Of a stretch of 64,000 nt of DNA, positions 1 through 64,000 are shown in pieces. The notes beneath the pieces were generated by a model. It saw only the letters and a program-made list of their open reading frames with translations, did no database searches and was not told the DNA's origin. The position numbers were made by a program, and so were the translations under genes. Source of the stretch: Treponema sp. (GTDB taxonomy: Bacteria > Spirochaetota > Spirochaetia > Treponematales > Breznakiellaceae); the NCBI GenBank assembly GCA_031274285.1, contig JAISQJ010000091.1:1-64000 (forward strand). Direction: 5' to 3'. Each line of letters starts with the position of its first letter. The first letter of the stretch is position 1.

Positions 1-404
1 CCCTCCGGCGGCTGTTTCAGCATCTGCCGGGCCGCAAGCTGGGTAAGGAACATCGTAGATTTTGTGTTGATGTTTATAACACGGTCAAAACTTTCTTCGG
101 TCATCTCCAAAAGATCGGCGCGGTTTTCGGGGGCCGCCCCCGCGTTGTTTACCAGCACATGGATGCCGCCGAATCGCTTGAGGGCCCCGGCAATGATGCT
201 TTCCCTGCCGGAATCAAGGCTCACATCGGCCCGCACGTAGAGAACTCCGGGGCCGCACGCTTCCAGGCGCCGCAGATTGTCGGCGCAGTCCTCCCGGTCC
301 CGCTGTCCCGCGATAACCGTGTTGAATCCGTCCCGGGCCAGGGCCAGGGCAATGGCGAAACCGATGCCCCGGGACCCGCCGGTGATAATGGCTGTTTTAG
401 TCAT
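1..404 (-). CDS. Short-chain dehydrogenase/reductase (SDR), truncated by window start
   Basis: Reverse-strand translation starting at 404: [36 protein letters not shown]...[46 protein letters not shown]; has TGGxRGIG and NNAG motifs. Start overlaps the stop of the upstream Gfo/Idh gene (ATGA). Confidence 0.9.
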   Translation of the reverse strand, partial: [134 protein letters not shown]

Positions 405-1558
405 CCCGGTATTTCCGACGGCATTTCCGGCAGGGTATAATGCTCATAGGCTTCCCGGAAGGCCTCCCCCAGACCCCGGGCGCAGAGGAATTCCTCCCCG
501 TCTTCCTTAAAAAATTCCAGCCGGTCTTCTGTCACCGGAATTATGGGGAATTCCTGGGTCTTGATCACACAGTCCAGGTGGGACCGGGCCGTTTTTAAGG
601 TGCAGGAAGGCCGGGGGCCCCCCCGCAGGGCTTCTACGCAGTCAAAGAGTTTCTGCATCTGGGATTCTTTCCGTTCAATATCGTTATAGTCCTTGACCCG
701 CCCGTCGTTGAAAAATACGCTTATCCTTTCGTCCCCGCCGTAGACCGCCCGGGCCTTTTCAAATTGAAATTCCCCCATAGGGCCGGTGCCGGCCCGGACG
801 CAATGGGCGGTATAAAAATAGACTTCCGTCCCGCCGGGGCTCAGGATTTTTATCGCCGCGGCGTCGAAATTTTCTATCTCTTTCCGGGCCTTCCAGAGCC
901 TTGCCTCCAGGGAACCTAAGTCCGCGGCGCTGTCCAATTCCTCTCCCAGGAAAAAAAGCATAAGCTGGATTTCGTGGCCGCAGGCGTTCTGCAAAGGGCT
1001 GTCCAGAATCCGTTCCCCGGCGAAGGAGATGTTCCCCGCCCAGGCATTGCGGGCGTAGTAATCCTTGCCCCGCCGGGGAAGGTTGAGCAGCTTGAATTTT
1101 AGGGGCTTCCCGAAGAGTCCCGCCATAATATCTTTTTTGAAGGCCAGAAAATCCCGGTTAAAGCAGCGCTGGTATCCCACCGCCACGAAAAGCCCGGTCT
1201 CCCGCTCCTTTTGTTGAAGCTCGTCGAGCTGCCGCTTGTCCGCGCAGACGGGTTTTTCGCAAAGCACCGCGCTGCCGTTTTCCAGGGCCTCCAGGGTATA
1301 GCGGTAGTGGGTATGGATGGGGGAGCTGACAATGGTAAGGAGCCCGGCCGCCCTGTTCGCCTTGAAAAAATCCGAAGGATTTTCATATATCGGGATACCC
1401 CGTTCCCGCAGGCTCCGGTAATGGGGGGAGGCCTGGGCATCGGGAGAGGCCAGGCCGGCAAGATTCCAGGGCCGGTTTTCCGGGTCCGCCAGCAGGGTAT
1501 CCAGGTAGGTCTTTCCGTAACCCCCCGAGCCGATGAGAAAAACCGGGACCTTGTCCAT
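401..1558 (-). CDS. Gfo/Idh/MocA family oxidoreductase
   Basis: MDKVPVFLIGSGGYGKTYLDTLL..., CEKPVC motif. Start moved to 1558 because AGGAGG lies just upstream. Confidence 0.85.
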   Translation of the reverse strand: MDKVPVFLIGSGGYGKTYLDTLLADPENRPWNLAGLASPDAQASPHYRSLRERGIPIYENPSDFFKANRAAGLLTIVSSPIHTHYRYTLEALENGSAVLCEKPVCADKRQLDELQQKERETGLFVAVGYQRCFNRDFLAFKKDIMAGLFGKPLKFKLLNLPRRGKDYYARNAWAGNISFAGERILDSPLQNACGHEIQLMLFFLGEELDSAADLGSLEARLWKARKEIENFDAAAIKILSPGGTEVYFYTAHCVRAGTGPMGEFQFEKARAVYGGDERISVFFNDGRVKDYNDIERKESQMQKLFDCVEALRGGPRPSCTLKTARSHLDCVIKTQEFPIIPVTEDRLEFFKEDGEEFLCARGLGEAFREAYEHYTLPEMPSEIPG

Positions 1559-1655
1559 GTAGTGCCTCCTGTCCGCGCTCCCCGGCATTTTCGGGAGGGA
1601 AATGTATAACAGACAGAATATATAGCATAGTAAAAATAGCCGGCCCCGGTCAATA

Positions 1656-1686
1656 AGGGAAATTACCTATCAGGGAAATTACCTAT
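1656..1686. promoter_or_regulatory. Tandem direct repeat (agggaaattacctat x2, 16-bp period) in a divergent intergenic region; candidate regulator binding site
   Basis: Exact copies at 1656-1670 and 1672-1686 between the minus-strand Gfo/Idh gene and the plus-strand permease operon. Confidence 0.5.
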
Positions 1687-1763
1687 TGCCTAATCCCCCG
1701 GATGGTGTACACTGGCATTTGACACAGCATTTCAGCCCATCGTTTACGCAAGGGGGAAAGGTC

Positions 1764-2702
1764 ATGGCAAAACCCGTCAAAACTACGAAGCTGGGGAGTA
1801 ACGGAGGCCTAACGTATTTCAAGAGGACCTGGATACTCTACCTGATGCTGCTGATCCCCATGCTTTTCTTTTTGATCTTCCGCTACGTGCCCATGACGAA
1901 TATCGTCATTGCCTTTAAGGACTACAACCTGTTCCGGGGGGTTTGGGACTCCCCCTGGGTGGGGGGCAAGTGGTTTGCCCAGGCCTTTGCTTCCCGGGAT
2001 TTCGGCAACGCGTTACGGAACACCCTGGTCCTCAACCTGCTGGACCTGGTGGTGGGCTTTCCCGCCCCCATCATCCTGGCTATTTTATTAAACGAACTCA
2101 CCTGGCGGACCTACAAGAAATTCACCCAAACCGTGGTGTACCTGCCCCACTTCCTCTCCTGGATCATCATCAGCGGCATCGCGGCCCAGTTGTTTGCCCC
2201 CTCCAGCGGGGTGATCAATATTATGCTGGGCAGGTTGGGCATAGGCCCCATCGATTTTCTGATGAACAATTCCCTGTGGATCGGCACCTACGTGGGCCTG
2301 GGGGTCTGGAAGGAAATGGGCTGGGGCACCATCATCTACCTGGCGGCCATTACCAGCATAAACCCGGAGATCTACGAGGCCGCGGAGGTGGACGGCGCGG
2401 GCCGTTGGGGTAAGATATGGCATGTCACCCTGCCGGGCCTGCGGCCTACCATCGTGGTGCTCCTGATCATGAACCTGGGGCGGATCCTGGGCAGCGAGTT
2501 TGACCGGCCCTACACCCTGGCCAATCCCCGGGTCATGCAGGTGGCGGACGTGATTAGTACCATGGTGTACCGGGTGGGCATCCGCTCCCAGCAATTCTCG
2601 TATACCGCGGCCATCGGGCTTTTCCAGTCGGCGGTCTGTGTTATTTTCCTGCTGGCCGCCAACGCGATGGCGAAAAAAATCGGCGAGCGGGGAATCTGGT
2701 AA
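1764..2702 (+). CDS. lplB: ABC transporter permease, LplB/UgpA-type (oligosaccharide/aldouronate family)
   Basis: MAKPVKTTKLGSNGGLTYFKRTWILYLMLLIPMLFFLIFRYVPM...; EAAEVDGAGRWGKIWHVTLPGLRP is the EAA loop. Confidence 0.88.
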   Translation: MAKPVKTTKLGSNGGLTYFKRTWILYLMLLIPMLFFLIFRYVPMTNIVIAFKDYNLFRGVWDSPWVGGKWFAQAFASRDFGNALRNTLVLNLLDLVVGFPAPIILAILLNELTWRTYKKFTQTVVYLPHFLSWIIISGIAAQLFAPSSGVINIMLGRLGIGPIDFLMNNSLWIGTYVGLGVWKEMGWGTIIYLAAITSINPEIYEAAEVDGAGRWGKIWHVTLPGLRPTIVVLLIMNLGRILGSEFDRPYTLANPRVMQVADVISTMVYRVGIRSQQFSYTAAIGLFQSAVCVIFLLAANAMAKKIGERGIW

Positions 2703-2712
2703 GGGGGACAGG

Positions 2713-3588
2713 ATGGTATCTTCACGATCAAAGAAAACCGGCGACCTGATTATCGGCTTTATCTGTCTGGCGGTGGTGCTTATCTGCCTCTTTCCCATGC
2801 TGAATCTGCTGGCCCGGTCATTGAGCGATCCCATGGCCATTGTAAACCGGCGGGTGTCCCTTTGGCCCGTGGATCCGACCCTGGATTCTTACCGCTATGT
2901 GTTTCTGGATTCCTCGTTTTCCCGTTCCATGCTATGGACCGCCATATTAACGGTGATCTGCACCCTGGTTTCCCTGACCGTCACCGTACTTTGTGCCTTT
3001 CCCCTGACCTACGCTTCCCTCAAGGGCAAGGGCCTCATCAATACCCTCATCATATTCACCATGTATTTTAGCGCCGGGACGATCCCCAACTATGTTTTGA
3101 TAAAGAGCCTGGGGCTCCTGAACAATCCCCTGGTGCTGATTCTGCCCAACTGTCTTTCGGTCTTTAACATGATCATCCTGCGGAGTTTTTTCTACGGCGT
3201 GCCGGAGTCGCTGCGGGAATCCGCGGAACTGGACGGGGCCAATCCTTTTACCGTTTTGGTGCGGATCTACCTGCCCCTTTCCACCGCGGTGCTGGCTACC
3301 CTGGCCCTGTTTTACGCGGTGGGCCGCTGGAACGGTTTCTCCGACGCCCTGCTCTACCTTACCAGGGCCGATTTCCACCCCATCCAGCTTAAGCTCTACA
3401 ACATCATCAATAACCTTTCGTCCATCGAGATAGCCACCCAGGAGGGTATAGCCGGGGGCATTCCCGCGGCCAGCGACGGCATGAAGGCCGCGGCGGTTAT
3501 GTTCGCCACGGTCCCCATCCTGCTGGTGTACCCCTGGCTGCAGCGTTACTTTATCGCCGGGGTCACCATCGGCGCGGTTAAAGGCTAA
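2713..3588 (+). CDS. ABC transporter permease, YtcP/LplC-type
   Basis: MVSSRSKKTGDLIIGFICLAVVLICLFPMLNLLARSLSDP...; EAA-like ESAELDGANPFTVLVRIYLPLS. Adjacent to the LplB-type permease. Confidence 0.88.
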   Translation: MVSSRSKKTGDLIIGFICLAVVLICLFPMLNLLARSLSDPMAIVNRRVSLWPVDPTLDSYRYVFLDSSFSRSMLWTAILTVICTLVSLTVTVLCAFPLTYASLKGKGLINTLIIFTMYFSAGTIPNYVLIKSLGLLNNPLVLILPNCLSVFNMIILRSFFYGVPESLRESAELDGANPFTVLVRIYLPLSTAVLATLALFYAVGRWNGFSDALLYLTRADFHPIQLKLYNIINNLSSIEIATQEGIAGGIPAASDGMKAAAVMFATVPILLVYPWLQRYFIAGVTIGAVKG

Positions 3589-3594
3589 AAGCTT

Positions 3595-3615
3595 CATAGG
3601 CCTACTGGGCCTATG
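3595..3615 (+). other. Intergenic hairpin CATAGGCC-TACTG-GGCCTATG before the SBP gene
   Basis: Perfect 8-bp stem, 5-nt loop between permease stop and SBP ribosome-binding site. Confidence 0.55.
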
Positions 3616-3642
3616 TTAATTTTTATTTCCAGGAGGGAGAGT

Positions 3643-5223
3643 ATGAGAAAACTCACTGTAACCTTACTGTTCCTGTTTTCGGCGCTTATGGTATTTGCCG
3701 CCGGGCGGGGGCAGTCTTCCGGCGCATCCGGCGCCACGGCCGGCCCCGTTGCCATCACCGTGGAGATCTTCGACCGGGGTACCGACGGCGGCAAGACCGA
3801 TCCGGCCAACAACGAATGGACCCGGTGGATCAAGGCAAAGGTGCTGAAGGATGAAAACATCGACGTAACCTTTGTGGCGGTAAACCGCTGGACCGAGGAA
3901 GGGGACATGGTCAACCGGATGGCCGCCGGCGACGCGCCGGACCTCGCCTACACCTACAGCATGGACAATGTGCGGAGCTGGGGCATGCAGGGCGGGGTCT
4001 ATGACCTGACCCCCTATGTAGACACCTACCTCAAGGATATGAAGGAGCTGATGGGGGAGGATCCCCAGGTCCCCGGCGATAACCTCGTCTGGCACACCCA
4101 GGATCCCGATACCGGGGCCCTCTACGGCATTTCCAACAAATACATCTACACTGCCTCCCACAACACCTTTATCCGCAAGGACTGGCTGGACAAGCTGGGC
4201 CTCCCCGTCCCCAAGACCACCCAGGAATTCTATGAAACCATGGTGGCTTTCAAAAACAATGCGGCCAAACTGGGAGTAAACAGGGTGATACCCTACCTCA
4301 CCACCACCGACATCCGCTGGCAGGTCTACAACATCTTCCTGTCCTTTATGTCCCCCGATCTTTCCCCCAGGGAACGCTGGATAAACACAGTGGCCGAACG
4401 GCAGCTTACCATCCCCGGCGTCAAGGAGGCCCTGCGCTGGCTCAATAGGATGTATCTGGAAGGACTCATCGATCCGGATTTCCCGCTCTACGGCAGCGGC
4501 AGCACCACCCCCGACAACGTGATGAAAAGCGGCATTGTGGGCGCCTTCCAGCATAACTGGGATTACCCCTACCGGCAGAACACCATGATCCAGACCGATC
4601 TGGAAAAGAACATCCCCGGCGCCAAGTACATCCCCATCGATCCCTTTACCCGTTCCGACGGCATTACGCCCAAGCGGGGTTCCTCGGCCGCGGGAGGGCT
4701 TATCCTCTTTGTGCCCAAGTCCAGCAAAAACCCCGAGGCCGCGCTCCGTTACGCCAACTGGCTGTGCCGGCCGGAAAACTACAATTTCCTGCAATTCGGG
4801 AACGAGGGGGTGAACCACACCCTGGTCAACGGCATTAAGGTACCCCTGGCGGCCACCGGCCCCTGGATTCAGAATTCCGGCGGCAACATCGACTACACCA
4901 TGAGTATCAACGGCTACGTGGTACCGGATGAACATTTCGGCCAGGTCCTTTCCGGCAGCTACCCCGGCATTCCCCCGGAAGAAGTTACCGCCGCCTACCG
5001 CATGTCTTCGCTCTACGCCGTACCGGAGCCCTATGTAAAGACCGCCATTACGTCGCTGGCCCCTATCCGGCAGGTTATTGTTGATAAGGACCAGGCCCTG
5101 TGCGTCAATCTTATCTGCGCCAGGCAGGGCGAGTTTGACCGGATTTGGAACGAAGGTATAAAAGACTGGCTTGATTCCGGCGCTCAAACCGTTATCGACG
5201 AACAGCGGGCCAAGTACCGGTAA
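3643..5223 (+). CDS. Extracellular solute-binding protein (LplA-like), paralog 1
   Basis: Signal peptide MRKLTVTLLFLFSALMVFA; SBP fold sequence; follows cognate permeases; AGGAGG RBS. Confidence 0.85.
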   Translation: MRKLTVTLLFLFSALMVFAAGRGQSSGASGATAGPVAITVEIFDRGTDGGKTDPANNEWTRWIKAKVLKDENIDVTFVAVNRWTEEGDMVNRMAAGDAPDLAYTYSMDNVRSWGMQGGVYDLTPYVDTYLKDMKELMGEDPQVPGDNLVWHTQDPDTGALYGISNKYIYTASHNTFIRKDWLDKLGLPVPKTTQEFYETMVAFKNNAAKLGVNRVIPYLTTTDIRWQVYNIFLSFMSPDLSPRERWINTVAERQLTIPGVKEALRWLNRMYLEGLIDPDFPLYGSGSTTPDNVMKSGIVGAFQHNWDYPYRQNTMIQTDLEKNIPGAKYIPIDPFTRSDGITPKRGSSAAGGLILFVPKSSKNPEAALRYANWLCRPENYNFLQFGNEGVNHTLVNGIKVPLAATGPWIQNSGGNIDYTMSINGYVVPDEHFGQVLSGSYPGIPPEEVTAAYRMSSLYAVPEPYVKTAITSLAPIRQVIVDKDQALCVNLICARQGEFDRIWNEGIKDWLDSGAQTVIDEQRAKYR

Positions 5224-5245
5224 GCTGATTTTTACGAGTCGATCC

Positions 5246-5266
5246 GGGCTTATGGTAACATAGCCC
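5246..5266 (+). other. Intergenic imperfect hairpin GGGCTTATG-GTAA-CATAGCCC before SBP paralog 2
   Basis: Inverted repeat read from sequence, same relative position as the hairpin before SBP1. Confidence 0.4.
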
Positions 5267-5295
5267 TACAATTTTAATTCCCAAGGAGGGAAAAA

Positions 5296-6882
5296 ATGAG
5301 AAAGCTTGCCTTAGTTGTCATGCTTGTGTTTTCAGCGGCCATGGTTTTTTCAGGAGGGCGGGGGCAGTCCTCCGGTACGTCCGGCACATCGGGTCCGGCC
5401 AGGATCACCGTGGAGATCTTTGACCGGGGCACCGACGGCGGTAAAACCGATCCCACCAACAACCGGTGGACCGCGTGGATCAAGGAAAAACTGCTTAAAG
5501 ATGAGAACATCATCGTAGACTTTGTGCCCGTACCCCGGTTCGACGAGACCCAGGCCCTGATTAACCTGATGGCCTCCGGATCGCCCCCGGATGTGGCCTA
5601 CACCTACAGCCAGAGCGATATTACCAACTGGGGTGAGCAGGGCGGCATCTTTGACGTGGCCCCCTACCTTGATACCACCCTCAAGGACCTTAACGCGTTC
5701 CTGGGCCCGGACGAGGGGAATCCGGGGAAGGGCCTGATCGAGCGTGCCAGGAACAACACCACCGGCCAGCTCTTTTCCATGCCCGCCCGGCGTATGAACA
5801 CGGCCATGCGGAATGTCTTTATCCGCCAGGACTGGCTGGACAAACTGGGCCTCCCCCTGCCCAGGACCCGGCAGGAATACTACGACACCCTGGCTGCCTT
5901 TAAGGAGCGGGACCCCGGCGGGGTAGGCAGAGATCGTGTTATCCCCTTCACCATGAGTATCGATGTGCGCTGGCATGCGGGGAATATCCTGGACTCCTTT
6001 ATCGACGTCAACCTGAGCGACAAGGAACGGTGGATCAATGCCGCGGCGGAACGGAATTTCCTGCTCCCCGGCTACAAAGAGGGGGTCCGCTTCCTGAACC
6101 GGATGTACAATGCCGGCCTTATCGACCGGGATTTCCCCCTCTACAAAGACGATACGACCGTGAACAACCTGATCAAGAGCGGGGTGGTGGGGTCCTTCAG
6201 CCAGAACTGGGATCAGATTTACCGGGAAGGGGACGCCCTCCTTTCCGATTTACAGAAGAACGTGCCCGGCGCCATGCTGGTCCCCGTGGACTGTATGGAA
6301 AGCTCCGACGGCCTTACCCGCAAGGCGGCTTACGATGCGGCGGGGATTTTTTACTTCATTCCCAAGACCTGCAAGAACCCCGACGCGGCCATGCGCTATA
6401 TCAACTGGCTTGCCAAGTATGAAAACTACCACTTCATCCAGACCGGCCCCGAAGGGATTGTCCATAACATCGTTGACGGCGTTCTCAAGCTGAACCCCGC
6501 GGCCTCCGATGGCTGGATTCAGAACAGCGCCCAGAACATCGATTACACCCTGATGATGAACGGCCTGTTCCTGGAGACCAGGGAAAAGAGCATCCAGGCT
6601 ATTGCCGCGGGCTACCCCTGGCCCGTCGATATGGTGTCCAATGCCTACAACCTGGCCATGACCAACGCCCGGCCCGCCCTGGTGGTTATTACCAAGTCCC
6701 CCCTGACCGTGGAGGGCCCCATAAGGCAAACCCTGACTGACAAGGGGGAGGTCCTCTTTGTGGAATCCATCACCGCCCCGGCCAACCGGTTTGACGCGGT
6801 CTACGATGCGGGGCTTGTCGATTGGAAGGCCTCCGGCGCGGACGATGTGGTGGCGGAACGCCGGGCCAAGTATCCTGAGTAA
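5296..6882 (+). CDS. Extracellular solute-binding protein, paralog 2
   Basis: MRKLALVVMLVFSAAMVFSGGRGQSSGTSG...; shares ITVE(I/V)FDRGTDGGKTDP with paralogs 1 and 3. Confidence 0.85.
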   Translation: MRKLALVVMLVFSAAMVFSGGRGQSSGTSGTSGPARITVEIFDRGTDGGKTDPTNNRWTAWIKEKLLKDENIIVDFVPVPRFDETQALINLMASGSPPDVAYTYSQSDITNWGEQGGIFDVAPYLDTTLKDLNAFLGPDEGNPGKGLIERARNNTTGQLFSMPARRMNTAMRNVFIRQDWLDKLGLPLPRTRQEYYDTLAAFKERDPGGVGRDRVIPFTMSIDVRWHAGNILDSFIDVNLSDKERWINAAAERNFLLPGYKEGVRFLNRMYNAGLIDRDFPLYKDDTTVNNLIKSGVVGSFSQNWDQIYREGDALLSDLQKNVPGAMLVPVDCMESSDGLTRKAAYDAAGIFYFIPKTCKNPDAAMRYINWLAKYENYHFIQTGPEGIVHNIVDGVLKLNPAASDGWIQNSAQNIDYTLMMNGLFLETREKSIQAIAAGYPWPVDMVSNAYNLAMTNARPALVVITKSPLTVEGPIRQTLTDKGEVLFVESITAPANRFDAVYDAGLVDWKASGADDVVAERRAKYPE

Positions 6883-6935
6883 GCCTTTGTTCATACGTTA
6901 GGCTGCTAGGGTCTAACGAAGTTTGCGGACAAGCG

Positions 6936-6968
6936 GGGATCGCGGGTAAGGCTGCGGTCCCTTTTTTT
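6936..6968 (+). terminator. Probable intrinsic terminator after SBP paralog 2
   Basis: gggatcgc...gcggtccc stem (one G-U pair) followed by a run of seven T. Confidence 0.6.
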
Positions 6969-6991
6969 AATTACCAGCCCACAAAAAAATA

Positions 6992-7020
6992 TTGACAGAT
7001 TATGTGTATACACTTATTCT
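6992..7020 (+). promoter_or_regulatory. Sigma-70-like promoter with palindrome GTGTATACAC in the spacer
   Basis: TTGACA (6992-6997), 17-nt spacer, TATTCT (7015-7020); perfect palindrome at 7004-7013. Confidence 0.65.
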
Positions 7021-7040
7021 ATAAAGTAGGAGTATATAAC

Positions 7041-7265
7041 ATGAAGAATATAACGTTAGCAATAGATGAAGATATTTTAACCCTAGGCCGGGAATATGCA
7101 CAAAGGAATAATATTTCATTTAATAAACTTGTTAGGAATTTAATTACTGAAACAGTAAAACCATCATCAAAAAATTGGCTTAGTGAAACTATTAAATTGA
7201 TGAATCAATCTAACGGTTCTTCAAAAGGGGAAAAATGGACAAGGGAAGAATTGCATCGTGGCTAA
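7041..7265 (+). CDS. VapB-like / DUF6364-like antitoxin
   Basis: MKNITLAIDEDILTLGREYAQRNNISFNKLVRNLITETV...: ribbon-helix-helix-like small protein overlapping the downstream PIN gene. Confidence 0.75.
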   Translation: MKNITLAIDEDILTLGREYAQRNNISFNKLVRNLITETVKPSSKNWLSETIKLMNQSNGSSKGEKWTREELHRG

Positions 7266-7686
7266 AATATTTTTTGATACGAATATATTAGTATATACAC
7301 TTGACACAAATAATGCAGACAAACAAAAAATGGCTCAAAATATTCTTATAAAAATTAGTGAAAATGAAAGACCTGTTATTTCAACACAGGTGTTGCAAGA
7401 ATTTTATTATGCTTCTACAACAAAAATAAAAGCCGATAAAATTTTGGTGAAAAATATTCTACATAGCTTCACTAATATGGAAACAGTGCAAGTTAATATG
7501 AATATAATAGAACAGGGAATAGACATAAGTATTCTGTCACAAATATCATTTTGGGATGGATTAATAATAGCTGCCGCCGAATATGCCAGATGTTCAGTAA
7601 TATTGTCAGAAGATTTAAATGACGGGCAAATCATTAGAGGAATAGAAATAAAAAACCCATTCAAGATACAAAATTTCAGTTTTTAA
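7258..7686 (+). CDS. PIN-domain toxin (VapC-like ribonuclease)
   Basis: MAKIFFDTNILVYTLDTNN... with the FDTN(I/V)LVY motif; conserved acidic positions further on (SFWDGLIIAAA, ILSEDLNDGQ). Confidence 0.85.
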   Translation: MAKIFFDTNILVYTLDTNNADKQKMAQNILIKISENERPVISTQVLQEFYYASTTKIKADKILVKNILHSFTNMETVQVNMNIIEQGIDISILSQISFWDGLIIAAAEYARCSVILSEDLNDGQIIRGIEIKNPFKIQNFSF

Positions 7687-7692
7687 GATGCC

Positions 7693-8490
7693 CTACAGCC
7701 CCTTTTTGGGGATCGCCTTTGAAGGTGAAAAACCCATAAGAGCTTTGAACTGCTTGTAAAAATGGTAAATGTCGGAGAAACCGCAGTGTTCCGCCGCATC
7801 CTTCACGGAGTATTCCCCGCTTTTTAACATATTTTCCGCGTTTCTGATCCGGGTTTTAATGATGTATCGGTGCATGGAAAGCCCGGTCTTTGCCCGGAAG
7901 AGGGCGCCGCAGTATACCTCGTTAAGCCCCACCATGGCCGCCATTTTTTGTACCGTGATCTTTTCAAAGTAGTGGTTGGTAATATAATACATGATTTTTT
8001 TAATTCGGGGATCCTCCTGGGAAACCTTTATTTTGTACTCAATAAGTTCAAAGAGGCGGTGCAGGATTAAGAGGAGGAACCCCCGAGTCTTTATGGTATA
8101 GCCGGGCTGTTTGTCCAGCCAGGCAAAGTCCAGTTCCTGGAACAGGTGGATAATGTCCCCCTGCATTCCGATACGGCTTACCAGGGGGAAGGGCAGGGCC
8201 GCGGCCTTCCCCGCGCCGTCCTTGAGGGCGAAATCCACGGCAAAGCAGTGCATAAGCCGGTCGGGAAAGGTGATCCCCGCCCGTATGGAATTGGCGGGAA
8301 CGCAGAGTAGGTCTCCGGCCGAGAGTTCCCGGCTTATGCCGTTGATCGTATACCGGGCGCTGCCGGACAACAGATACGTAAGGTCATAGATGGGCAAAAA
8401 CTGCTCCGATATGCGCCAGTTTGGACCGCAGCGGCGGTGAATAAAGTAGTCAATTTCGGGAACCAGGTTATACTCAATCTGAAAGGGCAT
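7693..8490 (-). CDS. AraC family transcriptional regulator
   Basis: N-terminal cupin-like region (SARYTINGISRELSAGDLLCVPANS), C-terminal HTH: DAAEHCGFSDIYHFYKQFKALMGFSPS. Confidence 0.9.
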   Translation of the reverse strand: MPFQIEYNLVPEIDYFIHRRCGPNWRISEQFLPIYDLTYLLSGSARYTINGISRELSAGDLLCVPANSIRAGITFPDRLMHCFAVDFALKDGAGKAAALPFPLVSRIGMQGDIIHLFQELDFAWLDKQPGYTIKTRGFLLLILHRLFELIEYKIKVSQEDPRIKKIMYYITNHYFEKITVQKMAAMVGLNEVYCGALFRAKTGLSMHRYIIKTRIRNAENMLKSGEYSVKDAAEHCGFSDIYHFYKQFKALMGFSPSKAIPKKGL

Positions 8491-8608
8491 AGTTCCCCTC
8501 CTTTTTTTCTTTAATCTATACCTAATCTCTTTGATTTTACCATACCCCGGAAGCAGGGTCCATGTTACCGTACAGCCTTAAAACTTTAATTCCCAAGGAG
8601 GGAAGAAA

Positions 8609-10192
8609 ATGAGAAAGCTGGCTTTAGTTGTAATGCTCGTGTTTTCAGCGGCGGCGGTTTTTTCGGGAGGGAGGGGGCAGTCCCCCGATACATCCGGCTC
8701 GCCGGGTCCGGCCAGGATCACCGTGGAGGTCTTTGACCGGGGCACCGACGGCGGCAAGACCGATCCCACCAACAACCGGTGGACCGCGTGGATCAAGGAA
8801 AAGCTGCTCAAAGACGAGAACATCATCGTAGACTTTGTGCCGGTGCCCCGGAACAGCGAAACCCAGACTCTGATCAACCTAATGGCCGCAGGCGATCCCC
8901 CGGACATAGCCTTTACCTATACGCAGTCCTATATTACCGCGTGGTCCGAGCAGGGCGGTATTTTTGACATGGCCCCCTACCTGGATACCACCCTAAAAGA
9001 CCTCAAGGCCTTTCTGGGTCCCGATAAGGCCCTTCCCGGCCGGGACATGATCCAGCGTGCCCGGAACAACACCACCGGCCAGGTTTTTGCCATTCCCGCC
9101 CGCCGCATGAATGTGGCTTACCGCAATCTCTTTATCCGCCAGGACTGGCTGGACAAGCTGGGCCTCCCCCTGCCCAGGACCCGGCAGGAATACTACGACG
9201 CCCTGGTTGCCTTTAAGGAGCAGGACCCCGGCGGGGTGGGCAGGGATCGGGTTATACCCTTTACCATGAATGATGCGCATTTTGATACCCTGAATATTGC
9301 AGAATCCTTTATCGATCCCCGGATGAGCGATAAAGACCGGTGGATCAATGCGGTGGCGGAACGCTCGCTCCTGATGTCCGGTTATAAAGAGGGGATCCGG
9401 TTCATGAACAAAATGTACAACGCGGGCCTCGTGGACCGGGATTTCCCCCTTTACGGTCAGGGTACCGGCATGGCCAACCTGATAAAGAGCGGGGTGGTAG
9501 GCTCTTTTCTCAATAACTGGGATCAGATTTACCGGGAAGGGGACGCCCTCCTTACGGACCTACGGAAGAACGTACCCAATGCCATGTTTGTTCCGGTGGA
9601 CTGCATGGAAAGCTCCGACGGCCTTACCCACAAGCAGTCCTACGATGCGGCGGGCCTCTATTTCTTTATTCCCAATGCGTCCAAGAACCCCGACGCGGCC
9701 ATGCGCTACCTCAACTGGCTTGCCAAGTATGAAAACTACCACTTTATCCAGACCGGCCCCGAGGGGATCGTCCACACCATTGTTGACGGCGTTCCCAAGC
9801 TGAACCCCGCGGTCGGCGACGGCTGGATTCAGAACAGTTCCCAGAACATCGACTATACCCTGATGATGAACGGCCTGTTCCTGGAGACCGAGGAAAAGAG
9901 CATACAGGCCATTGCCGCAGGCTACCCCTGGCCCGCCGAAATGATTGCCAACGCGTACAACCTGGCCATGACCAACGCCAAGCCTCTTCCCGTGGTCGTC
10001 ACCAAGACTCCGCTTACGGTGGAGGGCCCCGTAAACCAAACCCTGGTTGATAAGGGGACCGTTGTCCTGACCGAGGCTATCACCGCCCCGGCCAACCGGT
10101 TTGACGCGGTCTACGACGCGGGAGTCGCGGATTGGCGGGCCTCCGGCGCGGACGCGGTGGTGGCGGAACGCCGGGCCAAGTTTCCTGAGTAA
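8609..10192 (+). CDS. Extracellular solute-binding protein, paralog 3
   Basis: MRKLALVVMLVFSAAAVFSGGRGQSPDTSG...; very similar along its length to paralog 2, with the same RBS leader (AATTCCCAAGGAGGGAA). Confidence 0.85.
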   Translation: MRKLALVVMLVFSAAAVFSGGRGQSPDTSGSPGPARITVEVFDRGTDGGKTDPTNNRWTAWIKEKLLKDENIIVDFVPVPRNSETQTLINLMAAGDPPDIAFTYTQSYITAWSEQGGIFDMAPYLDTTLKDLKAFLGPDKALPGRDMIQRARNNTTGQVFAIPARRMNVAYRNLFIRQDWLDKLGLPLPRTRQEYYDALVAFKEQDPGGVGRDRVIPFTMNDAHFDTLNIAESFIDPRMSDKDRWINAVAERSLLMSGYKEGIRFMNKMYNAGLVDRDFPLYGQGTGMANLIKSGVVGSFLNNWDQIYREGDALLTDLRKNVPNAMFVPVDCMESSDGLTHKQSYDAAGLYFFIPNASKNPDAAMRYLNWLAKYENYHFIQTGPEGIVHTIVDGVPKLNPAVGDGWIQNSSQNIDYTLMMNGLFLETEEKSIQAIAAGYPWPAEMIANAYNLAMTNAKPLPVVVTKTPLTVEGPVNQTLVDKGTVVLTEAITAPANRFDAVYDAGVADWRASGADAVVAERRAKFPE

Positions 10193-10228
10193 ATGGCCAA
10201 GTATCCGGAGTAGTATCAGTTTTCCGTG

Positions 10229-10266
10229 AAAGGGCCGCAGGGTAGAACTTTGCGGCCCTTTGTTTT
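10229..10266 (+). terminator. Intrinsic terminator after SBP paralog 3
   Basis: aaagggccgca / tgcggcccttt perfect 11-bp stem, then gtttta. Confidence 0.65.
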
Positions 10267-10301
10267 AATATCAGAACTGCCGACATGGCAAAGGGGTGTA
10301 T

Positions 10302-11510
10302 ATGGGCGATCAACTCATCAACGTGGCAATTGTCGGAACGGGGAATATTTCCCGGCTTCATATCGAAGGCTACCAGAGCTTTCCCCGGCGCTGCCGCATC
10401 ACGGCTTTCTGCGACATCGTGCCGGAGAAAAGCGCCGCCTATAAAGAGAAATATCGGCTTCCCGATGTGAAGGTCTACGACGCCCTGGACGGGATGCTCC
10501 GGGCCTTCAGGGACGGGGAACTGGCCGTTGACCTGGTAAGCGTGTGTACGCCCCCCTTCTGCCACGCGGAGATCGCCGTCAGGTGCCTCCGGGCCGGGCT
10601 GAATGTGCTGGTGGAAAAGCCCATGGCCGCAAGCCTGGAAGAATGTGACCGGATGCTGGCCGCGGAAAAGGAGAGCGGGAAGTTCCTGGCCGCCGTGGCC
10701 CAGAACCGTTTCCGCGATCCCATAGCCTCCCTAAAAAAGGCGCTGGACAGCGGCCTGGCGGGCCGGATCCTCCACGCCCAGGTGGATTCTTTCTGGTGGC
10801 GGGGCTTTCATTACTACGACCTCTGGTGGCGGGGCAAGTGGGAGACCGAAGGGGGCGGCTGCACCCTGAACCACGCGGTTCACCACATCGATATGCTCAT
10901 CTGGATGATGGGACTCCCCGAAAAAGTAACGGCGGTAATTTCCAACGCGGCCCATAGTAACGCCGAGGTGGAGGACCTGTCGGTGGCGGTACTGCGCTAC
11001 CCCGGCGGCGCCCTGGCCCAGATAACCAGTTCCGTGGTCCACCACGGCGAGGAGCAGCAGCTTATCTTTCAATGCGAAAAGGCCCGGATTTCCGCCCCCT
11101 GGAAGGTCCACGCCAGCCTGGCCGGTTCCAACGCCTTCCCCCTGAAGGAACGTGACGGGGAGCTGGAAAAAAAGCTGGACGATCTGGCGGCCTCCCAAAA
11201 GCCTCTGGCTTACACCGGGCATACCGGGGAGATTGAAGATGTTTTAAGCGCCCTTGAACAGGGCCGCCGTCCCGCCATAGACGGCCACGACGGCCGCAAA
11301 ACCATCGAACTTATCACCGCCGTTTACAAGGCCGGGATCACGGAGGGCGCCGTAGCCTTACCCCTCAAAAAAGACGATCCCTTTTACACGGTCAAAGGAA
11401 TCATGGCGGCGGCCCCCCATTTTTATGAAAAATCCGCTTCGGTGGACGCCTTCCAGGGGGAAATTACCACCGGCAACGATTACAACCGTTACGATTACCA
11501 GCGTAAATAG
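10302..11510 (+). CDS. Gfo/Idh/MocA family oxidoreductase
   Basis: MGDQLINVAIVGTGNISRLHIEGY...VEKPMA: Rossmann and EKP motifs. Confidence 0.9.
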   Translation: MGDQLINVAIVGTGNISRLHIEGYQSFPRRCRITAFCDIVPEKSAAYKEKYRLPDVKVYDALDGMLRAFRDGELAVDLVSVCTPPFCHAEIAVRCLRAGLNVLVEKPMAASLEECDRMLAAEKESGKFLAAVAQNRFRDPIASLKKALDSGLAGRILHAQVDSFWWRGFHYYDLWWRGKWETEGGGCTLNHAVHHIDMLIWMMGLPEKVTAVISNAAHSNAEVEDLSVAVLRYPGGALAQITSSVVHHGEEQQLIFQCEKARISAPWKVHASLAGSNAFPLKERDGELEKKLDDLAASQKPLAYTGHTGEIEDVLSALEQGRRPAIDGHDGRKTIELITAVYKAGITEGAVALPLKKDDPFYTVKGIMAAAPHFYEKSASVDAFQGEITTGNDYNRYDYQRK

Positions 11511-11558
11511 TGTTTGTCCCAATAGACCTTAGGGGTAAACGTTAAACAGGAGGCGAAT

Positions 11559-12650
11559 ATGGCAGAGATAAGCGACGGCGCAAACTATGCGCCCAAGGGG
11601 AAACCGGCGCCGGTGGTAAAACCGGGGGAATTTGTTTTTTCCGCCGTAGGGCTGTACCATGGCCACATTTTCGGCATGTGCAACGGCCTTACCGAGGCGG
11701 GGGGCGTGTTAAAGAGTTATTATGATCCCAACCCGGTGTACATGAAGAATTTCGCCGCCCGGTTTCCCGATGCCAAGGCCGCCTCCGGCGAAAAAGAAAT
11801 ACTGGACGACCCGGACATAAAACTGGTGGCCGGCGCGGATATTACCAGCCGGCGCTGCGCCCTGGGGCTGCGGGTCATGGCAGCGGGCAAAGATTACTTT
11901 ACCGACAAGGCCCCCCTGACAAGCCTGGAGCAGTTGGCCGATGCCCGGGATGCGGTTAAAAAAACCGGCAGGAAATATGCGGTCTATTACAGCGAGCGGA
12001 TTCATGTGGAGTCCGCCGTTTTCGCCGGCCAGCTTATCGAGCAGGGCGCCATCGGCCGGGTGCTGCAGGTCATCGGCTTCGGCCCCCACCGCCTGGGCGC
12101 GGCGGGCCGGCCGGACTGGTTCTTTATCAAGAAAGATTACGGCGGAATTCTCTGCGACATCGGCAGCCACAACATCGACCAGATTTTGTATTATACCGGT
12201 GCTAAGGACGGCAAGGTGGCCCGCAGTCAGATTGCCAACTACCATCACCCCCAATACCCGGAACTGGACGACTTTGGGGACTGTCAAATCGTGCTCGACA
12301 ACCATGCCACCGGCTATTTCCGGGTGGACTGGTTTACCCCCGACGGCCTTCAGATGTGGGGGGACGGACGGCTGTTTATCTTAGGCACCGAAGGATTCAT
12401 TGAACAGCGTAAGTACATGAATCTGGGATTCAAAGGCCAGGGCGGGGGCCACGTGTTCCTGGCCAACGGCAAGGAAGAAACCTACTACCACGTGGAAGGG
12501 AAAATCGGCTTTCCCTATTTCGGTAAACTTATCCTGGACTGCCTAAACCGGACGGAAAACGCCATGACCCAGGAACATGCGTTTAAGGCCATCGAGCTGG
12601 CCCTGATTGCCCAGCGCGATGCGGTGGTATTGGAAGGAGCCCCCCGGTGA
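11559..12650 (+). CDS. Gfo/Idh/MocA family oxidoreductase
   Basis: FVFSAVGLYHGHIFGMCNGL...TDKAPLT...CDIGSHNIDQILYYTGA; AGGAGG RBS. Confidence 0.85.
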   Translation: MAEISDGANYAPKGKPAPVVKPGEFVFSAVGLYHGHIFGMCNGLTEAGGVLKSYYDPNPVYMKNFAARFPDAKAASGEKEILDDPDIKLVAGADITSRRCALGLRVMAAGKDYFTDKAPLTSLEQLADARDAVKKTGRKYAVYYSERIHVESAVFAGQLIEQGAIGRVLQVIGFGPHRLGAAGRPDWFFIKKDYGGILCDIGSHNIDQILYYTGAKDGKVARSQIANYHHPQYPELDDFGDCQIVLDNHATGYFRVDWFTPDGLQMWGDGRLFILGTEGFIEQRKYMNLGFKGQGGGHVFLANGKEETYYHVEGKIGFPYFGKLILDCLNRTENAMTQEHAFKAIELALIAQRDAVVLEGAPR

Positions 12651-14638
12651 AGTATCCGCCGCCTGTCAAAAAGTTTCCCCATATTTTGCACGGGGGTGAT
12701 TATAACCCCGAACAGTGGCTCAAGTGGAAAGATAAAATCTGGAAAGAGGACATGCGCCTCGCCAAGCTGGCGGGCATCAACACCCTGTCGGTGGGGATCT
12801 TCTCCTGGACCGCGCTGGAGCCGGAGGAGGGGCAGTACCGCTTTGAATGGCTGGATGAGGTGATGGACCTGCTGGCCGAAAACGGCATGACAGCGGTCCT
12901 CGCCACCCCCTCCGGGGCCCGGCCGGCCTGGATGAGCAGGAAGTACCCCGAAGTGCTGCGGGTTAACGCGTCCCGTCAGCGGAATATTCACGGGGACCGG
13001 CACAATCACTGTCTCTCCTCGCCGGTCTACCGGGAAAAAACCAGCGCCATCAACAGCCTCCTGGCAAGGCGCTACCGGGATCACCGCGCCCTGGGGGTCT
13101 GGCATATTTCCAACGAATACTCCGGGGATTGCCATTGCCCCCTCTGCCAGGCCAAATTCCGCCAATACCTAAAGGACAAGTATAAAACCCTGGATGCCCT
13201 GAACGAAGCCTGGTGGTCTGCGTTTTGGAGCGGCACGATCACCGATTGGGATCAGATTGAAAGCCCCGGCGGTCCCGGCAGCGGGGGCCACAACGGGATT
13301 AAACTGGACTGGCGCCGCTTTACCACCGAGCAATTTGTGGATTTTTATCTTAACGAAACGGCCCCCCTTAAAAAGATCACCCCGGAGACGCCCTGCACCA
13401 CCAACCTGATGACCGCCGGTTTTTCGGGGATAGACTATTTCCGTTTTGCCGAGGTCCTCGATCTGGTTTCCTGGGATTCCTACCCCCGGTGGACCAGCGC
13501 GGAGGGCAATGCGGAGGTTGGTCTGCGGACCTCCTACGCCCACGACTTGACCCGCAGCCTTAAACGAAGGCCCTTCATGCTGATGGAATCCTGCCCCTCC
13601 GCCACCAACTGGCGTGCCGTTGCCAAGCTCCACCGGCCGGGACTCCACATGCTTCAATCCATACAGGCCCTTGCCCACGGCGCCGATTCGGTCCAGTATT
13701 TCCAGTTCCGCAAGAGCCGCGGCGGACCGGAGCAGCACCACGGCGCAGTGGTGGATCACGAGGGCAGCGAAAACACTAGGGTCTTCCGCGACGTGGCCGA
13801 ACTGGGACAGCGACTGAAAAGCCTGGACGCCCTGGTGGGCGCCGATACCCCGGCCAGGGCCGCTCTTATGTACGACTACCAGGTGCGCTGGGCCCTGGAC
13901 GACGCGAAGGGTTTCCTGCAGGAAAACACCGGCTATGAAGAAACGGTGATAAACCATTACCGCCCCTTCTGGAAGCGGGGCATTCCCCTCGACCTGATCG
14001 ATTCCCGGCAGAGCCTTGACAAGTACAGCCTGGTGATTGCTCCCATGCTCTACATGCTGCGGGAAGGGGCGGCGGACCGGATCAGCGCCTTTGTCCGGCG
14101 GGGCGGCCTCTTGGTGAGCACCTACGCCACAGGCTATGTAAACGAGAGCACCCTGGCTTTTCTTGGCGGTTTTCCCGGCCCCCTCAAGGAAACCCTGGGT
14201 ATCTGGTGCGAAGAAATTGACGCCCTTTTCCCCGGCGAGACGAATTCCATCGAATGGAACGGCAAGAGCTACCGGGCCTTCGATCTCTGTGAACTGATCC
14301 ACGGCCGGGGCGCGGAGATTCTTGGTTCCTACGGCGGCGACTTCTACGCCGGAAGCCCGGCGCTGACGGTGAATAACTACGGGCAGGGGAAGGCCTACTA
14401 CATCGCGGCCCGGACGGACGGGGATTTCCTGGACGATTTCTACCGCAAGATCGGCGCGGAGGCGGGCCTTACGCCCCTCTTCGATGATCTGCCCGAAGGC
14501 GTCAGCGCCCAGGTCCGCGGCGGCGATGAAAAGTATTTTGTCTTCCTGATGAATTTCACCAACCGCGAACAACAGGTTTCCGGACAGCCGGCCCTGGCCC
14601 CCTTCGAGGCCAGGATTATCGAGAGGAGCAGCCTATGA
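12647..14638 (+). CDS. GH42 family beta-galactosidase-like glycoside hydrolase
   Basis: HGGDYNPEQWLKWKDKIWKEDMRLAKLAGINTLSVGIFSWTALEPEEGQYRFEWLDEVMDLL; GVWHISNEYSGDCHCPLCQAKFR; GTG start overlapping previous stop. Confidence 0.92.
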   Translation: MKYPPPVKKFPHILHGGDYNPEQWLKWKDKIWKEDMRLAKLAGINTLSVGIFSWTALEPEEGQYRFEWLDEVMDLLAENGMTAVLATPSGARPAWMSRKYPEVLRVNASRQRNIHGDRHNHCLSSPVYREKTSAINSLLARRYRDHRALGVWHISNEYSGDCHCPLCQAKFRQYLKDKYKTLDALNEAWWSAFWSGTITDWDQIESPGGPGSGGHNGIKLDWRRFTTEQFVDFYLNETAPLKKITPETPCTTNLMTAGFSGIDYFRFAEVLDLVSWDSYPRWTSAEGNAEVGLRTSYAHDLTRSLKRRPFMLMESCPSATNWRAVAKLHRPGLHMLQSIQALAHGADSVQYFQFRKSRGGPEQHHGAVVDHEGSENTRVFRDVAELGQRLKSLDALVGADTPARAALMYDYQVRWALDDAKGFLQENTGYEETVINHYRPFWKRGIPLDLIDSRQSLDKYSLVIAPMLYMLREGAADRISAFVRRGGLLVSTYATGYVNESTLAFLGGFPGPLKETLGIWCEEIDALFPGETNSIEWNGKSYRAFDLCELIHGRGAEILGSYGGDFYAGSPALTVNNYGQGKAYYIAARTDGDFLDDFYRKIGAEAGLTPLFDDLPEGVSAQVRGGDEKYFVFLMNFTNREQQVSGQPALAPFEARIIERSSL

Positions 14639-15075
14639 AACCCCGCTACGGCCATATCGCCATCCGGGCCCGGGACCTGGAAAAGACCGCGGCCTTTTAC
14701 CGCGACACCCTTGGTTTTCCCGAAGCCTTTAGGATGAAGGACCCCACGGGTACCAGGCTGGGCGTCATTTACCTGTACCTTGCCCCGGGCCAGTTCATCG
14801 AACTGTTCCCCGGCGGTACGGAGGAGCATGAAAAATCGCCGGCCGGCATCGGGGTGCAGCATTTCTGCATCGAGGTGGACGACGCGGCCGGGGCCCAGGA
14901 GGAGATCCGGGGCCGGGGCGCGCCCATCGATACGGAACTAAAAACCGGCTATTCCAAGTGCATCCAGTTCTGGACCCACGACCCGGACGGCAACGCCATT
15001 GAATTTATGGAACTACCCCCGGAATCGCTGCAGTACCAGGCCAACGAGCGGCTTGCCCGGTCCCCGGGAGCCTAG
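14635..15075 (+). CDS. VOC/glyoxalase superfamily protein
   Basis: YGHIAIRARDLEKTAAFYRDTLGFPEAFRMKDP...VQHFCIEVDD...WTHDPDGNAIEFMEL. Confidence 0.9.
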   Translation: MKPRYGHIAIRARDLEKTAAFYRDTLGFPEAFRMKDPTGTRLGVIYLYLAPGQFIELFPGGTEEHEKSPAGIGVQHFCIEVDDAAGAQEEIRGRGAPIDTELKTGYSKCIQFWTHDPDGNAIEFMELPPESLQYQANERLARSPGA

Positions 15076-15077
15076 TC

Positions 15078-17084
15078 ATGGTAGCGGAGTACGACTGCTG
15101 GTTTCAGCGGCGGGACGCGGGACCGGACCGGGTAGGCCTGGACCGGCTTTACCGGGGTGAAGAATCCCCCCTCCTGGACCATGCGGCCCTTGAATACCGC
15201 CGGGGCATGGAAAAATGCTTCGGCATTCCGGTAAGGCCCCCTGCCCTTACGGTAGAGCCCTCTGCCGCGGAAGGGGGTCCCGGTCTCCGGCTGGGGACCA
15301 TTCCCTATCTGAACAAAACCCGGGGCCTTGCCCTGACGGAACAGGGGCCTGAAGGTTTCGTCATCCGCTGGGAGCCCGGACGGCCGCTCATCGCGGGCCA
15401 GGATGGGCAGGGGACCCTCTACGGGGTCTACCGTTTCCTCTCCCTCCTGGCCCAGGGAAAATTACGGCCGGGGGATGAACTTGCCGAAACCCCCGCGGCC
15501 CCCCTTAGGATGATCAACCACTGGGACAACATGGACGGTTCCGTTGAGCGGGGCTATGCGGGGCTCTCCCTTTTCTTTAAGGACGGCCGGATCAGTTACG
15601 ACCGGGGGCGCATAGAAGACTATGCCCGGCTCCTGGCCTCCGTGGGGATAAACCGCCTTTCGATAAACAACGTAAATGTCCGGGGCCCGGCCAGGGAGCT
15701 TATCACCGAGAAACACCTCCCCGACGTAGCAGGCCTGGCGGATCTGTTCCGGCCCTTCGGCATACGGCTGCTTTTAAGCGTCAATTTTTCCTCCCCCATC
15801 TCCGTCGGGGGGCTGGGGACTGCGGACCCCCTGGACAGGACTGCGGCGGCATGGTGGGAAAAGCAGGCGGACCTGGTCTACCGCTGCATCCCCGATCTGG
15901 CGGGTTTTCTTATCAAGGCAGATTCCGAAGGGGAGGCCGGTCCCTTCCGCTACGGCCGCAGCCATGCCGACGGGGCCAACATGCTGGCCGCCGCCCTGAA
16001 GCCCCACGGGGGCATCGTGGTGTGGCGCTGCTTTGTCTACAACTCCGCCCAGGACTGGCGGGATCAGAGCATAGACCGGGCCAGGGCGGCCTATGACCAC
16101 TTTAAGCCCCTGGACGGGAGCTTCGCGGATAATGTACTCCTGCAGGTAAAGCACGGCCCCTACGATTTTCAGGTTCGGGAACCCGTATCTCCCCTCTTCG
16201 GGGCCCTCGGCAAAACCCGGCACCTGATGGAACTGCAGATCACCCAGGAGTACACCGGGCACCAGATCGATCTCTGTTTCCTGCCTTCCATGTGGGCCGA
16301 TGTGATGGATTTCGATACCCCTGCCGGTCCCGTAAAGAAGCTGCTTGGGGCCTCCTCCCTGGAGGGGCTTGCGGCGGTGGGCAACGTGGGGCTCGACGGG
16401 AATTGGACCGGCCATACCCTGGCCCAGGCCAACCTCTACGGCTACGGGCGCCTGGCCTGGAATCCCGGCCTGGGGGCGGAGGAAATCGCCGGCGAATGGG
16501 CGGCCCTCTGCTTTGGTCCGGGGGATGCGGCGGAAACGGTGAAGTCCCTGCTCCTAAAGTCCTACCCGGCCTACGAGAAGTACAACGCGCCTTTCGGTCT
16601 CTGCTTTATGGTGAATCCCGGTATCCACTACGGACCCAGCCCGGAGGGCTACGAATTCTCCCGCTGGGGGACCTACCACCGGGCGGACCGGGAGGCCGTC
16701 GGCATAGACCGGACGTCGGCGGGGACGGGCTATACTGAGCAGTACGCCCCGGCCAAGGCGGCCCTCTTTGCGGACCCCTCCACCTGTCCGGAGAACCTTA
16801 TCCTCTTTTTCCACCGGCTCCGCTACGACTACCGGATGAAAAACGGCCAAACCCTGCTGCAGAACATCTACGATACCCATTTCGAGGGCTGTGACGAGGC
16901 GGAGGCCATGCTTACGCTCTGGACCGGCCTAAAGGGGCGCATCGGCGGGGAATGCTACGATTCGGTGCTGGCCAGGTTTGAAAGGCAGATAGAAAACGCC
17001 CGGCAGTGGCGGGATGTGGTAAATACCTATTTTTGGCGTAAAACCGGCGTGGGAGACCTAAAGGGCCGGAAGATTTACGACTGA
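15078..17084 (+). CDS. aguA: Alpha-glucuronidase, GH67
   Basis: GTLYGVYRFLSLL..., PLRMINHWDNMDGSVERGYAGLSLFF..., characteristic GH67 blocks. Confidence 0.92.
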   Translation: MVAEYDCWFQRRDAGPDRVGLDRLYRGEESPLLDHAALEYRRGMEKCFGIPVRPPALTVEPSAAEGGPGLRLGTIPYLNKTRGLALTEQGPEGFVIRWEPGRPLIAGQDGQGTLYGVYRFLSLLAQGKLRPGDELAETPAAPLRMINHWDNMDGSVERGYAGLSLFFKDGRISYDRGRIEDYARLLASVGINRLSINNVNVRGPARELITEKHLPDVAGLADLFRPFGIRLLLSVNFSSPISVGGLGTADPLDRTAAAWWEKQADLVYRCIPDLAGFLIKADSEGEAGPFRYGRSHADGANMLAAALKPHGGIVVWRCFVYNSAQDWRDQSIDRARAAYDHFKPLDGSFADNVLLQVKHGPYDFQVREPVSPLFGALGKTRHLMELQITQEYTGHQIDLCFLPSMWADVMDFDTPAGPVKKLLGASSLEGLAAVGNVGLDGNWTGHTLAQANLYGYGRLAWNPGLGAEEIAGEWAALCFGPGDAAETVKSLLLKSYPAYEKYNAPFGLCFMVNPGIHYGPSPEGYEFSRWGTYHRADREAVGIDRTSAGTGYTEQYAPAKAALFADPSTCPENLILFFHRLRYDYRMKNGQTLLQNIYDTHFEGCDEAEAMLTLWTGLKGRIGGECYDSVLARFERQIENARQWRDVVNTYFWRKTGVGDLKGRKIYD

Positions 17085-17102
17085 TTGGAAGGTGGGCCCG
17101 CA

Positions 17103-17117
17103 CCCAAACTGTTTGGG
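17103..17117. terminator. Palindrome CCCAAAC-T-GTTTGGG; possible bidirectional terminator or operator
   Basis: Perfect 7-bp inverted repeat with 1-nt centre just after the GH67 stop and just beyond the stop of the minus-strand remnant at 17124. Confidence 0.35.
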
Positions 17118-17123
17118 CCGCCC

Positions 17124-17240
17124 TTACCATTCCCGGGGCTTAAAGTCCGGGGGGACGTTTATCGTCATGGTGTCACCGGATTGGACGATCACGTACAGCC
17201 CGGCCTCTATGGCCGCTTCCACCTAAACCCTTACCTTCAT
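17124..17240 (-). pseudogene. Short decayed ORF remnant
   Basis: Reverse translation MKVRV*VEAAIEAGLYVIVQSGDTMTINVPPDFKPREW* with in-frame TAG at 17223-17225. Confidence 0.4.
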
Positions 17241-17407
17241 TCCCGCCCCGGAGGTCCCGTACTTGTCACTTGTCCCGGTTTATGCTAAAAGTGTAGTCTG
17301 ATGGGGTGTCTTGTCTGTGCCAATCCAAGCAACAGGGAAATATTCGGGGCGCCGGAGGAGATTCGGGCCCTTCTGCTTATCTAAGATGACTCGTTAAGGG
17401 GTAAAAC

Positions 17408-20400
17408 ATGCGGGATATTCAGGATTTTGACTCGATTATGATACGTTTGGCCTCCCCGGAAATGATCCGGGCCTGGTCCTACGGGGAAGTTAAGAAGCCG
17501 GAGACCATTAACTACCGGACTCTGCGGCCGGAAAAGGACGGTCTCTTCTGCGAGCGGATCTTCGGAACCACCAAGGAATGGGAGTGCTACTGCGGAAAGT
17601 TTAAGTCGATCCGTTACAAGGGGGTTATCTGCGACCGCTGCGGGGTCGAGGTGACCCACTTCAAGGTCCGCCGGGAGCGGATGGGCCATATTGAACTGGC
17701 GGCCCCGGTATCCCACATCTGGTACTATCGTTCGGTTCCCAGCCGTATGGGGCTGCTCCTTGACATGACCATGACGGCCCTCCGTTCGGTGCTCTACTAC
17801 GAGAAATACGTGGTTATCGACGCCGGGGAGACCGACTTAAAGAAGATGCAGCTCCTCTCCGAGGAGGAGTATTACGAGAACCAGGAGCGTTACGGCGGTG
17901 GTTTCAGCGCCGGTATGGGGGCGGAGGCGATCCGCACCCTCCTGGAAAACGTCAATCTGGATGAGCTGTCCGCGGAATTGCGGGTCAAGATGATCGAAAA
18001 GGGGGCCAAGAGCGACAAGCGGCTCCTTAAGCGTATCGAAATCGTTGAAAATTTCCGCAATTCCAAGAACAAGCCCGAATGGATGATCCTGGACGTGATC
18101 CCCGTCATCCCCCCGGATCTGCGGCCCATGGTGCAGCTTGACGGCGGTCGTTTTGCCACTTCGGACCTCAACGACCTGTACCGCCGGGTGATCAACCGGA
18201 ACAACCGGCTTAAGCGGCTCCAGATCCTCAACGCCCCGGATATCATCATCCGTAACGAGAAACGGATGCTCCAGGAGGCGGTGGACGCGCTGTTCGACAA
18301 TTCCAAGAAGAAGCGGGTGGTTAAGGGGGCCAGCAACCGGCCCCTCAAGTCCATCTCCGACATGCTCAAGGGGAAGCAGGGCCGGTTCCGGCAGAATCTC
18401 CTGGGCAAACGGGTTGACTATTCGGGCCGCAGCGTCATCACCGTGGGGCCTGATCTCAAGATGTGGCAGTGCGGGCTTCCCACCAAGATGGCCCTGGAAC
18501 TCTTTAAGCCCTTCATTATGAAGAAGCTGGTGGACAAGGATGTGGTCTACAACATCAAGAAGGCCAAGATCCTGGTGGAAGCCGAGACCCCGGAGGTCTT
18601 TGCCATCCTGGACGATGTGGTAAAGGAACATCCGGTACTTCTGAACCGGGCCCCCACCCTGCACCGGCTGGGTATCCAGGCCTTTGAGCCGGTCCTGGTG
18701 GAGGGAAAGGCCATTAAATTACATCCCCTGGTCTGCCATGCCTTTAACGCCGACTTTGACGGTGACCAGATGGCGGTCCACGTACCCCTGACCCAGGCGG
18801 CCCAGATGGAGTGCTGGACCCTGATGCTTAGCGCCCGGAATCTCCTGAACCCGGCCAACGGTAAGACCATCGTGTTCCCCTCCCAGGATATGGTGCTGGG
18901 GATCAACTTCCTCACCCGGATCAAGCCCAAGGCCAAGGGCCAGGGCCGGCGCTACCACACGGTGGAGGAAGTGCTTATGGCGGTGGAAACCAAGTCCCTG
19001 GACCGGGAAGCCTCCATCCGGGTGCGGCCCCCCAAGTCCCCTATATGGGATAAGCCCGGCCACGAGGCCGGCCTGGGGGAGGATGGTCTTCTTGAGACCA
19101 CCGCGGGACGGCTGGTGTTCAACGAGGAACTGCCCGAGGAGATTCCCTATATCAACTATGAGCTTAGGGACAAGGAACTGAGGGCCCTGATCGAGCATAT
19201 CTTCAGTGAAAAGGGTTCCTGGATCACGGTGAAGATGCTGGATGCCATCAAGGCCACGGGTTACAAATACGCCACGGTTTTTGGCGCCACCATCGGGGTG
19301 GATGACATTGTGGTACCCAAGGAAAAGCCGGAGATGATTGAAACGGCCAATAAGGCGGTGGAGGAGATCCAGCGGTATTGGCGCCAGGGTACCATTACCC
19401 CGGAGGAGCGGTACAACCGGGTGGTGGCGGTATGGACCAAGACCAACGATGACCTTACCAATATCATGATGAAGACCCTGGAGGCCGATCGGGACGGCTT
19501 TAATTCGGTGTATATGATGGCCAATTCCGGCGCCCGGGGAAGCCGCAACCAGATCCGCCAGCTTGCCGGTATGCGGGGTCTTATGACCAAACCTTCGGGG
19601 GACATCATCGAACTGCCTATCCGGTCCAACTTCAAGGAAGGGCTTTCGGTTATCGAATTCTTTATCTCCACCAACGGCGCCCGGAAGGGGCTGGCGGATA
19701 CGGCCCTTAAAACCGCCGAAGCCGGCTACCTTACCCGGCGGCTGGTGGACATCGCCCAGGATGTGGTGGTGAACGAGGATGACTGCGGTACGATCAACGG
19801 GATAACCTACTCCGCCATCAAGGACGGGGAAGATATTGTGGAACCCTTAAGCGACCGTATCGTGGGCCGCTATACCCTGGAACGGGTTAAGCACCCCATT
19901 ACCGGGGAACTTATCATCGATGTGAACGAAGAGATCACCGAGGCGATTGCCGCCACCATCGAAAAGGCCGGGATCGAGTCGGTGCGGATCCGCACGGTCC
20001 TTACCTGCGAAGCGGAACACGGGGTATGCCGCAAATGCTACGGTCGGAATCTTGCCACCAACCGTTCGGTGGATATCGGCGAAACCGTGGGAACCATCGC
20101 GGCTCAGTCCATCGGTCAGCCGGGGACTCAGCTTACCATGCGGACCTTCCATATCGGCGGCGTTTCTACCAAGGCCAGCGAGGAAAACCGCACCTTCCTC
20201 AAGTACCCGGTTTATATCCGGGATATTACCGGGGCCCATGTGGAGATGCCCGATGGTCACTGGCTCTTTACCCGCAAGGGCTACGCGGTGGTCAACAAGG
20301 TGCTGCAGGAATATAAGCTGGAAAGCCAGGATGTCCTGTTGGTGGAAAGCGGCAAGCGGATCATCCGGGACGAGCCGATTATCAGGCGGGGGGACCGGGA

Positions 20401-21754
20401 GATTCTGTCTTCGGAAATTGCCTACGCCATGCTGTTGGAGAAAGCCGGGGGCCGTACGCTCTACCTTATCGGCCAGGATCAGAAGATTGAAATCCGCAAC
20501 GGTTCGGACCTGCTGGTAAAGAAAGGCGATGTGGTGGGCGCGGAAAAAACCATCGCCTCCTTTGACCCCTTCTCGGATCCCATCATTGCCGAGGCTTCCG
20601 GTTACGTAAACTACGAAGATATTATTCCCGGCACCACCCTGCGGGAAGAAATTGACGAGGAAACGGGGAACAGGGAAAAACGGATCACCGAATTTCAGAT
20701 GGAAAGCAAGCAGCCCCGGATCATTATCACCGATGACCAGGGGAACGAGGCGGCTTCGTACTTCCTCCCCGGCGGCGCTTCCATCCAGGTGGACGAATTT
20801 GAGCTTGACGCCAAGGGAGACCCCGTGCTTGACAGCAACGGAAAGCAGCTTAGGGTCAGGATAAATGCCGGTAAGATCATCGCCAAGACCGTAAAGGAAT
20901 CCGCCAAGGCCATGGACATTACCTCCGGCCTTCCCCGGGTAAGCGAACTCTTTGAAGCCCGCAAGCCCAAGAGCCCCGCGGTGCTGGCCCAGGTGTCGGG
21001 AACCGTATACTTTAAGGGCATTGTCAAGGGAAAACGGGTGGTCACCATCGTGGACGCCTTCGGCAAGGAATACAAACACCTTATCCCCATGACCAAGCGC
21101 CTTTTGATCCGGGACGGCGATACGGTTGAGGCCGGAGAGTCCCTCTGCCTGGGGGCAATCAATCCCCACGACGTGCTTCATATCCAGGGTGAGGCCACCC
21201 TGCAGCGGTATCTGATGGATGAAATCCAGCAGGTCTACCGCCTCCAGGGGGTTTCCATCAACGACAAGCATATCGGCGTCATCGTCCGCCAGATGATGCG
21301 GAAGGTGGAGATCGTGGCAGTGGGAGACACCAAGTTCATTTACGGGCAGATGGTGGATAAGTACCGCTTCCACGAGGAGAATAACCGGGTCATGGCGGAA
21401 GGGGGGCAGCCCGCGGTGGCCCGGCCCATGTTCCAGGGTATCACCAAGGCCAGCCTGAACATCGACTCCTTCCTTTCGGCGGCCAGCTTCCAGGATACCA
21501 CCAGGGTGCTCACCAACGCCGCCATCGCGGGAAGTACCGACTATCTGCGGGGCCTCAAGGAAAACATCATCATCGGCCACCCCATTCCCGCGGGCACCGG
21601 CATGAAGCGTTACCGGCAGGTCAAGCTCTTTGACGAGGACAGCCAGGACCTGGATCAGCAGATGGAGGAGATCCTGGAGCAGCGGAAGCTTGAGGCCGCC
21701 GCCGTTTCCGAGACCGAGGAAGATGAACTCATGGTAGAAGACACCGAAGAATAA
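17408..21754 (+). CDS. rpoC: DNA-directed RNA polymerase subunit beta'
   Basis: Zinc-binding [24 protein letters not shown], active site [55 protein letters not shown]. Confidence 0.99.
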
Positions 21755-21762
21755 AAAAACCG

Positions 21763-21792
21763 GAGCCGGGGAGAAAACCCGGCTCTTTTTTT
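21763..21792 (+). terminator. Intrinsic terminator after rpoC
   Basis: gagccggg-gagaaaa-cccggctc followed by T-tract. Confidence 0.85.
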
Positions 21793-21831
21793 GCCCTTTG
21801 CGGTAAAAAGAGATTCACGTTTTCTAAAGAG

Positions 21832-23247
21832 GTGGGTATGGCTACAAATATTGCGGTGATGGTGCTTTATTTTGGGGTGACCATTGGGATTGGCCTTTAC
21901 TTTGGCGGTAAAAAGACCGAATCTTCCTCGGATTATACCGTCAGCGGTCGTAAGCTGGGGGGCTTTGTGTACCTCCTCACCATGATTGCCACCATGGTGG
22001 GCGCCAGTTCCGTCATGGGCGGGGTTTCCTATTGGTCCCGGCGGGGGCTCTCCCAAATCTGGTATTGGTTTGGGGGACACCTCCAGACCCTCATCTTCCT
22101 GCTTTACCTGGGCCCCCGGATCAACGCTTTTGGCCGGGAACATGGGGGAGAAACTATCGGCGACTGGTTTATATACCGGTACGGAAAGGTTTCAAAATTT
22201 CTGGCTTCGGTCTTGATTGCCCTGGCCTATGTGGCTATTACGGCCTTCCAGTATTTGGCCATGGCGGTGATTTTGAACCTGGTCTTTAATATCCCCTTTA
22301 ACGTGGCCCTGCTTATTACCTCCGTGGTGGTGGTGTTTTACACCTCGGTGGGCGGCCTTTGGGCGGTGGTAACGACGGATATTTTTCAGGGTATCCTTAC
22401 CTGGCTGGGGGTTATCGTTATGGGCATCCTGTTTTACTCCCGGGCCGGCGGGATTCAACCGATTATTAAGGCGCTGCCCCCGGAGCATCTTAGGTGGTTT
22501 GGCAATGTTACCCCCTGGAACGCCTTCGCTTCCATGCTCACCCTGGGCCTGGGGATTATTTCCTGGCCCGATGTTTGGCAGCGGATCTACGCCGTAAAAA
22601 ATATCAGGACCTACCGCCAATCTACCGTGGTGAATCTTATCATCGGGATTTTTCTGACCGCCGCCGTCTGCGGCCTGGGCTTTGCTTCCCGGGTGTTGAT
22701 GCCGGATTATTCCGGTTCACCGAACAATATGCTGCCCCTGATGATTCTTAATTATTTCCCCAATGTGGTGGGGGCGATCTTCTTTGCCGTCCTTTTGGCG
22801 GTGATCATGGGTTCCGCGGATTCAGTCCTCCTGGTAAGCGGCATCATTATTTCCAAGGATATTATTGAGCCCTTCTTTAAGAGGCCCCGGACGGATAAAG
22901 AAATTCTGCGGTTTAGAAAAATTGTTACCGCCGTTACCGGATTTTTTACCCTGATCGTGTTGTTCTTTAGTACCGATATGTTCACCCTCTGGGTGATGAG
23001 CGCCGACATTACGGGGGCTACCCTGGCGGTACCGATCCTCTTTGGCTTTGCCTGGAAGCGGCCGGACGAGCGGGCTGTCTTGGCGTCCATAATTTTTGGC
23101 TTTGCGGGCTGGCTTGTCTTTACGGTATTCAAATTCCCGGTCCCCATAAACGCCATTTTGCCCGGGGCCCTGCTCTCCCTTATCGCCTATGTGGTGACCG
23201 CTTTCGCGGCCCCGCCGAGGAAGGGGAAGGCGCCCGCTCATGCCTGA
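21832..23247 (+). CDS. Sodium:solute symporter family (SSS) transporter
   Basis: Multi-TM protein; GASSVMGGVSYWSRRGLSQIWYWFGG, SADSVLLVSGIIISKDI. Confidence 0.9.
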   Translation: MGMATNIAVMVLYFGVTIGIGLYFGGKKTESSSDYTVSGRKLGGFVYLLTMIATMVGASSVMGGVSYWSRRGLSQIWYWFGGHLQTLIFLLYLGPRINAFGREHGGETIGDWFIYRYGKVSKFLASVLIALAYVAITAFQYLAMAVILNLVFNIPFNVALLITSVVVVFYTSVGGLWAVVTTDIFQGILTWLGVIVMGILFYSRAGGIQPIIKALPPEHLRWFGNVTPWNAFASMLTLGLGIISWPDVWQRIYAVKNIRTYRQSTVVNLIIGIFLTAAVCGLGFASRVLMPDYSGSPNNMLPLMILNYFPNVVGAIFFAVLLAVIMGSADSVLLVSGIIISKDIIEPFFKRPRTDKEILRFRKIVTAVTGFFTLIVLFFSTDMFTLWVMSADITGATLAVPILFGFAWKRPDERAVLASIIFGFAGWLVFTVFKFPVPINAILPGALLSLIAYVVTAFAAPPRKGKAPAHA

Positions 23248-24628
23248 TTTTGATCTGGTTATCGCCGGGGCCCGGGTCCTTGATCCCGAGACCGGCCTGG
23301 ATGAAACGCTGAATGTGGGGCTTTTGGACGGCCATATTGCCGCCCTTACCATGGCCCCCCTGCGGGGGGAGCGGGTCATTGAGGCCGCCTCCCTGGTCCT
23401 GTCCCCCGGTTTTATCGATATCCATACCCACGAAGACTTTCGGGAGACTCAACAAAGCGGCGAATTCCGCATACCCAGGGAAACTTCCGCCTGCGCCCTC
23501 CGTTCCGGGACTACCACCATCCTGGGCGGGAACTGCGGGGGCAGCAACTACCCGGTGGGGAACTACCTGGAAACCCTGGCCGCTGAAAAGCTGCCCATAA
23601 ACTGCCTGACCCTGGCGGGGAATTCCACGCTGCGGAAACTCCTGGGCCTGGACGAGTACGACACCGCTTCCCCTTCCCAGATCGCCGCCATGAAGGACCT
23701 GGCCGGGACGGCCATGGACGAGGGGGCCAGGGGAATCTCCTTTGGGCTGCAATACGCGCCGGGGACAAGTTTCGCCGAGGTCCTTGCCCTCTGCGAGGCG
23801 GTGCGGGAAAAAGATAAATTTTTCGCCGTCCACATGCGCTACGACACCCCCTCCCGGGCGGTGGAAACCGTGGAAGAGGTTATCGCGGCCGCCCGTATCA
23901 CCGGCGCGGCGCTGCAGATTTCCCACTACGCCGCCAATGTGTACGGCCTGGCAAAAAACGGCCTCTCCAATATCGACATCACCGCCCGGCTTATCGGGGA
24001 ATCGGGGGCCGATATTACGGCCGATGTGTACCCCTACGATACCTGGGCCACGGGGATACGGTCCGCGGTGTTTGACCAGGGCTTTGACGATTTTAATTTT
24101 AAGGTGACTGATTTAGAGATACTGTCCGGCCCCCTGGCGGGGCGGTACTGTACCCAGGAAATTTATGAAGAGCTTAGGCATAGCCCGCAGGAAACCTCTG
24201 TGGCCTGCCACAACGCCACCCCCATGCGGGACATTGAGGCGGCCTACCGGCTCCCCTTTGTGTGCCTGGGAAGCGATGCAAACATGACCCTGGGGGCCGA
24301 CGGACACAAGAAGGGGCATCCCCGGGCCGCCGGTTCCCCGGCCCGTTTCCTGCGGGAATTCGTGCGGGAGAAGGGACTTTTTTCCCTCATGGAGGGGATA
24401 CGGAAACTCAGCCTCCTCCCCGCCCAACGTTTGGGCCTTGGCCGCAAAGGCCGTCTGCAGGAGGGCTGCGATGCGGACCTCTGTCTCTTTGATCCCCAAA
24501 CTATCGGCGACCGGGCGGCCTTTGGGGTCGATGTCTGCGCCCTGCCCCCCACGGGGATCCGGGCGGTCATCGTGGGCGGTAAGCTTGCCTGGGAAGAAGC
24601 TCCGCCGGAAGTTCCGCCGCGGCCGTGA
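23240..24628 (+). CDS. N-acyl-D-amino-acid deacylase-like amidohydrolase
   Basis: DFDLVIAGARVLDPETGLDETLNVGLLDGHIAAL...LSPGFIDIHTHEDF...GGNCGGS...GISFGLQYAPGTSFAEV. Confidence 0.87.
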   Translation: MPDFDLVIAGARVLDPETGLDETLNVGLLDGHIAALTMAPLRGERVIEAASLVLSPGFIDIHTHEDFRETQQSGEFRIPRETSACALRSGTTTILGGNCGGSNYPVGNYLETLAAEKLPINCLTLAGNSTLRKLLGLDEYDTASPSQIAAMKDLAGTAMDEGARGISFGLQYAPGTSFAEVLALCEAVREKDKFFAVHMRYDTPSRAVETVEEVIAAARITGAALQISHYAANVYGLAKNGLSNIDITARLIGESGADITADVYPYDTWATGIRSAVFDQGFDDFNFKVTDLEILSGPLAGRYCTQEIYEELRHSPQETSVACHNATPMRDIEAAYRLPFVCLGSDANMTLGADGHKKGHPRAAGSPARFLREFVREKGLFSLMEGIRKLSLLPAQRLGLGRKGRLQEGCDADLCLFDPQTIGDRAAFGVDVCALPPTGIRAVIVGGKLAWEEAPPEVPPRP

Positions 24629-25440
24629 AGCTGGACATTGTCCGCGCCGATCCCGCGGGTAACATCACTATCTTTGTCCTTAACCGAATTGACGATCCCC
24701 TGCTCCGGGTCCGGGCCGCCAAAGCCCTGCTGGCGGAGCCTTCACTGGGGGCCGAACAGGTGGGCTTTGTCGTTCCCCCCGCCGGGCCGGGGGCATTGTG
24801 GCGGCTGGACATGATGGGGGGCGAGTTTTGCGGCAATGCGGCCCGGAGTTTCGGCCTCTATGCGGCCCGGGAGCTGGGTCTGAAGGGGAAGCTGTCGATC
24901 CCTGTTTCCGTAAGCGGAACCGATAGGCCCGTAACCGTGACCGCCGATGTTGAAGCGTTTTGGGCGGAGGCGGAGATACCCCTGCCCAGGGGCTTTGACA
25001 CCCTGGTCCATGAAGGCCGCCCCTACCCGGTCTATTTTTTTGAGGGGATCACCCATGTGATTGCCCAGGACGTAAACCCCGGCCGGGACCTGGTTGGTAA
25101 TCTTCTGGAGCTTGCGAAAAAAAAGATCCCTGAAAGGGGGGGAGAACATGCCCTTGATGCCTTTGGGGTGATGTTTTACGAAAAGCGGCGGTGTTTTATA
25201 CGGCCTGTGGTGTACGTGGCCGCCGCCGATTCCCTGGTCTTTGAATCAAGCTGCGGTTCGGGGACCGCGGCCCTGATCCTTGCATTGGCCGGGAATCTGA
25301 ACGACGGTGAGGGCCGCTGGGAGGTATCCCAGCCCGGCGGCCTTATAGAGGGGCGGGTGAAAAAAGAGGCCGGGGAAATCAAAGCCCTGAGCATCGGCGG
25401 CCCGGTGGCCCTGGACAGCCGGCGCCCGGTGATCCTGTAA
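24625..25440 (+). CDS. Diaminopimelate epimerase-fold protein; probable amino-acid racemase
   Basis: Two catalytic-Cys motifs GGEFCGNAARSFG and ESSCGSGTAALI; GTG start overlaps upstream stop. Confidence 0.8.
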   Translation: MKLDIVRADPAGNITIFVLNRIDDPLLRVRAAKALLAEPSLGAEQVGFVVPPAGPGALWRLDMMGGEFCGNAARSFGLYAARELGLKGKLSIPVSVSGTDRPVTVTADVEAFWAEAEIPLPRGFDTLVHEGRPYPVYFFEGITHVIAQDVNPGRDLVGNLLELAKKKIPERGGEHALDAFGVMFYEKRRCFIRPVVYVAAADSLVFESSCGSGTAALILALAGNLNDGEGRWEVSQPGGLIEGRVKKEAGEIKALSIGGPVALDSRRPVIL

Positions 25441-25483
25441 AGTTAAACGTAACGTCCCCCTTCTGAATCGGGGGGAAACCGTT

Positions 25484-25687
25484 TTAGGCTACTACCTGGT
25501 ACCCCGCTTCGGCCACCGCCGCTTCCATCATGGCCTGGGTGACTTCCCCGTTATGGTTCACTTCGGCGCTGTTTTTTTTAAGGTTCACCTTGGCGGACTT
25601 AACCCCGCCGATGCCTTCCAGCGCTTCCTTTACGTGTTTTACGCAGTGTTCGCAGGACATCCCTTCGATCTTGAGAGCGGTCTTCAT
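25484..25687 (-). CDS. Heavy-metal-associated (HMA) domain protein, CopZ-like copper chaperone
   Basis: MKTALKIEGMSCEHCVKHVKEALEGIGGVKSAKVNLKKNSAEV: GMSCEHC metal-binding motif. Confidence 0.92.
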   Translation of the reverse strand: MKTALKIEGMSCEHCVKHVKEALEGIGGVKSAKVNLKKNSAEVNHNGEVTQAMMEAAVAEAGYQVVA

Positions 25688-25756
25688 ATACTTCTCCTGG
25701 GAAAGGTTTTGCGTTTACTATAATTCCGGTATACTAAACGGCGCAAGGGGGCAATT

Positions 25757-26956
25757 TTGCAATACCGAGTCGATTCGCGGTCGGGGAATAAACTTTCGGT
25801 CCTGGGTTTTGGCTGCATGCGTTTCCCCAGGGCTCTGGGGGCCGTCGATATGAAAAGAACCGAGGGACTGATCCTCCGTTCCATCGAGGGGGGGCTGAAC
25901 TACTTCGATACGGCCTGGATTTACCCCGGCAGTGAGGAAGCCCTGGGCGCCGTTTTGGCGAAACACCGGCTTAGGGAAAAGGTTTTTATCGCCGCCAAAC
26001 TGCCGGTGGTTTTGCTTAGGGGCGGGGCTGACTTTGACAAATACTTCGACAAGGAGCTGGAACGGCTGCGGACCGGATACGTTGACTATTACCTTATGCA
26101 CATGCTTACCGATACGGACCTGTGGAAGAAGCTTAAGTCCTGGGGGATTGAGGCGTGGATCGCGGAGCAGAAGAGAAGCGGCCGGATTCGGCAGATTGGT
26201 TTTTCCTACCACGGCAGCCGGGACGAATTCTTAAAGCTTATCGATGACTATGACTGGGAATTCTGCCAGATTCAGTACAACTATTCGGACGAGAATTTCC
26301 AGGCCGGGGTAACGGGGCTCCGGGCCGCCGCGAAAAAGATGCCGGTGATGATCATGGAACCCCTGCTGGGGGGAAAGCTGGCGGGGGGACTCCCCGCGGA
26401 GGCGGCGCGGATCTTCAGGCAGGCCAATCCCGGCCTGTCCCCCGCGGCCTGGGGCCTTAACTGGGTATGGAACCAGGAGGAGGTGACGCTGCTCCTTTCC
26501 GGCATGGGAGAACTGTCCCAACTGGAGGAGAACCTTGCCCTTGCGGAGGCGGCCCGGCCGGGCATGCTGGGGGAGGGGGATGCGGAGGTTTACCGCCGGG
26601 TTCTGGAAACGATTAACCGCTCCTACAAGATCCGCTGTACCGGCTGTAACTACTGCATGCCCTGTCCCCGGGGGGTCAATATCCCCGGCTGCTTTGCCGC
26701 CTACAACGCTTCCTATGCCATTGGTTATGTGGCGGGGATGCAGCAGTTTGTCACCAGCACGGGCCTTATTTCCGAACGTTCAAGCGGCCCCGGCCTCTGT
26801 GTCAAATGCGGCCGCTGTGAAACCCACTGCCCCCAGCACCTTGAGATCATCAAATCCCTGGCGCTGGTACGGGGAAAAATGGAACCCCTCTGGATCCGGG
26901 GCATCGGCGCGGCGGCCAGGGCCTTTCTGGGGAAAAAAAGGATAAAAACCAAGTGA
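25757..26956 (+). CDS. Aldo/keto reductase with C-terminal 4Fe-4S ferredoxin-like domain
   Basis: YRVDSRSGNKLSVLGFGCMRFP...NYFDTAWIYPGSEEALG...; CTGCNYCMPCPRGVNIPGCF and CVKCGRCETHCPQHL. Confidence 0.93.
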   Translation: MQYRVDSRSGNKLSVLGFGCMRFPRALGAVDMKRTEGLILRSIEGGLNYFDTAWIYPGSEEALGAVLAKHRLREKVFIAAKLPVVLLRGGADFDKYFDKELERLRTGYVDYYLMHMLTDTDLWKKLKSWGIEAWIAEQKRSGRIRQIGFSYHGSRDEFLKLIDDYDWEFCQIQYNYSDENFQAGVTGLRAAAKKMPVMIMEPLLGGKLAGGLPAEAARIFRQANPGLSPAAWGLNWVWNQEEVTLLLSGMGELSQLEENLALAEAARPGMLGEGDAEVYRRVLETINRSYKIRCTGCNYCMPCPRGVNIPGCFAAYNASYAIGYVAGMQQFVTSTGLISERSSGPGLCVKCGRCETHCPQHLEIIKSLALVRGKMEPLWIRGIGAAARAFLGKKRIKTK

Positions 26957-26997
26957 AGAAAAGGGGGCGGCCCTGTGGTTTTTGCCCCGCGGCGTCC

Positions 26998-27138
26998 CTA
27001 AGCCGGTATGGTAGTGTTTGAATCAAAGTAGGCCCTAACCTGTTTTGAACGCGTGAAGTATAAAAAACCGACAAGCAATAATCCCAATGACGCAAATATA
27101 CCGGTTATTAAAAACGCCGGATACGTTGCGTTTAATTT
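26998..27138 (-). pseudogene. C-terminal fragment of a membrane protein (remnant)
   Basis: Reverse translation KLNATYPAFLITGIFASLGLLLVGFLYFTRSKQVRAYFDSNTTIPA*: one clear TM helix, no start, abutting the 3' end of the SfsA-DUF123 gene. Confidence 0.45.
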
Positions 27139-28448
27139 TCGATTAATTTTTTAAAGGCCTCCACATGGCGGAAGCGGAGGAGGAGATCGATAAAAGCGGG
27201 GTTTTTTAGGGGCGGGTCCCTGAAGTAGAAGAGGTGGCTTTTGCAGCGGCAGTCTGAGGAGCCGAAGCGCGGGACCCCCCGGCCCCCCAGGTCCTCCAGG
27301 GCGGAGGCAAGATCGCATTCCAGGTTACGGTAGGAAAGGATGGGGTAGGCCTTGATCCGCTCCGCCAGGGCGCCGAGGTAGTCGATATGCCAGCGGCGTG
27401 TCTTGCGGACATGGCGCAGGTGGCGGCTTATGCGTTTGGACAGGTTTTTCCGGGCAGAACCGGCGTAGATGTACCAGCCTGCGTCGAAGTGCAGGGTCCC
27501 CAGGGCGCCGATGACGGTGTCCCGGGCTTGGGGGATTTCCAGCATCAGCATATAGCTTCCCCCGTTTCCGGCGGCCAGCGCGCCGTGGGAAAGGTCTACC
27601 GGCACCCGGGGGCGGGCCAGGTACGCGGTCCCCCGGTTATCGCAGCGGAGGAGGCACGCGTGGATCGCCACCGGCCCGCCCTTTCCTTTGCCTGAGTCTG
27701 CCGCTTTCTTGCGCCCGGCGGCTTTGGGAACGTTCCCGGTCTTGGGAAGTTCCGCCCCGTGGCCGTGGACGCTGAGGGCCGCGGCGAACTGCGGATCGGT
27801 GTGGAGGTTTGGGATGAACCGCTCCGGTTCCCCGTGGACGATCACGAAAAGCACGTGGCACCGGTAGCCCTGTGCGCAGAGGACCGCCAGTTCTTCCAGG
27901 TGTTTGAGGGCCCGCTCCGAGGGGGCATCGGGAAACATGGCGGCGCCGTATTCCACCAGGGAGCAGGCCTTTACCTCCACCAGGTGGCGGATTCCTTCCC
28001 GGTCAACACAGAGAAAATCGAACCGGGAATCCCCCAGGGTGAATTCCCCCCGGACCTCCGTGATGCCGGGGATGATTTCCCTGAGGGCCAGCTCCTCCAC
28101 CGCCTTGTTGGCCCGGGCGGAAAAGAGGGGGGCCACCCCGGTCCGGTAGTAGATTCCCACCGCAGTCCAGCCGGTTTTCGCCTTGGCTCCGGCATCCCGC
28201 TTTTCCAGAATGAGCCGGGCGCCGGGAATATCGCTGCCCCGGTATCCAAAAAATTCGATAAGCCTCCCCGGATTGGGGCAGTGGCAGGGGATCCTGGCGG
28301 GCGCGGCCTTGGCGGGAGATGACCCAGCGGGCACGGCTTTGGGTTTTTCATCTCCGGCGATGATGAGAAAACGGTTCGGCCGTTCCACAAACAGGGCTTC
28401 CCGGTCGTTGCGGAAGAGTTTTACGCTGAGGGCTTTTTTGTCAGCCAT
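27132..28448 (-). CDS. SfsA family protein fused to a DUF123 (GIY-YIG-like) domain
   Basis: SfsA-like N-terminus (FLIIAGDEKP...CHCPNPGRLIEFF..., LGDSRFDFLCVDREGIRHLVEVKACSL) then DUF123-like GSYMLMLEIPQARDTVIGALGTLHFDAGWYIYAGSARKNLSKRISRHLR...WHIDYL. Confidence 0.85.
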   Translation of the reverse strand: MADKKALSVKLFRNDREALFVERPNRFLIIAGDEKPKAVPAGSSPAKAAPARIPCHCPNPGRLIEFFGYRGSDIPGARLILEKRDAGAKAKTGWTAVGIYYRTGVAPLFSARANKAVEELALREIIPGITEVRGEFTLGDSRFDFLCVDREGIRHLVEVKACSLVEYGAAMFPDAPSERALKHLEELAVLCAQGYRCHVLFVIVHGEPERFIPNLHTDPQFAAALSVHGHGAELPKTGNVPKAAGRKKAADSGKGKGGPVAIHACLLRCDNRGTAYLARPRVPVDLSHGALAAGNGGSYMLMLEIPQARDTVIGALGTLHFDAGWYIYAGSARKNLSKRISRHLRHVRKTRRWHIDYLGALAERIKAYPILSYRNLECDLASALEDLGGRGVPRFGSSDCRCKSHLFYFRDPPLKNPAFIDLLLRFRHVEAFKKLIEN

Positions 28449-28465
28449 GGAGGCTGGCGGGGAAA

Positions 28466-28492
28466 CTAAAAAGGCGGGGACCTTCCCCGCCT
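28466..28492 (-). terminator. Intrinsic terminator of the minus-strand rlpA-like gene
   Basis: Perfect 9-bp stem aggcgggga-cct-tccccgcct; five-T run on the minus strand. Confidence 0.7.
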
Positions 28493-28525
28493 CTACTGCG
28501 CCCTTCCCTGATCTGCCGGGCCGCT

Positions 28526-30040
28526 TTACTGTTCTTCACGAAGCAGGGGATCGTTGAAGCCCGCGGCGCCTATTCGCTGGAGAACATCGCCCACTTCCTC
28601 CGAGGGGATTCCCGAAAGTACCACCCGGAAATGATCCCCGTTCCGCTCGTAGACCGGGTTAAGCCCGGCGTCCTTAAGCCGTTCGAAAACGGCCAGGGCG
28701 TTCCTGGGTTCCCGGTAGGAACCGATCTGCACCCGGTAAATCTTATTGGCCTTGATCACCACGGTGTTTGCCGGGGGGGCGGTTGATGGGACATTTGCCG
28801 GAGGGGCCGCCGGAACAACTGCGGGGACCGGGACATTTGCCGGGGGGGCCGCTGGGGCCGGGACCGGGGCATTTGCCGGAAGGGCCGCGGGGGCTGGCGG
28901 GGCTGATGGAACGCCGGGGGGGACCGGATCGTTGGGCCTTGCCGCGGATTCGGTACTGAACACCGGCCTTACTTCGATGGGGATAGTGATCTGCAGGGGC
29001 TGGGACACCTGCTGGGGCGGCTGTACTTGCGGGGATGCAACGGGCAACGGCTGCAAAGCTGCCGACGGCTGCGAAGCCGCCGACGGCTGTGTTGCGGACG
29101 ATGGCTGTTGCACAGACAATGGCTGCGGAGGTACCGGCTGCGGAGGTACCGGCGATGCCTGCGGCACGGCAGGCTGGGCGATGATTACAGGCTGGACCAG
29201 GGGCTGCAGGGGTTGAACCACCGGCCGGACCTGTTGAACCGGGAGGACCTGCTGGACCGGCTGAATCTGTTGCATGGGGGCCTGCTGCCTGGTCTGGGGT
29301 CCGGGATTTTGCTGGGGTTGCTGGTAAGGCTGCGCTTGGGGCTGGTAAGACTGTTGTTGATAGGGTTGTGGTTGGTAAGGCTGCTGCTGATACGGCTGCG
29401 CCTGGGGCAGGTAAGATTGAGGCTGCTGGGGGGTCGGCTGCTGGAAATACTGGGTTATCTGCTGCTGGGGAGGCTGGACCACCACCGGCTCCTGGGGCGG
29501 GGCCGGGTAGTAGGGTTGAACCGGCTCCGCGGCGGGGTAGGAAGGGTAGGGGGGAGCGGTGATCTGGGAAGCGGCGTTGGAAGCGCCCCCTTGGGAGAGG
29601 GCATAGGAGTCCGTCCTGGCCAGGTAGGACGGATCCGCGGCCTGTCCATAGGCGGACTGGGCCCCCAGAGCTTCTACCAGCACCGGGGCTGTCCCGGCGA
29701 TCACCATGTCCAGCATCTGTGCCGCGGCCTGGGAAAGATCGATGATCCGGGAGGATACAAAGGGTCCCCGATCATTCACCCTTACGTTGACCTTCCTGCC
29801 GTTATTCAGATTGGTAACCGTGAGCAGGGTTCCGAAAGGCAGCGAGGGATGGGCCGCGGTGTACTGGGTGGAATTGAAGATCTCGCCGGAAGCGGTGGGG
29901 CGTCCGTCGAATTCCGCCCCATACCAGGAAGCGATTCCCTCTTGCCGGAAATTTGCAAGGTCTGTGGAGGGGAAATTCTGGGCCACACAGAGGGAGCCGA
30001 CAAAAAACCCCGCGGCAAGGGCAAGGATGATCCGTTTCAT
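28526..30040 (-). CDS. rlpA: RlpA-like septal ring lytic transglycosylase with Q/P-rich linker and SPOR domain
   Basis: Signal peptide; GIASWYGAEFDGRPTASGEIFNSTQYTAAHPSLPFGTLLTVTNLNNGRKVNVRVNDRGPFV...IIDLSQAAA; C-terminal SPOR YRVQIGSYREPRNALAVFERLKDAGLNP. Confidence 0.92.
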   Translation of the reverse strand: MKRIILALAAGFFVGSLCVAQNFPSTDLANFRQEGIASWYGAEFDGRPTASGEIFNSTQYTAAHPSLPFGTLLTVTNLNNGRKVNVRVNDRGPFVSSRIIDLSQAAAQMLDMVIAGTAPVLVEALGAQSAYGQAADPSYLARTDSYALSQGGASNAASQITAPPYPSYPAAEPVQPYYPAPPQEPVVVQPPQQQITQYFQQPTPQQPQSYLPQAQPYQQQPYQPQPYQQQSYQPQAQPYQQPQQNPGPQTRQQAPMQQIQPVQQVLPVQQVRPVVQPLQPLVQPVIIAQPAVPQASPVPPQPVPPQPLSVQQPSSATQPSAASQPSAALQPLPVASPQVQPPQQVSQPLQITIPIEVRPVFSTESAARPNDPVPPGVPSAPPAPAALPANAPVPAPAAPPANVPVPAVVPAAPPANVPSTAPPANTVVIKANKIYRVQIGSYREPRNALAVFERLKDAGLNPVYERNGDHFRVVLSGIPSEEVGDVLQRIGAAGFNDPLLREEQ

Positions 30041-30074
30041 ACTCACATTATCGGCAAAAAAAGGTGAAATTCCC

Positions 30075-30103
30075 TTGACATTTCTAAGGCCCCATAGTAT
30101 GTT
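30075..30103 (+). promoter_or_regulatory. Near-consensus sigma-70 promoter
   Basis: TTGACA (30075-30080), 17-nt spacer, TATGTT (30098-30103). Confidence 0.75.
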
Positions 30104-30110
30104 CTTATGC

Positions 30111-30136
30111 AAAGAAACGTTTCTTTGTAAAGAAAC
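30111..30136. promoter_or_regulatory. Operator-like palindrome AAAGAAACGTTTCTTT plus third half-site AAAGAAAC
   Basis: Perfect 16-bp palindrome at 30111-30126, then gt and AAAGAAAC at 30129-30136, just downstream of the -10. Confidence 0.65.
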
Positions 30137-30184
30137 ATTATGCCTTTCCGCCAGGAGGCGGGAAAGAACATCAAGGAGTAAACG

Positions 30185-30805
30185 ATGGAAAATGTCCGTG
30201 TAATGAAAGAGAGCGGCGCCGGGGAGAAGCGGGAAGTGGGAAGGACGACGAAGAAGGGCCTCCAGATTCGGGATGTGCTGCTTATCGGCATCCTCCTGGC
30301 CGCCGGGGTGGTGCTGCGGACCGCGGTGGGAACGGTGATCAACTTCGGGATGAAGCCCAACTTCATCATCGCCATGTACTGTCTGACCATCCTCTTAATA
30401 CGGCCCGGCTTGGTGGAGGCGGCGATCATCGGGATTCTCTCCGGCGCGGTCTGTCAGCTTTTCCCCGGCCAGCCCTACATCAACTTTGTCAGCGAGCTGC
30501 TGGGCGCCCTGGCCATGTGCCTGATCATCAGGATTCCCGTCGGTCGGGGCATAGGCGGGGCCGGGGGCGCAGCCCTTCAGTCGGCCCGGATCATCGTCTG
30601 TACCTTCCTGAGCACCCTGGTGAGCGGTTTTAGCTTCATCGGCGTCATGTACCTGATGTACTACTCCGGGGCCGACATAACGCCCACTCCCCTGGCCATC
30701 TTTATGGCGATCATCTTTGGGACTGCCCTGATCAATTCGGTCATCGTACAGATTCTCTACATACCCCTAAAGCTGGCCCTGAAACGCGGCAATGATCAGC
30801 CTTAA
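30185..30805 (+). CDS. ECF transporter S component (substrate-binding membrane subunit), possibly TrpP-like
   Basis: Small multi-TM protein (IRDVLLIGILLAAGVVLRTAVG...NFIIAMYCLTILLIRP...) upstream of two ABC ATPases and EcfT. Confidence 0.75.
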   Translation: MENVRVMKESGAGEKREVGRTTKKGLQIRDVLLIGILLAAGVVLRTAVGTVINFGMKPNFIIAMYCLTILLIRPGLVEAAIIGILSGAVCQLFPGQPYINFVSELLGALAMCLIIRIPVGRGIGGAGGAALQSARIIVCTFLSTLVSGFSFIGVMYLMYYSGADITPTPLAIFMAIIFGTALINSVIVQILYIPLKLALKRGNDQP

Positions 30806-31652
30806 GGACCTGAGCTTCCGTTACCGGGGAGCGGACCGGAACGCCCTGTCGGGGATCAACCTGGAGATTCCCGACGGAGCCTTTCTGGGGATCATCGGCC
30901 CCTCCGGGGCCGGCAAATCCACCCTGACCTATGTGCTCAACGGGGTGGTCCCCCACCATTACGGGGGGGATTTCTACGGCCGGGCCCTGGTGAACGGCCT
31001 TGATACGGTGGAGGCCGGGACGGAACGAATCGCCGGGGAGCTGGGAAGCGTCTTCCAGGACATTGACGGCCAGATGGTGGCCGCGGTGGTGGAGGACGAG
31101 ATCCTCTTTGGGCTGGAAAATTTCCGTGTCCCCCGTGACGAGATCGAAGACCGGCTCGCCGCCGCCCTGGAGGCTGCGGGCATAGGGGATCTGCGCCGCC
31201 GGACCCTGAGCAGCCTTTCCGGCGGACAAAAGCAAAAGGCGGCCATCGCGGCCATCATCGCGCTGCGGCCCCGGATCATCGTCCTGGACGAAGCCACCGG
31301 CGAATTGGATCCCGCCTCCAGCCGCCAGGTCTTTCTATTCCTGCGGGAACTTAACCGGCAATTCGGCATTACGATCATCGCGGTGGAGCAGAAGATCATG
31401 CTCCTCTGCGAATTTGCCAGGGAGCTGGCGGTTATGGACCGTGGTGAACTGGTCCTCCACGGTACGGTCGCGGAGGTGCTGCAGCGGCCGGAGCGCCTTG
31501 AGGAGGCGGGGGTTAATATCCCCAGGGTGACTACCCTGGGGAAGGCCCTGAGGGAAGGGGGGCTCTATGGGGGCGCCCTGCCCCACAATTTAGGCGAGGC
31601 CAGGCGGATGATGGAAACCGTAGTCCCGGAGTGTCGTAATGCTGCGTTTTGA
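30792..31652 (+). CDS. ECF transporter ATP-binding protein
   Basis: Walker A GPSGAGKST, signature LSGGQKQKAAIAAI, Walker B IIVLDEAT. Confidence 0.9.
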   Translation: MISLKDLSFRYRGADRNALSGINLEIPDGAFLGIIGPSGAGKSTLTYVLNGVVPHHYGGDFYGRALVNGLDTVEAGTERIAGELGSVFQDIDGQMVAAVVEDEILFGLENFRVPRDEIEDRLAAALEAAGIGDLRRRTLSSLSGGQKQKAAIAAIIALRPRIIVLDEATGELDPASSRQVFLFLRELNRQFGITIIAVEQKIMLLCEFARELAVMDRGELVLHGTVAEVLQRPERLEEAGVNIPRVTTLGKALREGGLYGGALPHNLGEARRMMETVVPECRNAAF

Positions 31653-32481
31653 GGAGGTCAGCTTCGGCTATGCCGGGACGCCTGCCATCGACGGGGTTTC
31701 CTTTGTCCTGGGGAAGGGAGACTTTGCCGCCCTGCTGGGGGAGAACGGGGCGGGGAAATCCACCCTCTGTCGGCTCTGCAACGGCCTCCTTAAGCCCCGG
31801 TCCGGCAGGGTGCTGCTTGCGGGCCAGGATACCCGAACCGTAAAGACCAGCGTTCTGGCCCGCCGGGTGGGCTACCTGTTCCAGAATCCCGACCGCCAGC
31901 TTTGCAAGAACACCGTGGGGGAGGAGATTCTCTTCGGCCTGGACTTTGTCCTTGGGGAAGGGTACTCCCCCGCCGAAAGGGAGGGGGAAAAGCGGCGCCG
32001 CCTGGAGGAGATGCTGGACCTCTTCCACCTGGACGGGAGCCGGGACCCCTTCGGCCTTTCGCGGGGGGAGCGGCAGCAGGTTGCCCTGGCGGGGGTTCTG
32101 GCCCGGAAGCCGGAACTGCTGATTTTGGACGAGCCTACCACGGGGCTTGATTACCGGGAGTGTACGGCGATTATGGAGATTATTTCCGGTTTGAATAGCC
32201 GGGGGGCTACGATTCTGATGATAAGCCACGACATGGAAGTGGCCGCCGATTACGGGCGGCGGGCCCTGGTGCTGAGTAAGGGCCGCCTGACGGGGGATGG
32301 TCCGGTGCGGGAGATCATGGGCAACCGGGAACTTTTGTCCCAGGCCTCCCTGCTTCCTCCCCAGATTCCCGCCCTGGCCCGGCTCCTGGGCCCCGCCTTC
32401 GCGGGGGTCTTTACCGTGGAGGAGATGCTTGCCCGCTGCCGGGAGAAGGCCGCGGTTCTGAAACCGGGGGGCGGTCTATGA
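31639..32481 (+). CDS. ECF transporter ATP-binding protein
   Basis: Walker A GENGAGKST, LSRGERQQVALAGVLARKPELLILDEPTTGLD. Confidence 0.9.
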   Translation: MLRFEEVSFGYAGTPAIDGVSFVLGKGDFAALLGENGAGKSTLCRLCNGLLKPRSGRVLLAGQDTRTVKTSVLARRVGYLFQNPDRQLCKNTVGEEILFGLDFVLGEGYSPAEREGEKRRRLEEMLDLFHLDGSRDPFGLSRGERQQVALAGVLARKPELLILDEPTTGLDYRECTAIMEIISGLNSRGATILMISHDMEVAADYGRRALVLSKGRLTGDGPVREIMGNRELLSQASLLPPQIPALARLLGPAFAGVFTVEEMLARCREKAAVLKPGGGL

Positions 32482-33245
32482 TGACCGGATTACTGGATTA
32501 CACGGCGGGGGATTCCTTGCTTCACCGCCTTAACCCCGTTACTAAGCTGGTTTTATCCTTCGGTCTCTGCGCTTCCTGCTTTTTGAGCGGGAACATCTTG
32601 TTGATCCTGGGGATCATCGTCCTCAACCTGCTGGCCTCGGCCCTGTCGGGGATAGCCGGACGGTCCCTGCGGATTCTCAGGTCCCTGGCAAAACTTTCGG
32701 CCCTGCTCTTTGTGGTCCAGATCTTTTTTGTCCGGGAGGGGCGGGTCCTGCTCCGTTTTCCCGCGGATATTTATATCACCGACACGGGGCTCCTCTTTTC
32801 TCTGCTCTTTGTCTGCCGCCTCATCGCCGCCACCATGCCCCTCACCCTGATGCTTTCGGTAACCCGGATGAGCGACCTTTCCAACGCCCTTAACCGGTAT
32901 TTTCGTATCCCCTACAAGTACACCTTTGTGCTTACCACGGCGATCCGTTTTGTGCCCCTTTTTGCCGATGAAATGGCGGCCATCATCGACGCCCAGGTTG
33001 CCAGGGGGCTGGACTTTGACACCCGCAACGTTTTTAAGAAACTGCGGCTCCTCATTCCCCTCTGCGTACCCTTGCTTATCTCATCGGTCAGGCGGATTGA
33101 GGGGGGCGCCATTTCCGCGGAACTGCGGGGCTTTAACTTCCGGGGCCCCGATTCCGGTTACAAGCGCTACCCCCCCGGGCCGGGGGATGCGGCCGCATTC
33201 CTGGCCCTGGCCCTGGTGATCGCCGCTTCGGTGCTGATACCTTAG
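32478..33245 (+). CDS. ecfT: ECF transporter T component (EcfT)
   Basis: Multi-TM with SLLHRLNPVTKLVLSF and DAQVARGLDFDTRNVFKK (A-R-G motif). Confidence 0.88.
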   Translation: MMTGLLDYTAGDSLLHRLNPVTKLVLSFGLCASCFLSGNILLILGIIVLNLLASALSGIAGRSLRILRSLAKLSALLFVVQIFFVREGRVLLRFPADIYITDTGLLFSLLFVCRLIAATMPLTLMLSVTRMSDLSNALNRYFRIPYKYTFVLTTAIRFVPLFADEMAAIIDAQVARGLDFDTRNVFKKLRLLIPLCVPLLISSVRRIEGGAISAELRGFNFRGPDSGYKRYPPGPGDAAAFLALALVIAASVLIP

Positions 33246-34729
33246 GCCAGGCCCAGGCGGCGGTACTGCTCCGGAGGCGCATCGTTTGCCCGCATCAGCG
33301 CGATAAGGATCTCCTTCATGGATTGCTCCAGCGCCGGATTGTCCTTAACCGGCCGCTCCTGGCCGGGATCGCTTGCCAGATCGAAGAGCAGGTCCCCGTA
33401 GCCCGCGGCCCCCTTGACCCCTGCGGCCATGGGGCCCACCGCTTCAAAACGCAGCAGGGGCATGTCCTTGGTAAAGGAAAAGGGCGCCGCCTTTTCCATG
33501 GTCTTGATTTCCTGAGGGCTGAAGAACCACATCATGTGGGTGGGCATGAGGGTGTAGTTGTACAGGGGGCCGCCGTTTTCCAGCGGGGCCTTCATGTACA
33601 CATAGCGGCCGTTGGTGCAGCACGCGTGGCCGGCGTGGAGGCCGAAAAGCGCCGCCTCCCGGATGGGCTTGTTTTCAGCGATCAGGGGGGCAATGGGCCT
33701 GCCCATCATGTCGGGGGGCAGGGGAAGGCCGAAGTATTCCAAAATGGTGGCGGGCAGGTCGATGGTCTGCACCAGGCCGGACCGGGTTTCCCCGGCCTTT
33801 TGGTACCGGGGGTCCCAGATAAAGAGGGGGATATGGGTTATTTCGCCGTAGGGGGGCATGTAGTTTTTGCCCCAGAATCCGTGGTCCCCCAGGAGCAGTC
33901 CGTGATCGGTATTAACGATGAGCATGGTGTCTTTCCAGAGATCCAGCCGGTCAAAGGCGTCCAGTACCCGCCCCAAACTGTGATCGCACATGGAAAGCAG
34001 GGCAAAGTAGGACCTGCGGGCCTCGGCCACTTCTTCGGGACTTTCCCTTACCGGCGCATAATCGGGCCAGTCAAAGCGGGGGCCCTGATAACCGGTGGGG
34101 TAAAGTTTTTTGTACGCGTCGTAACTGAAAAAGGGTTCGTGGGGATCAAAACTTTCCAACTGCAAAAACCAGTTTTCCTGCTTTGCGTTGGTTTCGATAA
34201 ATTCCAGCCCCGCATTAAAGGTCAGGGTCTGGGGGTGTAACTCCTCTTGCTGCATGAAGCTTCGGTTAATAATATCCTGGTCGTATATGGGCTTTCGGAA
34301 TCCCCCGAAGGGAATGAGGTTAGGGTCCGTGTCTTTTATTTCCCCAACTACCCCTTTCCAGAAATCCCCCTCCTGGCCCCGGAAATTTTCCCAGGTTCGG
34401 TAGCGGCCGTGGTAGGTGGCCCCCCCGTCCCGCCAGTAGTGGCCGTGATCGCTGGCCAGGTGGCTGTGGATCTTGTTTTGTACCAGCAGGGCGGGCATGG
34501 AATCGTCAAAGGGTTCCAGGGGCCCCCAGCTCCGGTGGAGAAAATTGTAACGGCCGGTGTGCAGTTCCCGGCGGGCGGGCATGCAGGGCAGACTCCCGGC
34601 GTAACAGTTTTCAAAACGGACCGACTTTTCCGCCAGCCGGGAAAAATTCGGCGTGATCGTTTTATCACAGCCGTAGGGATTCAACAAATGCCGGTTCAGG
34701 GAATCGAACATAACCATAACCGCTTTCAT
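33242..34729 (-). CDS. Sulfatase family protein (Cys-type)
   Basis: MKAVMVMFDSLNRHLLNPYGCDKTITPNFSRLAEKSVRFENCYAGSLPCMPARRELHTGR: CxPxR formylglycine motif; NTDHGLLLGDHGFWGK. Start overlaps upstream stop (ATGA). Confidence 0.93.
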   Translation of the reverse strand: MKAVMVMFDSLNRHLLNPYGCDKTITPNFSRLAEKSVRFENCYAGSLPCMPARRELHTGRYNFLHRSWGPLEPFDDSMPALLVQNKIHSHLASDHGHYWRDGGATYHGRYRTWENFRGQEGDFWKGVVGEIKDTDPNLIPFGGFRKPIYDQDIINRSFMQQEELHPQTLTFNAGLEFIETNAKQENWFLQLESFDPHEPFFSYDAYKKLYPTGYQGPRFDWPDYAPVRESPEEVAEARRSYFALLSMCDHSLGRVLDAFDRLDLWKDTMLIVNTDHGLLLGDHGFWGKNYMPPYGEITHIPLFIWDPRYQKAGETRSGLVQTIDLPATILEYFGLPLPPDMMGRPIAPLIAENKPIREAALFGLHAGHACCTNGRYVYMKAPLENGGPLYNYTLMPTHMMWFFSPQEIKTMEKAAPFSFTKDMPLLRFEAVGPMAAGVKGAAGYGDLLFDLASDPGQERPVKDNPALEQSMKEILIALMRANDAPPEQYRRLGLA

Positions 34730-35754
34730 AGGGCCTTTATCTCCTTTGCCGCATAGATGGACTCGTCGCAGAGGGGCCCGCGGCCCCCCTTTCCTTCGTA
34801 CAGAAAACACTTTACCCGGCGGCCTTCGAAGACCGTCTCCGGCGGTTCCAAGGTGAAACACCGTTCCTGGGCCAGGGGGCAGCGGCCGCAGAACATACAC
34901 TGGGGTTTCCCGCTGATAAGGTCGGGATTCTCCTCTTTCGCCTCAATGGGAATTTTTTCTTTCCGGAACGGTTCCGGGGTGCTGTTCAAAAGCAAAATGG
35001 TGTAGGGATGATAGGGCGTTTCGATCATCTCATCAATGGCGCCGTATTCGACGCAGGTCCCCGCGTACATCACCGCCATGTGATCCGCCATGTACCGGGC
35101 GGAGGCCAGGTTATGGGTGATGTACATCATGGTAAGCCGCTGTTTTTCCTTCAGCTCGATTAACAGATTCATAATATCAATGCCGATGGAAACGTCCAGC
35201 ATGGAAGTGGGTTCGTCGGCCACCATGATCGAAGGATTTACCGCCAGGGCCCTGGCGATAACGATGCGCTGCCGTTGTCCTCCGGAAAGCTGGGCCGGGT
35301 GTTTATCGATATAATCCTCCACCGGGGTAAGGCCCACCAGTTCCAGCAGTTCAAAAACCTGCCGCCGCTTTTCCTCCTTGGAGCCGCCCTTGGTATGCAG
35401 GCTGATGGCCCTGCCGATAATTTCTCCCACCGTGTGGGCGGGGTTAAGGCTCCCAAAGGGGTCCTGGAAGATCATCTGTATTTTACTGCGGAATTCCCTC
35501 AAGGCTTCCCTGCCCCGCACTTCCCGAATATCCGTACCGTCCACCAGGATGCTGCCGGAACTGGGTTCGTGGAGTTTCATCAAAAGCCGGGCCAGGGTGG
35601 TTTTTCCGCAGCCCGATTCCCCCACCAGGGCCAGGGTATGCCCCTCTTCGATAGAAAAACTAACATTGGTAACGGCGTGGAGGTTTGACTGCTTAAACAG
35701 TTTGCCCTTTACCGGAAAATCCTTGTGTACGCCGCGGTATTCGATTTTAACCAT
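34726..35754 (-). CDS. Oligopeptide/oligosaccharide ABC transporter ATP-binding protein (OppF/DppF-like)
   Basis: GESGCGKTTLARLL, LSGGQRQRIVIARAL, C-terminal Cys-rich CMFCGRCPLAQERC. Confidence 0.92.
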   Translation of the reverse strand: MVKIEYRGVHKDFPVKGKLFKQSNLHAVTNVSFSIEEGHTLALVGESGCGKTTLARLLMKLHEPSSGSILVDGTDIREVRGREALREFRSKIQMIFQDPFGSLNPAHTVGEIIGRAISLHTKGGSKEEKRRQVFELLELVGLTPVEDYIDKHPAQLSGGQRQRIVIARALAVNPSIMVADEPTSMLDVSIGIDIMNLLIELKEKQRLTMMYITHNLASARYMADHMAVMYAGTCVEYGAIDEMIETPYHPYTILLLNSTPEPFRKEKIPIEAKEENPDLISGKPQCMFCGRCPLAQERCFTLEPPETVFEGRRVKCFLYEGKGGRGPLCDESIYAAKEIKAL

Positions 35755-36730
35755 GGACAGCCCCTTTCCTAAGATGACAAGCGCAGAACTGTCCCGGGCC
35801 GCAGGATCGGAATTCCGGGCTCTCGCGGCCGCAGCGTTCCGACCCCTCTTTACAGCGGGGATAAAAGAGACAGCCCGCCGGGGGGGTAATGAGATCCGGT
35901 ACGCTGCCGGGGATCCCGGAGAGCCGCTTTTTCTCCCCCAAAAGCGAGGGAAAGGCCTGTAAAAGGCCCCTGGTATAGGGATGGGCCGCCTTGGTTTTCA
36001 TCTGTTCCACCGGCGATAGTTCCACCATCCTGCCCGCGTACATAATGCCGATGCGGTCGCAGACCTCCAGCATCAAGGGCAGATCGTGGGTGATAAACAT
36101 GATGGAAAAGCCCATCTCTTTTTTCAGCTCCATAATCCGGCGGATAATGTTGTACTGTACCACCACATCCAGGGCGGTGGTGGGTTCGTCAAAGATGATC
36201 AGGTCCGGCCTTAAGGCCATGGCCATGGCGATAACCACCCGCTGCCGCATGCCCCCGGATAATTCATGGGGATAGGCGCTAATGCGGTCCCCGTTAATAT
36301 TGACCATTTTCAGGAGTTGGCGGGCCTTCTCCAGCGCTTCTTTTTTCCTGATGTTTTCGTGGGCGGAAATAGCGTCACAGAGCTGGCTTCCGATATGGAC
36401 CACCGGGTTAAGGTTATTCATGGCGCTTTGCAGGACCATGGAAGTCCGGTCCCAGCGGAAAAGCCGCAGTTCCTCGTTCCCGAAGGAAAGAATATTTTTC
36501 CCCTTAAAGTTAATTTCCCCCCCCGTAACGGAGGCGGCCCCCTTTAAGAGCCGCATAATGGAAAAAGCGATGGTGGATTTGCCGCAGCCGGATTCCCCGG
36601 CCAGGCCGAAAAATTCCCCCCGGTGGATGGTAAAACTTACCCCCGATACGGCTTTTAAGGCGCCCCGGACCGCCTGGTATTCAACCGTAAGGTTTTTCAC
36701 TTCCAACAGGGTTTCATTTTCCTGGTACAT
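35747..36730 (-). CDS. Oligopeptide/oligosaccharide ABC transporter ATP-binding protein (OppD/DppD-like)
   Basis: GESGCGKSTIAFSIM, LSGGMRQRVVIAMAM, GCLFYPRC. Confidence 0.92.
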   Translation of the reverse strand: MYQENETLLEVKNLTVEYQAVRGALKAVSGVSFTIHRGEFFGLAGESGCGKSTIAFSIMRLLKGAASVTGGEINFKGKNILSFGNEELRLFRWDRTSMVLQSAMNNLNPVVHIGSQLCDAISAHENIRKKEALEKARQLLKMVNINGDRISAYPHELSGGMRQRVVIAMAMALRPDLIIFDEPTTALDVVVQYNIIRRIMELKKEMGFSIMFITHDLPLMLEVCDRIGIMYAGRMVELSPVEQMKTKAAHPYTRGLLQAFPSLLGEKKRLSGIPGSVPDLITPPAGCLFYPRCKEGSERCGRESPEFRSCGPGQFCACHLRKGAVHG

Positions 36731-36758
36731 GCTGTTCCTTCCTATGGTTCCCGCGTCC

Positions 36759-37640
36759 CTACAGTTTTACCGCGCCGCCCCGGTCATTGGCGTAAATATC
36801 CAGAAACGAATTGCCGATCAGCATAAAGCTGTAGCCCAGGGTGGCGATGCAGAGTCCCGGCGGAACAATCCACCACCACGCGTTGTAGAGGAAGGCGCTC
36901 ATTTCGTTGGCCAGGGAGAGCATTCTCCCCCAGCTTGTCAGAGACGGGTCCCCGATGCCTAAAAAGCTCATGGCCGCCTCGGTTAACATGGAAGCGGTAA
37001 TGACCATGATCATGTTGGCGGTGACCACGGGAAAAATGTTCGGTAAAATTTCCCTGAACATAATTTCCCAGGGCCCCATGCCCAGGGCCCTGGCGGCGTC
37101 CACATAATCCCGCCGGGATTCCGAGAGGACCTGGGAGCGGATGCTCCGGGCCATGCGGAGCCAGCTTAGGGCGCCGATAATAATAATGGTTCCGCTGATA
37201 CGCAGTTCCGGAATAAACGAGGCGATGACAATCATTACCGCCAGGGCCGGAATGACCAGCAGCACGTCCACCACCCGCATCAATACTTCCCCCAGGATTC
37301 CCCCCACATAGCCGGTGATAAGCCCCACCGCAATGCCGATAAGGCTGGTGAGGAGCCCCGCAAAAATACCGATGGTGAGGGTAACCCTGGTACCGTGTAT
37401 CAACTGGGAAAGGAGATCCTGGCCGTAACTGTTTACCCCCAGGGGATGCATGAGGGACGGTTTTTCCCAGGGGTTAAAGGTAATCGCCCTGGGATTATAG
37501 GGGGCCAAAAGCGGCGCGAAAATCGCTACCAGGCAAAAAAACAAAATAATGGCAATGCCGATCTTGGCCTTGGTATTGGACAAAATGTATTTTTTGAACA
37601 CGGCCTTAATCCTCCTAGGAAAGGGCGACCCGGGGGTCAA
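36759..37640 (-). CDS. ABC transporter permease (OppC/DppC-like)
   Basis: HPLGVNSYGQDLLSQLIHGTRVTLTIG, DAARALGMGPWEIMFREILPN. Confidence 0.93.
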   Translation of the reverse strand: MTPGSPFPRRIKAVFKKYILSNTKAKIGIAIILFFCLVAIFAPLLAPYNPRAITFNPWEKPSLMHPLGVNSYGQDLLSQLIHGTRVTLTIGIFAGLLTSLIGIAVGLITGYVGGILGEVLMRVVDVLLVIPALAVMIVIASFIPELRISGTIIIIGALSWLRMARSIRSQVLSESRRDYVDAARALGMGPWEIMFREILPNIFPVVTANMIMVITASMLTEAAMSFLGIGDPSLTSWGRMLSLANEMSAFLYNAWWWIVPPGLCIATLGYSFMLIGNSFLDIYANDRGGAVKL

Positions 37641-38604
37641 GCAGGGGATAAATTAAATCCGCCAGAAGATTCATAACCACAACGCTGACGGCGATTATGG
37701 CAAAACAGCCCTGAATAAGAGGGTAGTCCTGGGCGTGGATGGCGTTCATGATCGTGTAGCCGATTCCGGGATAAGAAAAGATCATTTCCGTGGTAATGGC
37801 CCCCCCCACGGCGTTGCCCAGGTTCAGCATAAGGCTGGTAAAGGAGGGCAGCAGGGCATTCCGCAGGGCGTATTTGGTAAGGATCGTGCCGCGCCGCAAA
37901 CCCTTGGCCTGGGCCAGGGTAATATAGTCCTCGGAAAATATTTGGAGAATATTACTGCGCATCATGACCATACGGCCCGCCAGGGAAACGATGATAAGGG
38001 AAAATACCGGCAGAAAGGCGTGGTATATGACGGGCCCCACCAGCATATACCAGGGTGTGTCGTAGGGCAGCCCCGTGGGCATGGCGTGGGCCAGGGGGAA
38101 AACTCCCAGGTGGTAGGCCAGGCTCATGATAAGAATCATGCTGATGTAAAAATAGGGGGTGGACTGGAGATAATAGGAAACCCCCACCATGGCCTGATCA
38201 AACAGGCTCCCCTTTTTTAGGGCCGCCAGGACTCCCAAAACCCAGGCCACGGCAAAGGAAATAAGAATGGACGAAAGGACAATGAGCAGGGTCCAGGGCA
38301 TGGCCCGGGTTATAATGTCAGCCACCGGCACCGGATAGGTACTGAAGGAGATACCCATGTCCCCCTTCAGAAGCTGGCCCAGATAGCGGATATACTGTTC
38401 GGCAATCCCCTTATCCAGGCCAAACCTTTCCCGCAGTATATCCGCGTATTCCTGGGAACCCATGGCGGTGGTACTGGCAATATACTCCGCCGGGTCTCCG
38501 CCCATGACCCGGGGAATAAGAAAGTTAATGGTCAGCGCCACCCACAGGGTAAACAGGGCGCTTACGAGGCGCCGCAGGATATAGCTGATATGGTTCCCGG
38601 CCAT
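37615..38604 (-). CDS. ABC transporter permease (OppB/DppB-like)
   Basis: ISYILRRLVSALFTLWVALTINFLIPRVMGGDPA..., RSNILQIFSEDYITLAQAKGLRR. Confidence 0.93.
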   Translation of the reverse strand: MAGNHISYILRRLVSALFTLWVALTINFLIPRVMGGDPAEYIASTTAMGSQEYADILRERFGLDKGIAEQYIRYLGQLLKGDMGISFSTYPVPVADIITRAMPWTLLIVLSSILISFAVAWVLGVLAALKKGSLFDQAMVGVSYYLQSTPYFYISMILIMSLAYHLGVFPLAHAMPTGLPYDTPWYMLVGPVIYHAFLPVFSLIIVSLAGRMVMMRSNILQIFSEDYITLAQAKGLRRGTILTKYALRNALLPSFTSLMLNLGNAVGGAITTEMIFSYPGIGYTIMNAIHAQDYPLIQGCFAIIAVSVVVMNLLADLIYPLLDPRVALS

Positions 38605-38610
38605 GCTGCC

Positions 38611-40251
38611 CTATTTAATTTGATAAAGCTGAGTAAGTCCCCGGTAACAGAACACCGGGGCGTCGGAGATAAAACCTCCAAGCCGGACATTTTCGTAATA
38701 GGGGCTTTTTCCGGTGGTGGTATACATGGGGAGGAAGGGAACTTCCTCTACCAGAATATCCTGAATCCGGTGGTAGATCTGCTGTTGTTTTGCCTGATCG
38801 GTTTCGCTGGCCGCCTGATCCAGGAGGCTGTCCACTTCGCGGTTGCGGAAACGGAAGAAGTTATTTCCCACCGCGGCCTGCCCTGTGGGGGCGGTCATGG
38901 AGGAGTGGAACGAAGTGTTCAAAGAGGCAAAGGGATCCGGCGGGAACACGGTGCCGGTTTGCAGCAGGTTAAAGCGGCCGGTCCGGTGTAACTGCACCAG
39001 TTCCGGCGCGGTTGCCTGGCGGGGGATAATTTCGATCCCTATGCCCAGGAGGTACTGCTGGATCATGCCGGCCTGCATCTGCTGGGACGGGGAGCCGGAG
39101 GCGTTGTGGTAAGTAAAAGAAAGCCTTTTGCCGTTTTTCTGAAAAATGCCGTCCTGCCCCTTGGTATAGCCCGCGTCGGTGAGTATTTTTTGGGCCGCGG
39201 CCGGGTCAAAAACCAGGGGTTTTTTTGAAGATTCGCTGACTAAATCCCCAAAAATAAATGGAAGCCACCCCGGCCCCAGGGCAACGGCGGTGCCGTATTC
39301 ACCCCTGGTATTAATTTCCTCCACATTCATGGCCAGCCGCATGGCCTTACGCACGTTAATATCACTGAGCAGTTCGTTTTCCAGATTGATGGAGACCACA
39401 AAGTTAAACAGGCTGCTGTACATCTGAATTTTGGCGTTGGGCCGCTGCAGGATCTGGGGGATGTACTGGCTGGACAGGCCGCCGATGATGGTATCCACAT
39501 CCCCCCTCAGGAAGGCCAGCGCCGAATTGGCGGAGGAGGTGTACATCTGGATAAGGATACGGTCCAGTTTGGGCGCGCCGTACCAGTAGGATTTATTGGC
39601 CGAAAGCTGCACGTCGGTGCCGGTCCGGTAGGATTCCCACTTAAAGGGCCCCGTCCCCACGGGGACCTGGTTCAGGGCTTCCGCCGCGGAAGGCCAGGCT
39701 TCCCAGATATGCTTGGGCACGATGTAAATACTGTTGGTGTAGTAGGGCAGGGAGGGGAAGGGCTGGGACAGGGAAAAAACCACCTGGTCCCCCTGGGCCG
39801 TCACGGAACTGAGTTTATTCCACAGGGAGTAGCGGTCCAGGACCGGCTCTTTTTTAAGGGTATTGTAGGTAAAGGCCACGTCTTCCGCGGTAAAGGGCCG
39901 GCCGTCGTGCCACTGGACTCCGGAACGGACGGTAATGGTTAAGGTTTTATAGTCGCTTGACCATTCGTAGCCTGAGGCAAGCTCCGGTTCCAGCGTGCCC
40001 TGGACGTAGTTAAAATAGAAAAGGGGCTCGTACATGAACTGGATAATGGTTTCATCCGTATTTTGGGGCAGGAAGGGGTTCTTGGCCGCAAGCTGGGTAT
40101 CCAGCACCCGGTCCCCGATTATCAGGGTTCCCCCCGATACGGGGGTCCCTTGACCGGCGGCCGCGCCCTGGGAGTTACCCTTGGCGGACAGGGGGCCGGA
40201 AAAACCGGCCAGCAAGAGCACGGCGCAAAAGAGAAACAAGCTCTTTTTCAT
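38611..40251 (-). CDS. ABC transporter substrate-binding protein, family 5 (OppA-like)
   Basis: Signal peptide MKKSLFLFCAVLLLAGFSGPLSAKG; SGVQWHDGRPFTAEDVAFTYNTLK. Confidence 0.93.
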   Translation of the reverse strand: MKKSLFLFCAVLLLAGFSGPLSAKGNSQGAAAGQGTPVSGGTLIIGDRVLDTQLAAKNPFLPQNTDETIIQFMYEPLFYFNYVQGTLEPELASGYEWSSDYKTLTITVRSGVQWHDGRPFTAEDVAFTYNTLKKEPVLDRYSLWNKLSSVTAQGDQVVFSLSQPFPSLPYYTNSIYIVPKHIWEAWPSAAEALNQVPVGTGPFKWESYRTGTDVQLSANKSYWYGAPKLDRILIQMYTSSANSALAFLRGDVDTIIGGLSSQYIPQILQRPNAKIQMYSSLFNFVVSINLENELLSDINVRKAMRLAMNVEEINTRGEYGTAVALGPGWLPFIFGDLVSESSKKPLVFDPAAAQKILTDAGYTKGQDGIFQKNGKRLSFTYHNASGSPSQQMQAGMIQQYLLGIGIEIIPRQATAPELVQLHRTGRFNLLQTGTVFPPDPFASLNTSFHSSMTAPTGQAAVGNNFFRFRNREVDSLLDQAASETDQAKQQQIYHRIQDILVEEVPFLPMYTTTGKSPYYENVRLGGFISDAPVFCYRGLTQLYQIK

Positions 40252-40359
40252 GGTATATCTCCTTCGTATGGCGGACCGGTTCTCCGGCCCCGCACCAAGA
40301 AGATAAACCCGCCGGCGCCGAATCGCAATGTATTATGTTACAAAATTTTTTACAAAATA

Positions 40360-42117
40360 TTACGAAATGGTAGTATCCGGGAAACGGATTCGAACCAGAG
40401 TCCTGTTTTCCTTATGCCCTATTTCAAGGCCGTAAGCGGCGCCGTAGTGGAGTTTGATCCGCCGGTCTATGTTGTAAAGCCCAAAGGAGCTCTCCTTTTT
40501 TATTTCCCGGTTCTCCTCAAAGGAATAGGCCAGTTGATGCTGAATCTCCGTAAGCCGCCAGTCGCCGAAACCGGGACCGTTATCACGGACCTCCAGCATA
40601 ATAACGTCCCCGTCCCTCTCTCCCCGTATCTCCACCAGCCCCCCTTCCTCCCGCCGGGACACCCCGTGGCGGACGGCGTTTTCCACCAGGGGCTGGAGTA
40701 TCATCCGGCCCATGGGGACATCGAGAATCTCCGGCTTTATGTCAAATAAAAAACTAAAGCGGTTTTGAAAGCGGATATTGGTAATGACCACAAAGTGGCG
40801 GACAATCTCAACTTCATCCCGGATAAGCACCTGCTCCTGGTAATTCATGGAGTACCGGAACAATTCCGACATGGACAGGGTTATGGCGGCTATTTCATCT
40901 ACCCCCCTGGAGATAGCGATACTGCGGATGCATTGCAGGGTATTGTTAAGAAAGTGGGGGTTTATCTGGCTTTGGAGGGCGTATATTTCCGCCTCGTTCC
41001 TTGCCAGTTCCAGCCGGTACATTTTTTCCTGGGTTTTAAGGCTGTTTTCGGTGTACGCCGCTATCTCGGAAAGAAGGTTGTTGACCCCCTCCGCGATCCG
41101 GTCCACCTCCGGCATGTTGCTCCTGGGCAGCCTGATATGCTGGGGCTTGTGGTCCCGGGTAACCATGCCCTCCACCAGGGCGGAAATGGGGCCGGTAATT
41201 TGTTTTTGCAGCAGCAGAATAACGGTGGCGGTGACCAGGAGGAGCAAAAAAATGGAAAAGGTAAAGAATATCCCTATAAACCGCCTGACTTCATCCCGGC
41301 CGGGAAAAATATTCCCCAGGACGCCGGATATGCCGGAGGCCCGCCCCCTGGACACCACAATCCTTATGCCCATGGTTTCCGTCATGGATATGATTTCTAT
41401 GACATCATCCCGTGCGCCCGGTTCCGGGCCGCTGGAAATAATAAACCGGCCTTCGCTGTCGTATACGGAAAAGCAGAGTTCCCCGTCCACGGTATACGAG
41501 GCGAAAATTTCCCGGACATAGTCTAAATTACAGATAAAAATACAGGATGCGATCTTTTGGGTATTGGCGGCCGCGGAGTAGGAGCCGCTTACGGGGGTAA
41601 CATAGATAAAGAAATCCTGGCCGCTAAAATAAAAAAAGCGGCTTTCCACGGCGTTGGGGTCCGCAAAATTGTATTCCCCCTCCATCAGGTCCATAAATTC
41701 ATAGCCGGTTCCCAGGTAATAGCTAAAGGGAATTTTATCAAGGCCCACCACCGCCACGTCCCGGATAACGGGATAGTAGTTGGCGATGAACCGGATGGAA
41801 TGAAAGGCGCTGATAAGCATATCGACGGGATTGCCGGAATTTTCCGGCATCGCGGCCCTGTCGGGAAAGTAAAGGGTTTTGAAGGAATCAAAGGAGGCGA
41901 TGTACATGGCCATGCTGCGGATAGTGTCTCCCACCGCGTTAAGGGAAACGGCCATGGATTCGGCGGCGCCCCTGATATACTCCCGCCGGTTCCGGTTGGT
42001 CAGGTTTATAAAGCTAAAGATGGATATGCCTTGAAAGATCAGCATGACCGACATGGAAGCCAGGACAATAAGCGCGGTTTTGGCCCGGATGCCCCGGAGG
42101 GAAAATTTATGCCCCAT
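40360..42117 (-). CDS. Sensor histidine kinase (YesM/LytS-type)
   Basis: ALQSQINPHFLNNTLQCIRSIA (His kinase), LVENAVRHG, DNGPGFG; two TM segments and HAMP-like region. Confidence 0.92.
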   Translation of the reverse strand: MGHKFSLRGIRAKTALIVLASMSVMLIFQGISIFSFINLTNRNRREYIRGAAESMAVSLNAVGDTIRSMAMYIASFDSFKTLYFPDRAAMPENSGNPVDMLISAFHSIRFIANYYPVIRDVAVVGLDKIPFSYYLGTGYEFMDLMEGEYNFADPNAVESRFFYFSGQDFFIYVTPVSGSYSAAANTQKIASCIFICNLDYVREIFASYTVDGELCFSVYDSEGRFIISSGPEPGARDDVIEIISMTETMGIRIVVSRGRASGISGVLGNIFPGRDEVRRFIGIFFTFSIFLLLLVTATVILLLQKQITGPISALVEGMVTRDHKPQHIRLPRSNMPEVDRIAEGVNNLLSEIAAYTENSLKTQEKMYRLELARNEAEIYALQSQINPHFLNNTLQCIRSIAISRGVDEIAAITLSMSELFRYSMNYQEQVLIRDEVEIVRHFVVITNIRFQNRFSFLFDIKPEILDVPMGRMILQPLVENAVRHGVSRREEGGLVEIRGERDGDVIMLEVRDNGPGFGDWRLTEIQHQLAYSFEENREIKKESSFGLYNIDRRIKLHYGAAYGLEIGHKENRTLVRIRFPDTTIS

Positions 42118-42883
42118 GGGCCCTGCTTTTCATCATGACCCGGTATTTATGGGGAGGCACGCCGCAGGCCGACTTAAAGACCCGGTTAAAGTAATAGCTG
42201 TCCATGAATCCGGTTCTTTCGGCAATGTCGTAGAGGGGGAGTTCCGTTGTTTCCAGCAGTTCCTTTGATTTTTCAACCCGCAGGGCGGTGATGTAGGCCG
42301 AAAAAGTATTCCCCGTATATTTTTTGAACAGGAAACAGATGTAATTTTTGCTAAAGGCAAACTCCTCCGCTATTTCCCGGAGCAGCAGCTTGGTATTAAA
42401 ATTGGATTTTACATACTCAAGGATATGGCCGAACCGCTCGTTGCTGGCCGCGGGGACATCGGCGTTTTCCTTTTCCGCCGCCTCTTCCGCCCTTTTAACC
42501 GATTCCCGTTCGTCAAGCTGTTTCCGTATGTCGTCCAGCACCGCGGCCATGGCCGCGGGGTTTACCGGTTTAAGGCAGTAATCCAGCACCGCCGCCTTGA
42601 TCGCCTGTTTGGCGAATTCAAAGTCCGAATAGGCGCTTAAGATCACAAAGGCCGCATCACTGCCTTCCTCCCTGCACCGGCGGATAAGCTCAAAACCGTT
42701 CATCACCGGCATGTTGATATCCACAAAAACCAGGTGGGGCTTTTGGGTCAGGATGACCTCTTTTGCCTCCCTGGGCTTGTCGTAGTGGCCGATAACCTCA
42801 AATCCCAGCTTTGCCCAGGGGATACTGTGCAGTATGTCTATGATAACCCACGGTTCATCGTCCACAAAAATTACGGTATACAC
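42107..42883 (-). CDS. Response regulator with AraC-type DNA-binding domain (YesN-like)
   Basis: MYTVIFVDDEPWVIIDILHSIPW..., LVFVDINMPVMNGFELI; C-terminal AERTGFMDSYYFNRVFKSACGVPPHKYR. Confidence 0.94.
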   Translation of the reverse strand: MYTVIFVDDEPWVIIDILHSIPWAKLGFEVIGHYDKPREAKEVILTQKPHLVFVDINMPVMNGFELIRRCREEGSDAAFVILSAYSDFEFAKQAIKAAVLDYCLKPVNPAAMAAVLDDIRKQLDERESVKRAEEAAEKENADVPAASNERFGHILEYVKSNFNTKLLLREIAEEFAFSKNYICFLFKKYTGNTFSAYITALRVEKSKELLETTELPLYDIAERTGFMDSYYFNRVFKSACGVPPHKYRVMMKSRAHGA

Positions 42884-42956
42884 GAAGGCCCCGCCGCTTT
42901 ACCTAAAGGATCGTCCCATTATACACCGGCGGTGGGAGAACCGCCATAAAAATAGC

Positions 42957-44086
42957 CTAAAAGTATTTCCTTAGGGCCTCCCCCAGCCGGTCCAGGCACT
43001 TGTCAAGGAAGTCCCCGTAGCCGCAGAAGGTCCCCCCCGGGCCGTAGTACATGGCCTTCCGCATCCGCTTGCAGCCCCCCCGGCACAGGGTCCGGTACGT
43101 ACAGGTCCCGCAGGGGGTCCCTTCCCCCTGCCCTTCCCCCAGGAAGGCCCCGGTCAGGGGGGAATCGAAGATCTCCCGGGGGCTTTGGAGGCTCAGGTTC
43201 CCGGTACGGTAGGAGTCCAGGACATAGAAATCGCAGGGGTACACCCCGCCGTCGGCTTCCACCACAAACTGGGGGCTGCAGCGGCCGTCGATGCCGCAGG
43301 AGCTGGGGATCCCCTTAAAAAAATAATTGGCCGTATCGTCAAACAGCTTGACGCTCACATAGCGCCCCCTCTCCAGTTCCCTGAGCCAGAGGGAAAAGAG
43401 GCGGGAGTAAAACCGGGCGAACCGGGGGGGCCGCAGACCGGGGCCCCGGACCCTTCCCCCTCCGAGCCCTTCCCCCTCTTCCCCGAACCCTTCCAGGCAG
43501 GGGATAAACTGGATGTAGCGGATTTTTTCCCGCTGGATAAAGGCCCAGACCTTTTCGCTCTCCTGTGCCAGTTCGTTGGTAAGGACGCAGAGGATGTTGT
43601 AGTCCACCTGTTCCCGGTCCAGAAGCCCCTTGGCCTCCATCACCGCGTCCCAGGTTCCCCCGCCCCCGGCGTCAAGGCGGTTTTTATCGTGGAAACCCCT
43701 GGGGCCGTCCAGGGAAAGGCCCACCAGGACCTTGTTGTTCCTGAAAAATTCCGCCCAGCCGCGGTCCAGGGCCAGGCCGTTGGTCTGGAACGCGTAGTGA
43801 ACCTGAATATCCCCCCGCCGCTCCCGCGCTTCGGCGGTGTAGGCGGCGAAGTCCTTAAACCAGTCCAACCCCGCCAGCGCCGGCTCCCCGCCCTGAAAGG
43901 CAAAGGTAAGCTCATCCCCCCCCTCCAGGTCCTTAAAGGTGTTGTCGATGATGCGCCGGGCCGTTTCCCCCCCCATAAGGCCGTAGGAGGGCAGGGCCCG
44001 GTGGGCCCCCACGTCCGCGTAGAAACAGTAACGGCAGCGCATGTTGCACAGGGAGGAGGCGGGCTTGATCAGCAGACTCAGGCGCT

Positions 44087-44090
<4 letters not shown>
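42957..44090 (-). CDS. Anaerobic sulfatase-maturating enzyme-like radical SAM protein
   Basis: LLIKPASSLCNMRCRYCFYADV (CxxxCxxC), LTFAFQGGEPALAGLDWF, SPASM-type CGIDGRC... and CGTCTYRTLCRGGCKR. Confidence 0.92.
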
Positions 44091-46150
<2,060 letters not shown>

Positions 46151-46296
46151 GGCCAGAGTATGGATGCTATGGGCTGCGGGTTTCAAGTCTAAGGCGGGGA
46201 GGCGGATTTTTCACGGTTCATAGACAAAAATTAAAAATTCGTCTATTATACGACAGAAGAAGTGAATCTGTTGATTTGAATGGAGGACATCAAACA

Positions 46297-47505
46297 ATGA
46301 AAACAAAACGGTCGGGGAGTTCCTTTAACTCCCTGAACACCAAGCGGCAGTTGGAATCCCTGTTCCTGTTTACCACCGGCCGCTGCAACGCCAAATGCGC
46401 CATGTGTTTTTATGCCGATGACATGGCCCAGAAACAGCCGGATTTAACCTTTGAGGAGATCAAAAAACTTTCCGAAACCGCGGGGGATTTTAAGCGGCTC
46501 TGGCTTTCCGGCGGGGAGCCGACGCTGCGGGAAGATTTGCCGGAAATTCTCGAAATGTTTTACCGGAACAACCACATCACGGACATCAATTTTCCCACCA
46601 ACGGCATCATGGGAGACCGGGTGGTTGACTGGCTCAAGCGGATCAGGCGGAACTGTCCGGACAGCAACGTTTCCATCAGCATATCCCTGGACGGTTTCGG
46701 GTCCACCCACGACACCCAGCGGGGGGTGGAGAGTTTCTACCGGGCCGCGGAGACCTTAAAAAAGATCGACGATAACTTCCGGGATGACGGCCACGTGATA
46801 AAAAATATCGCCACGGTTATCACCAAGTACAACGTGGAGGAGATTCTCGATTTTGTGGCCTGGTCCTACGGCAGATTCAACGTCTCCACCCACACCATCG
46901 AGGCGGCCAGGGGGAACACCAGGGAAGAGGGAGTCAAGGTGCTTACCGAAAAATCCCTCAAGGAAATTCAGGATCAGATAGCCCCCTATTACCTGCTCTA
47001 CGCCAAGCGTATCGGGGAGGGGATGAACGCGTTGGGCCGGGGGCTCACCAAATTTTTCTATGTGGGGCTCATGCGGGCCATGTACAATATCCGGGCCCAA
47101 AACCTGGAAAAGCCCAGCCCCTGGAATATGGACTGCACCGCCGGGGAAACCACCCTGGTGCTGGATTACGACGGCCGGTTCCGGTCCTGCGAACTGCGGC
47201 CCCCCATCGGCAACGTAAAGGACTACGGCTGCGATGTAAAGGCCATCATGGGGAGCGAAGCCATGAAAAAGGAAATTGAGGCCATCGGCCACGGGTACAA
47301 GGCCAACTGCTGGTGTACCCACGGCTGCTGGATCATGAGTTCCATCACCTTTAATCCGGGAAAGATGCTTTCCATGCTTATCAAGAGTAACCGGGAAATT
47401 AAAAAACTGAACCGGCCCATCGATGTCAGCGAACCGATCCTCCGGGGCCTGGAAGACAAATACCGGCTCAAGCGGGACAGGCTCCAGGCAATCGGTATCG
47501 CCTAA
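46297..47505 (+). CDS. Radical SAM protein (SPASM-like C-terminus)
   Basis: SLFLFTTGRCNAKCAMCFYADDMAQ (CxxxCxxC), LWLSGGEPTLREDLPEI, DCTAGETTLVLDYDGRFRSCELRPPIG. Confidence 0.9.
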   Translation: MKTKRSGSSFNSLNTKRQLESLFLFTTGRCNAKCAMCFYADDMAQKQPDLTFEEIKKLSETAGDFKRLWLSGGEPTLREDLPEILEMFYRNNHITDINFPTNGIMGDRVVDWLKRIRRNCPDSNVSISISLDGFGSTHDTQRGVESFYRAAETLKKIDDNFRDDGHVIKNIATVITKYNVEEILDFVAWSYGRFNVSTHTIEAARGNTREEGVKVLTEKSLKEIQDQIAPYYLLYAKRIGEGMNALGRGLTKFFYVGLMRAMYNIRAQNLEKPSPWNMDCTAGETTLVLDYDGRFRSCELRPPIGNVKDYGCDVKAIMGSEAMKKEIEAIGHGYKANCWCTHGCWIMSSITFNPGKMLSMLIKSNREIKKLNRPIDVSEPILRGLEDKYRLKRDRLQAIGIA

Positions 47506-47516
47506 GGCAGGATCCC

Positions 47517-48776
47517 ATGAAAATACTTTTAGCGGGCCGGGGCTCCCAGGGGGACATTTACCCCTACCTGATCCTGGCTTCGGAACTTGAAAAACGGGGG
47601 CACCGGGTTACGGTAAGCCTGCCCCGGCTCTTTGAGCAAGAGGCAAAGGAAGCGGGGGTAACCTATACCCTCCAGGCCCAGGACGATATTGCCGGCATGG
47701 TGGAGGGAACCCCGGACGCCAGGCATCTTATCGAATGGACCAAGCGGGTCATCAAGAGCCAGTTCGAGGAATTTATCCCCCTTATGGCGGGGCATGAGAT
47801 CCTGGTGGCCGCCAATACGGAATTCGGCGCGCCCAGTGTGGCCGAATACTGCGGGAAACCCCTGGTCCGTACCGCCTTCGGACCCTTTATTCCGGGCCGC
47901 CTCATCCCCCCTCCGGTGCTTCCCTTTCCCGAACCGAATCCCCTCATAAGGCCCGCCTTGCTGTGGGCCGCCCTGAATACGGGGCTCAACCTGATGGTGA
48001 AGAAACCCCTCAACCAATGCCGCAGGGCCCTGGGCATGGGGCCGGTCAGGGACCAGGCGGAACACGCCCCCGCCATGGCGGATAATTTTCTCCTCTACAG
48101 CCGGTATCTGGGCGAAACGGATCCCGCCTGGGCCTACCGCTGGGGCATCGGCGGCTACTGTTTTAACGATACCTTTCCCTACGACGCCAGGCTGCACCGG
48201 GACTTTCTTGACTTTGTTAAGAAGGACCGCCGGCCCACGGTGTTTTTCACCCTGGGAAGCTGCAACACCGTGCAGCGGGATTCCTTCGCCCAGAAGCTCT
48301 TTGATGTCTGCTGCGAACAGGGTTACAAGCTGGTGGTGGGCTGCGGCTGGTGGAAGGTGGGCCTCCACCTGCACAACAAGGAAAACCTGTTCCTGCTCAA
48401 CAGCGCCATCCCCCATGTCCTCATATTCCCCAATGTGGACGCCGTCATCCACCACGGCGGCAGCGGCACGACCCACAGCGCGGGTCGGGCGGGGAAACCC
48501 CAAATGGCCCTTCCCCTGATCATCGATCAGTTCTACTGGGCCTACCGGATTTACAAACTGGGAATCGGCCCCAGGGGGATCAACATAGGAAAAATATCAA
48601 AGGAAGACCTGGAAAAGAAGGTGGTAGACCTGGTAACCAACCCCTCCTACCGGGAAAAGGCCAAGGCCCTGGGCGCCCTTATCCGCAGCGAAAACGGCGT
48701 CCAGGCCGCCTGTGAGCGGATAGAAGGCGCCCTCTCCTCCGGGATTCGGGAGGAGGGGGCGGCGGTTAACGAGTAG
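47517..48776 (+). CDS. GT1-like glycosyltransferase (UDP-glucuronosyl/sterol glucosyltransferase type)
   Basis: MKILLAGRGSQGDIYPYLILASELEKRGHRVTV...; C-terminal FPNVDAVIHHGGSGTTHSAGRAGKPQMALPLIIDQFYWA. Confidence 0.92.
   Translation: MKILLAGRGSQGDIYPYLILASELEKRGHRVTVSLPRLFEQEAKEAGVTYTLQAQDDIAGMVEGTPDARHLIEWTKRVIKSQFEEFIPLMAGHEILVAANTEFGAPSVAEYCGKPLVRTAFGPFIPGRLIPPPVLPFPEPNPLIRPALLWAALNTGLNLMVKKPLNQCRRALGMGPVRDQAEHAPAMADNFLLYSRYLGETDPAWAYRWGIGGYCFNDTFPYDARLHRDFLDFVKKDRRPTVFFTLGSCNTVQRDSFAQKLFDVCCEQGYKLVVGCGWWKVGLHLHNKENLFLLNSAIPHVLIFPNVDAVIHHGGSGTTHSAGRAGKPQMALPLIIDQFYWAYRIYKLGIGPRGINIGKISKEDLEKKVVDLVTNPSYREKAKALGALIRSENGVQAACERIEGALSSGIREEGAAVNE
48728..48761. other. Strong hairpin at the 3' end of the glycosyltransferase gene
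   Basis: cgccctctcctcc / ggaggagggggcg 13-bp stem (one U-G), 8-nt loop, 13 nt before the stop; next convergent gene begins 1 nt after the stop. Confidence 0.5.
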
Positions 48777-48777
48777 G

Positions 48778-50238
48778 TCAGACGGCAGGGGGGAAATCCC
48801 GCAATTTTTCATATAGCTCCCGGTACCTTGTGTATCCTTTTTGGTATTGTTCATGGCGGAGAGAATCGTGAACGACCGGTATTTCTTTGTCGTTCATCCG
48901 GAGTTCTCTGTCCATGACGTCTGCGGCGATGCCTGCCAGTAATGCTGCGCCCGCCGAGGAACCTTGGTTGCCGCTTGTATATTTGAGGTCAAAACCTGTT
49001 ACATCGGCGATTATTTGCCGCCATAATGTACTCTTTGATCCGCCATTGGTAATGAAAACCCGCTTGATGGGGGGTCCCATTTCCTTAAAAACTTCCACAT
49101 GGTGGTTCAGACTGTACGCTATGGCCTCAAGGATTGCCCGGTAAATATGAACTACCCCATGGGAAAGACTTAGGCCAAAAATAAGGCCCCGGACGCCGGT
49201 GTCAAAGATGGGGGTCTTTTCGCCTAAAAAATAAGGGAGTACGGTGAGTCCGCCGGAGCCCGGCGGCAGGGTTTCCGCCCGCTTGTCCATATCGGTAAAG
49301 TCCGGCAGCCTGAATTCCTCTTTGGCCCATTTAAGAATCGAACCTGACGAGGCGGTACAACCATTGATCACGAAGGGCGCTTCTCCGCCACAGCCGTAAT
49401 CGATGAAGAGCCGGGGATCCGTCAGGGCTTCCGCGGAGGAAAGCAGGATATCCGCGGCCCCTCCCAGCTTAAATACCAGGTCTCCGCTTTTCCGGGCCCC
49501 CACTGCGAAACCGGAGGCGATATGATCCGCTGTTCCGGCATAAACCGGGATCCCCTGCCTGAGACCGCTTTTCCCCGCAGCGGCGGCGCTGAGCGTCCCC
49601 ACGCAACGGTCGTAAGAGATAAGCGGCGGCAGCATTTCTTCTCCAATTTCCGCGATGCGAAGAATTTCGGGGATCCAATGCCTGTCTCGAAGGCTGTACA
49701 TACCGCTTTCCAGGGCCCAGTTTTGTTCAGTGTACAGCTTTCCTGTTAAAAGGTATCCGGCATAGCCATAGGAGCCGGTGATGTACCGCATAGACCGGAA
49801 TACCGCTGTTTTATGCCGCTTGAGCCAAAGCAATTTAGGAAAGATATGCTGTTGGTTTACCCGATTTCCCGTCTCCCGGAAAAACCAGGGACCGTCGATC
49901 TTCTCTTTTGTCTCCTCAATCTCGGCGGCGGCCCGGATGTCGTTCTGCTGGATGGAGTTACACAGGGGGCGGAACCGTTCATCCAGGGGAATCAGGGCGG
50001 GGGTCATGCCGGTAAGGCCGATGGCGGTTATTGAAGAAAGGTCAAGTTCCCCTGCTGCGGTCCGCAGCAGGGCAAAAAGATGATCCTCCCAGATCGCGGG
50101 ATCTTCTTCCGCAAAGCCCGGGGCGGGGGAAATCAAATCGTGTTCCCGGCTCCAGGCCCCGCCCACGGTTCCATCCTGTCTCAGAAGGACTACCTTTATC
50201 GCGGTAGTGCCAATATCAATGCCCAGGCAGCTTTTCAT
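48778..50238 (-). CDS. FGGY family carbohydrate kinase (xylulokinase-like)
   Basis: MKSCLGIDIGTTAIKVVLLRQDG..., GVVHIYRAILEAIAYSLNHHVE, RVFITNGGSKSTLWRQIIADVTG. Confidence 0.93.
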   Translation of the reverse strand: MKSCLGIDIGTTAIKVVLLRQDGTVGGAWSREHDLISPAPGFAEEDPAIWEDHLFALLRTAAGELDLSSITAIGLTGMTPALIPLDERFRPLCNSIQQNDIRAAAEIEETKEKIDGPWFFRETGNRVNQQHIFPKLLWLKRHKTAVFRSMRYITGSYGYAGYLLTGKLYTEQNWALESGMYSLRDRHWIPEILRIAEIGEEMLPPLISYDRCVGTLSAAAAGKSGLRQGIPVYAGTADHIASGFAVGARKSGDLVFKLGGAADILLSSAEALTDPRLFIDYGCGGEAPFVINGCTASSGSILKWAKEEFRLPDFTDMDKRAETLPPGSGGLTVLPYFLGEKTPIFDTGVRGLIFGLSLSHGVVHIYRAILEAIAYSLNHHVEVFKEMGPPIKRVFITNGGSKSTLWRQIIADVTGFDLKYTSGNQGSSAGAALLAGIAADVMDRELRMNDKEIPVVHDSLRHEQYQKGYTRYRELYEKLRDFPPAV

Positions 50239-51560
50239 GAACCCATACGCCGCAGCAGTTCCCTGGTATCTTCCTCCATGCGGCGTACATAATTTTCATA
50301 ATCAACGGTGAGGAGTTTTTTGTCTTTCATAAGCCAATTACCGTCCACCATGGAATGGCTTACGCTGTATCCGCTGACCGAATACGCCAGTTGGGTGTAG
50401 TAATCCTGCCCGCAGAATGGGGCCCAGCCGATATCGGAAAGATCCAGGGCGATAAGATCCGCCTTTTTTCCCTTTTCCAGGGAACCGATTTCTGCTTCCA
50501 TGCCCAGGGCGGCGGCCCCCTGCCGGGTAGCCATGGACACCAGTTCCCTGGCTTTAATGGCTTTAACATCCTGTTCCCGGTGGATGATAAGTTTCCCCGC
50601 GGTCCCCATTTCCGCTAACATATCATAGGTATTGCAGTTGCACACATTGTCGGTCCCCAAAACAACCGTAACGTCGGCTTCCCTCATGGCCTTTACCGGA
50701 GCAGCGGGGAAGCCGCTCCGCATGGCTGCGGAAGGAGCCAGCACCGGGTAAAAGGGATACCTGGCCATACGCTTAATGTCCGGATCGGATACGGTGATGG
50801 AATGGGCTGCCAGGATGGGGACCTCGAGAATCCCCAGGTCTTCCATTTTTTCAATGGCTGAACAGCCAAAATGCTCGGCGCAATAGTCATTTTCCTCGTT
50901 GCTGGTAGCAAAATGGATATGGAAGCCGGCCTGGTACTTCTTTGCCATCGCAATTTCTTCCCGGATAAGGTCCAGGCTGTTATCCACAAAGAAGGCGTGG
51001 GGCCCTACCCATCCCTTAATCCGGCCATGCTCCGCGCAGAGACGGAGGAACGAATCCGCATTGGCAAGCTCCTGCAGGCGCCGCTTTTCATCCCCCAGTT
51101 CCACGATACCGTAGGCGATAACAGCGCGGAGTCCCGCATTGTCAACTTCGGTAAATATCTTATCCGCGTAGAAATACTGATCGGCAAAACAGGTAGTCCC
51201 GGTGCGGATCATCTCGGCGCAGGAGACCCCTGTTGAAGCGGAAGCCATGGCGGCGTCTTCAAAAGATTCGTAGCGGCGCAGGGTATTGAGAAAGCCGTCC
51301 ATGGTAAAAAGAGAGACCCCTTCGCACATGCCCCGGGTAATGGTCATGGGGCTGTGGGCGTGGCAGTTGATAAGGCCGGGCATCACAAGGGCGCCCCGCA
51401 GGTTCACCTGCTCGTCACCTTCCTGTGCCCTGGGTGCTTCCCCCTCCCCCACAGCGGAAATTCTGCCGTTTTCAATAACGATATAACCGTTTTTGCAGAC
51501 GCTGTAAGCCGCATCCATGGTAAGGACTACTCCTGCGGTAATAATGGTACGCTTGCTCAT
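50235..51560 (-). CDS. Amidohydrolase (TRZ/ATZ, MtaD/SsnA-like deaminase)
   Basis: MSKRTIITAGVVLTMDAAYSV...LVMPGLINCHAHSPMTITRG..., HIHFATSNEE, LAAHSI, VLGTDNVCNCN. Confidence 0.9.
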   Translation of the reverse strand: MSKRTIITAGVVLTMDAAYSVCKNGYIVIENGRISAVGEGEAPRAQEGDEQVNLRGALVMPGLINCHAHSPMTITRGMCEGVSLFTMDGFLNTLRRYESFEDAAMASASTGVSCAEMIRTGTTCFADQYFYADKIFTEVDNAGLRAVIAYGIVELGDEKRRLQELANADSFLRLCAEHGRIKGWVGPHAFFVDNSLDLIREEIAMAKKYQAGFHIHFATSNEENDYCAEHFGCSAIEKMEDLGILEVPILAAHSITVSDPDIKRMARYPFYPVLAPSAAMRSGFPAAPVKAMREADVTVVLGTDNVCNCNTYDMLAEMGTAGKLIIHREQDVKAIKARELVSMATRQGAAALGMEAEIGSLEKGKKADLIALDLSDIGWAPFCGQDYYTQLAYSVSGYSVSHSMVDGNWLMKDKKLLTVDYENYVRRMEEDTRELLRRMGS

Positions 51561-51573
51561 GTAAATTCCTTCG

Positions 51574-52569
51574 CTAAAGAGATTTTTGCAGCGCCTTAAG
51601 CCGTGCCCGCCAGGATACAAATGCCAGAATCACGAGGGTCATCACATAGGGGAGAATCTGTACGATGTAGGGGGGAATCTTGGTGACATTCTGAAGCCGA
51701 AGGGCCACGGCATCGGCAAAGCCGAAGAACAACCCTGCCAGGAAGGAACCGCCGGGACTGTTAAAGCCAAAGAGGGCGGCGGCGTTCCCAATCCAGCCCC
51801 GTCCGGAGCTCATATCTCTGGTAAAGAGGGTAAGGTGTCCCACGGAAAGAAAGGCCCCCGCCAGGCCGGCGAGAATCCCGCTTATGATCAGGGCTGTGTA
51901 CTGGACCCGTCTTACGGAAATACCCACGGATACCGCCGCTTTTTCATTTTCTCCCACCGCGAGCAGGTGCCTGCCGAAGCGGGTCCGGTAAACCAGAACG
52001 CTAAGGATGATTACCGCCGCCCAGGAAATATAGACGATGATGTTATAACCGGAAAGCAGTCTTCCCATGATGGGAATAGACTCCAAAAAACCAAGATGAA
52101 TGGCGGGTAGTTGTACGATGCTGGGGTCCGACCATGTGCCGGACTGCCTAAAAAGGACCCGCATGAGGTATACCGTTACTTCCAGGGATAGAATATTTAT
52201 GGCAATAGCCAGCACCACCAGGTTTACCCGGAAGGACACGTGGAGCCAGGCAAAGAAAAGCCCCAGCAGGGCCCCTACGATCATGGCGGCCGCTGCCCCC
52301 GCCAGGGTGGATATTTCCGGGTGGGCCATGCCGAAGGCGCTGTGGTTTCTGATAAGGTAGGTGGTGACAATGGCGACAAAGGCTCCCACGGTGATCTTGC
52401 CGTCAATCGCCAGGTTAAGAACCCCCGCCTTGTTGCATAGGGCAGCCCCCAGGGCGGCCAAAATTATCGGCGTTGCAAGTCTGATGGCGCTGCTTAAAAG
52501 GTTTTTAAAAGGTTTATCGTAAAAAAACTGAAGATCCCGCTCATGGCGCCCCCTTGCTGCGATCCCCAA
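51574..52569 (-). CDS. ABC transporter permease (BMP/nucleoside-type, YufQ-like)
   Basis: IILAALGAALCNKAGVLNLAIDGKITVGAFVAI; AVGENEKAAVSVGISVRRVQ. Confidence 0.9.
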   Translation of the reverse strand: MGIAARGRHERDLQFFYDKPFKNLLSSAIRLATPIILAALGAALCNKAGVLNLAIDGKITVGAFVAIVTTYLIRNHSAFGMAHPEISTLAGAAAAMIVGALLGLFFAWLHVSFRVNLVVLAIAINILSLEVTVYLMRVLFRQSGTWSDPSIVQLPAIHLGFLESIPIMGRLLSGYNIIVYISWAAVIILSVLVYRTRFGRHLLAVGENEKAAVSVGISVRRVQYTALIISGILAGLAGAFLSVGHLTLFTRDMSSGRGWIGNAAALFGFNSPGGSFLAGLFFGFADAVALRLQNVTKIPPYIVQILPYVMTLVILAFVSWRARLKALQKSL

Positions 52570-53620
52570 TCCGGTTTATGAGTTTTTCCAAAAGAGGGCA
52601 GTAGATATTTTGCGCCGCCACAAGAAGGATGATCAGGGCGATAAGCACCCCGCCCAATTCCCGGGGAATTTGGAGGCTTATCTGTAGTCCAATCTGTGCC
52701 CCTTGTCGGATCCCCGCCAGGACAAAGGCCACGATTACGACTCCCAGGGGGTGGGAACCACCCAGGAGGGCGACAGACAGGCCGTCGAAGCCCAGGCCGG
52801 AGGAGAATCCCGTCATGATCCGGTGATAATTTCCCAGAATTTCAAGGCTTCCCGCCAGCCCCGCCAGCATGGCGCCTATGACAATGGTCCGCAGTATTAC
52901 CCAATCCGATTTTATCCCCCCATAGCGGGCAAAGCCGGGGGCCTCCCCCACCATACGAAGTTCATAACCGGCGGGGCTGCGCCACACATAAAAATACACA
53001 GCCACAGCGCAGATAATAGCGATCACAAAGGCAAGGCCCCAGCGGGAACCTGGGACAAATTGGAAAAGCCAGAGGGACTGGGGGATCACCGCGGACTGAG
53101 CTTTTTGTCCGGCATCGGCCCGGAGGGGAAAGGCTACCATGTATTCCAGGGCTAAAACAGCGATACTGTTGAGCATTATCGAGGATATGATTTCGTTTAC
53201 CCCCAGTTTTACCTTGAGGAGGCCGGGGATTATTCCGTATAGCCCCCCCGCCAGCATGGACATGAGGAGGATCAGGGGAATGAGAAGGGGGGCGGGCAGA
53301 CGGAGAGATGCCCCCAGCCAGGCGGCGACTATGGCCCCGGCTACATACTGGCCCTCCTGGGCAATGCTAAAAACCCCCACCCGGAAGCCCAGCATGGCGG
53401 CCAGGCCGTTCAGTATCAGGGGGGTGGAATTGGCCAGGGTGATGAACAGGGGCCATACCTTTCCCGATACCCCAAAACCGCTTCCGATAAGTACCCGGAA
53501 AGCAGAAAAAGGCGAAACCTTGGTTATGGCGATAAGCAGGGATGCGCAGAGAATACCCAGGAATATTGCTGTAATGGGAATGAGTCCGGAAAGCAATTGC
53601 TGTCTGCGGTCATGCGTCAT
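52541..53620 (-). CDS. ABC transporter permease (BMP/nucleoside-type, YufP-like)
   Basis: STPLILNGLAAMLGFRVGVFSIAQEGQYVAGAI; ELRMVGEAPGFARYGGIKSD. Confidence 0.92.
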   Translation of the reverse strand: MTHDRRQQLLSGLIPITAIFLGILCASLLIAITKVSPFSAFRVLIGSGFGVSGKVWPLFITLANSTPLILNGLAAMLGFRVGVFSIAQEGQYVAGAIVAAWLGASLRLPAPLLIPLILLMSMLAGGLYGIIPGLLKVKLGVNEIISSIMLNSIAVLALEYMVAFPLRADAGQKAQSAVIPQSLWLFQFVPGSRWGLAFVIAIICAVAVYFYVWRSPAGYELRMVGEAPGFARYGGIKSDWVILRTIVIGAMLAGLAGSLEILGNYHRIMTGFSSGLGFDGLSVALLGGSHPLGVVIVAFVLAGIRQGAQIGLQISLQIPRELGGVLIALIILLVAAQNIYCPLLEKLINRIGDRSKGAP

Positions 53621-55133
53621 GATGCTGTCCCCTGGTCATAAGCAATCCTATACTCTTTTCATTGATGTCCTCTCCGGTAAGCTCTCCCTGAAAAGTACCG
53701 CCCAGCAGGACCTCTACCCGATCACTTAGGGCCATAATTTCCTCCATCTCCACGGAAACCAGCAGTATTGCTACGCCCCTATCCCGATGATCCAGCAGGG
53801 TTTGATGGACAAATTCTATGCTCCCCACATCAAGGCCCCGGGTGGGCTGGTTGACGACCAAAAGGATCGGAGCGGAAGAAACCTCCCTGCCCAGGACGAT
53901 CTTCTGCATGTTACCCCCGGAAAGCTTGGCCGTTGGACCGTTGGGGACGGCGCCGTATACCGAATAATCGGCGATAATTTTTTTCGCCCAGGCGTTACAG
54001 GCGGGGACATTGAGCGTAAACCGCCGACGGAACTGGAGATGCCGCTGGCGGCCCAGGAGGATATTTTCCATTATGGTAGCAGCGGGGTTAAGGCCCATGT
54101 GGAGGCGGTCTTCCGGCACATGGGCAAGGCCAAGACGCCTTCTGCTCCGGACATCAAAATTCGTTATATCCTTTCCCCTAAGGCGTATTTTCCCCCCGCT
54201 GATCGGCAGAAGGCCTGTAATTCCCGAAACCAGGGCTTCCTGACCATTGCCGCTGACCCCCGCCACTCCCAGAATCTCCCCCGCCCGGAGAGTAAAAGAA
54301 ACATTGTTTAAAAGTTTTACCCCCAGCTTGTTCTTGACGCTGAGTCCCTCCACTTCTAATACCGGCTCTCCCGGTCTTGCTGCGGTCTTGTTGATCCTGA
54401 ATACGATTTCCCGGCCTACCATCATTTCCGCCAGATCCCTGGTATTGGTGTCCGGGGCTTTCCTGGTGGCTTCCACTTTTCCTCTTTTCATCACCGTGAT
54501 CCGGTCCGCCACCTCCAGCACTTCGTGGAGTTTATGGGAAATAAAAAAGATGGTGACATCGTTTTTTGCCAGCCCTTTTAAGGTCTGTAAAAAAGGCTTT
54601 ACCTCCTGGGGGGTAAGGACTGCGGTAGGTTCATCGAGTATCAGAATCCGTATTTTTCGGGCCAGCATCTTTAGAATTTCCAGCCGCTGAAGCAGACCCA
54701 CGGGAAGACTCCCCGCCACCGCGGAAGGATCTATGGGCAGGTTGTATTTTTCTGAGAGATCCTTTACAAAGGCTGTTTCCTCCCTGCGGTATAGAAAGCC
54801 CCAGCGTGTTTTTTCTATCCCCAGGAGTATATTTTTCGTGACAGTAAATGAATTAACGATGTTAAAATGCTGATGCACCATGCCGATGCCGCGCTCAATG
54901 GCATCGGAGGGGTATCTAAAAGACATCGGCTTTCCCTCAATAAGTATCTCGCCGGAATCCGGTTTTTCCAGTCCAAAAAGAATGTTCATCAGAGTCGATT
55001 TCCCCGCCCCGTTTTCTCCGCAGATGGCATGCACCTCCCCCCTGGTTACGGAAAAAGATACATGATCATTGGCCTGCACTGCGGTTGAAGGGTAGTAGCG
55101 GCTAACATCACGGAATTCCACCATGGCATCCAT
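53610..55133 (-). CDS. Duplicated-domain ABC ATPase (YufO/RbsA-like)
   Basis: First Walker A GENGAGKSTLMNILFGL, LLQRLEILKMLARKIRILILDEPTAVLTPQE; second domain SGNGQEAL, LSGGNMQKIVLGREVSSAPILLVVNQPTRGLDVG. Confidence 0.94.
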   Translation of the reverse strand: MDAMVEFRDVSRYYPSTAVQANDHVSFSVTRGEVHAICGENGAGKSTLMNILFGLEKPDSGEILIEGKPMSFRYPSDAIERGIGMVHQHFNIVNSFTVTKNILLGIEKTRWGFLYRREETAFVKDLSEKYNLPIDPSAVAGSLPVGLLQRLEILKMLARKIRILILDEPTAVLTPQEVKPFLQTLKGLAKNDVTIFFISHKLHEVLEVADRITVMKRGKVEATRKAPDTNTRDLAEMMVGREIVFRINKTAARPGEPVLEVEGLSVKNKLGVKLLNNVSFTLRAGEILGVAGVSGNGQEALVSGITGLLPISGGKIRLRGKDITNFDVRSRRRLGLAHVPEDRLHMGLNPAATIMENILLGRQRHLQFRRRFTLNVPACNAWAKKIIADYSVYGAVPNGPTAKLSGGNMQKIVLGREVSSAPILLVVNQPTRGLDVGSIEFVHQTLLDHRDRGVAILLVSVEMEEIMALSDRVEVLLGGTFQGELTGEDINEKSIGLLMTRGQHHDA

Positions 55134-55213
55134 AGCGCCTCCGGGGCAGGGTCCCGGGATATACTCCCAGGGACCTTTTCCGGGGCCGGAAATCCGGCTC
55201 CCGAGGGTAAAAC

Positions 55214-56272
55214 TTACCTCAAATTATCCCATAGAGTTTCGGTCAGGGCATCATAGACCTTGTACTCGCCGGAAAGGATCTGTTTCCGGTAATCCTCGAT
55301 CTGTGTTTTAATGGTCGGCAGCTTTGCGATCATATCGGCCGGGCCGTTTTTCGCAAAATCATCGGCCCCGGTATCCCAGGAAATGCCCGTGGCGCCGTCT
55401 TCCAGGTCCAGAGTACGGAAGCCGCCCTTGAAGACGCCCTTTACAAAATCTTCGATAAGGTTGTAGGTGCTGTTATCCACCCGTTTGATGACGCTCATGA
55501 TGATACTGCCGGGATAAAAGCTGTCCTGCACATTATCAACCCCAATGGCATAGAGTTTCCGTTCCGCCGCCGCCGCCAGGACCCCCTCGCCGGAAAGTCC
55601 GGCAACATGGTAGATAATGTCGCAGCCCTCGTCATACAGAGCGATGGCGCTTTCCTTGCCCAGGGTAGGATTGGAAAAATCGAACCCCAGGTAGTTGACG
55701 TAGACCTTGGCATCGGGCCGGTTTACTAGTACCCCCTGCTTGAAACCGTAGAAGAACTGGTTGATCCCCGGGGCGTCGCCGCCGCAGACCGCGCCGACCT
55801 TGCCGGTCTTGGTTAGGGAACCAACCGCCAGCCCCGCAAGGAAGCTGGACTTGTTTACGTTGATAAGCAGGGATGCCAGGTTCGGGGGCAGACTATCCGC
55901 GTAAAGCTCGGATGGGGAACCAAACATCTGGTTCGGATATTCAGTGGCCAGATCCAGCATCATCTGGGTATCAAGGCCCACCCCAAGGATAAGATCGTAG
56001 CCCTTGTTAATGGCGCTCCGCATGGCGGTTTCGTGCTCATGGACCCCCTGGGTTTCGATAATGTTCGCCTGGACGGGGAGTTCCGCGTTTGCCCGGCGTA
56101 CCCCTGCCGCTGCGCTGTCGACGAATGAACGGTCCCCCAGGGGACTGGGCATAACCACCGCTACGGTGATCTTTTTTTCTGTCCCCTCTGGTTCAGCAGC
56201 CTTCTTACCTCCCGCAAACACCGGCAAGGCAAGAACCGTGATGAGAATCAACGCTACCGTGATTTTCTTCAT
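55214..56272 (-). CDS. BMP family (Med/PnrA-like) substrate-binding protein
   Basis: MKKITVALILITVLALPVFAGGKKAAEPE...; VGLDTQMMLDLATEYPNQMFG, AGLAVGSLTKTGKVGAVCGGDAPGINQFFYGFKQG. Confidence 0.92.
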   Translation of the reverse strand: MKKITVALILITVLALPVFAGGKKAAEPEGTEKKITVAVVMPSPLGDRSFVDSAAAGVRRANAELPVQANIIETQGVHEHETAMRSAINKGYDLILGVGLDTQMMLDLATEYPNQMFGSPSELYADSLPPNLASLLINVNKSSFLAGLAVGSLTKTGKVGAVCGGDAPGINQFFYGFKQGVLVNRPDAKVYVNYLGFDFSNPTLGKESAIALYDEGCDIIYHVAGLSGEGVLAAAAERKLYAIGVDNVQDSFYPGSIIMSVIKRVDNSTYNLIEDFVKGVFKGGFRTLDLEDGATGISWDTGADDFAKNGPADMIAKLPTIKTQIEDYRKQILSGEYKVYDALTETLWDNLR

Positions 56273-56288
56273 CTTTCCACTCCTTTCT

Positions 56289-57104
56289 CTATTTTCTGAA
56301 TGCCCGGACGGCATCCATTAGTCGAGCCACTTTTCTTTGGTCCACCAGATCAAAAAAATCATTGTTTTTTTTGAAGGCGCTGCCGATTACCGCCCCGTCT
56401 GCAACGGAAAGCTGTTCGACAACGTTGTTAATGCTGACCCCCGTGTTGGCAAATACCGGTGTACCGGGAATCGCCTTTGTTACTTCTCTCAACGCATCTA
56501 TGGAGGCTGCGGTTCCTGCCTTCATGCCTGATACGCAGACCATCTCCGGTTCCCCGTTGAAAACCGTCGTCTTGGCAATATCCGCAAGACTTCGGGATCC
56601 CAGGTAGACACTTGCTTCAGGAAGGATGTTGAACATCAGTTTGACATCTTCCGCCCCCAGGCGGCTTCGCAGCCGGGCTACTGCCCCGCAGTTGGTGTTC
56701 CACAGGCCAAAATCGCCGGCATATACCCCGGTAAAAATTTCCCGCACAAAGGAAGCCCCCACCGCCACCGCCAGTTCCACGCTTGCCCCGGCATCCCAGA
56801 GAACATTCACCCCGTAGGGGACGCGAATCTCCGGGAGCAGCTCACCGATGATCCTCGCCATAACTGTCTGGGTTATGGGTTCCACCTTGGTAAGATAAGG
56901 AAGACTGAACTCGTTGGAAAACATTACCGCGTCAATGCCTCCATCCTGCAGGGATGTCAGGTTTTCACGGGCCCGCCCGATGATCCAGGGAAGCCCTTTT
57001 TTCATGTCGTATTTAGGGTCCCCCGGCAGCGCGTCGAGATGGCACATTGCTATAACCGGCTTAACCGTACCAAAGGTTTTTTTTATCCACTCCCTGCCTG
57101 TCAT
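56289..57104 (-). CDS. BtpA/SgcQ family protein
   Basis: KPVIAMCHLDALPGDPKYD..., DGGIDAVMFSNEFSLPYL, PYGVNVLWDAGASVELAVAVGASFVREIFTGVYAGDFGLW. Confidence 0.92.
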   Translation of the reverse strand: MTGREWIKKTFGTVKPVIAMCHLDALPGDPKYDMKKGLPWIIGRARENLTSLQDGGIDAVMFSNEFSLPYLTKVEPITQTVMARIIGELLPEIRVPYGVNVLWDAGASVELAVAVGASFVREIFTGVYAGDFGLWNTNCGAVARLRSRLGAEDVKLMFNILPEASVYLGSRSLADIAKTTVFNGEPEMVCVSGMKAGTAASIDALREVTKAIPGTPVFANTGVSINNVVEQLSVADGAVIGSAFKKNNDFFDLVDQRKVARLMDAVRAFRK

Positions 57105-57118
57105 TTTACGGATACTCC

Positions 57119-57925
57119 TTATGCCGGATACTCTACCGGAACCTTAAGCCGGTTAAAGATTTTGATATATTCCTCTCCGGGGGCCCTGTTGCTTATGATC
57201 ATATCCACCGCATCCAGGGGACAGATGGTACCGCAGGTAACTTTGCCGAATTTGCTCGAATCCGCCAGAACGATAACCTGCCCGGCATTGGCGGCCAGAG
57301 CCCGTTTAACGGCAATGTCCTCCAGGCTGTACTCGGTGACCCCGGCCTCCACATCAATCCCGCCAACCCCCATAAAGAACTGATCCACATGACAGGAAGA
57401 AAGGAACTCTACCGTGTTTGTCCCTGCCAGGGAACCTTCGTAGGAACGCAGGACCCCGCCGGGGACGATCACCTTTAGGTTTGGATGACGCAGACAGGAC
57501 ATCATGATATGGATATTCGTGGTGATGATAGTCAGGTTCTCCCGTACCGTAAGCCGCTGTACCAGGGACAAGGCCGTGGACCCGGTATCCAGCGCGATAA
57601 CGGTATTGTCCTTCACCATCCTGGCGGCCATATCCGCGATGATCCTCTTTTCTTCCACCAAACGTGCTGCCCGCTCGTCAAAGACCGGTTCCTGCTCCTT
57701 ATCCGATGTCGGGACCACTCCCCCATGTACCCGCCGGGCGGCGCTCTTGTTCTCCAAAAACTGCAGGTCCCGCCGTATAGTCATCTCCGAAACATCAAAG
57801 TGATTGGAAAGCCCTATAACCGAGGCAAATCCATGATCTCTGAGAATATCCAGAATTGCCTGCTGCCTTCCGGTTATGCTATAACCGTGGACTCTTTCTC
57901 CCATTCTATGTTTGAGATCGAACAT
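57119..57925 (-). CDS. DeoR family transcriptional regulator
   Basis: RQQAILDILRDHGFASVIGLSNHFDVSEMTIRRDLQFLENKSAARRVHGGVV. Confidence 0.95.
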   Translation of the reverse strand: MFDLKHRMGERVHGYSITGRQQAILDILRDHGFASVIGLSNHFDVSEMTIRRDLQFLENKSAARRVHGGVVPTSDKEQEPVFDERAARLVEEKRIIADMAARMVKDNTVIALDTGSTALSLVQRLTVRENLTIITTNIHIMMSCLRHPNLKVIVPGGVLRSYEGSLAGTNTVEFLSSCHVDQFFMGVGGIDVEAGVTEYSLEDIAVKRALAANAGQVIVLADSSKFGKVTCGTICPLDAVDMIISNRAPGEEYIKIFNRLKVPVEYPA

Positions 57926-58016
57926 AACATTGACAATTTATCACAGCTCAGGTTTTCTGTCAAACATCTTTTTGCCGCCCCTTTCTGAAAACGGCGGTTC
58001 GTGTTATAAATACGTC

Positions 58017-58035
58017 GAGGGGGGCTTCCCCCCTC
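58017..58035 (+). other. Leader hairpin GAGGGGGG-CTT-CCCCCCTC upstream of LpoB-like gene
   Basis: Perfect 8-bp G/C stem with 3-nt loop, downstream of a TATAAA box near 58005. Confidence 0.45.
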
Positions 58036-58086
58036 CGGATAGCTGCCTTAAAATTATCAAAAGGCAAAATTTGGAGGCATGGGCAA

Positions 58087-58731
58087 ATGAAAGAGCGTTG
58101 TTTTTTTCCCCGGGGCGGCCGGTGGGTAAACCGTTTCTTGCTGGTTCCGGCGGTTTTGTTTTTGGCGTTCCTTATGGCCGCCTGCGCGTCCACCTCGGTA
58201 AAGCGGGTCGATTCTGAAAAAGTTACCGATTTAAGCGGCTACTGGAACGATACGGACCTTAGAATCGTCTGCGACAGCCTTATCAGGTCCTGCCTGGATT
58301 CCTCCCAGGTTGTCCAGGAGAGCGGTCGGCTGGGCCGGAAGGCGGTGTTTCTGGTGGGGCCCTTCCGCAACGAAAGCGACGAGCACATCGATACCAGCAT
58401 CATAGCCGATACCATGGAAGTGGCGATCTTCAACTCCGGCCGGGCGGAATTTGCCGCCGGGGGGGCCACCCGCGAAGCCCTGCGGAAGGAGCGGCTGGAC
58501 CAGCAGGGCAACGCCAGCGAGGAGACCGCCCGGAGGCTGGCCAACGAGACCGGGGCGGACTTCCTCCTCACCGGCTCGGTAAAGACCATCGTGGACCAGA
58601 GCGGTAATACCCGGACCCGGACCTACTATGTAAGGGCGGAACTCACCAATCTTGAGACCAATATCCGGCTCTGGATAGGCGAGAACCGGGAGATCAAGAA
58701 GGTAATCAGAAGCTCCGCCGCCCGGCTCTAA
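58087..58731 (+). CDS. Lipoprotein, LpoB-like (penicillin-binding protein activator family)
   Basis: Lipobox LMAACAS; VDSEKVTDLSGYWNDTDLRIVCDSLIRSCLDSSQV, FLVGPFRNESDEHIDTSIIADTMEVAIFNSGRAEF. Confidence 0.85.
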   Translation: MKERCFFPRGGRWVNRFLLVPAVLFLAFLMAACASTSVKRVDSEKVTDLSGYWNDTDLRIVCDSLIRSCLDSSQVVQESGRLGRKAVFLVGPFRNESDEHIDTSIIADTMEVAIFNSGRAEFAAGGATREALRKERLDQQGNASEETARRLANETGADFLLTGSVKTIVDQSGNTRTRTYYVRAELTNLETNIRLWIGENREIKKVIRSSAARL

Positions 58732-58740
58732 GCGGACCGG

Positions 58741-60054
58741 ATGGTACCCTTGCCCCGGATAGGATTCCTGGCGCCGGTTCTTGCCGCCGCTCTCCTGGTT
58801 TCCTGCGCCACTGCGCCCTTTCACCGGGTGGACGGCGTCCTGGAACAGGGCCGCTATGAAGAATCCGCCGCGGCCCTGGAAAAGAACCGGTCTTCCCTCT
58901 ACCGCGCCGGGGATACCATCCTCTACTACCTGGACAAGGGTATGTTGACCCATTACGCCGGCCTGTACCCGGATTCCTCCCGCCTGCTGGAGGCGGGGGA
59001 ACGGGCCATCGAGGCGGCCTACACCAGGAGTATCCTCCAGGAGGCGGGGGCCTACCTGATTAACGATCTGACCCGGGACTATGCCGGGGAAGATTATGAA
59101 GACATCTACACCAACAGCTTTAACGCCCTCAATTACTACCACCGGGGGGACCTGGACGAAGCCCTGGTGGAGATCAGGCGGATGAACAACAAGATACGGA
59201 ACCTGGCGGACAAGTACGGGGCCGCCGTATCCTCCCTGCAGCGGAAGGCCCTGGAAGAATCCCTGCCCATCCCCGCCAATCCCCAGGCCCCCTCCTCGTT
59301 TAACGACTCCGCCCTGGCCCGCTACCTGGGGATGCTTTTTTACCGGGCCCGGGGCCGGGACGATGACGCCCGCATTGACGGGGACTATCTGCGCCTGGCC
59401 TTTGCCAACTCGCCGGCCCTCTATCCCCACCCCTTGCCCGCCTCCCTGGACGGGGAACTGGAAATCCCCCAGGGCATGGCCCGGCTTAATATTCTCGCCT
59501 TTGCCGGCCTGTCCCCCGTTAAAAAAGAGCAGAACCTGCGCCTGCCCATCGGGAACCGGTATATCAAGATCGCCCTGCCGGAACTGGTGTACCGGCCCTC
59601 GGCGGTAAGCCGGGTCGAGCTGGTCTTTGACGACGGCCGGCGCTTTGACCTGGAACTCCTGGAGAATATCGAGGCCGTAGCCGCCGAGACCTTCAAGGCC
59701 CGAAAAAACATTATCTACCTGCGGAGCGTAATCCGCGCCTCCCTTAAAGGGGTAAGCTCCGCGGCCCTGGATTCCATGGCCGGGGAATCCGAGGGAGAGG
59801 CTTCTCTGGTCTTCGGCCTTTTAAGCCTGGGGGCCCAGATCTTTGCGGAGGCCAGCGAACAGGCGGACCTGCGGATCTCCCGCTACTTTCCCGCCCGGGC
59901 CTACGTGGGGGGCCTTACCCTAAGCCCCGGCCGCTATTCTTTTGACCTAATCTACTACAACCGGCAGGGGGGAACCCTGGCGTCTTTCCGCTGCCAGGAC
60001 GTTCCGGTCTTGGAGAACACTCTGAATCTTACGGAGGTGATATGCTTAAAATAA
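58741..60054 (+). CDS. Lipoprotein with TPR-like region, COG3014-like
   Basis: Lipobox LLVSCAT; DTILYYLDKGMLTHYAGLYPDSSRLLEAGERAIE...; coupled to the next ORF. Confidence 0.75.
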   Translation: MVPLPRIGFLAPVLAAALLVSCATAPFHRVDGVLEQGRYEESAAALEKNRSSLYRAGDTILYYLDKGMLTHYAGLYPDSSRLLEAGERAIEAAYTRSILQEAGAYLINDLTRDYAGEDYEDIYTNSFNALNYYHRGDLDEALVEIRRMNNKIRNLADKYGAAVSSLQRKALEESLPIPANPQAPSSFNDSALARYLGMLFYRARGRDDDARIDGDYLRLAFANSPALYPHPLPASLDGELEIPQGMARLNILAFAGLSPVKKEQNLRLPIGNRYIKIALPELVYRPSAVSRVELVFDDGRRFDLELLENIEAVAAETFKARKNIIYLRSVIRASLKGVSSAALDSMAGESEGEASLVFGLLSLGAQIFAEASEQADLRISRYFPARAYVGGLTLSPGRYSFDLIYYNRQGGTLASFRCQDVPVLENTLNLTEVICLK

Positions 60055-61124
60055 AATATTGGTTTCCCATTCTGATCCTGCTGCTCTGCGCCGGATGCGC
60101 CGGCGCCGCCAAGAGCCGCGGCTCCTCCCAGGGGGCAGGCTCCCAAGGGGAGCCCTCCCGGGCGGAGCCCGCCTGGGTAAGCGATGCGGATCAGGTTTAC
60201 AGCCGGCTCCGTTACATGGCCGCCGTGGGCTACGGCCCCAGCAGGGCGGCGGCGGAAAAGGAAGCCTTCGCCAGCATGGTCAGCGTCTTTGGCCAGACGG
60301 TCCAGGTTGACCGGCAATCCATGGTGGATTATTCGGAGGCCCTGCGGCAGGACACGGTTTCCTCCTATATCAGGAACACGGAAATAAGCAACGCCATAAA
60401 AACATCATCGGAGGTGGAAATCCTCATCGGCGCGGAGATCCGCGATTACTGGTACGACGGCCGGGGAACCCACTATGCGGTGGCGGTGATGGAAAAAAGC
60501 AAGGCCGCCGCCCTCTACGCCGAACTGGTTGACGCCAACCGGGAAATCATCGGCGCCCTTACCGCCATGGACGAGGGGGAAAAATATTCCTTTTCGGGCT
60601 ATGCCCGCTGCCTCCTGGCCGCCAAGGTTGCCGGCGGGAACCGGGTTTTCGCCGGTATCCTCTCCGTGGTGGGCGGCCCGGCCCTGGGGGCCGGCGAACT
60701 GGCCCAGGAGGAGCAGTTCCGGCTGGAGGCCCTGGACATCGCCAGGAACATCCCCCTGGACCTGCGGGTGGAAAACGACCGGAACAACCGGATTCGGGGG
60801 GCCTTTGCTGCGGTAATCGGCGCCAAGGGATTCCTGTCCGGCGGCGGCGATTCCCCCTATACCCTGGACGCCCGGCTCGAATTTACCCCGGTGGATCTGC
60901 CGGGCCAGGAAAACAGCTATGTCCGCTATGTTTTGGACGCCGGCCTCACGGACACGCGTACCGGGACGGTCCTGCTGCCCTATACCATCTCCGGCAGGGA
61001 GGGACACCTTACGGAGGTGGAGGCGGAAAACCGGGCGCTGCGGGCCATAGAACAGCAAATCGCCCGTGGCTGGGAAGCGGCCTTTTCCGCCTACCTGGAT
61101 TCCCTGTCGGCCGGAAAAAGATGA
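60042..61124 (+). CDS. LPP20-like lipoprotein
   Basis: Lipobox LLCAGCAG; AEPAWVSDADQVYSRLRYMAAVGYGPSRAAAEKEAFASMVSVFGQTVQVD. Confidence 0.8.
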   Translation: MLKIKYWFPILILLLCAGCAGAAKSRGSSQGAGSQGEPSRAEPAWVSDADQVYSRLRYMAAVGYGPSRAAAEKEAFASMVSVFGQTVQVDRQSMVDYSEALRQDTVSSYIRNTEISNAIKTSSEVEILIGAEIRDYWYDGRGTHYAVAVMEKSKAAALYAELVDANREIIGALTAMDEGEKYSFSGYARCLLAAKVAGGNRVFAGILSVVGGPALGAGELAQEEQFRLEALDIARNIPLDLRVENDRNNRIRGAFAAVIGAKGFLSGGGDSPYTLDARLEFTPVDLPGQENSYVRYVLDAGLTDTRTGTVLLPYTISGREGHLTEVEAENRALRAIEQQIARGWEAAFSAYLDSLSAGKR

Positions 61125-61157
61125 GACCGTCCGGGGCGCGCCGGTAAGGGGGAGGGG

Positions 61158-62924
61158 ATGGAGGATCAGCTTGTCTATCAGGATTTGGAGTTTATCAAGA
61201 TACTGCCCCGCTGGGCCCAGGAATTAGCCAACAAGTACCGTTCTAAAACCACCAACCTCTATATCCTCTACGGGAACATCCGGGATTTCCTGCCCCACGA
61301 GATGAACCGGGATGAATTTACCTTTACCCGGATTCAGGATTATATTTCGGAGGTTCTTTTCGGGAACCAGGATTATATTATTTACTACAATTCCTCCAGC
61401 GGCATAACCTTCTGTACCGAAGCCATGGCCCAGGATTACCGCAGCGTAATTGGGGGCCTGTACCCCCAGGCGGAAGACAGCGACATCATCGCCGCGGAAC
61501 CCAGAAAAAGTTTTTTTTATCTGGAAAAATATTTTCTGGCCAAAATACCCAAGAAGGGGGGCCGCCGCTGCCGGGTGGTGCTGATCATGGACTACGTGGA
61601 GTCCATTATCCCCTCCGGCGATTTTATCCGCCTTACCGAGGAAGACCGCTACTGCCTGGTTACCCTCAGCCGCTGGGCCAACGATCCCATCCTTACCATC
61701 GGGGACATCACCATTATTCTGCTTACGGAAAATTTGGCCGATATTTCCCCCCGGCTGGTAAGTTCCCCCGCCACGGTCAAGGTGGGGGTTCCCTTCCCCG
61801 ACGAAAAGGTGCGGGCCAGCTTCCTGCGTTTTAAGGAGGGCATGGGCCAGTTGCTGCTGGACCGGGGCTTAAACCCGGAGCGGGTGGCCTCTATCACCAG
61901 CGGCCTTAATCTGATGAACCTGAACCACCTGGTCATGGAAAGTGAAAAAACCAAGACCCTCCTTTCCCTGGATTACCTGGGGCAGCGCAAAAAGGAGATC
62001 ATCGAAAACAGCGCCGCGGGGCTCCTGGAATTCATGGAAACGGTCCACGACCTTTCCTACGTGTCGGGCCATGACTTCGTGAAGAAACGGTTCAAAAGCG
62101 CGGCCCGGGCCATCAAGCTGGGCCGCCTGGACGTGCTCCCCATGGGCTACCTGTTATCCGGCCCCGTAGGCACGGGCAAGAGCTTCATGGTCAGCGCCTT
62201 CGCCGGGGAAATAGGAATCCCCATGGTAAAGTTCCGCAACTTCCGCTCCAAATGGCAGGGAGACACCGAATCCAACCTGGAAAAGGTGCTGAATATCCTC
62301 AAGGCCATGTCCCCGGTGGCGGTCATGATCGACGAGGCCGATGCATTCCTGGGGGACCGGGACCAGGACGGCGACTCGGGGACCAGCAACCGGGTCTTTG
62401 CCCAGATCGCCAGCTTCATGGGAAACACCGAATACCGGGGAAAGATCATCTGGTTCCTTATCACCTGCCGGCCCGACCTTATCCCCATCGATCTCAAGCG
62501 CCAGGGCCGGGCGGAGGAACATCTGGCCCTCTTTTACCCCGAAACCGAAAAGGAGCGGGAAGCCCTCTTCGACACCCTGGTCCGCAAACTGGACCTTTCC
62601 ATCCGCAAGTTTCCCATCGCCGAACTCTTCAGAAAATTCCACCACGAATTTTCCGGTGCGGACCTGGAGGCCGTCCTCATCCGGGCCAAACTCCGGGCCG
62701 CCATGGAGGACCGCAGCTTTGTCAGCCGGGAGGACATGGAAGAAGTAATGGGGGACTTTATCCCCGCCGCCTATCCCCACGAGATCGAACTGCAAAACCT
62801 GGTGGCCGTATTGGAATGTACCAGCAAGGAAATGATCCCTCGCCGCTTCCAGAACCTGGAGCGCACCAAGCTTATCAACACCATCCAGGAACTCAAGATC
62901 CTCCTGGGCGAGCGCACCGGGTAG
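61158..62924 (+). CDS. AAA+ ATPase with uncharacterised N-terminal region
   Basis: Walker A LSGPVGTGKSFMV, Walker B VAVMIDEADAFLGDRDQDG, arginine-rich LIPIDLKRQGRAEEHLALFYP. Confidence 0.88.
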   Translation: MEDQLVYQDLEFIKILPRWAQELANKYRSKTTNLYILYGNIRDFLPHEMNRDEFTFTRIQDYISEVLFGNQDYIIYYNSSSGITFCTEAMAQDYRSVIGGLYPQAEDSDIIAAEPRKSFFYLEKYFLAKIPKKGGRRCRVVLIMDYVESIIPSGDFIRLTEEDRYCLVTLSRWANDPILTIGDITIILLTENLADISPRLVSSPATVKVGVPFPDEKVRASFLRFKEGMGQLLLDRGLNPERVASITSGLNLMNLNHLVMESEKTKTLLSLDYLGQRKKEIIENSAAGLLEFMETVHDLSYVSGHDFVKKRFKSAARAIKLGRLDVLPMGYLLSGPVGTGKSFMVSAFAGEIGIPMVKFRNFRSKWQGDTESNLEKVLNILKAMSPVAVMIDEADAFLGDRDQDGDSGTSNRVFAQIASFMGNTEYRGKIIWFLITCRPDLIPIDLKRQGRAEEHLALFYPETEKEREALFDTLVRKLDLSIRKFPIAELFRKFHHEFSGADLEAVLIRAKLRAAMEDRSFVSREDMEEVMGDFIPAAYPHEIELQNLVAVLECTSKEMIPRRFQNLERTKLINTIQELKILLGERTG

Positions 62925-62986
62925 GGGGGGCCTGCTACCACGGCCAATTTGCCCGTAGCCCCGCCTTCCCTTTCTGGCCCCCCGAT

Positions 62987-63006
62987 GCCCGCACGTCGTT
63001 GCGGGC
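62987..63006 (+). other. Hairpin GCCCGCA-CGTCGT-TGCGGGC after the AAA+ gene
   Basis: Perfect 7-bp stem, no T-tract. Confidence 0.45.
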
Positions 63007-63046
63007 TACCCCCCGGTTATTTTAAAAAAGCAGGAAGGTATATGAA

Positions 63047-63075
63047 TTGACTTTTTTATAGACAGTTTTTATAAT
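63047..63075 (+). promoter_or_regulatory. Near-consensus sigma-70 promoter for ankyrin-repeat gene
   Basis: TTGACT (63047-63052), 17-nt spacer, TATAAT (63070-63075). Confidence 0.75.
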
Positions 63076-63103
63076 GTTCTAAAATATATTTTGGAGGGAA
63101 CAA

Positions 63104-64000
63104 ATGAAAAAGGTAGGTGTTTTTCTATTAGTGGTAATGCTGTCTTGCGCGTTGTTTTCTTGCCTTACTACAGGCCGGGCAATGTCTCCTCTTTATCGGG
63201 CTGTTTTAGATGGAAATCTCGCAAAAGTCAAGAAGCTTGTGGAAAGCGGAGTTGATATTGACGTGGGATCCTATAACAGTACACCCTTAGAGGTAGCGGC
63301 TGCAAGAGGCGATCTGGATATAGTTCAGTATCTTTTAGCAAATGGCGCTCAAAATCCTCAAAAAGCATATCAGAGCGCATCTAGAATGCAGCATACCGAA
63401 GTGACAAAATTTCTTCTCGATGGTGGTTACGTTGATATAAATAATAATGCCATTTCTTTTTATTCAATTCTGAATGATAAGAAAGTGCCCTTTGAGACTA
63501 GAATGCAAACCGTTAAAGATATGACCGGTGGTAAATTGAACAGTCCTTATTTACTTGCCCTTGTTGAATCTGAAAACTATCAAAAAGTAATTGAATTTTT
63601 TGGTATTAATTTGGCTGATAAAGCCGATGCGCTGGGAAATTCAGTTTTGCATATTGCGGCAATGCGTAATGATGATGAATTGATCAAATATTTACTTGAA
63701 CATAATTTCAATGTAAACGCACTTGACAACAATGGCCATACGGCATTGTTTTATTCGATAACCTGTTTTGGCGCTTCTATTGATTGGTATTCGCCTGTTA
63801 TAGAAAACGAAAAAACGGCGGAAATACATTTTATATCTGATGATCCATATTATACTAATATACAAGAAATCCAAAGGAAGCAGGTCGCGATTGCGACGGC
63901 GCTGCTGGATGCGGGTATAAATGTGAATCAACAAAACAAAGATGGTTGGACGGTTCTACATTTTGCCAGTGCGGCATATTCAGCCGGACTGCGGGAATTC
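63104..64000 (+). CDS. Ankyrin-repeat lipoprotein, truncated by window end
   Basis: Not in the supplied ORF track (open at window end). MKKVGVFLLVVMLSCALFSCLTTGRAMSPLYRAVLDGNLAKVKKLVESGVDIDVGSYNSTPLEVAAARGDLDIVQYLLANGAQ...; RBS GGAGGG. Confidence 0.85.
   Translation, partial: MKKVGVFLLVVMLSCALFSCLTTGRAMSPLYRAVLDGNLAKVKKLVESGVDIDVGSYNSTPLEVAAARGDLDIVQYLLANGAQNPQKAYQSASRMQHTEVTKFLLDGGYVDINNNAISFYSILNDKKVPFETRMQTVKDMTGGKLNSPYLLALVESENYQKVIEFFGINLADKADALGNSVLHIAAMRNDDELIKYLLEHNFNVNALDNNGHTALFYSITCFGASIDWYSPVIENEKTAEIHFISDDPYYTNIQEIQRKQVAIATALLDAGINVNQQNKDGWTVLHFASAAYSAGLREF

What the first reader, a model, noticed from the sequence alone, without database searches (positions are those of the whole stretch)
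21832..25440. Coupled transporter, D-aminoacylase and DapF-like racemase cluster
Three genes overlap at start/stop codons: SSS symporter, N-acyl-D-amino-acid deacylase-like amidohydrolase, and a DapF-fold enzyme with both catalytic cysteines. The order suggests import of an N-acyl-D-amino acid (or other D-amino acid derivative), deacylation, then racemization to the L form. The racemase seems unlikely to be the housekeeping DapF, given its context and divergent sequence around the motifs; it may be a substrate-specific racemase.
Basis: partly seen in the sequence, partly recalled or inferred. Interest (0 to 1): 0.6.

Follow-up and report, generated by a model that had tools for sequence, protein, structure and literature searches.

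The report
Uptake, deacylation and racemase operon
Three overlapping genes in a termite-gut spirochaete look like a small salvage pathway that imports an acylated or peptide-linked D-amino acid, most likely D-histidine, frees it and flips it to the usable L form, using a histidine-racemase-type enzyme that public databases often mislabel as the cell-wall enzyme DapF.

Summary
Three + strand genes overlap by 8 and 4 bp behind a terminator-like hairpin after rpoC: SSS symporter (21832-23247), D-aminoacylase-like amidohydrolase (23240-24628) and a DapF-fold enzyme (24625-25440) with both cysteines. The third gene is not DapF. Its family profile scores 167 and 141 bits against the solved histidine racemases HisR and CntK but at most 26 against DapF structures, its best Foldseek matches are CntK and HisR, and it keeps the residues proposed to bind histidine in HisR. 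Twenty-four LysA-encoding relatives lack both it and dapF; one relative has both. Homologues sit in histidine-utilisation operons (Clostridia, Cetobacterium, one spirochaete), beside an amino-acid ABC transporter, or beside deacylases. The amidohydrolase is almost exclusive to this partner: 10 of 12 orthologue copies lie directly upstream of the racemase (one more is cut by a contig end). One copy instead ends a dipeptide-ABC operon. It lacks two alpha-carboxylate residues (Lys, Ser) of true D-aminoacylases, so its exact substrate is open. Best reading: import of an N-acyl- or peptidyl-D-amino acid, probably D-histidine, then deacylation and racemisation. No activity is shown.

The parts
21762..21786 (+). 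terminator-like hairpin after rpoC, separating rpoC from the three-gene unit
   Evidence: 9-pair stem, 7 G-C pairs, followed by TTTTTT
21832..23247 (+). SSS-family sodium:solute symporter, 471 aa (start may be the ATG at 21838)
   Evidence: PF00474 139.9 bits; nearest curated models PanF/PutP far below their cut-offs
23240..24628 (+). D-aminoacylase-like amidohydrolase, 462 aa
   Evidence: best solved relatives N-acyl-D-glutamate deacylase (3gip, 140 bits) and D-aminoacylase (1m7j, 133 bits); orthologues 58-80%
24625..25440 (+). histidine-racemase-type (HisR/CntK group) cofactor-independent racemase, 271 aa, GTG start
24823..24831 (+). codons for E67-F68-C69 (equivalents of HisR Glu65 and catalytic Cys67)
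   Evidence: sequence, alignments, residue roles from PMC11602996
25243..25254 (+). codons for E207-S-S-C210 (equivalents of HisR Glu206 and catalytic Cys209)
   Evidence: sequence, alignments, residue roles from PMC11602996

Best explanation
The three genes form one translationally coupled operon for salvage of a D-amino acid held in an amide (N-acyl- or X-D-amino acid), most likely D-histidine. The SSS symporter brings the compound in with sodium. The amidohydrolase, whose N-terminus shows no evident signal peptide and which is therefore probably cytoplasmic, hydrolyses the amide. The DapF-fold enzyme, a member of the HisR/CntK group, racemises the freed D-amino acid to the L form by a two-cysteine, cofactor-free mechanism. 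Shown here: gene order and overlaps, family placement, conserved catalytic residues, recurring deacylase-racemase linkage, and histidine-utilisation context of homologues. Inferred: a single transcript, the direction D to L, histidine as substrate in this spirochaete branch, and the nature of the acyl group.
For: Racemase: NCBIfam matches only HisR (110 bits) and CntK (94). A profile of 18 orthologues scores 167 bits to HisR, 141 to CntK and at most 26 to DapF. AF2 model pLDDT 92.5; top nine Foldseek hits are CntK/HisR. The equivalents of HisR Asn18, Glu65, Cys67, Glu206 and Cys209 are conserved in the amidohydrolase-, ABC-, M20- and hut-linked homologues. Histidine context: hut enzymes beside homologues in L115, L120, L125, L126, L128, L132, L124 and L136, hutU-hutI-hutG-racemase on a Cetobacterium plasmid, hutH-permease-racemase-hutU in spirochaete G029; 8 of 29 non-spirochaete loci against about 1.4% expected (rough). 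Amino-acid transport context: binding protein and permease beside the racemase in about 15 spirochaete loci, binding protein also in L116/L134; it resembles the Arg-bound 6det and His-bound 4ohn. Deacylase coupling: 10 of 12 amidohydrolase orthologue copies directly upstream of a racemase, one more at a contig end; an unrelated M20 amidohydrolase plus the same YfcC transporter family beside the racemase in two Lachnospiraceae; one amidohydrolase copy ends a dipeptide-ABC operon.
Against: No activity data. The racemase is far below the HisR and CntK equivalog cut-offs (110 vs 400, 94 vs 300) and the hut-linked homologues form other branches of the tree. The genome lacks a detected hutH and has hisD, so neither L-histidine catabolism nor auxotrophy is evident there (assembly 83.5% complete). 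The amidohydrolase lacks the Lys and Ser that bind the alpha-carboxylate in characterised D-aminoacylases. Most relatives carry the racemase without the amidohydrolase (72 of 200 family genomes vs 11). The M20 partner belongs to a family that usually acts on L-amino-acid conjugates (own knowledge). One second-copy homologue lies beside tyrosine phenol-lyase.
Confidence: 0.48

Rival explanations
1. Same salvage logic, but the spirochaete racemase branch acts on another amino acid (arginine, ornithine, lysine, glutamine or an aromatic one), having diverged from the histidine racemases.
For: Low scores against the HisR/CntK equivalog models; the linked ABC binding protein's best structural match is arginine-bound and lysine/arginine/ornithine is its best NCBIfam model; YfcC is a putative basic-amino-acid antiporter family; one homologue beside tyrosine phenol-lyase.
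Against: All residues proposed to contact histidine in HisR through side chains are kept; where the metabolic context is diagnostic it is usually histidine.
Confidence: 0.27
2. The racemase runs L to D: it makes D-histidine (or another D-amino acid) for export, a metallophore or the cell envelope, and the deacylase trims a precursor.
For: CntK makes D-histidine for staphylopine (PMC11602996); a homologue on a Priestia plasmid sits in an opine-metallophore cluster; racemases are reversible; M20 deacylases beside two homologues might yield L-amino acids.
Against: No metallophore synthase or opine dehydrogenase seen near the window operon or its amidohydrolase-linked relatives; the neighbours are transporters of importing families and, in homologues, catabolic enzymes; a D-aminoacylase-like hydrolase fits release of a D-amino acid.
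Confidence: 0.12
3. The enzyme is the organism's diaminopimelate epimerase, and its neighbours are incidental.
For: No classical dapF found in the genome while a LysA-like gene is; Pfam DAP_epimerase is the only, sub-threshold, Pfam hit.
Against: 24 LysA-bearing relatives of the same family, 13 of them at least 90% complete, lack both this gene and dapF; G056 has both. Profile score to DapF structures 26 bits or less against 167 to HisR.
Confidence: 0.03
4. The amidohydrolase is a cyclic amidase or an amidase for another compound class, and racemase and amidohydrolase share only regulation.
For: Missing Lys254 and Ser291 equivalents; below the nearest subfamily cut-off (NF006560 249 vs 340 bits); amidohydrolases are functionally versatile.
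Against: Keeps all metal ligands, catalytic Asp, and the Tyr and Arg of the carboxylate clamp; linkage to the racemase in 10 of 12 copies and at several separate places on the racemase tree; one copy behind a dipeptide ABC transporter.
Confidence: 0.1

Closest known systems
HisR, histidine racemase of Fusobacterium nucleatum (PMC11602996; PDB 9cr1, 9cr6)
   Same: Fold, both catalytic cysteines, Asn18/Glu65/Glu206 equivalents; best profile match
   Different: About 28% identity; no transporter or deacylase partner described for HisR, whose role is unknown; scores below the HisR equivalog cut-off
CntK, histidine racemase of the staphylopine metallophore pathway (PDB 6jis, 6l4l)
   Same: Fold and catalytic motifs; second-best profile match
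   Different: About 25% identity; no metallophore genes near the window operon; GITH where CntK has TYVH
DapF, diaminopimelate epimerase
   Same: Fold and two-cysteine chemistry
   Different: Profile scores at most 26 bits; not required by LysA-bearing relatives
D-aminoacylase (1m7j) and N-acyl-D-glutamate deacylase (3gip), subtype V amidohydrolases
   Same: Metal ligands, catalytic Asp, Tyr194/Tyr285/Arg379 equivalents
   Different: Lys254 to Ala and Ser291 to Ala; separate subfamily nearest to PRK09061
hut (histidine utilisation) operons with a DapF-like gene, e.g. Cetobacterium somerae plasmid NZ_CP092522
   Same: Homologous racemase beside hutU-hutI-hutG
   Different: The window operon has a deacylase in place of hut enzymes, and no hutH was detected in its genome

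Membership tests
HisR/CntK cofactor-independent histidine racemases | two catalytic cysteines in GGEFCGN and ExxCxSG motifs | tested here: met
   C69 and C210 invariant
HisR/CntK cofactor-independent histidine racemases | residues proposed to bind histidine (HisR Asn18, Glu65, Glu206) | tested here: met
   N13, E67, E207 invariant
HisR/CntK cofactor-independent histidine racemases | fold nearer to HisR/CntK than to DapF | tested here: met
   E 4e-18 to 2e-22 against about 5e-14 for the best DapF
HisR/CntK cofactor-independent histidine racemases | NCBIfam equivalog cut-offs (HisR 400, CntK 300 bits) | tested here: not met
   110 and 94 bits, so not an equivalog of either; filed as 'HisR/CntK-type', not as HisR or CntK
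HisR/CntK cofactor-independent histidine racemases | racemisation of histidine | not testable with these tools
   needs enzyme assay
DapF | family score above curated cut-off (TIGR00652, PF01678) | tested here: not met
   PF01678 26.5 < 34.7; no TIGR00652 match in the genome
DapF | present wherever meso-DAP is decarboxylated (LysA present) | tested here: not met
   24 LysA-bearing family genomes lack both this gene and dapF; note that the LysA-like genes mostly score below the lysA cut-off
D-aminoacylase / N-acyl-D-glutamate deacylase | subtype V metal site (Cys, two His), HxH and catalytic Asp | tested here: met
   HTH, GNCG, HMR, SH and GSD conserved in the window protein
D-aminoacylase / N-acyl-D-glutamate deacylase | alpha-carboxylate clamp Lys254, Tyr285, Ser291, Arg379 (PpOngB numbering) | tested here: not met
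   Tyr and Arg kept, Lys and Ser replaced by Ala; hence 'D-aminoacylase-like', not filed as a member
D-aminoacylase / N-acyl-D-glutamate deacylase | hydrolysis of N-acyl-D-amino acids | not testable with these tools
   needs enzyme assay
SSS sodium:solute symporters | PF00474 above gathering cut-off over the full length | tested here: met
   139.9 vs 22.8 bits, residues 35-423

The most novel reading that the evidence does not exclude
An undescribed D-histidine salvage route, in which N-acyl- or peptidyl-D-histidine is imported, hydrolysed and racemised, in termite-gut spirochaetes. It has parallels in gut Clostridia and Fusobacteriota, where the same racemase family feeds D-histidine into the hut pathway, implying that many gut 'DapF' annotations are histidine racemases and that D-histidine compounds are a real nutrient in these guts.
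Probability: 0.4. Interest if true: 0.66.

Novelty: new variant of a known kind. Interest (0 to 1): 0.47.

Why it matters
The physiological role of HisR is unknown; the Fusobacterium paper found only a small growth lag on knockout and no telling neighbours. The hut-linked and deacylase-linked contexts collected here give a testable role, catabolism or salvage of D-histidine, and a set of enzymes to assay. They also suggest that a group of proteins named diaminopimelate epimerase in gut bacteria are misannotated. If the substrate is confirmed, it would raise the question of where D-histidine conjugates in guts come from.

Tried and rejected
Housekeeping DapF was rejected. Histidine auxotrophy as the driver was not supported: hisD is present. 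L-histidine breakdown in the same genome was not found (no hutH). Co-occurrence of the racemase with HutH-like genes within the family is weak (8 of 26 vs 3 of 34, p = 0.04, relatedness not controlled, most hits below the hutH cut-off) and is not relied on. A fixed transporter partner was rejected: SSS, YfcC, PAAT ABC or none. Paper searches for D-histidine in hut operons found nothing in the open-access library, which is not proof of absence elsewhere. Distant amidohydrolase homologues (31-39%) showed no hut or HisR-type partner; two lie tail-to-tail with PLP alanine-racemase-like genes, too weak to use.

Full report
What is there. Three + strand ORFs overlap by 8 bp and 4 bp: an SSS symporter (21832-23247), an amidohydrolase (23240-24628) and a DapF-fold protein (24625-25440). 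A terminator-like hairpin follows rpoC at 21762-21786. The window lies in a 3.13 Mb, 188-contig, 83.5% complete assembly (G000) whose relatives with the racemase are Treponema and Spirochaetaceae MAGs that I take, from their isolate names and genus, to be largely from termite guts. The same order, rpoC-SSS-amidohydrolase-racemase, occurs in a congeneric assembly (G001). A third genome, G035, has SSS-amidohydrolase-racemase on a contig without rpoC.

The racemase. Pfam's DAP_epimerase model scores below its cut-off. The only NCBIfam matches are the histidine racemases HisR and CntK, both far below their equivalog cut-offs. Against PDB sequences the single protein hits only HisR and CntK chains (the CntK entries are labelled diaminopimelate epimerase there). 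A profile of 18 orthologues gives HisR 167, CntK 141 and DapF at most 26 bits. The AlphaFold2 model is confident (pLDDT 92.5, pTM 0.90) and its nine best PDB matches are CntK and HisR, with DapF next at about 5e-14. The HisR paper proposes Asn18, Glu65 and Glu206 as histidine contacts around Cys67 and Cys209 (PMC11602996); all five positions are kept in the window protein and in every context group aligned.

Not DapF. TIGR00652 finds no dapF in the window's genome. A LysA-like gene is present there (265.9 bits, below the lysA cut-off of 297.9) and in 47 of the 60 family genomes compared, but 24 LysA-bearing ones lack both the racemase and dapF, 13 of them at least 90% complete, and racemase presence does not follow LysA (built). 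G056 carries both a dapF over cut-off and the racemase.

Context of homologues. A scan of GTDB genomes with the racemase alignment gave 549 relatives, of which the best 80 were kept. Searches show four recurring contexts. (a) The amidohydrolase directly upstream, in the window, G001, L072, L073, L100, L102, L103, L104 and L106, with SSS upstream in the window, G001 and L100 and YfcC in L072 and L073. (b) A divergent amino-acid ABC transporter (binding protein and permease) in about 15 spirochaete loci, and a homologous binding protein in the clostridial L116 and L134. (c) Histidine-utilisation genes: HutH in L115, L120, L125, L126, L128 and L132; formimino-group steps plus GlmL in L124 and L136 (Peptoniphilus; names of the formimino enzymes by eye); and HutH-permease-racemase-HutU in the spirochaete G029 (L054). 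A Cetobacterium somerae plasmid has hutU-hutI-hutG-racemase. (d) An M20-family amidohydrolase followed by a YfcC transporter in two Lachnospiraceae, L129 and L133. A Priestia plasmid homologue sits in an opine-metallophore cluster, as CntK does. The rough chance of eight or more hut neighbours among 29 clostridial loci is about 5e-9, treating loci as independent, which they are not.

Tree. On a maximum-likelihood tree of 85 homologues the window protein groups with G001 and with L058-L060, whose genomes place the racemase directly after rpoC without the amidohydrolase. The amidohydrolase context needs about four changes on the tree and the hut context three; both are clustered beyond shuffles. 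The pairing was therefore gained, moved or lost several times. HisR, CntK and the G029 copy are long branches, so the depth of the tree is uncertain.

The amidohydrolase. Its closest solved relatives are N-acyl-D-glutamate deacylase and D-aminoacylase. Comparison with the residue assignments for this family (PMC12017989) shows that metal ligands, catalytic Asp, Tyr194, Tyr285 and Arg379 are kept, but Lys254 and Ser291 are both Ala in the window protein. Those residues are described there as strictly conserved in the characterised groups, so I call it D-aminoacylase-like and do not file it as a member. In 200 genomes of the spirochaete family, 12 copies at 58-80% identity (the window's own included) exist in 11 genomes. 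Ten lie directly upstream of a racemase; one (G131) is cut by the end of its contig; one (G180:C52) instead ends a dipeptide-type ABC operon. That last linkage supports a peptide-like or N-acyl substrate. The racemase itself occurs in 72 of the 200, so it has a life without this partner.

Transport. The SSS protein is generic and gives no substrate. The binding protein of the ABC transporter linked to the racemase in relatives resembles an arginine-bound and a histidine-bound structure about equally (6det, 4ohn).

Mechanism, with status. Step 1, sodium-coupled uptake: inferred from family. Step 2, amide hydrolysis releasing a D-amino acid: inferred from fold, catalytic residues and linkage. 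Step 3, racemisation by a thiolate pair: strongly implied by conserved residues; histidine as substrate inferred from homology and the hut context of homologues. Direction D to L: inferred from the transporter and deacylase. Weak points are the lack of hutH and the presence of hisD in the genome, the missing carboxylate residues, and the sequence distance from characterised histidine racemases.

Judgement. The chemistry is known in kind; the combination of deacylase and histidine-type racemase, and the histidine-utilisation setting of a family usually labelled DapF, were not found in the papers searched. I rate it a new variant of a known kind.

Noticed in passing
window 15078-17408: rpoC is preceded by a GH67 alpha-glucuronidase gene, and no rpoB-like sequence occurs anywhere in the window, whereas relatives have rpoB directly upstream of rpoC. 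Either a genomic rearrangement or a misjoined contig between about 17084 and 17408.
   Followed up: partly
window 27132-28448 (-): A fused protein with SfsA (N-terminal and RE domains) and a C-terminal DUF123 domain in one chain.
   Followed up: partly
window 25484-25687 (-): Small heavy-metal-associated (CopZ-like) protein convergent with the racemase gene.
   Followed up: no
window 3613-10192: Three related lipoprotein-like extracellular binding proteins (3613-5223, 5296-6882, 8609-10192) near a pair of sugar-type ABC permeases, with an AraC-like regulator between the second and third (names by eye, no domain search run).
   Followed up: no
L046 (G047:C75), 1577-5603: A second-copy racemase homologue lies divergent from tyrosine phenol-lyase and a sodium-dependent transporter; possible change of substrate.
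   Followed up: partly
L054 (G029:C111), 1-4631: A spirochaete with a second, more CntK-like racemase (180 bits to the CntK model) inside a hutH-permease-racemase-hutU cluster.
   Followed up: partly
L154 (NZ_CP092522), 5989-6777: A plasmid gene annotated diaminopimelate epimerase ends a hutU-hutI-hutG run: a likely misannotated histidine racemase.
   Followed up: partly
L139 and L141, about 4450-7146: Distant homologues of the amidohydrolase lie tail-to-tail with PLP alanine-racemase-like genes.
   Followed up: partly
family f1 genomes: Most genomes of the window's family encode a LysA-like decarboxylase without any recognisable dapF; how or whether they make meso-DAP is unclear.
   Followed up: no
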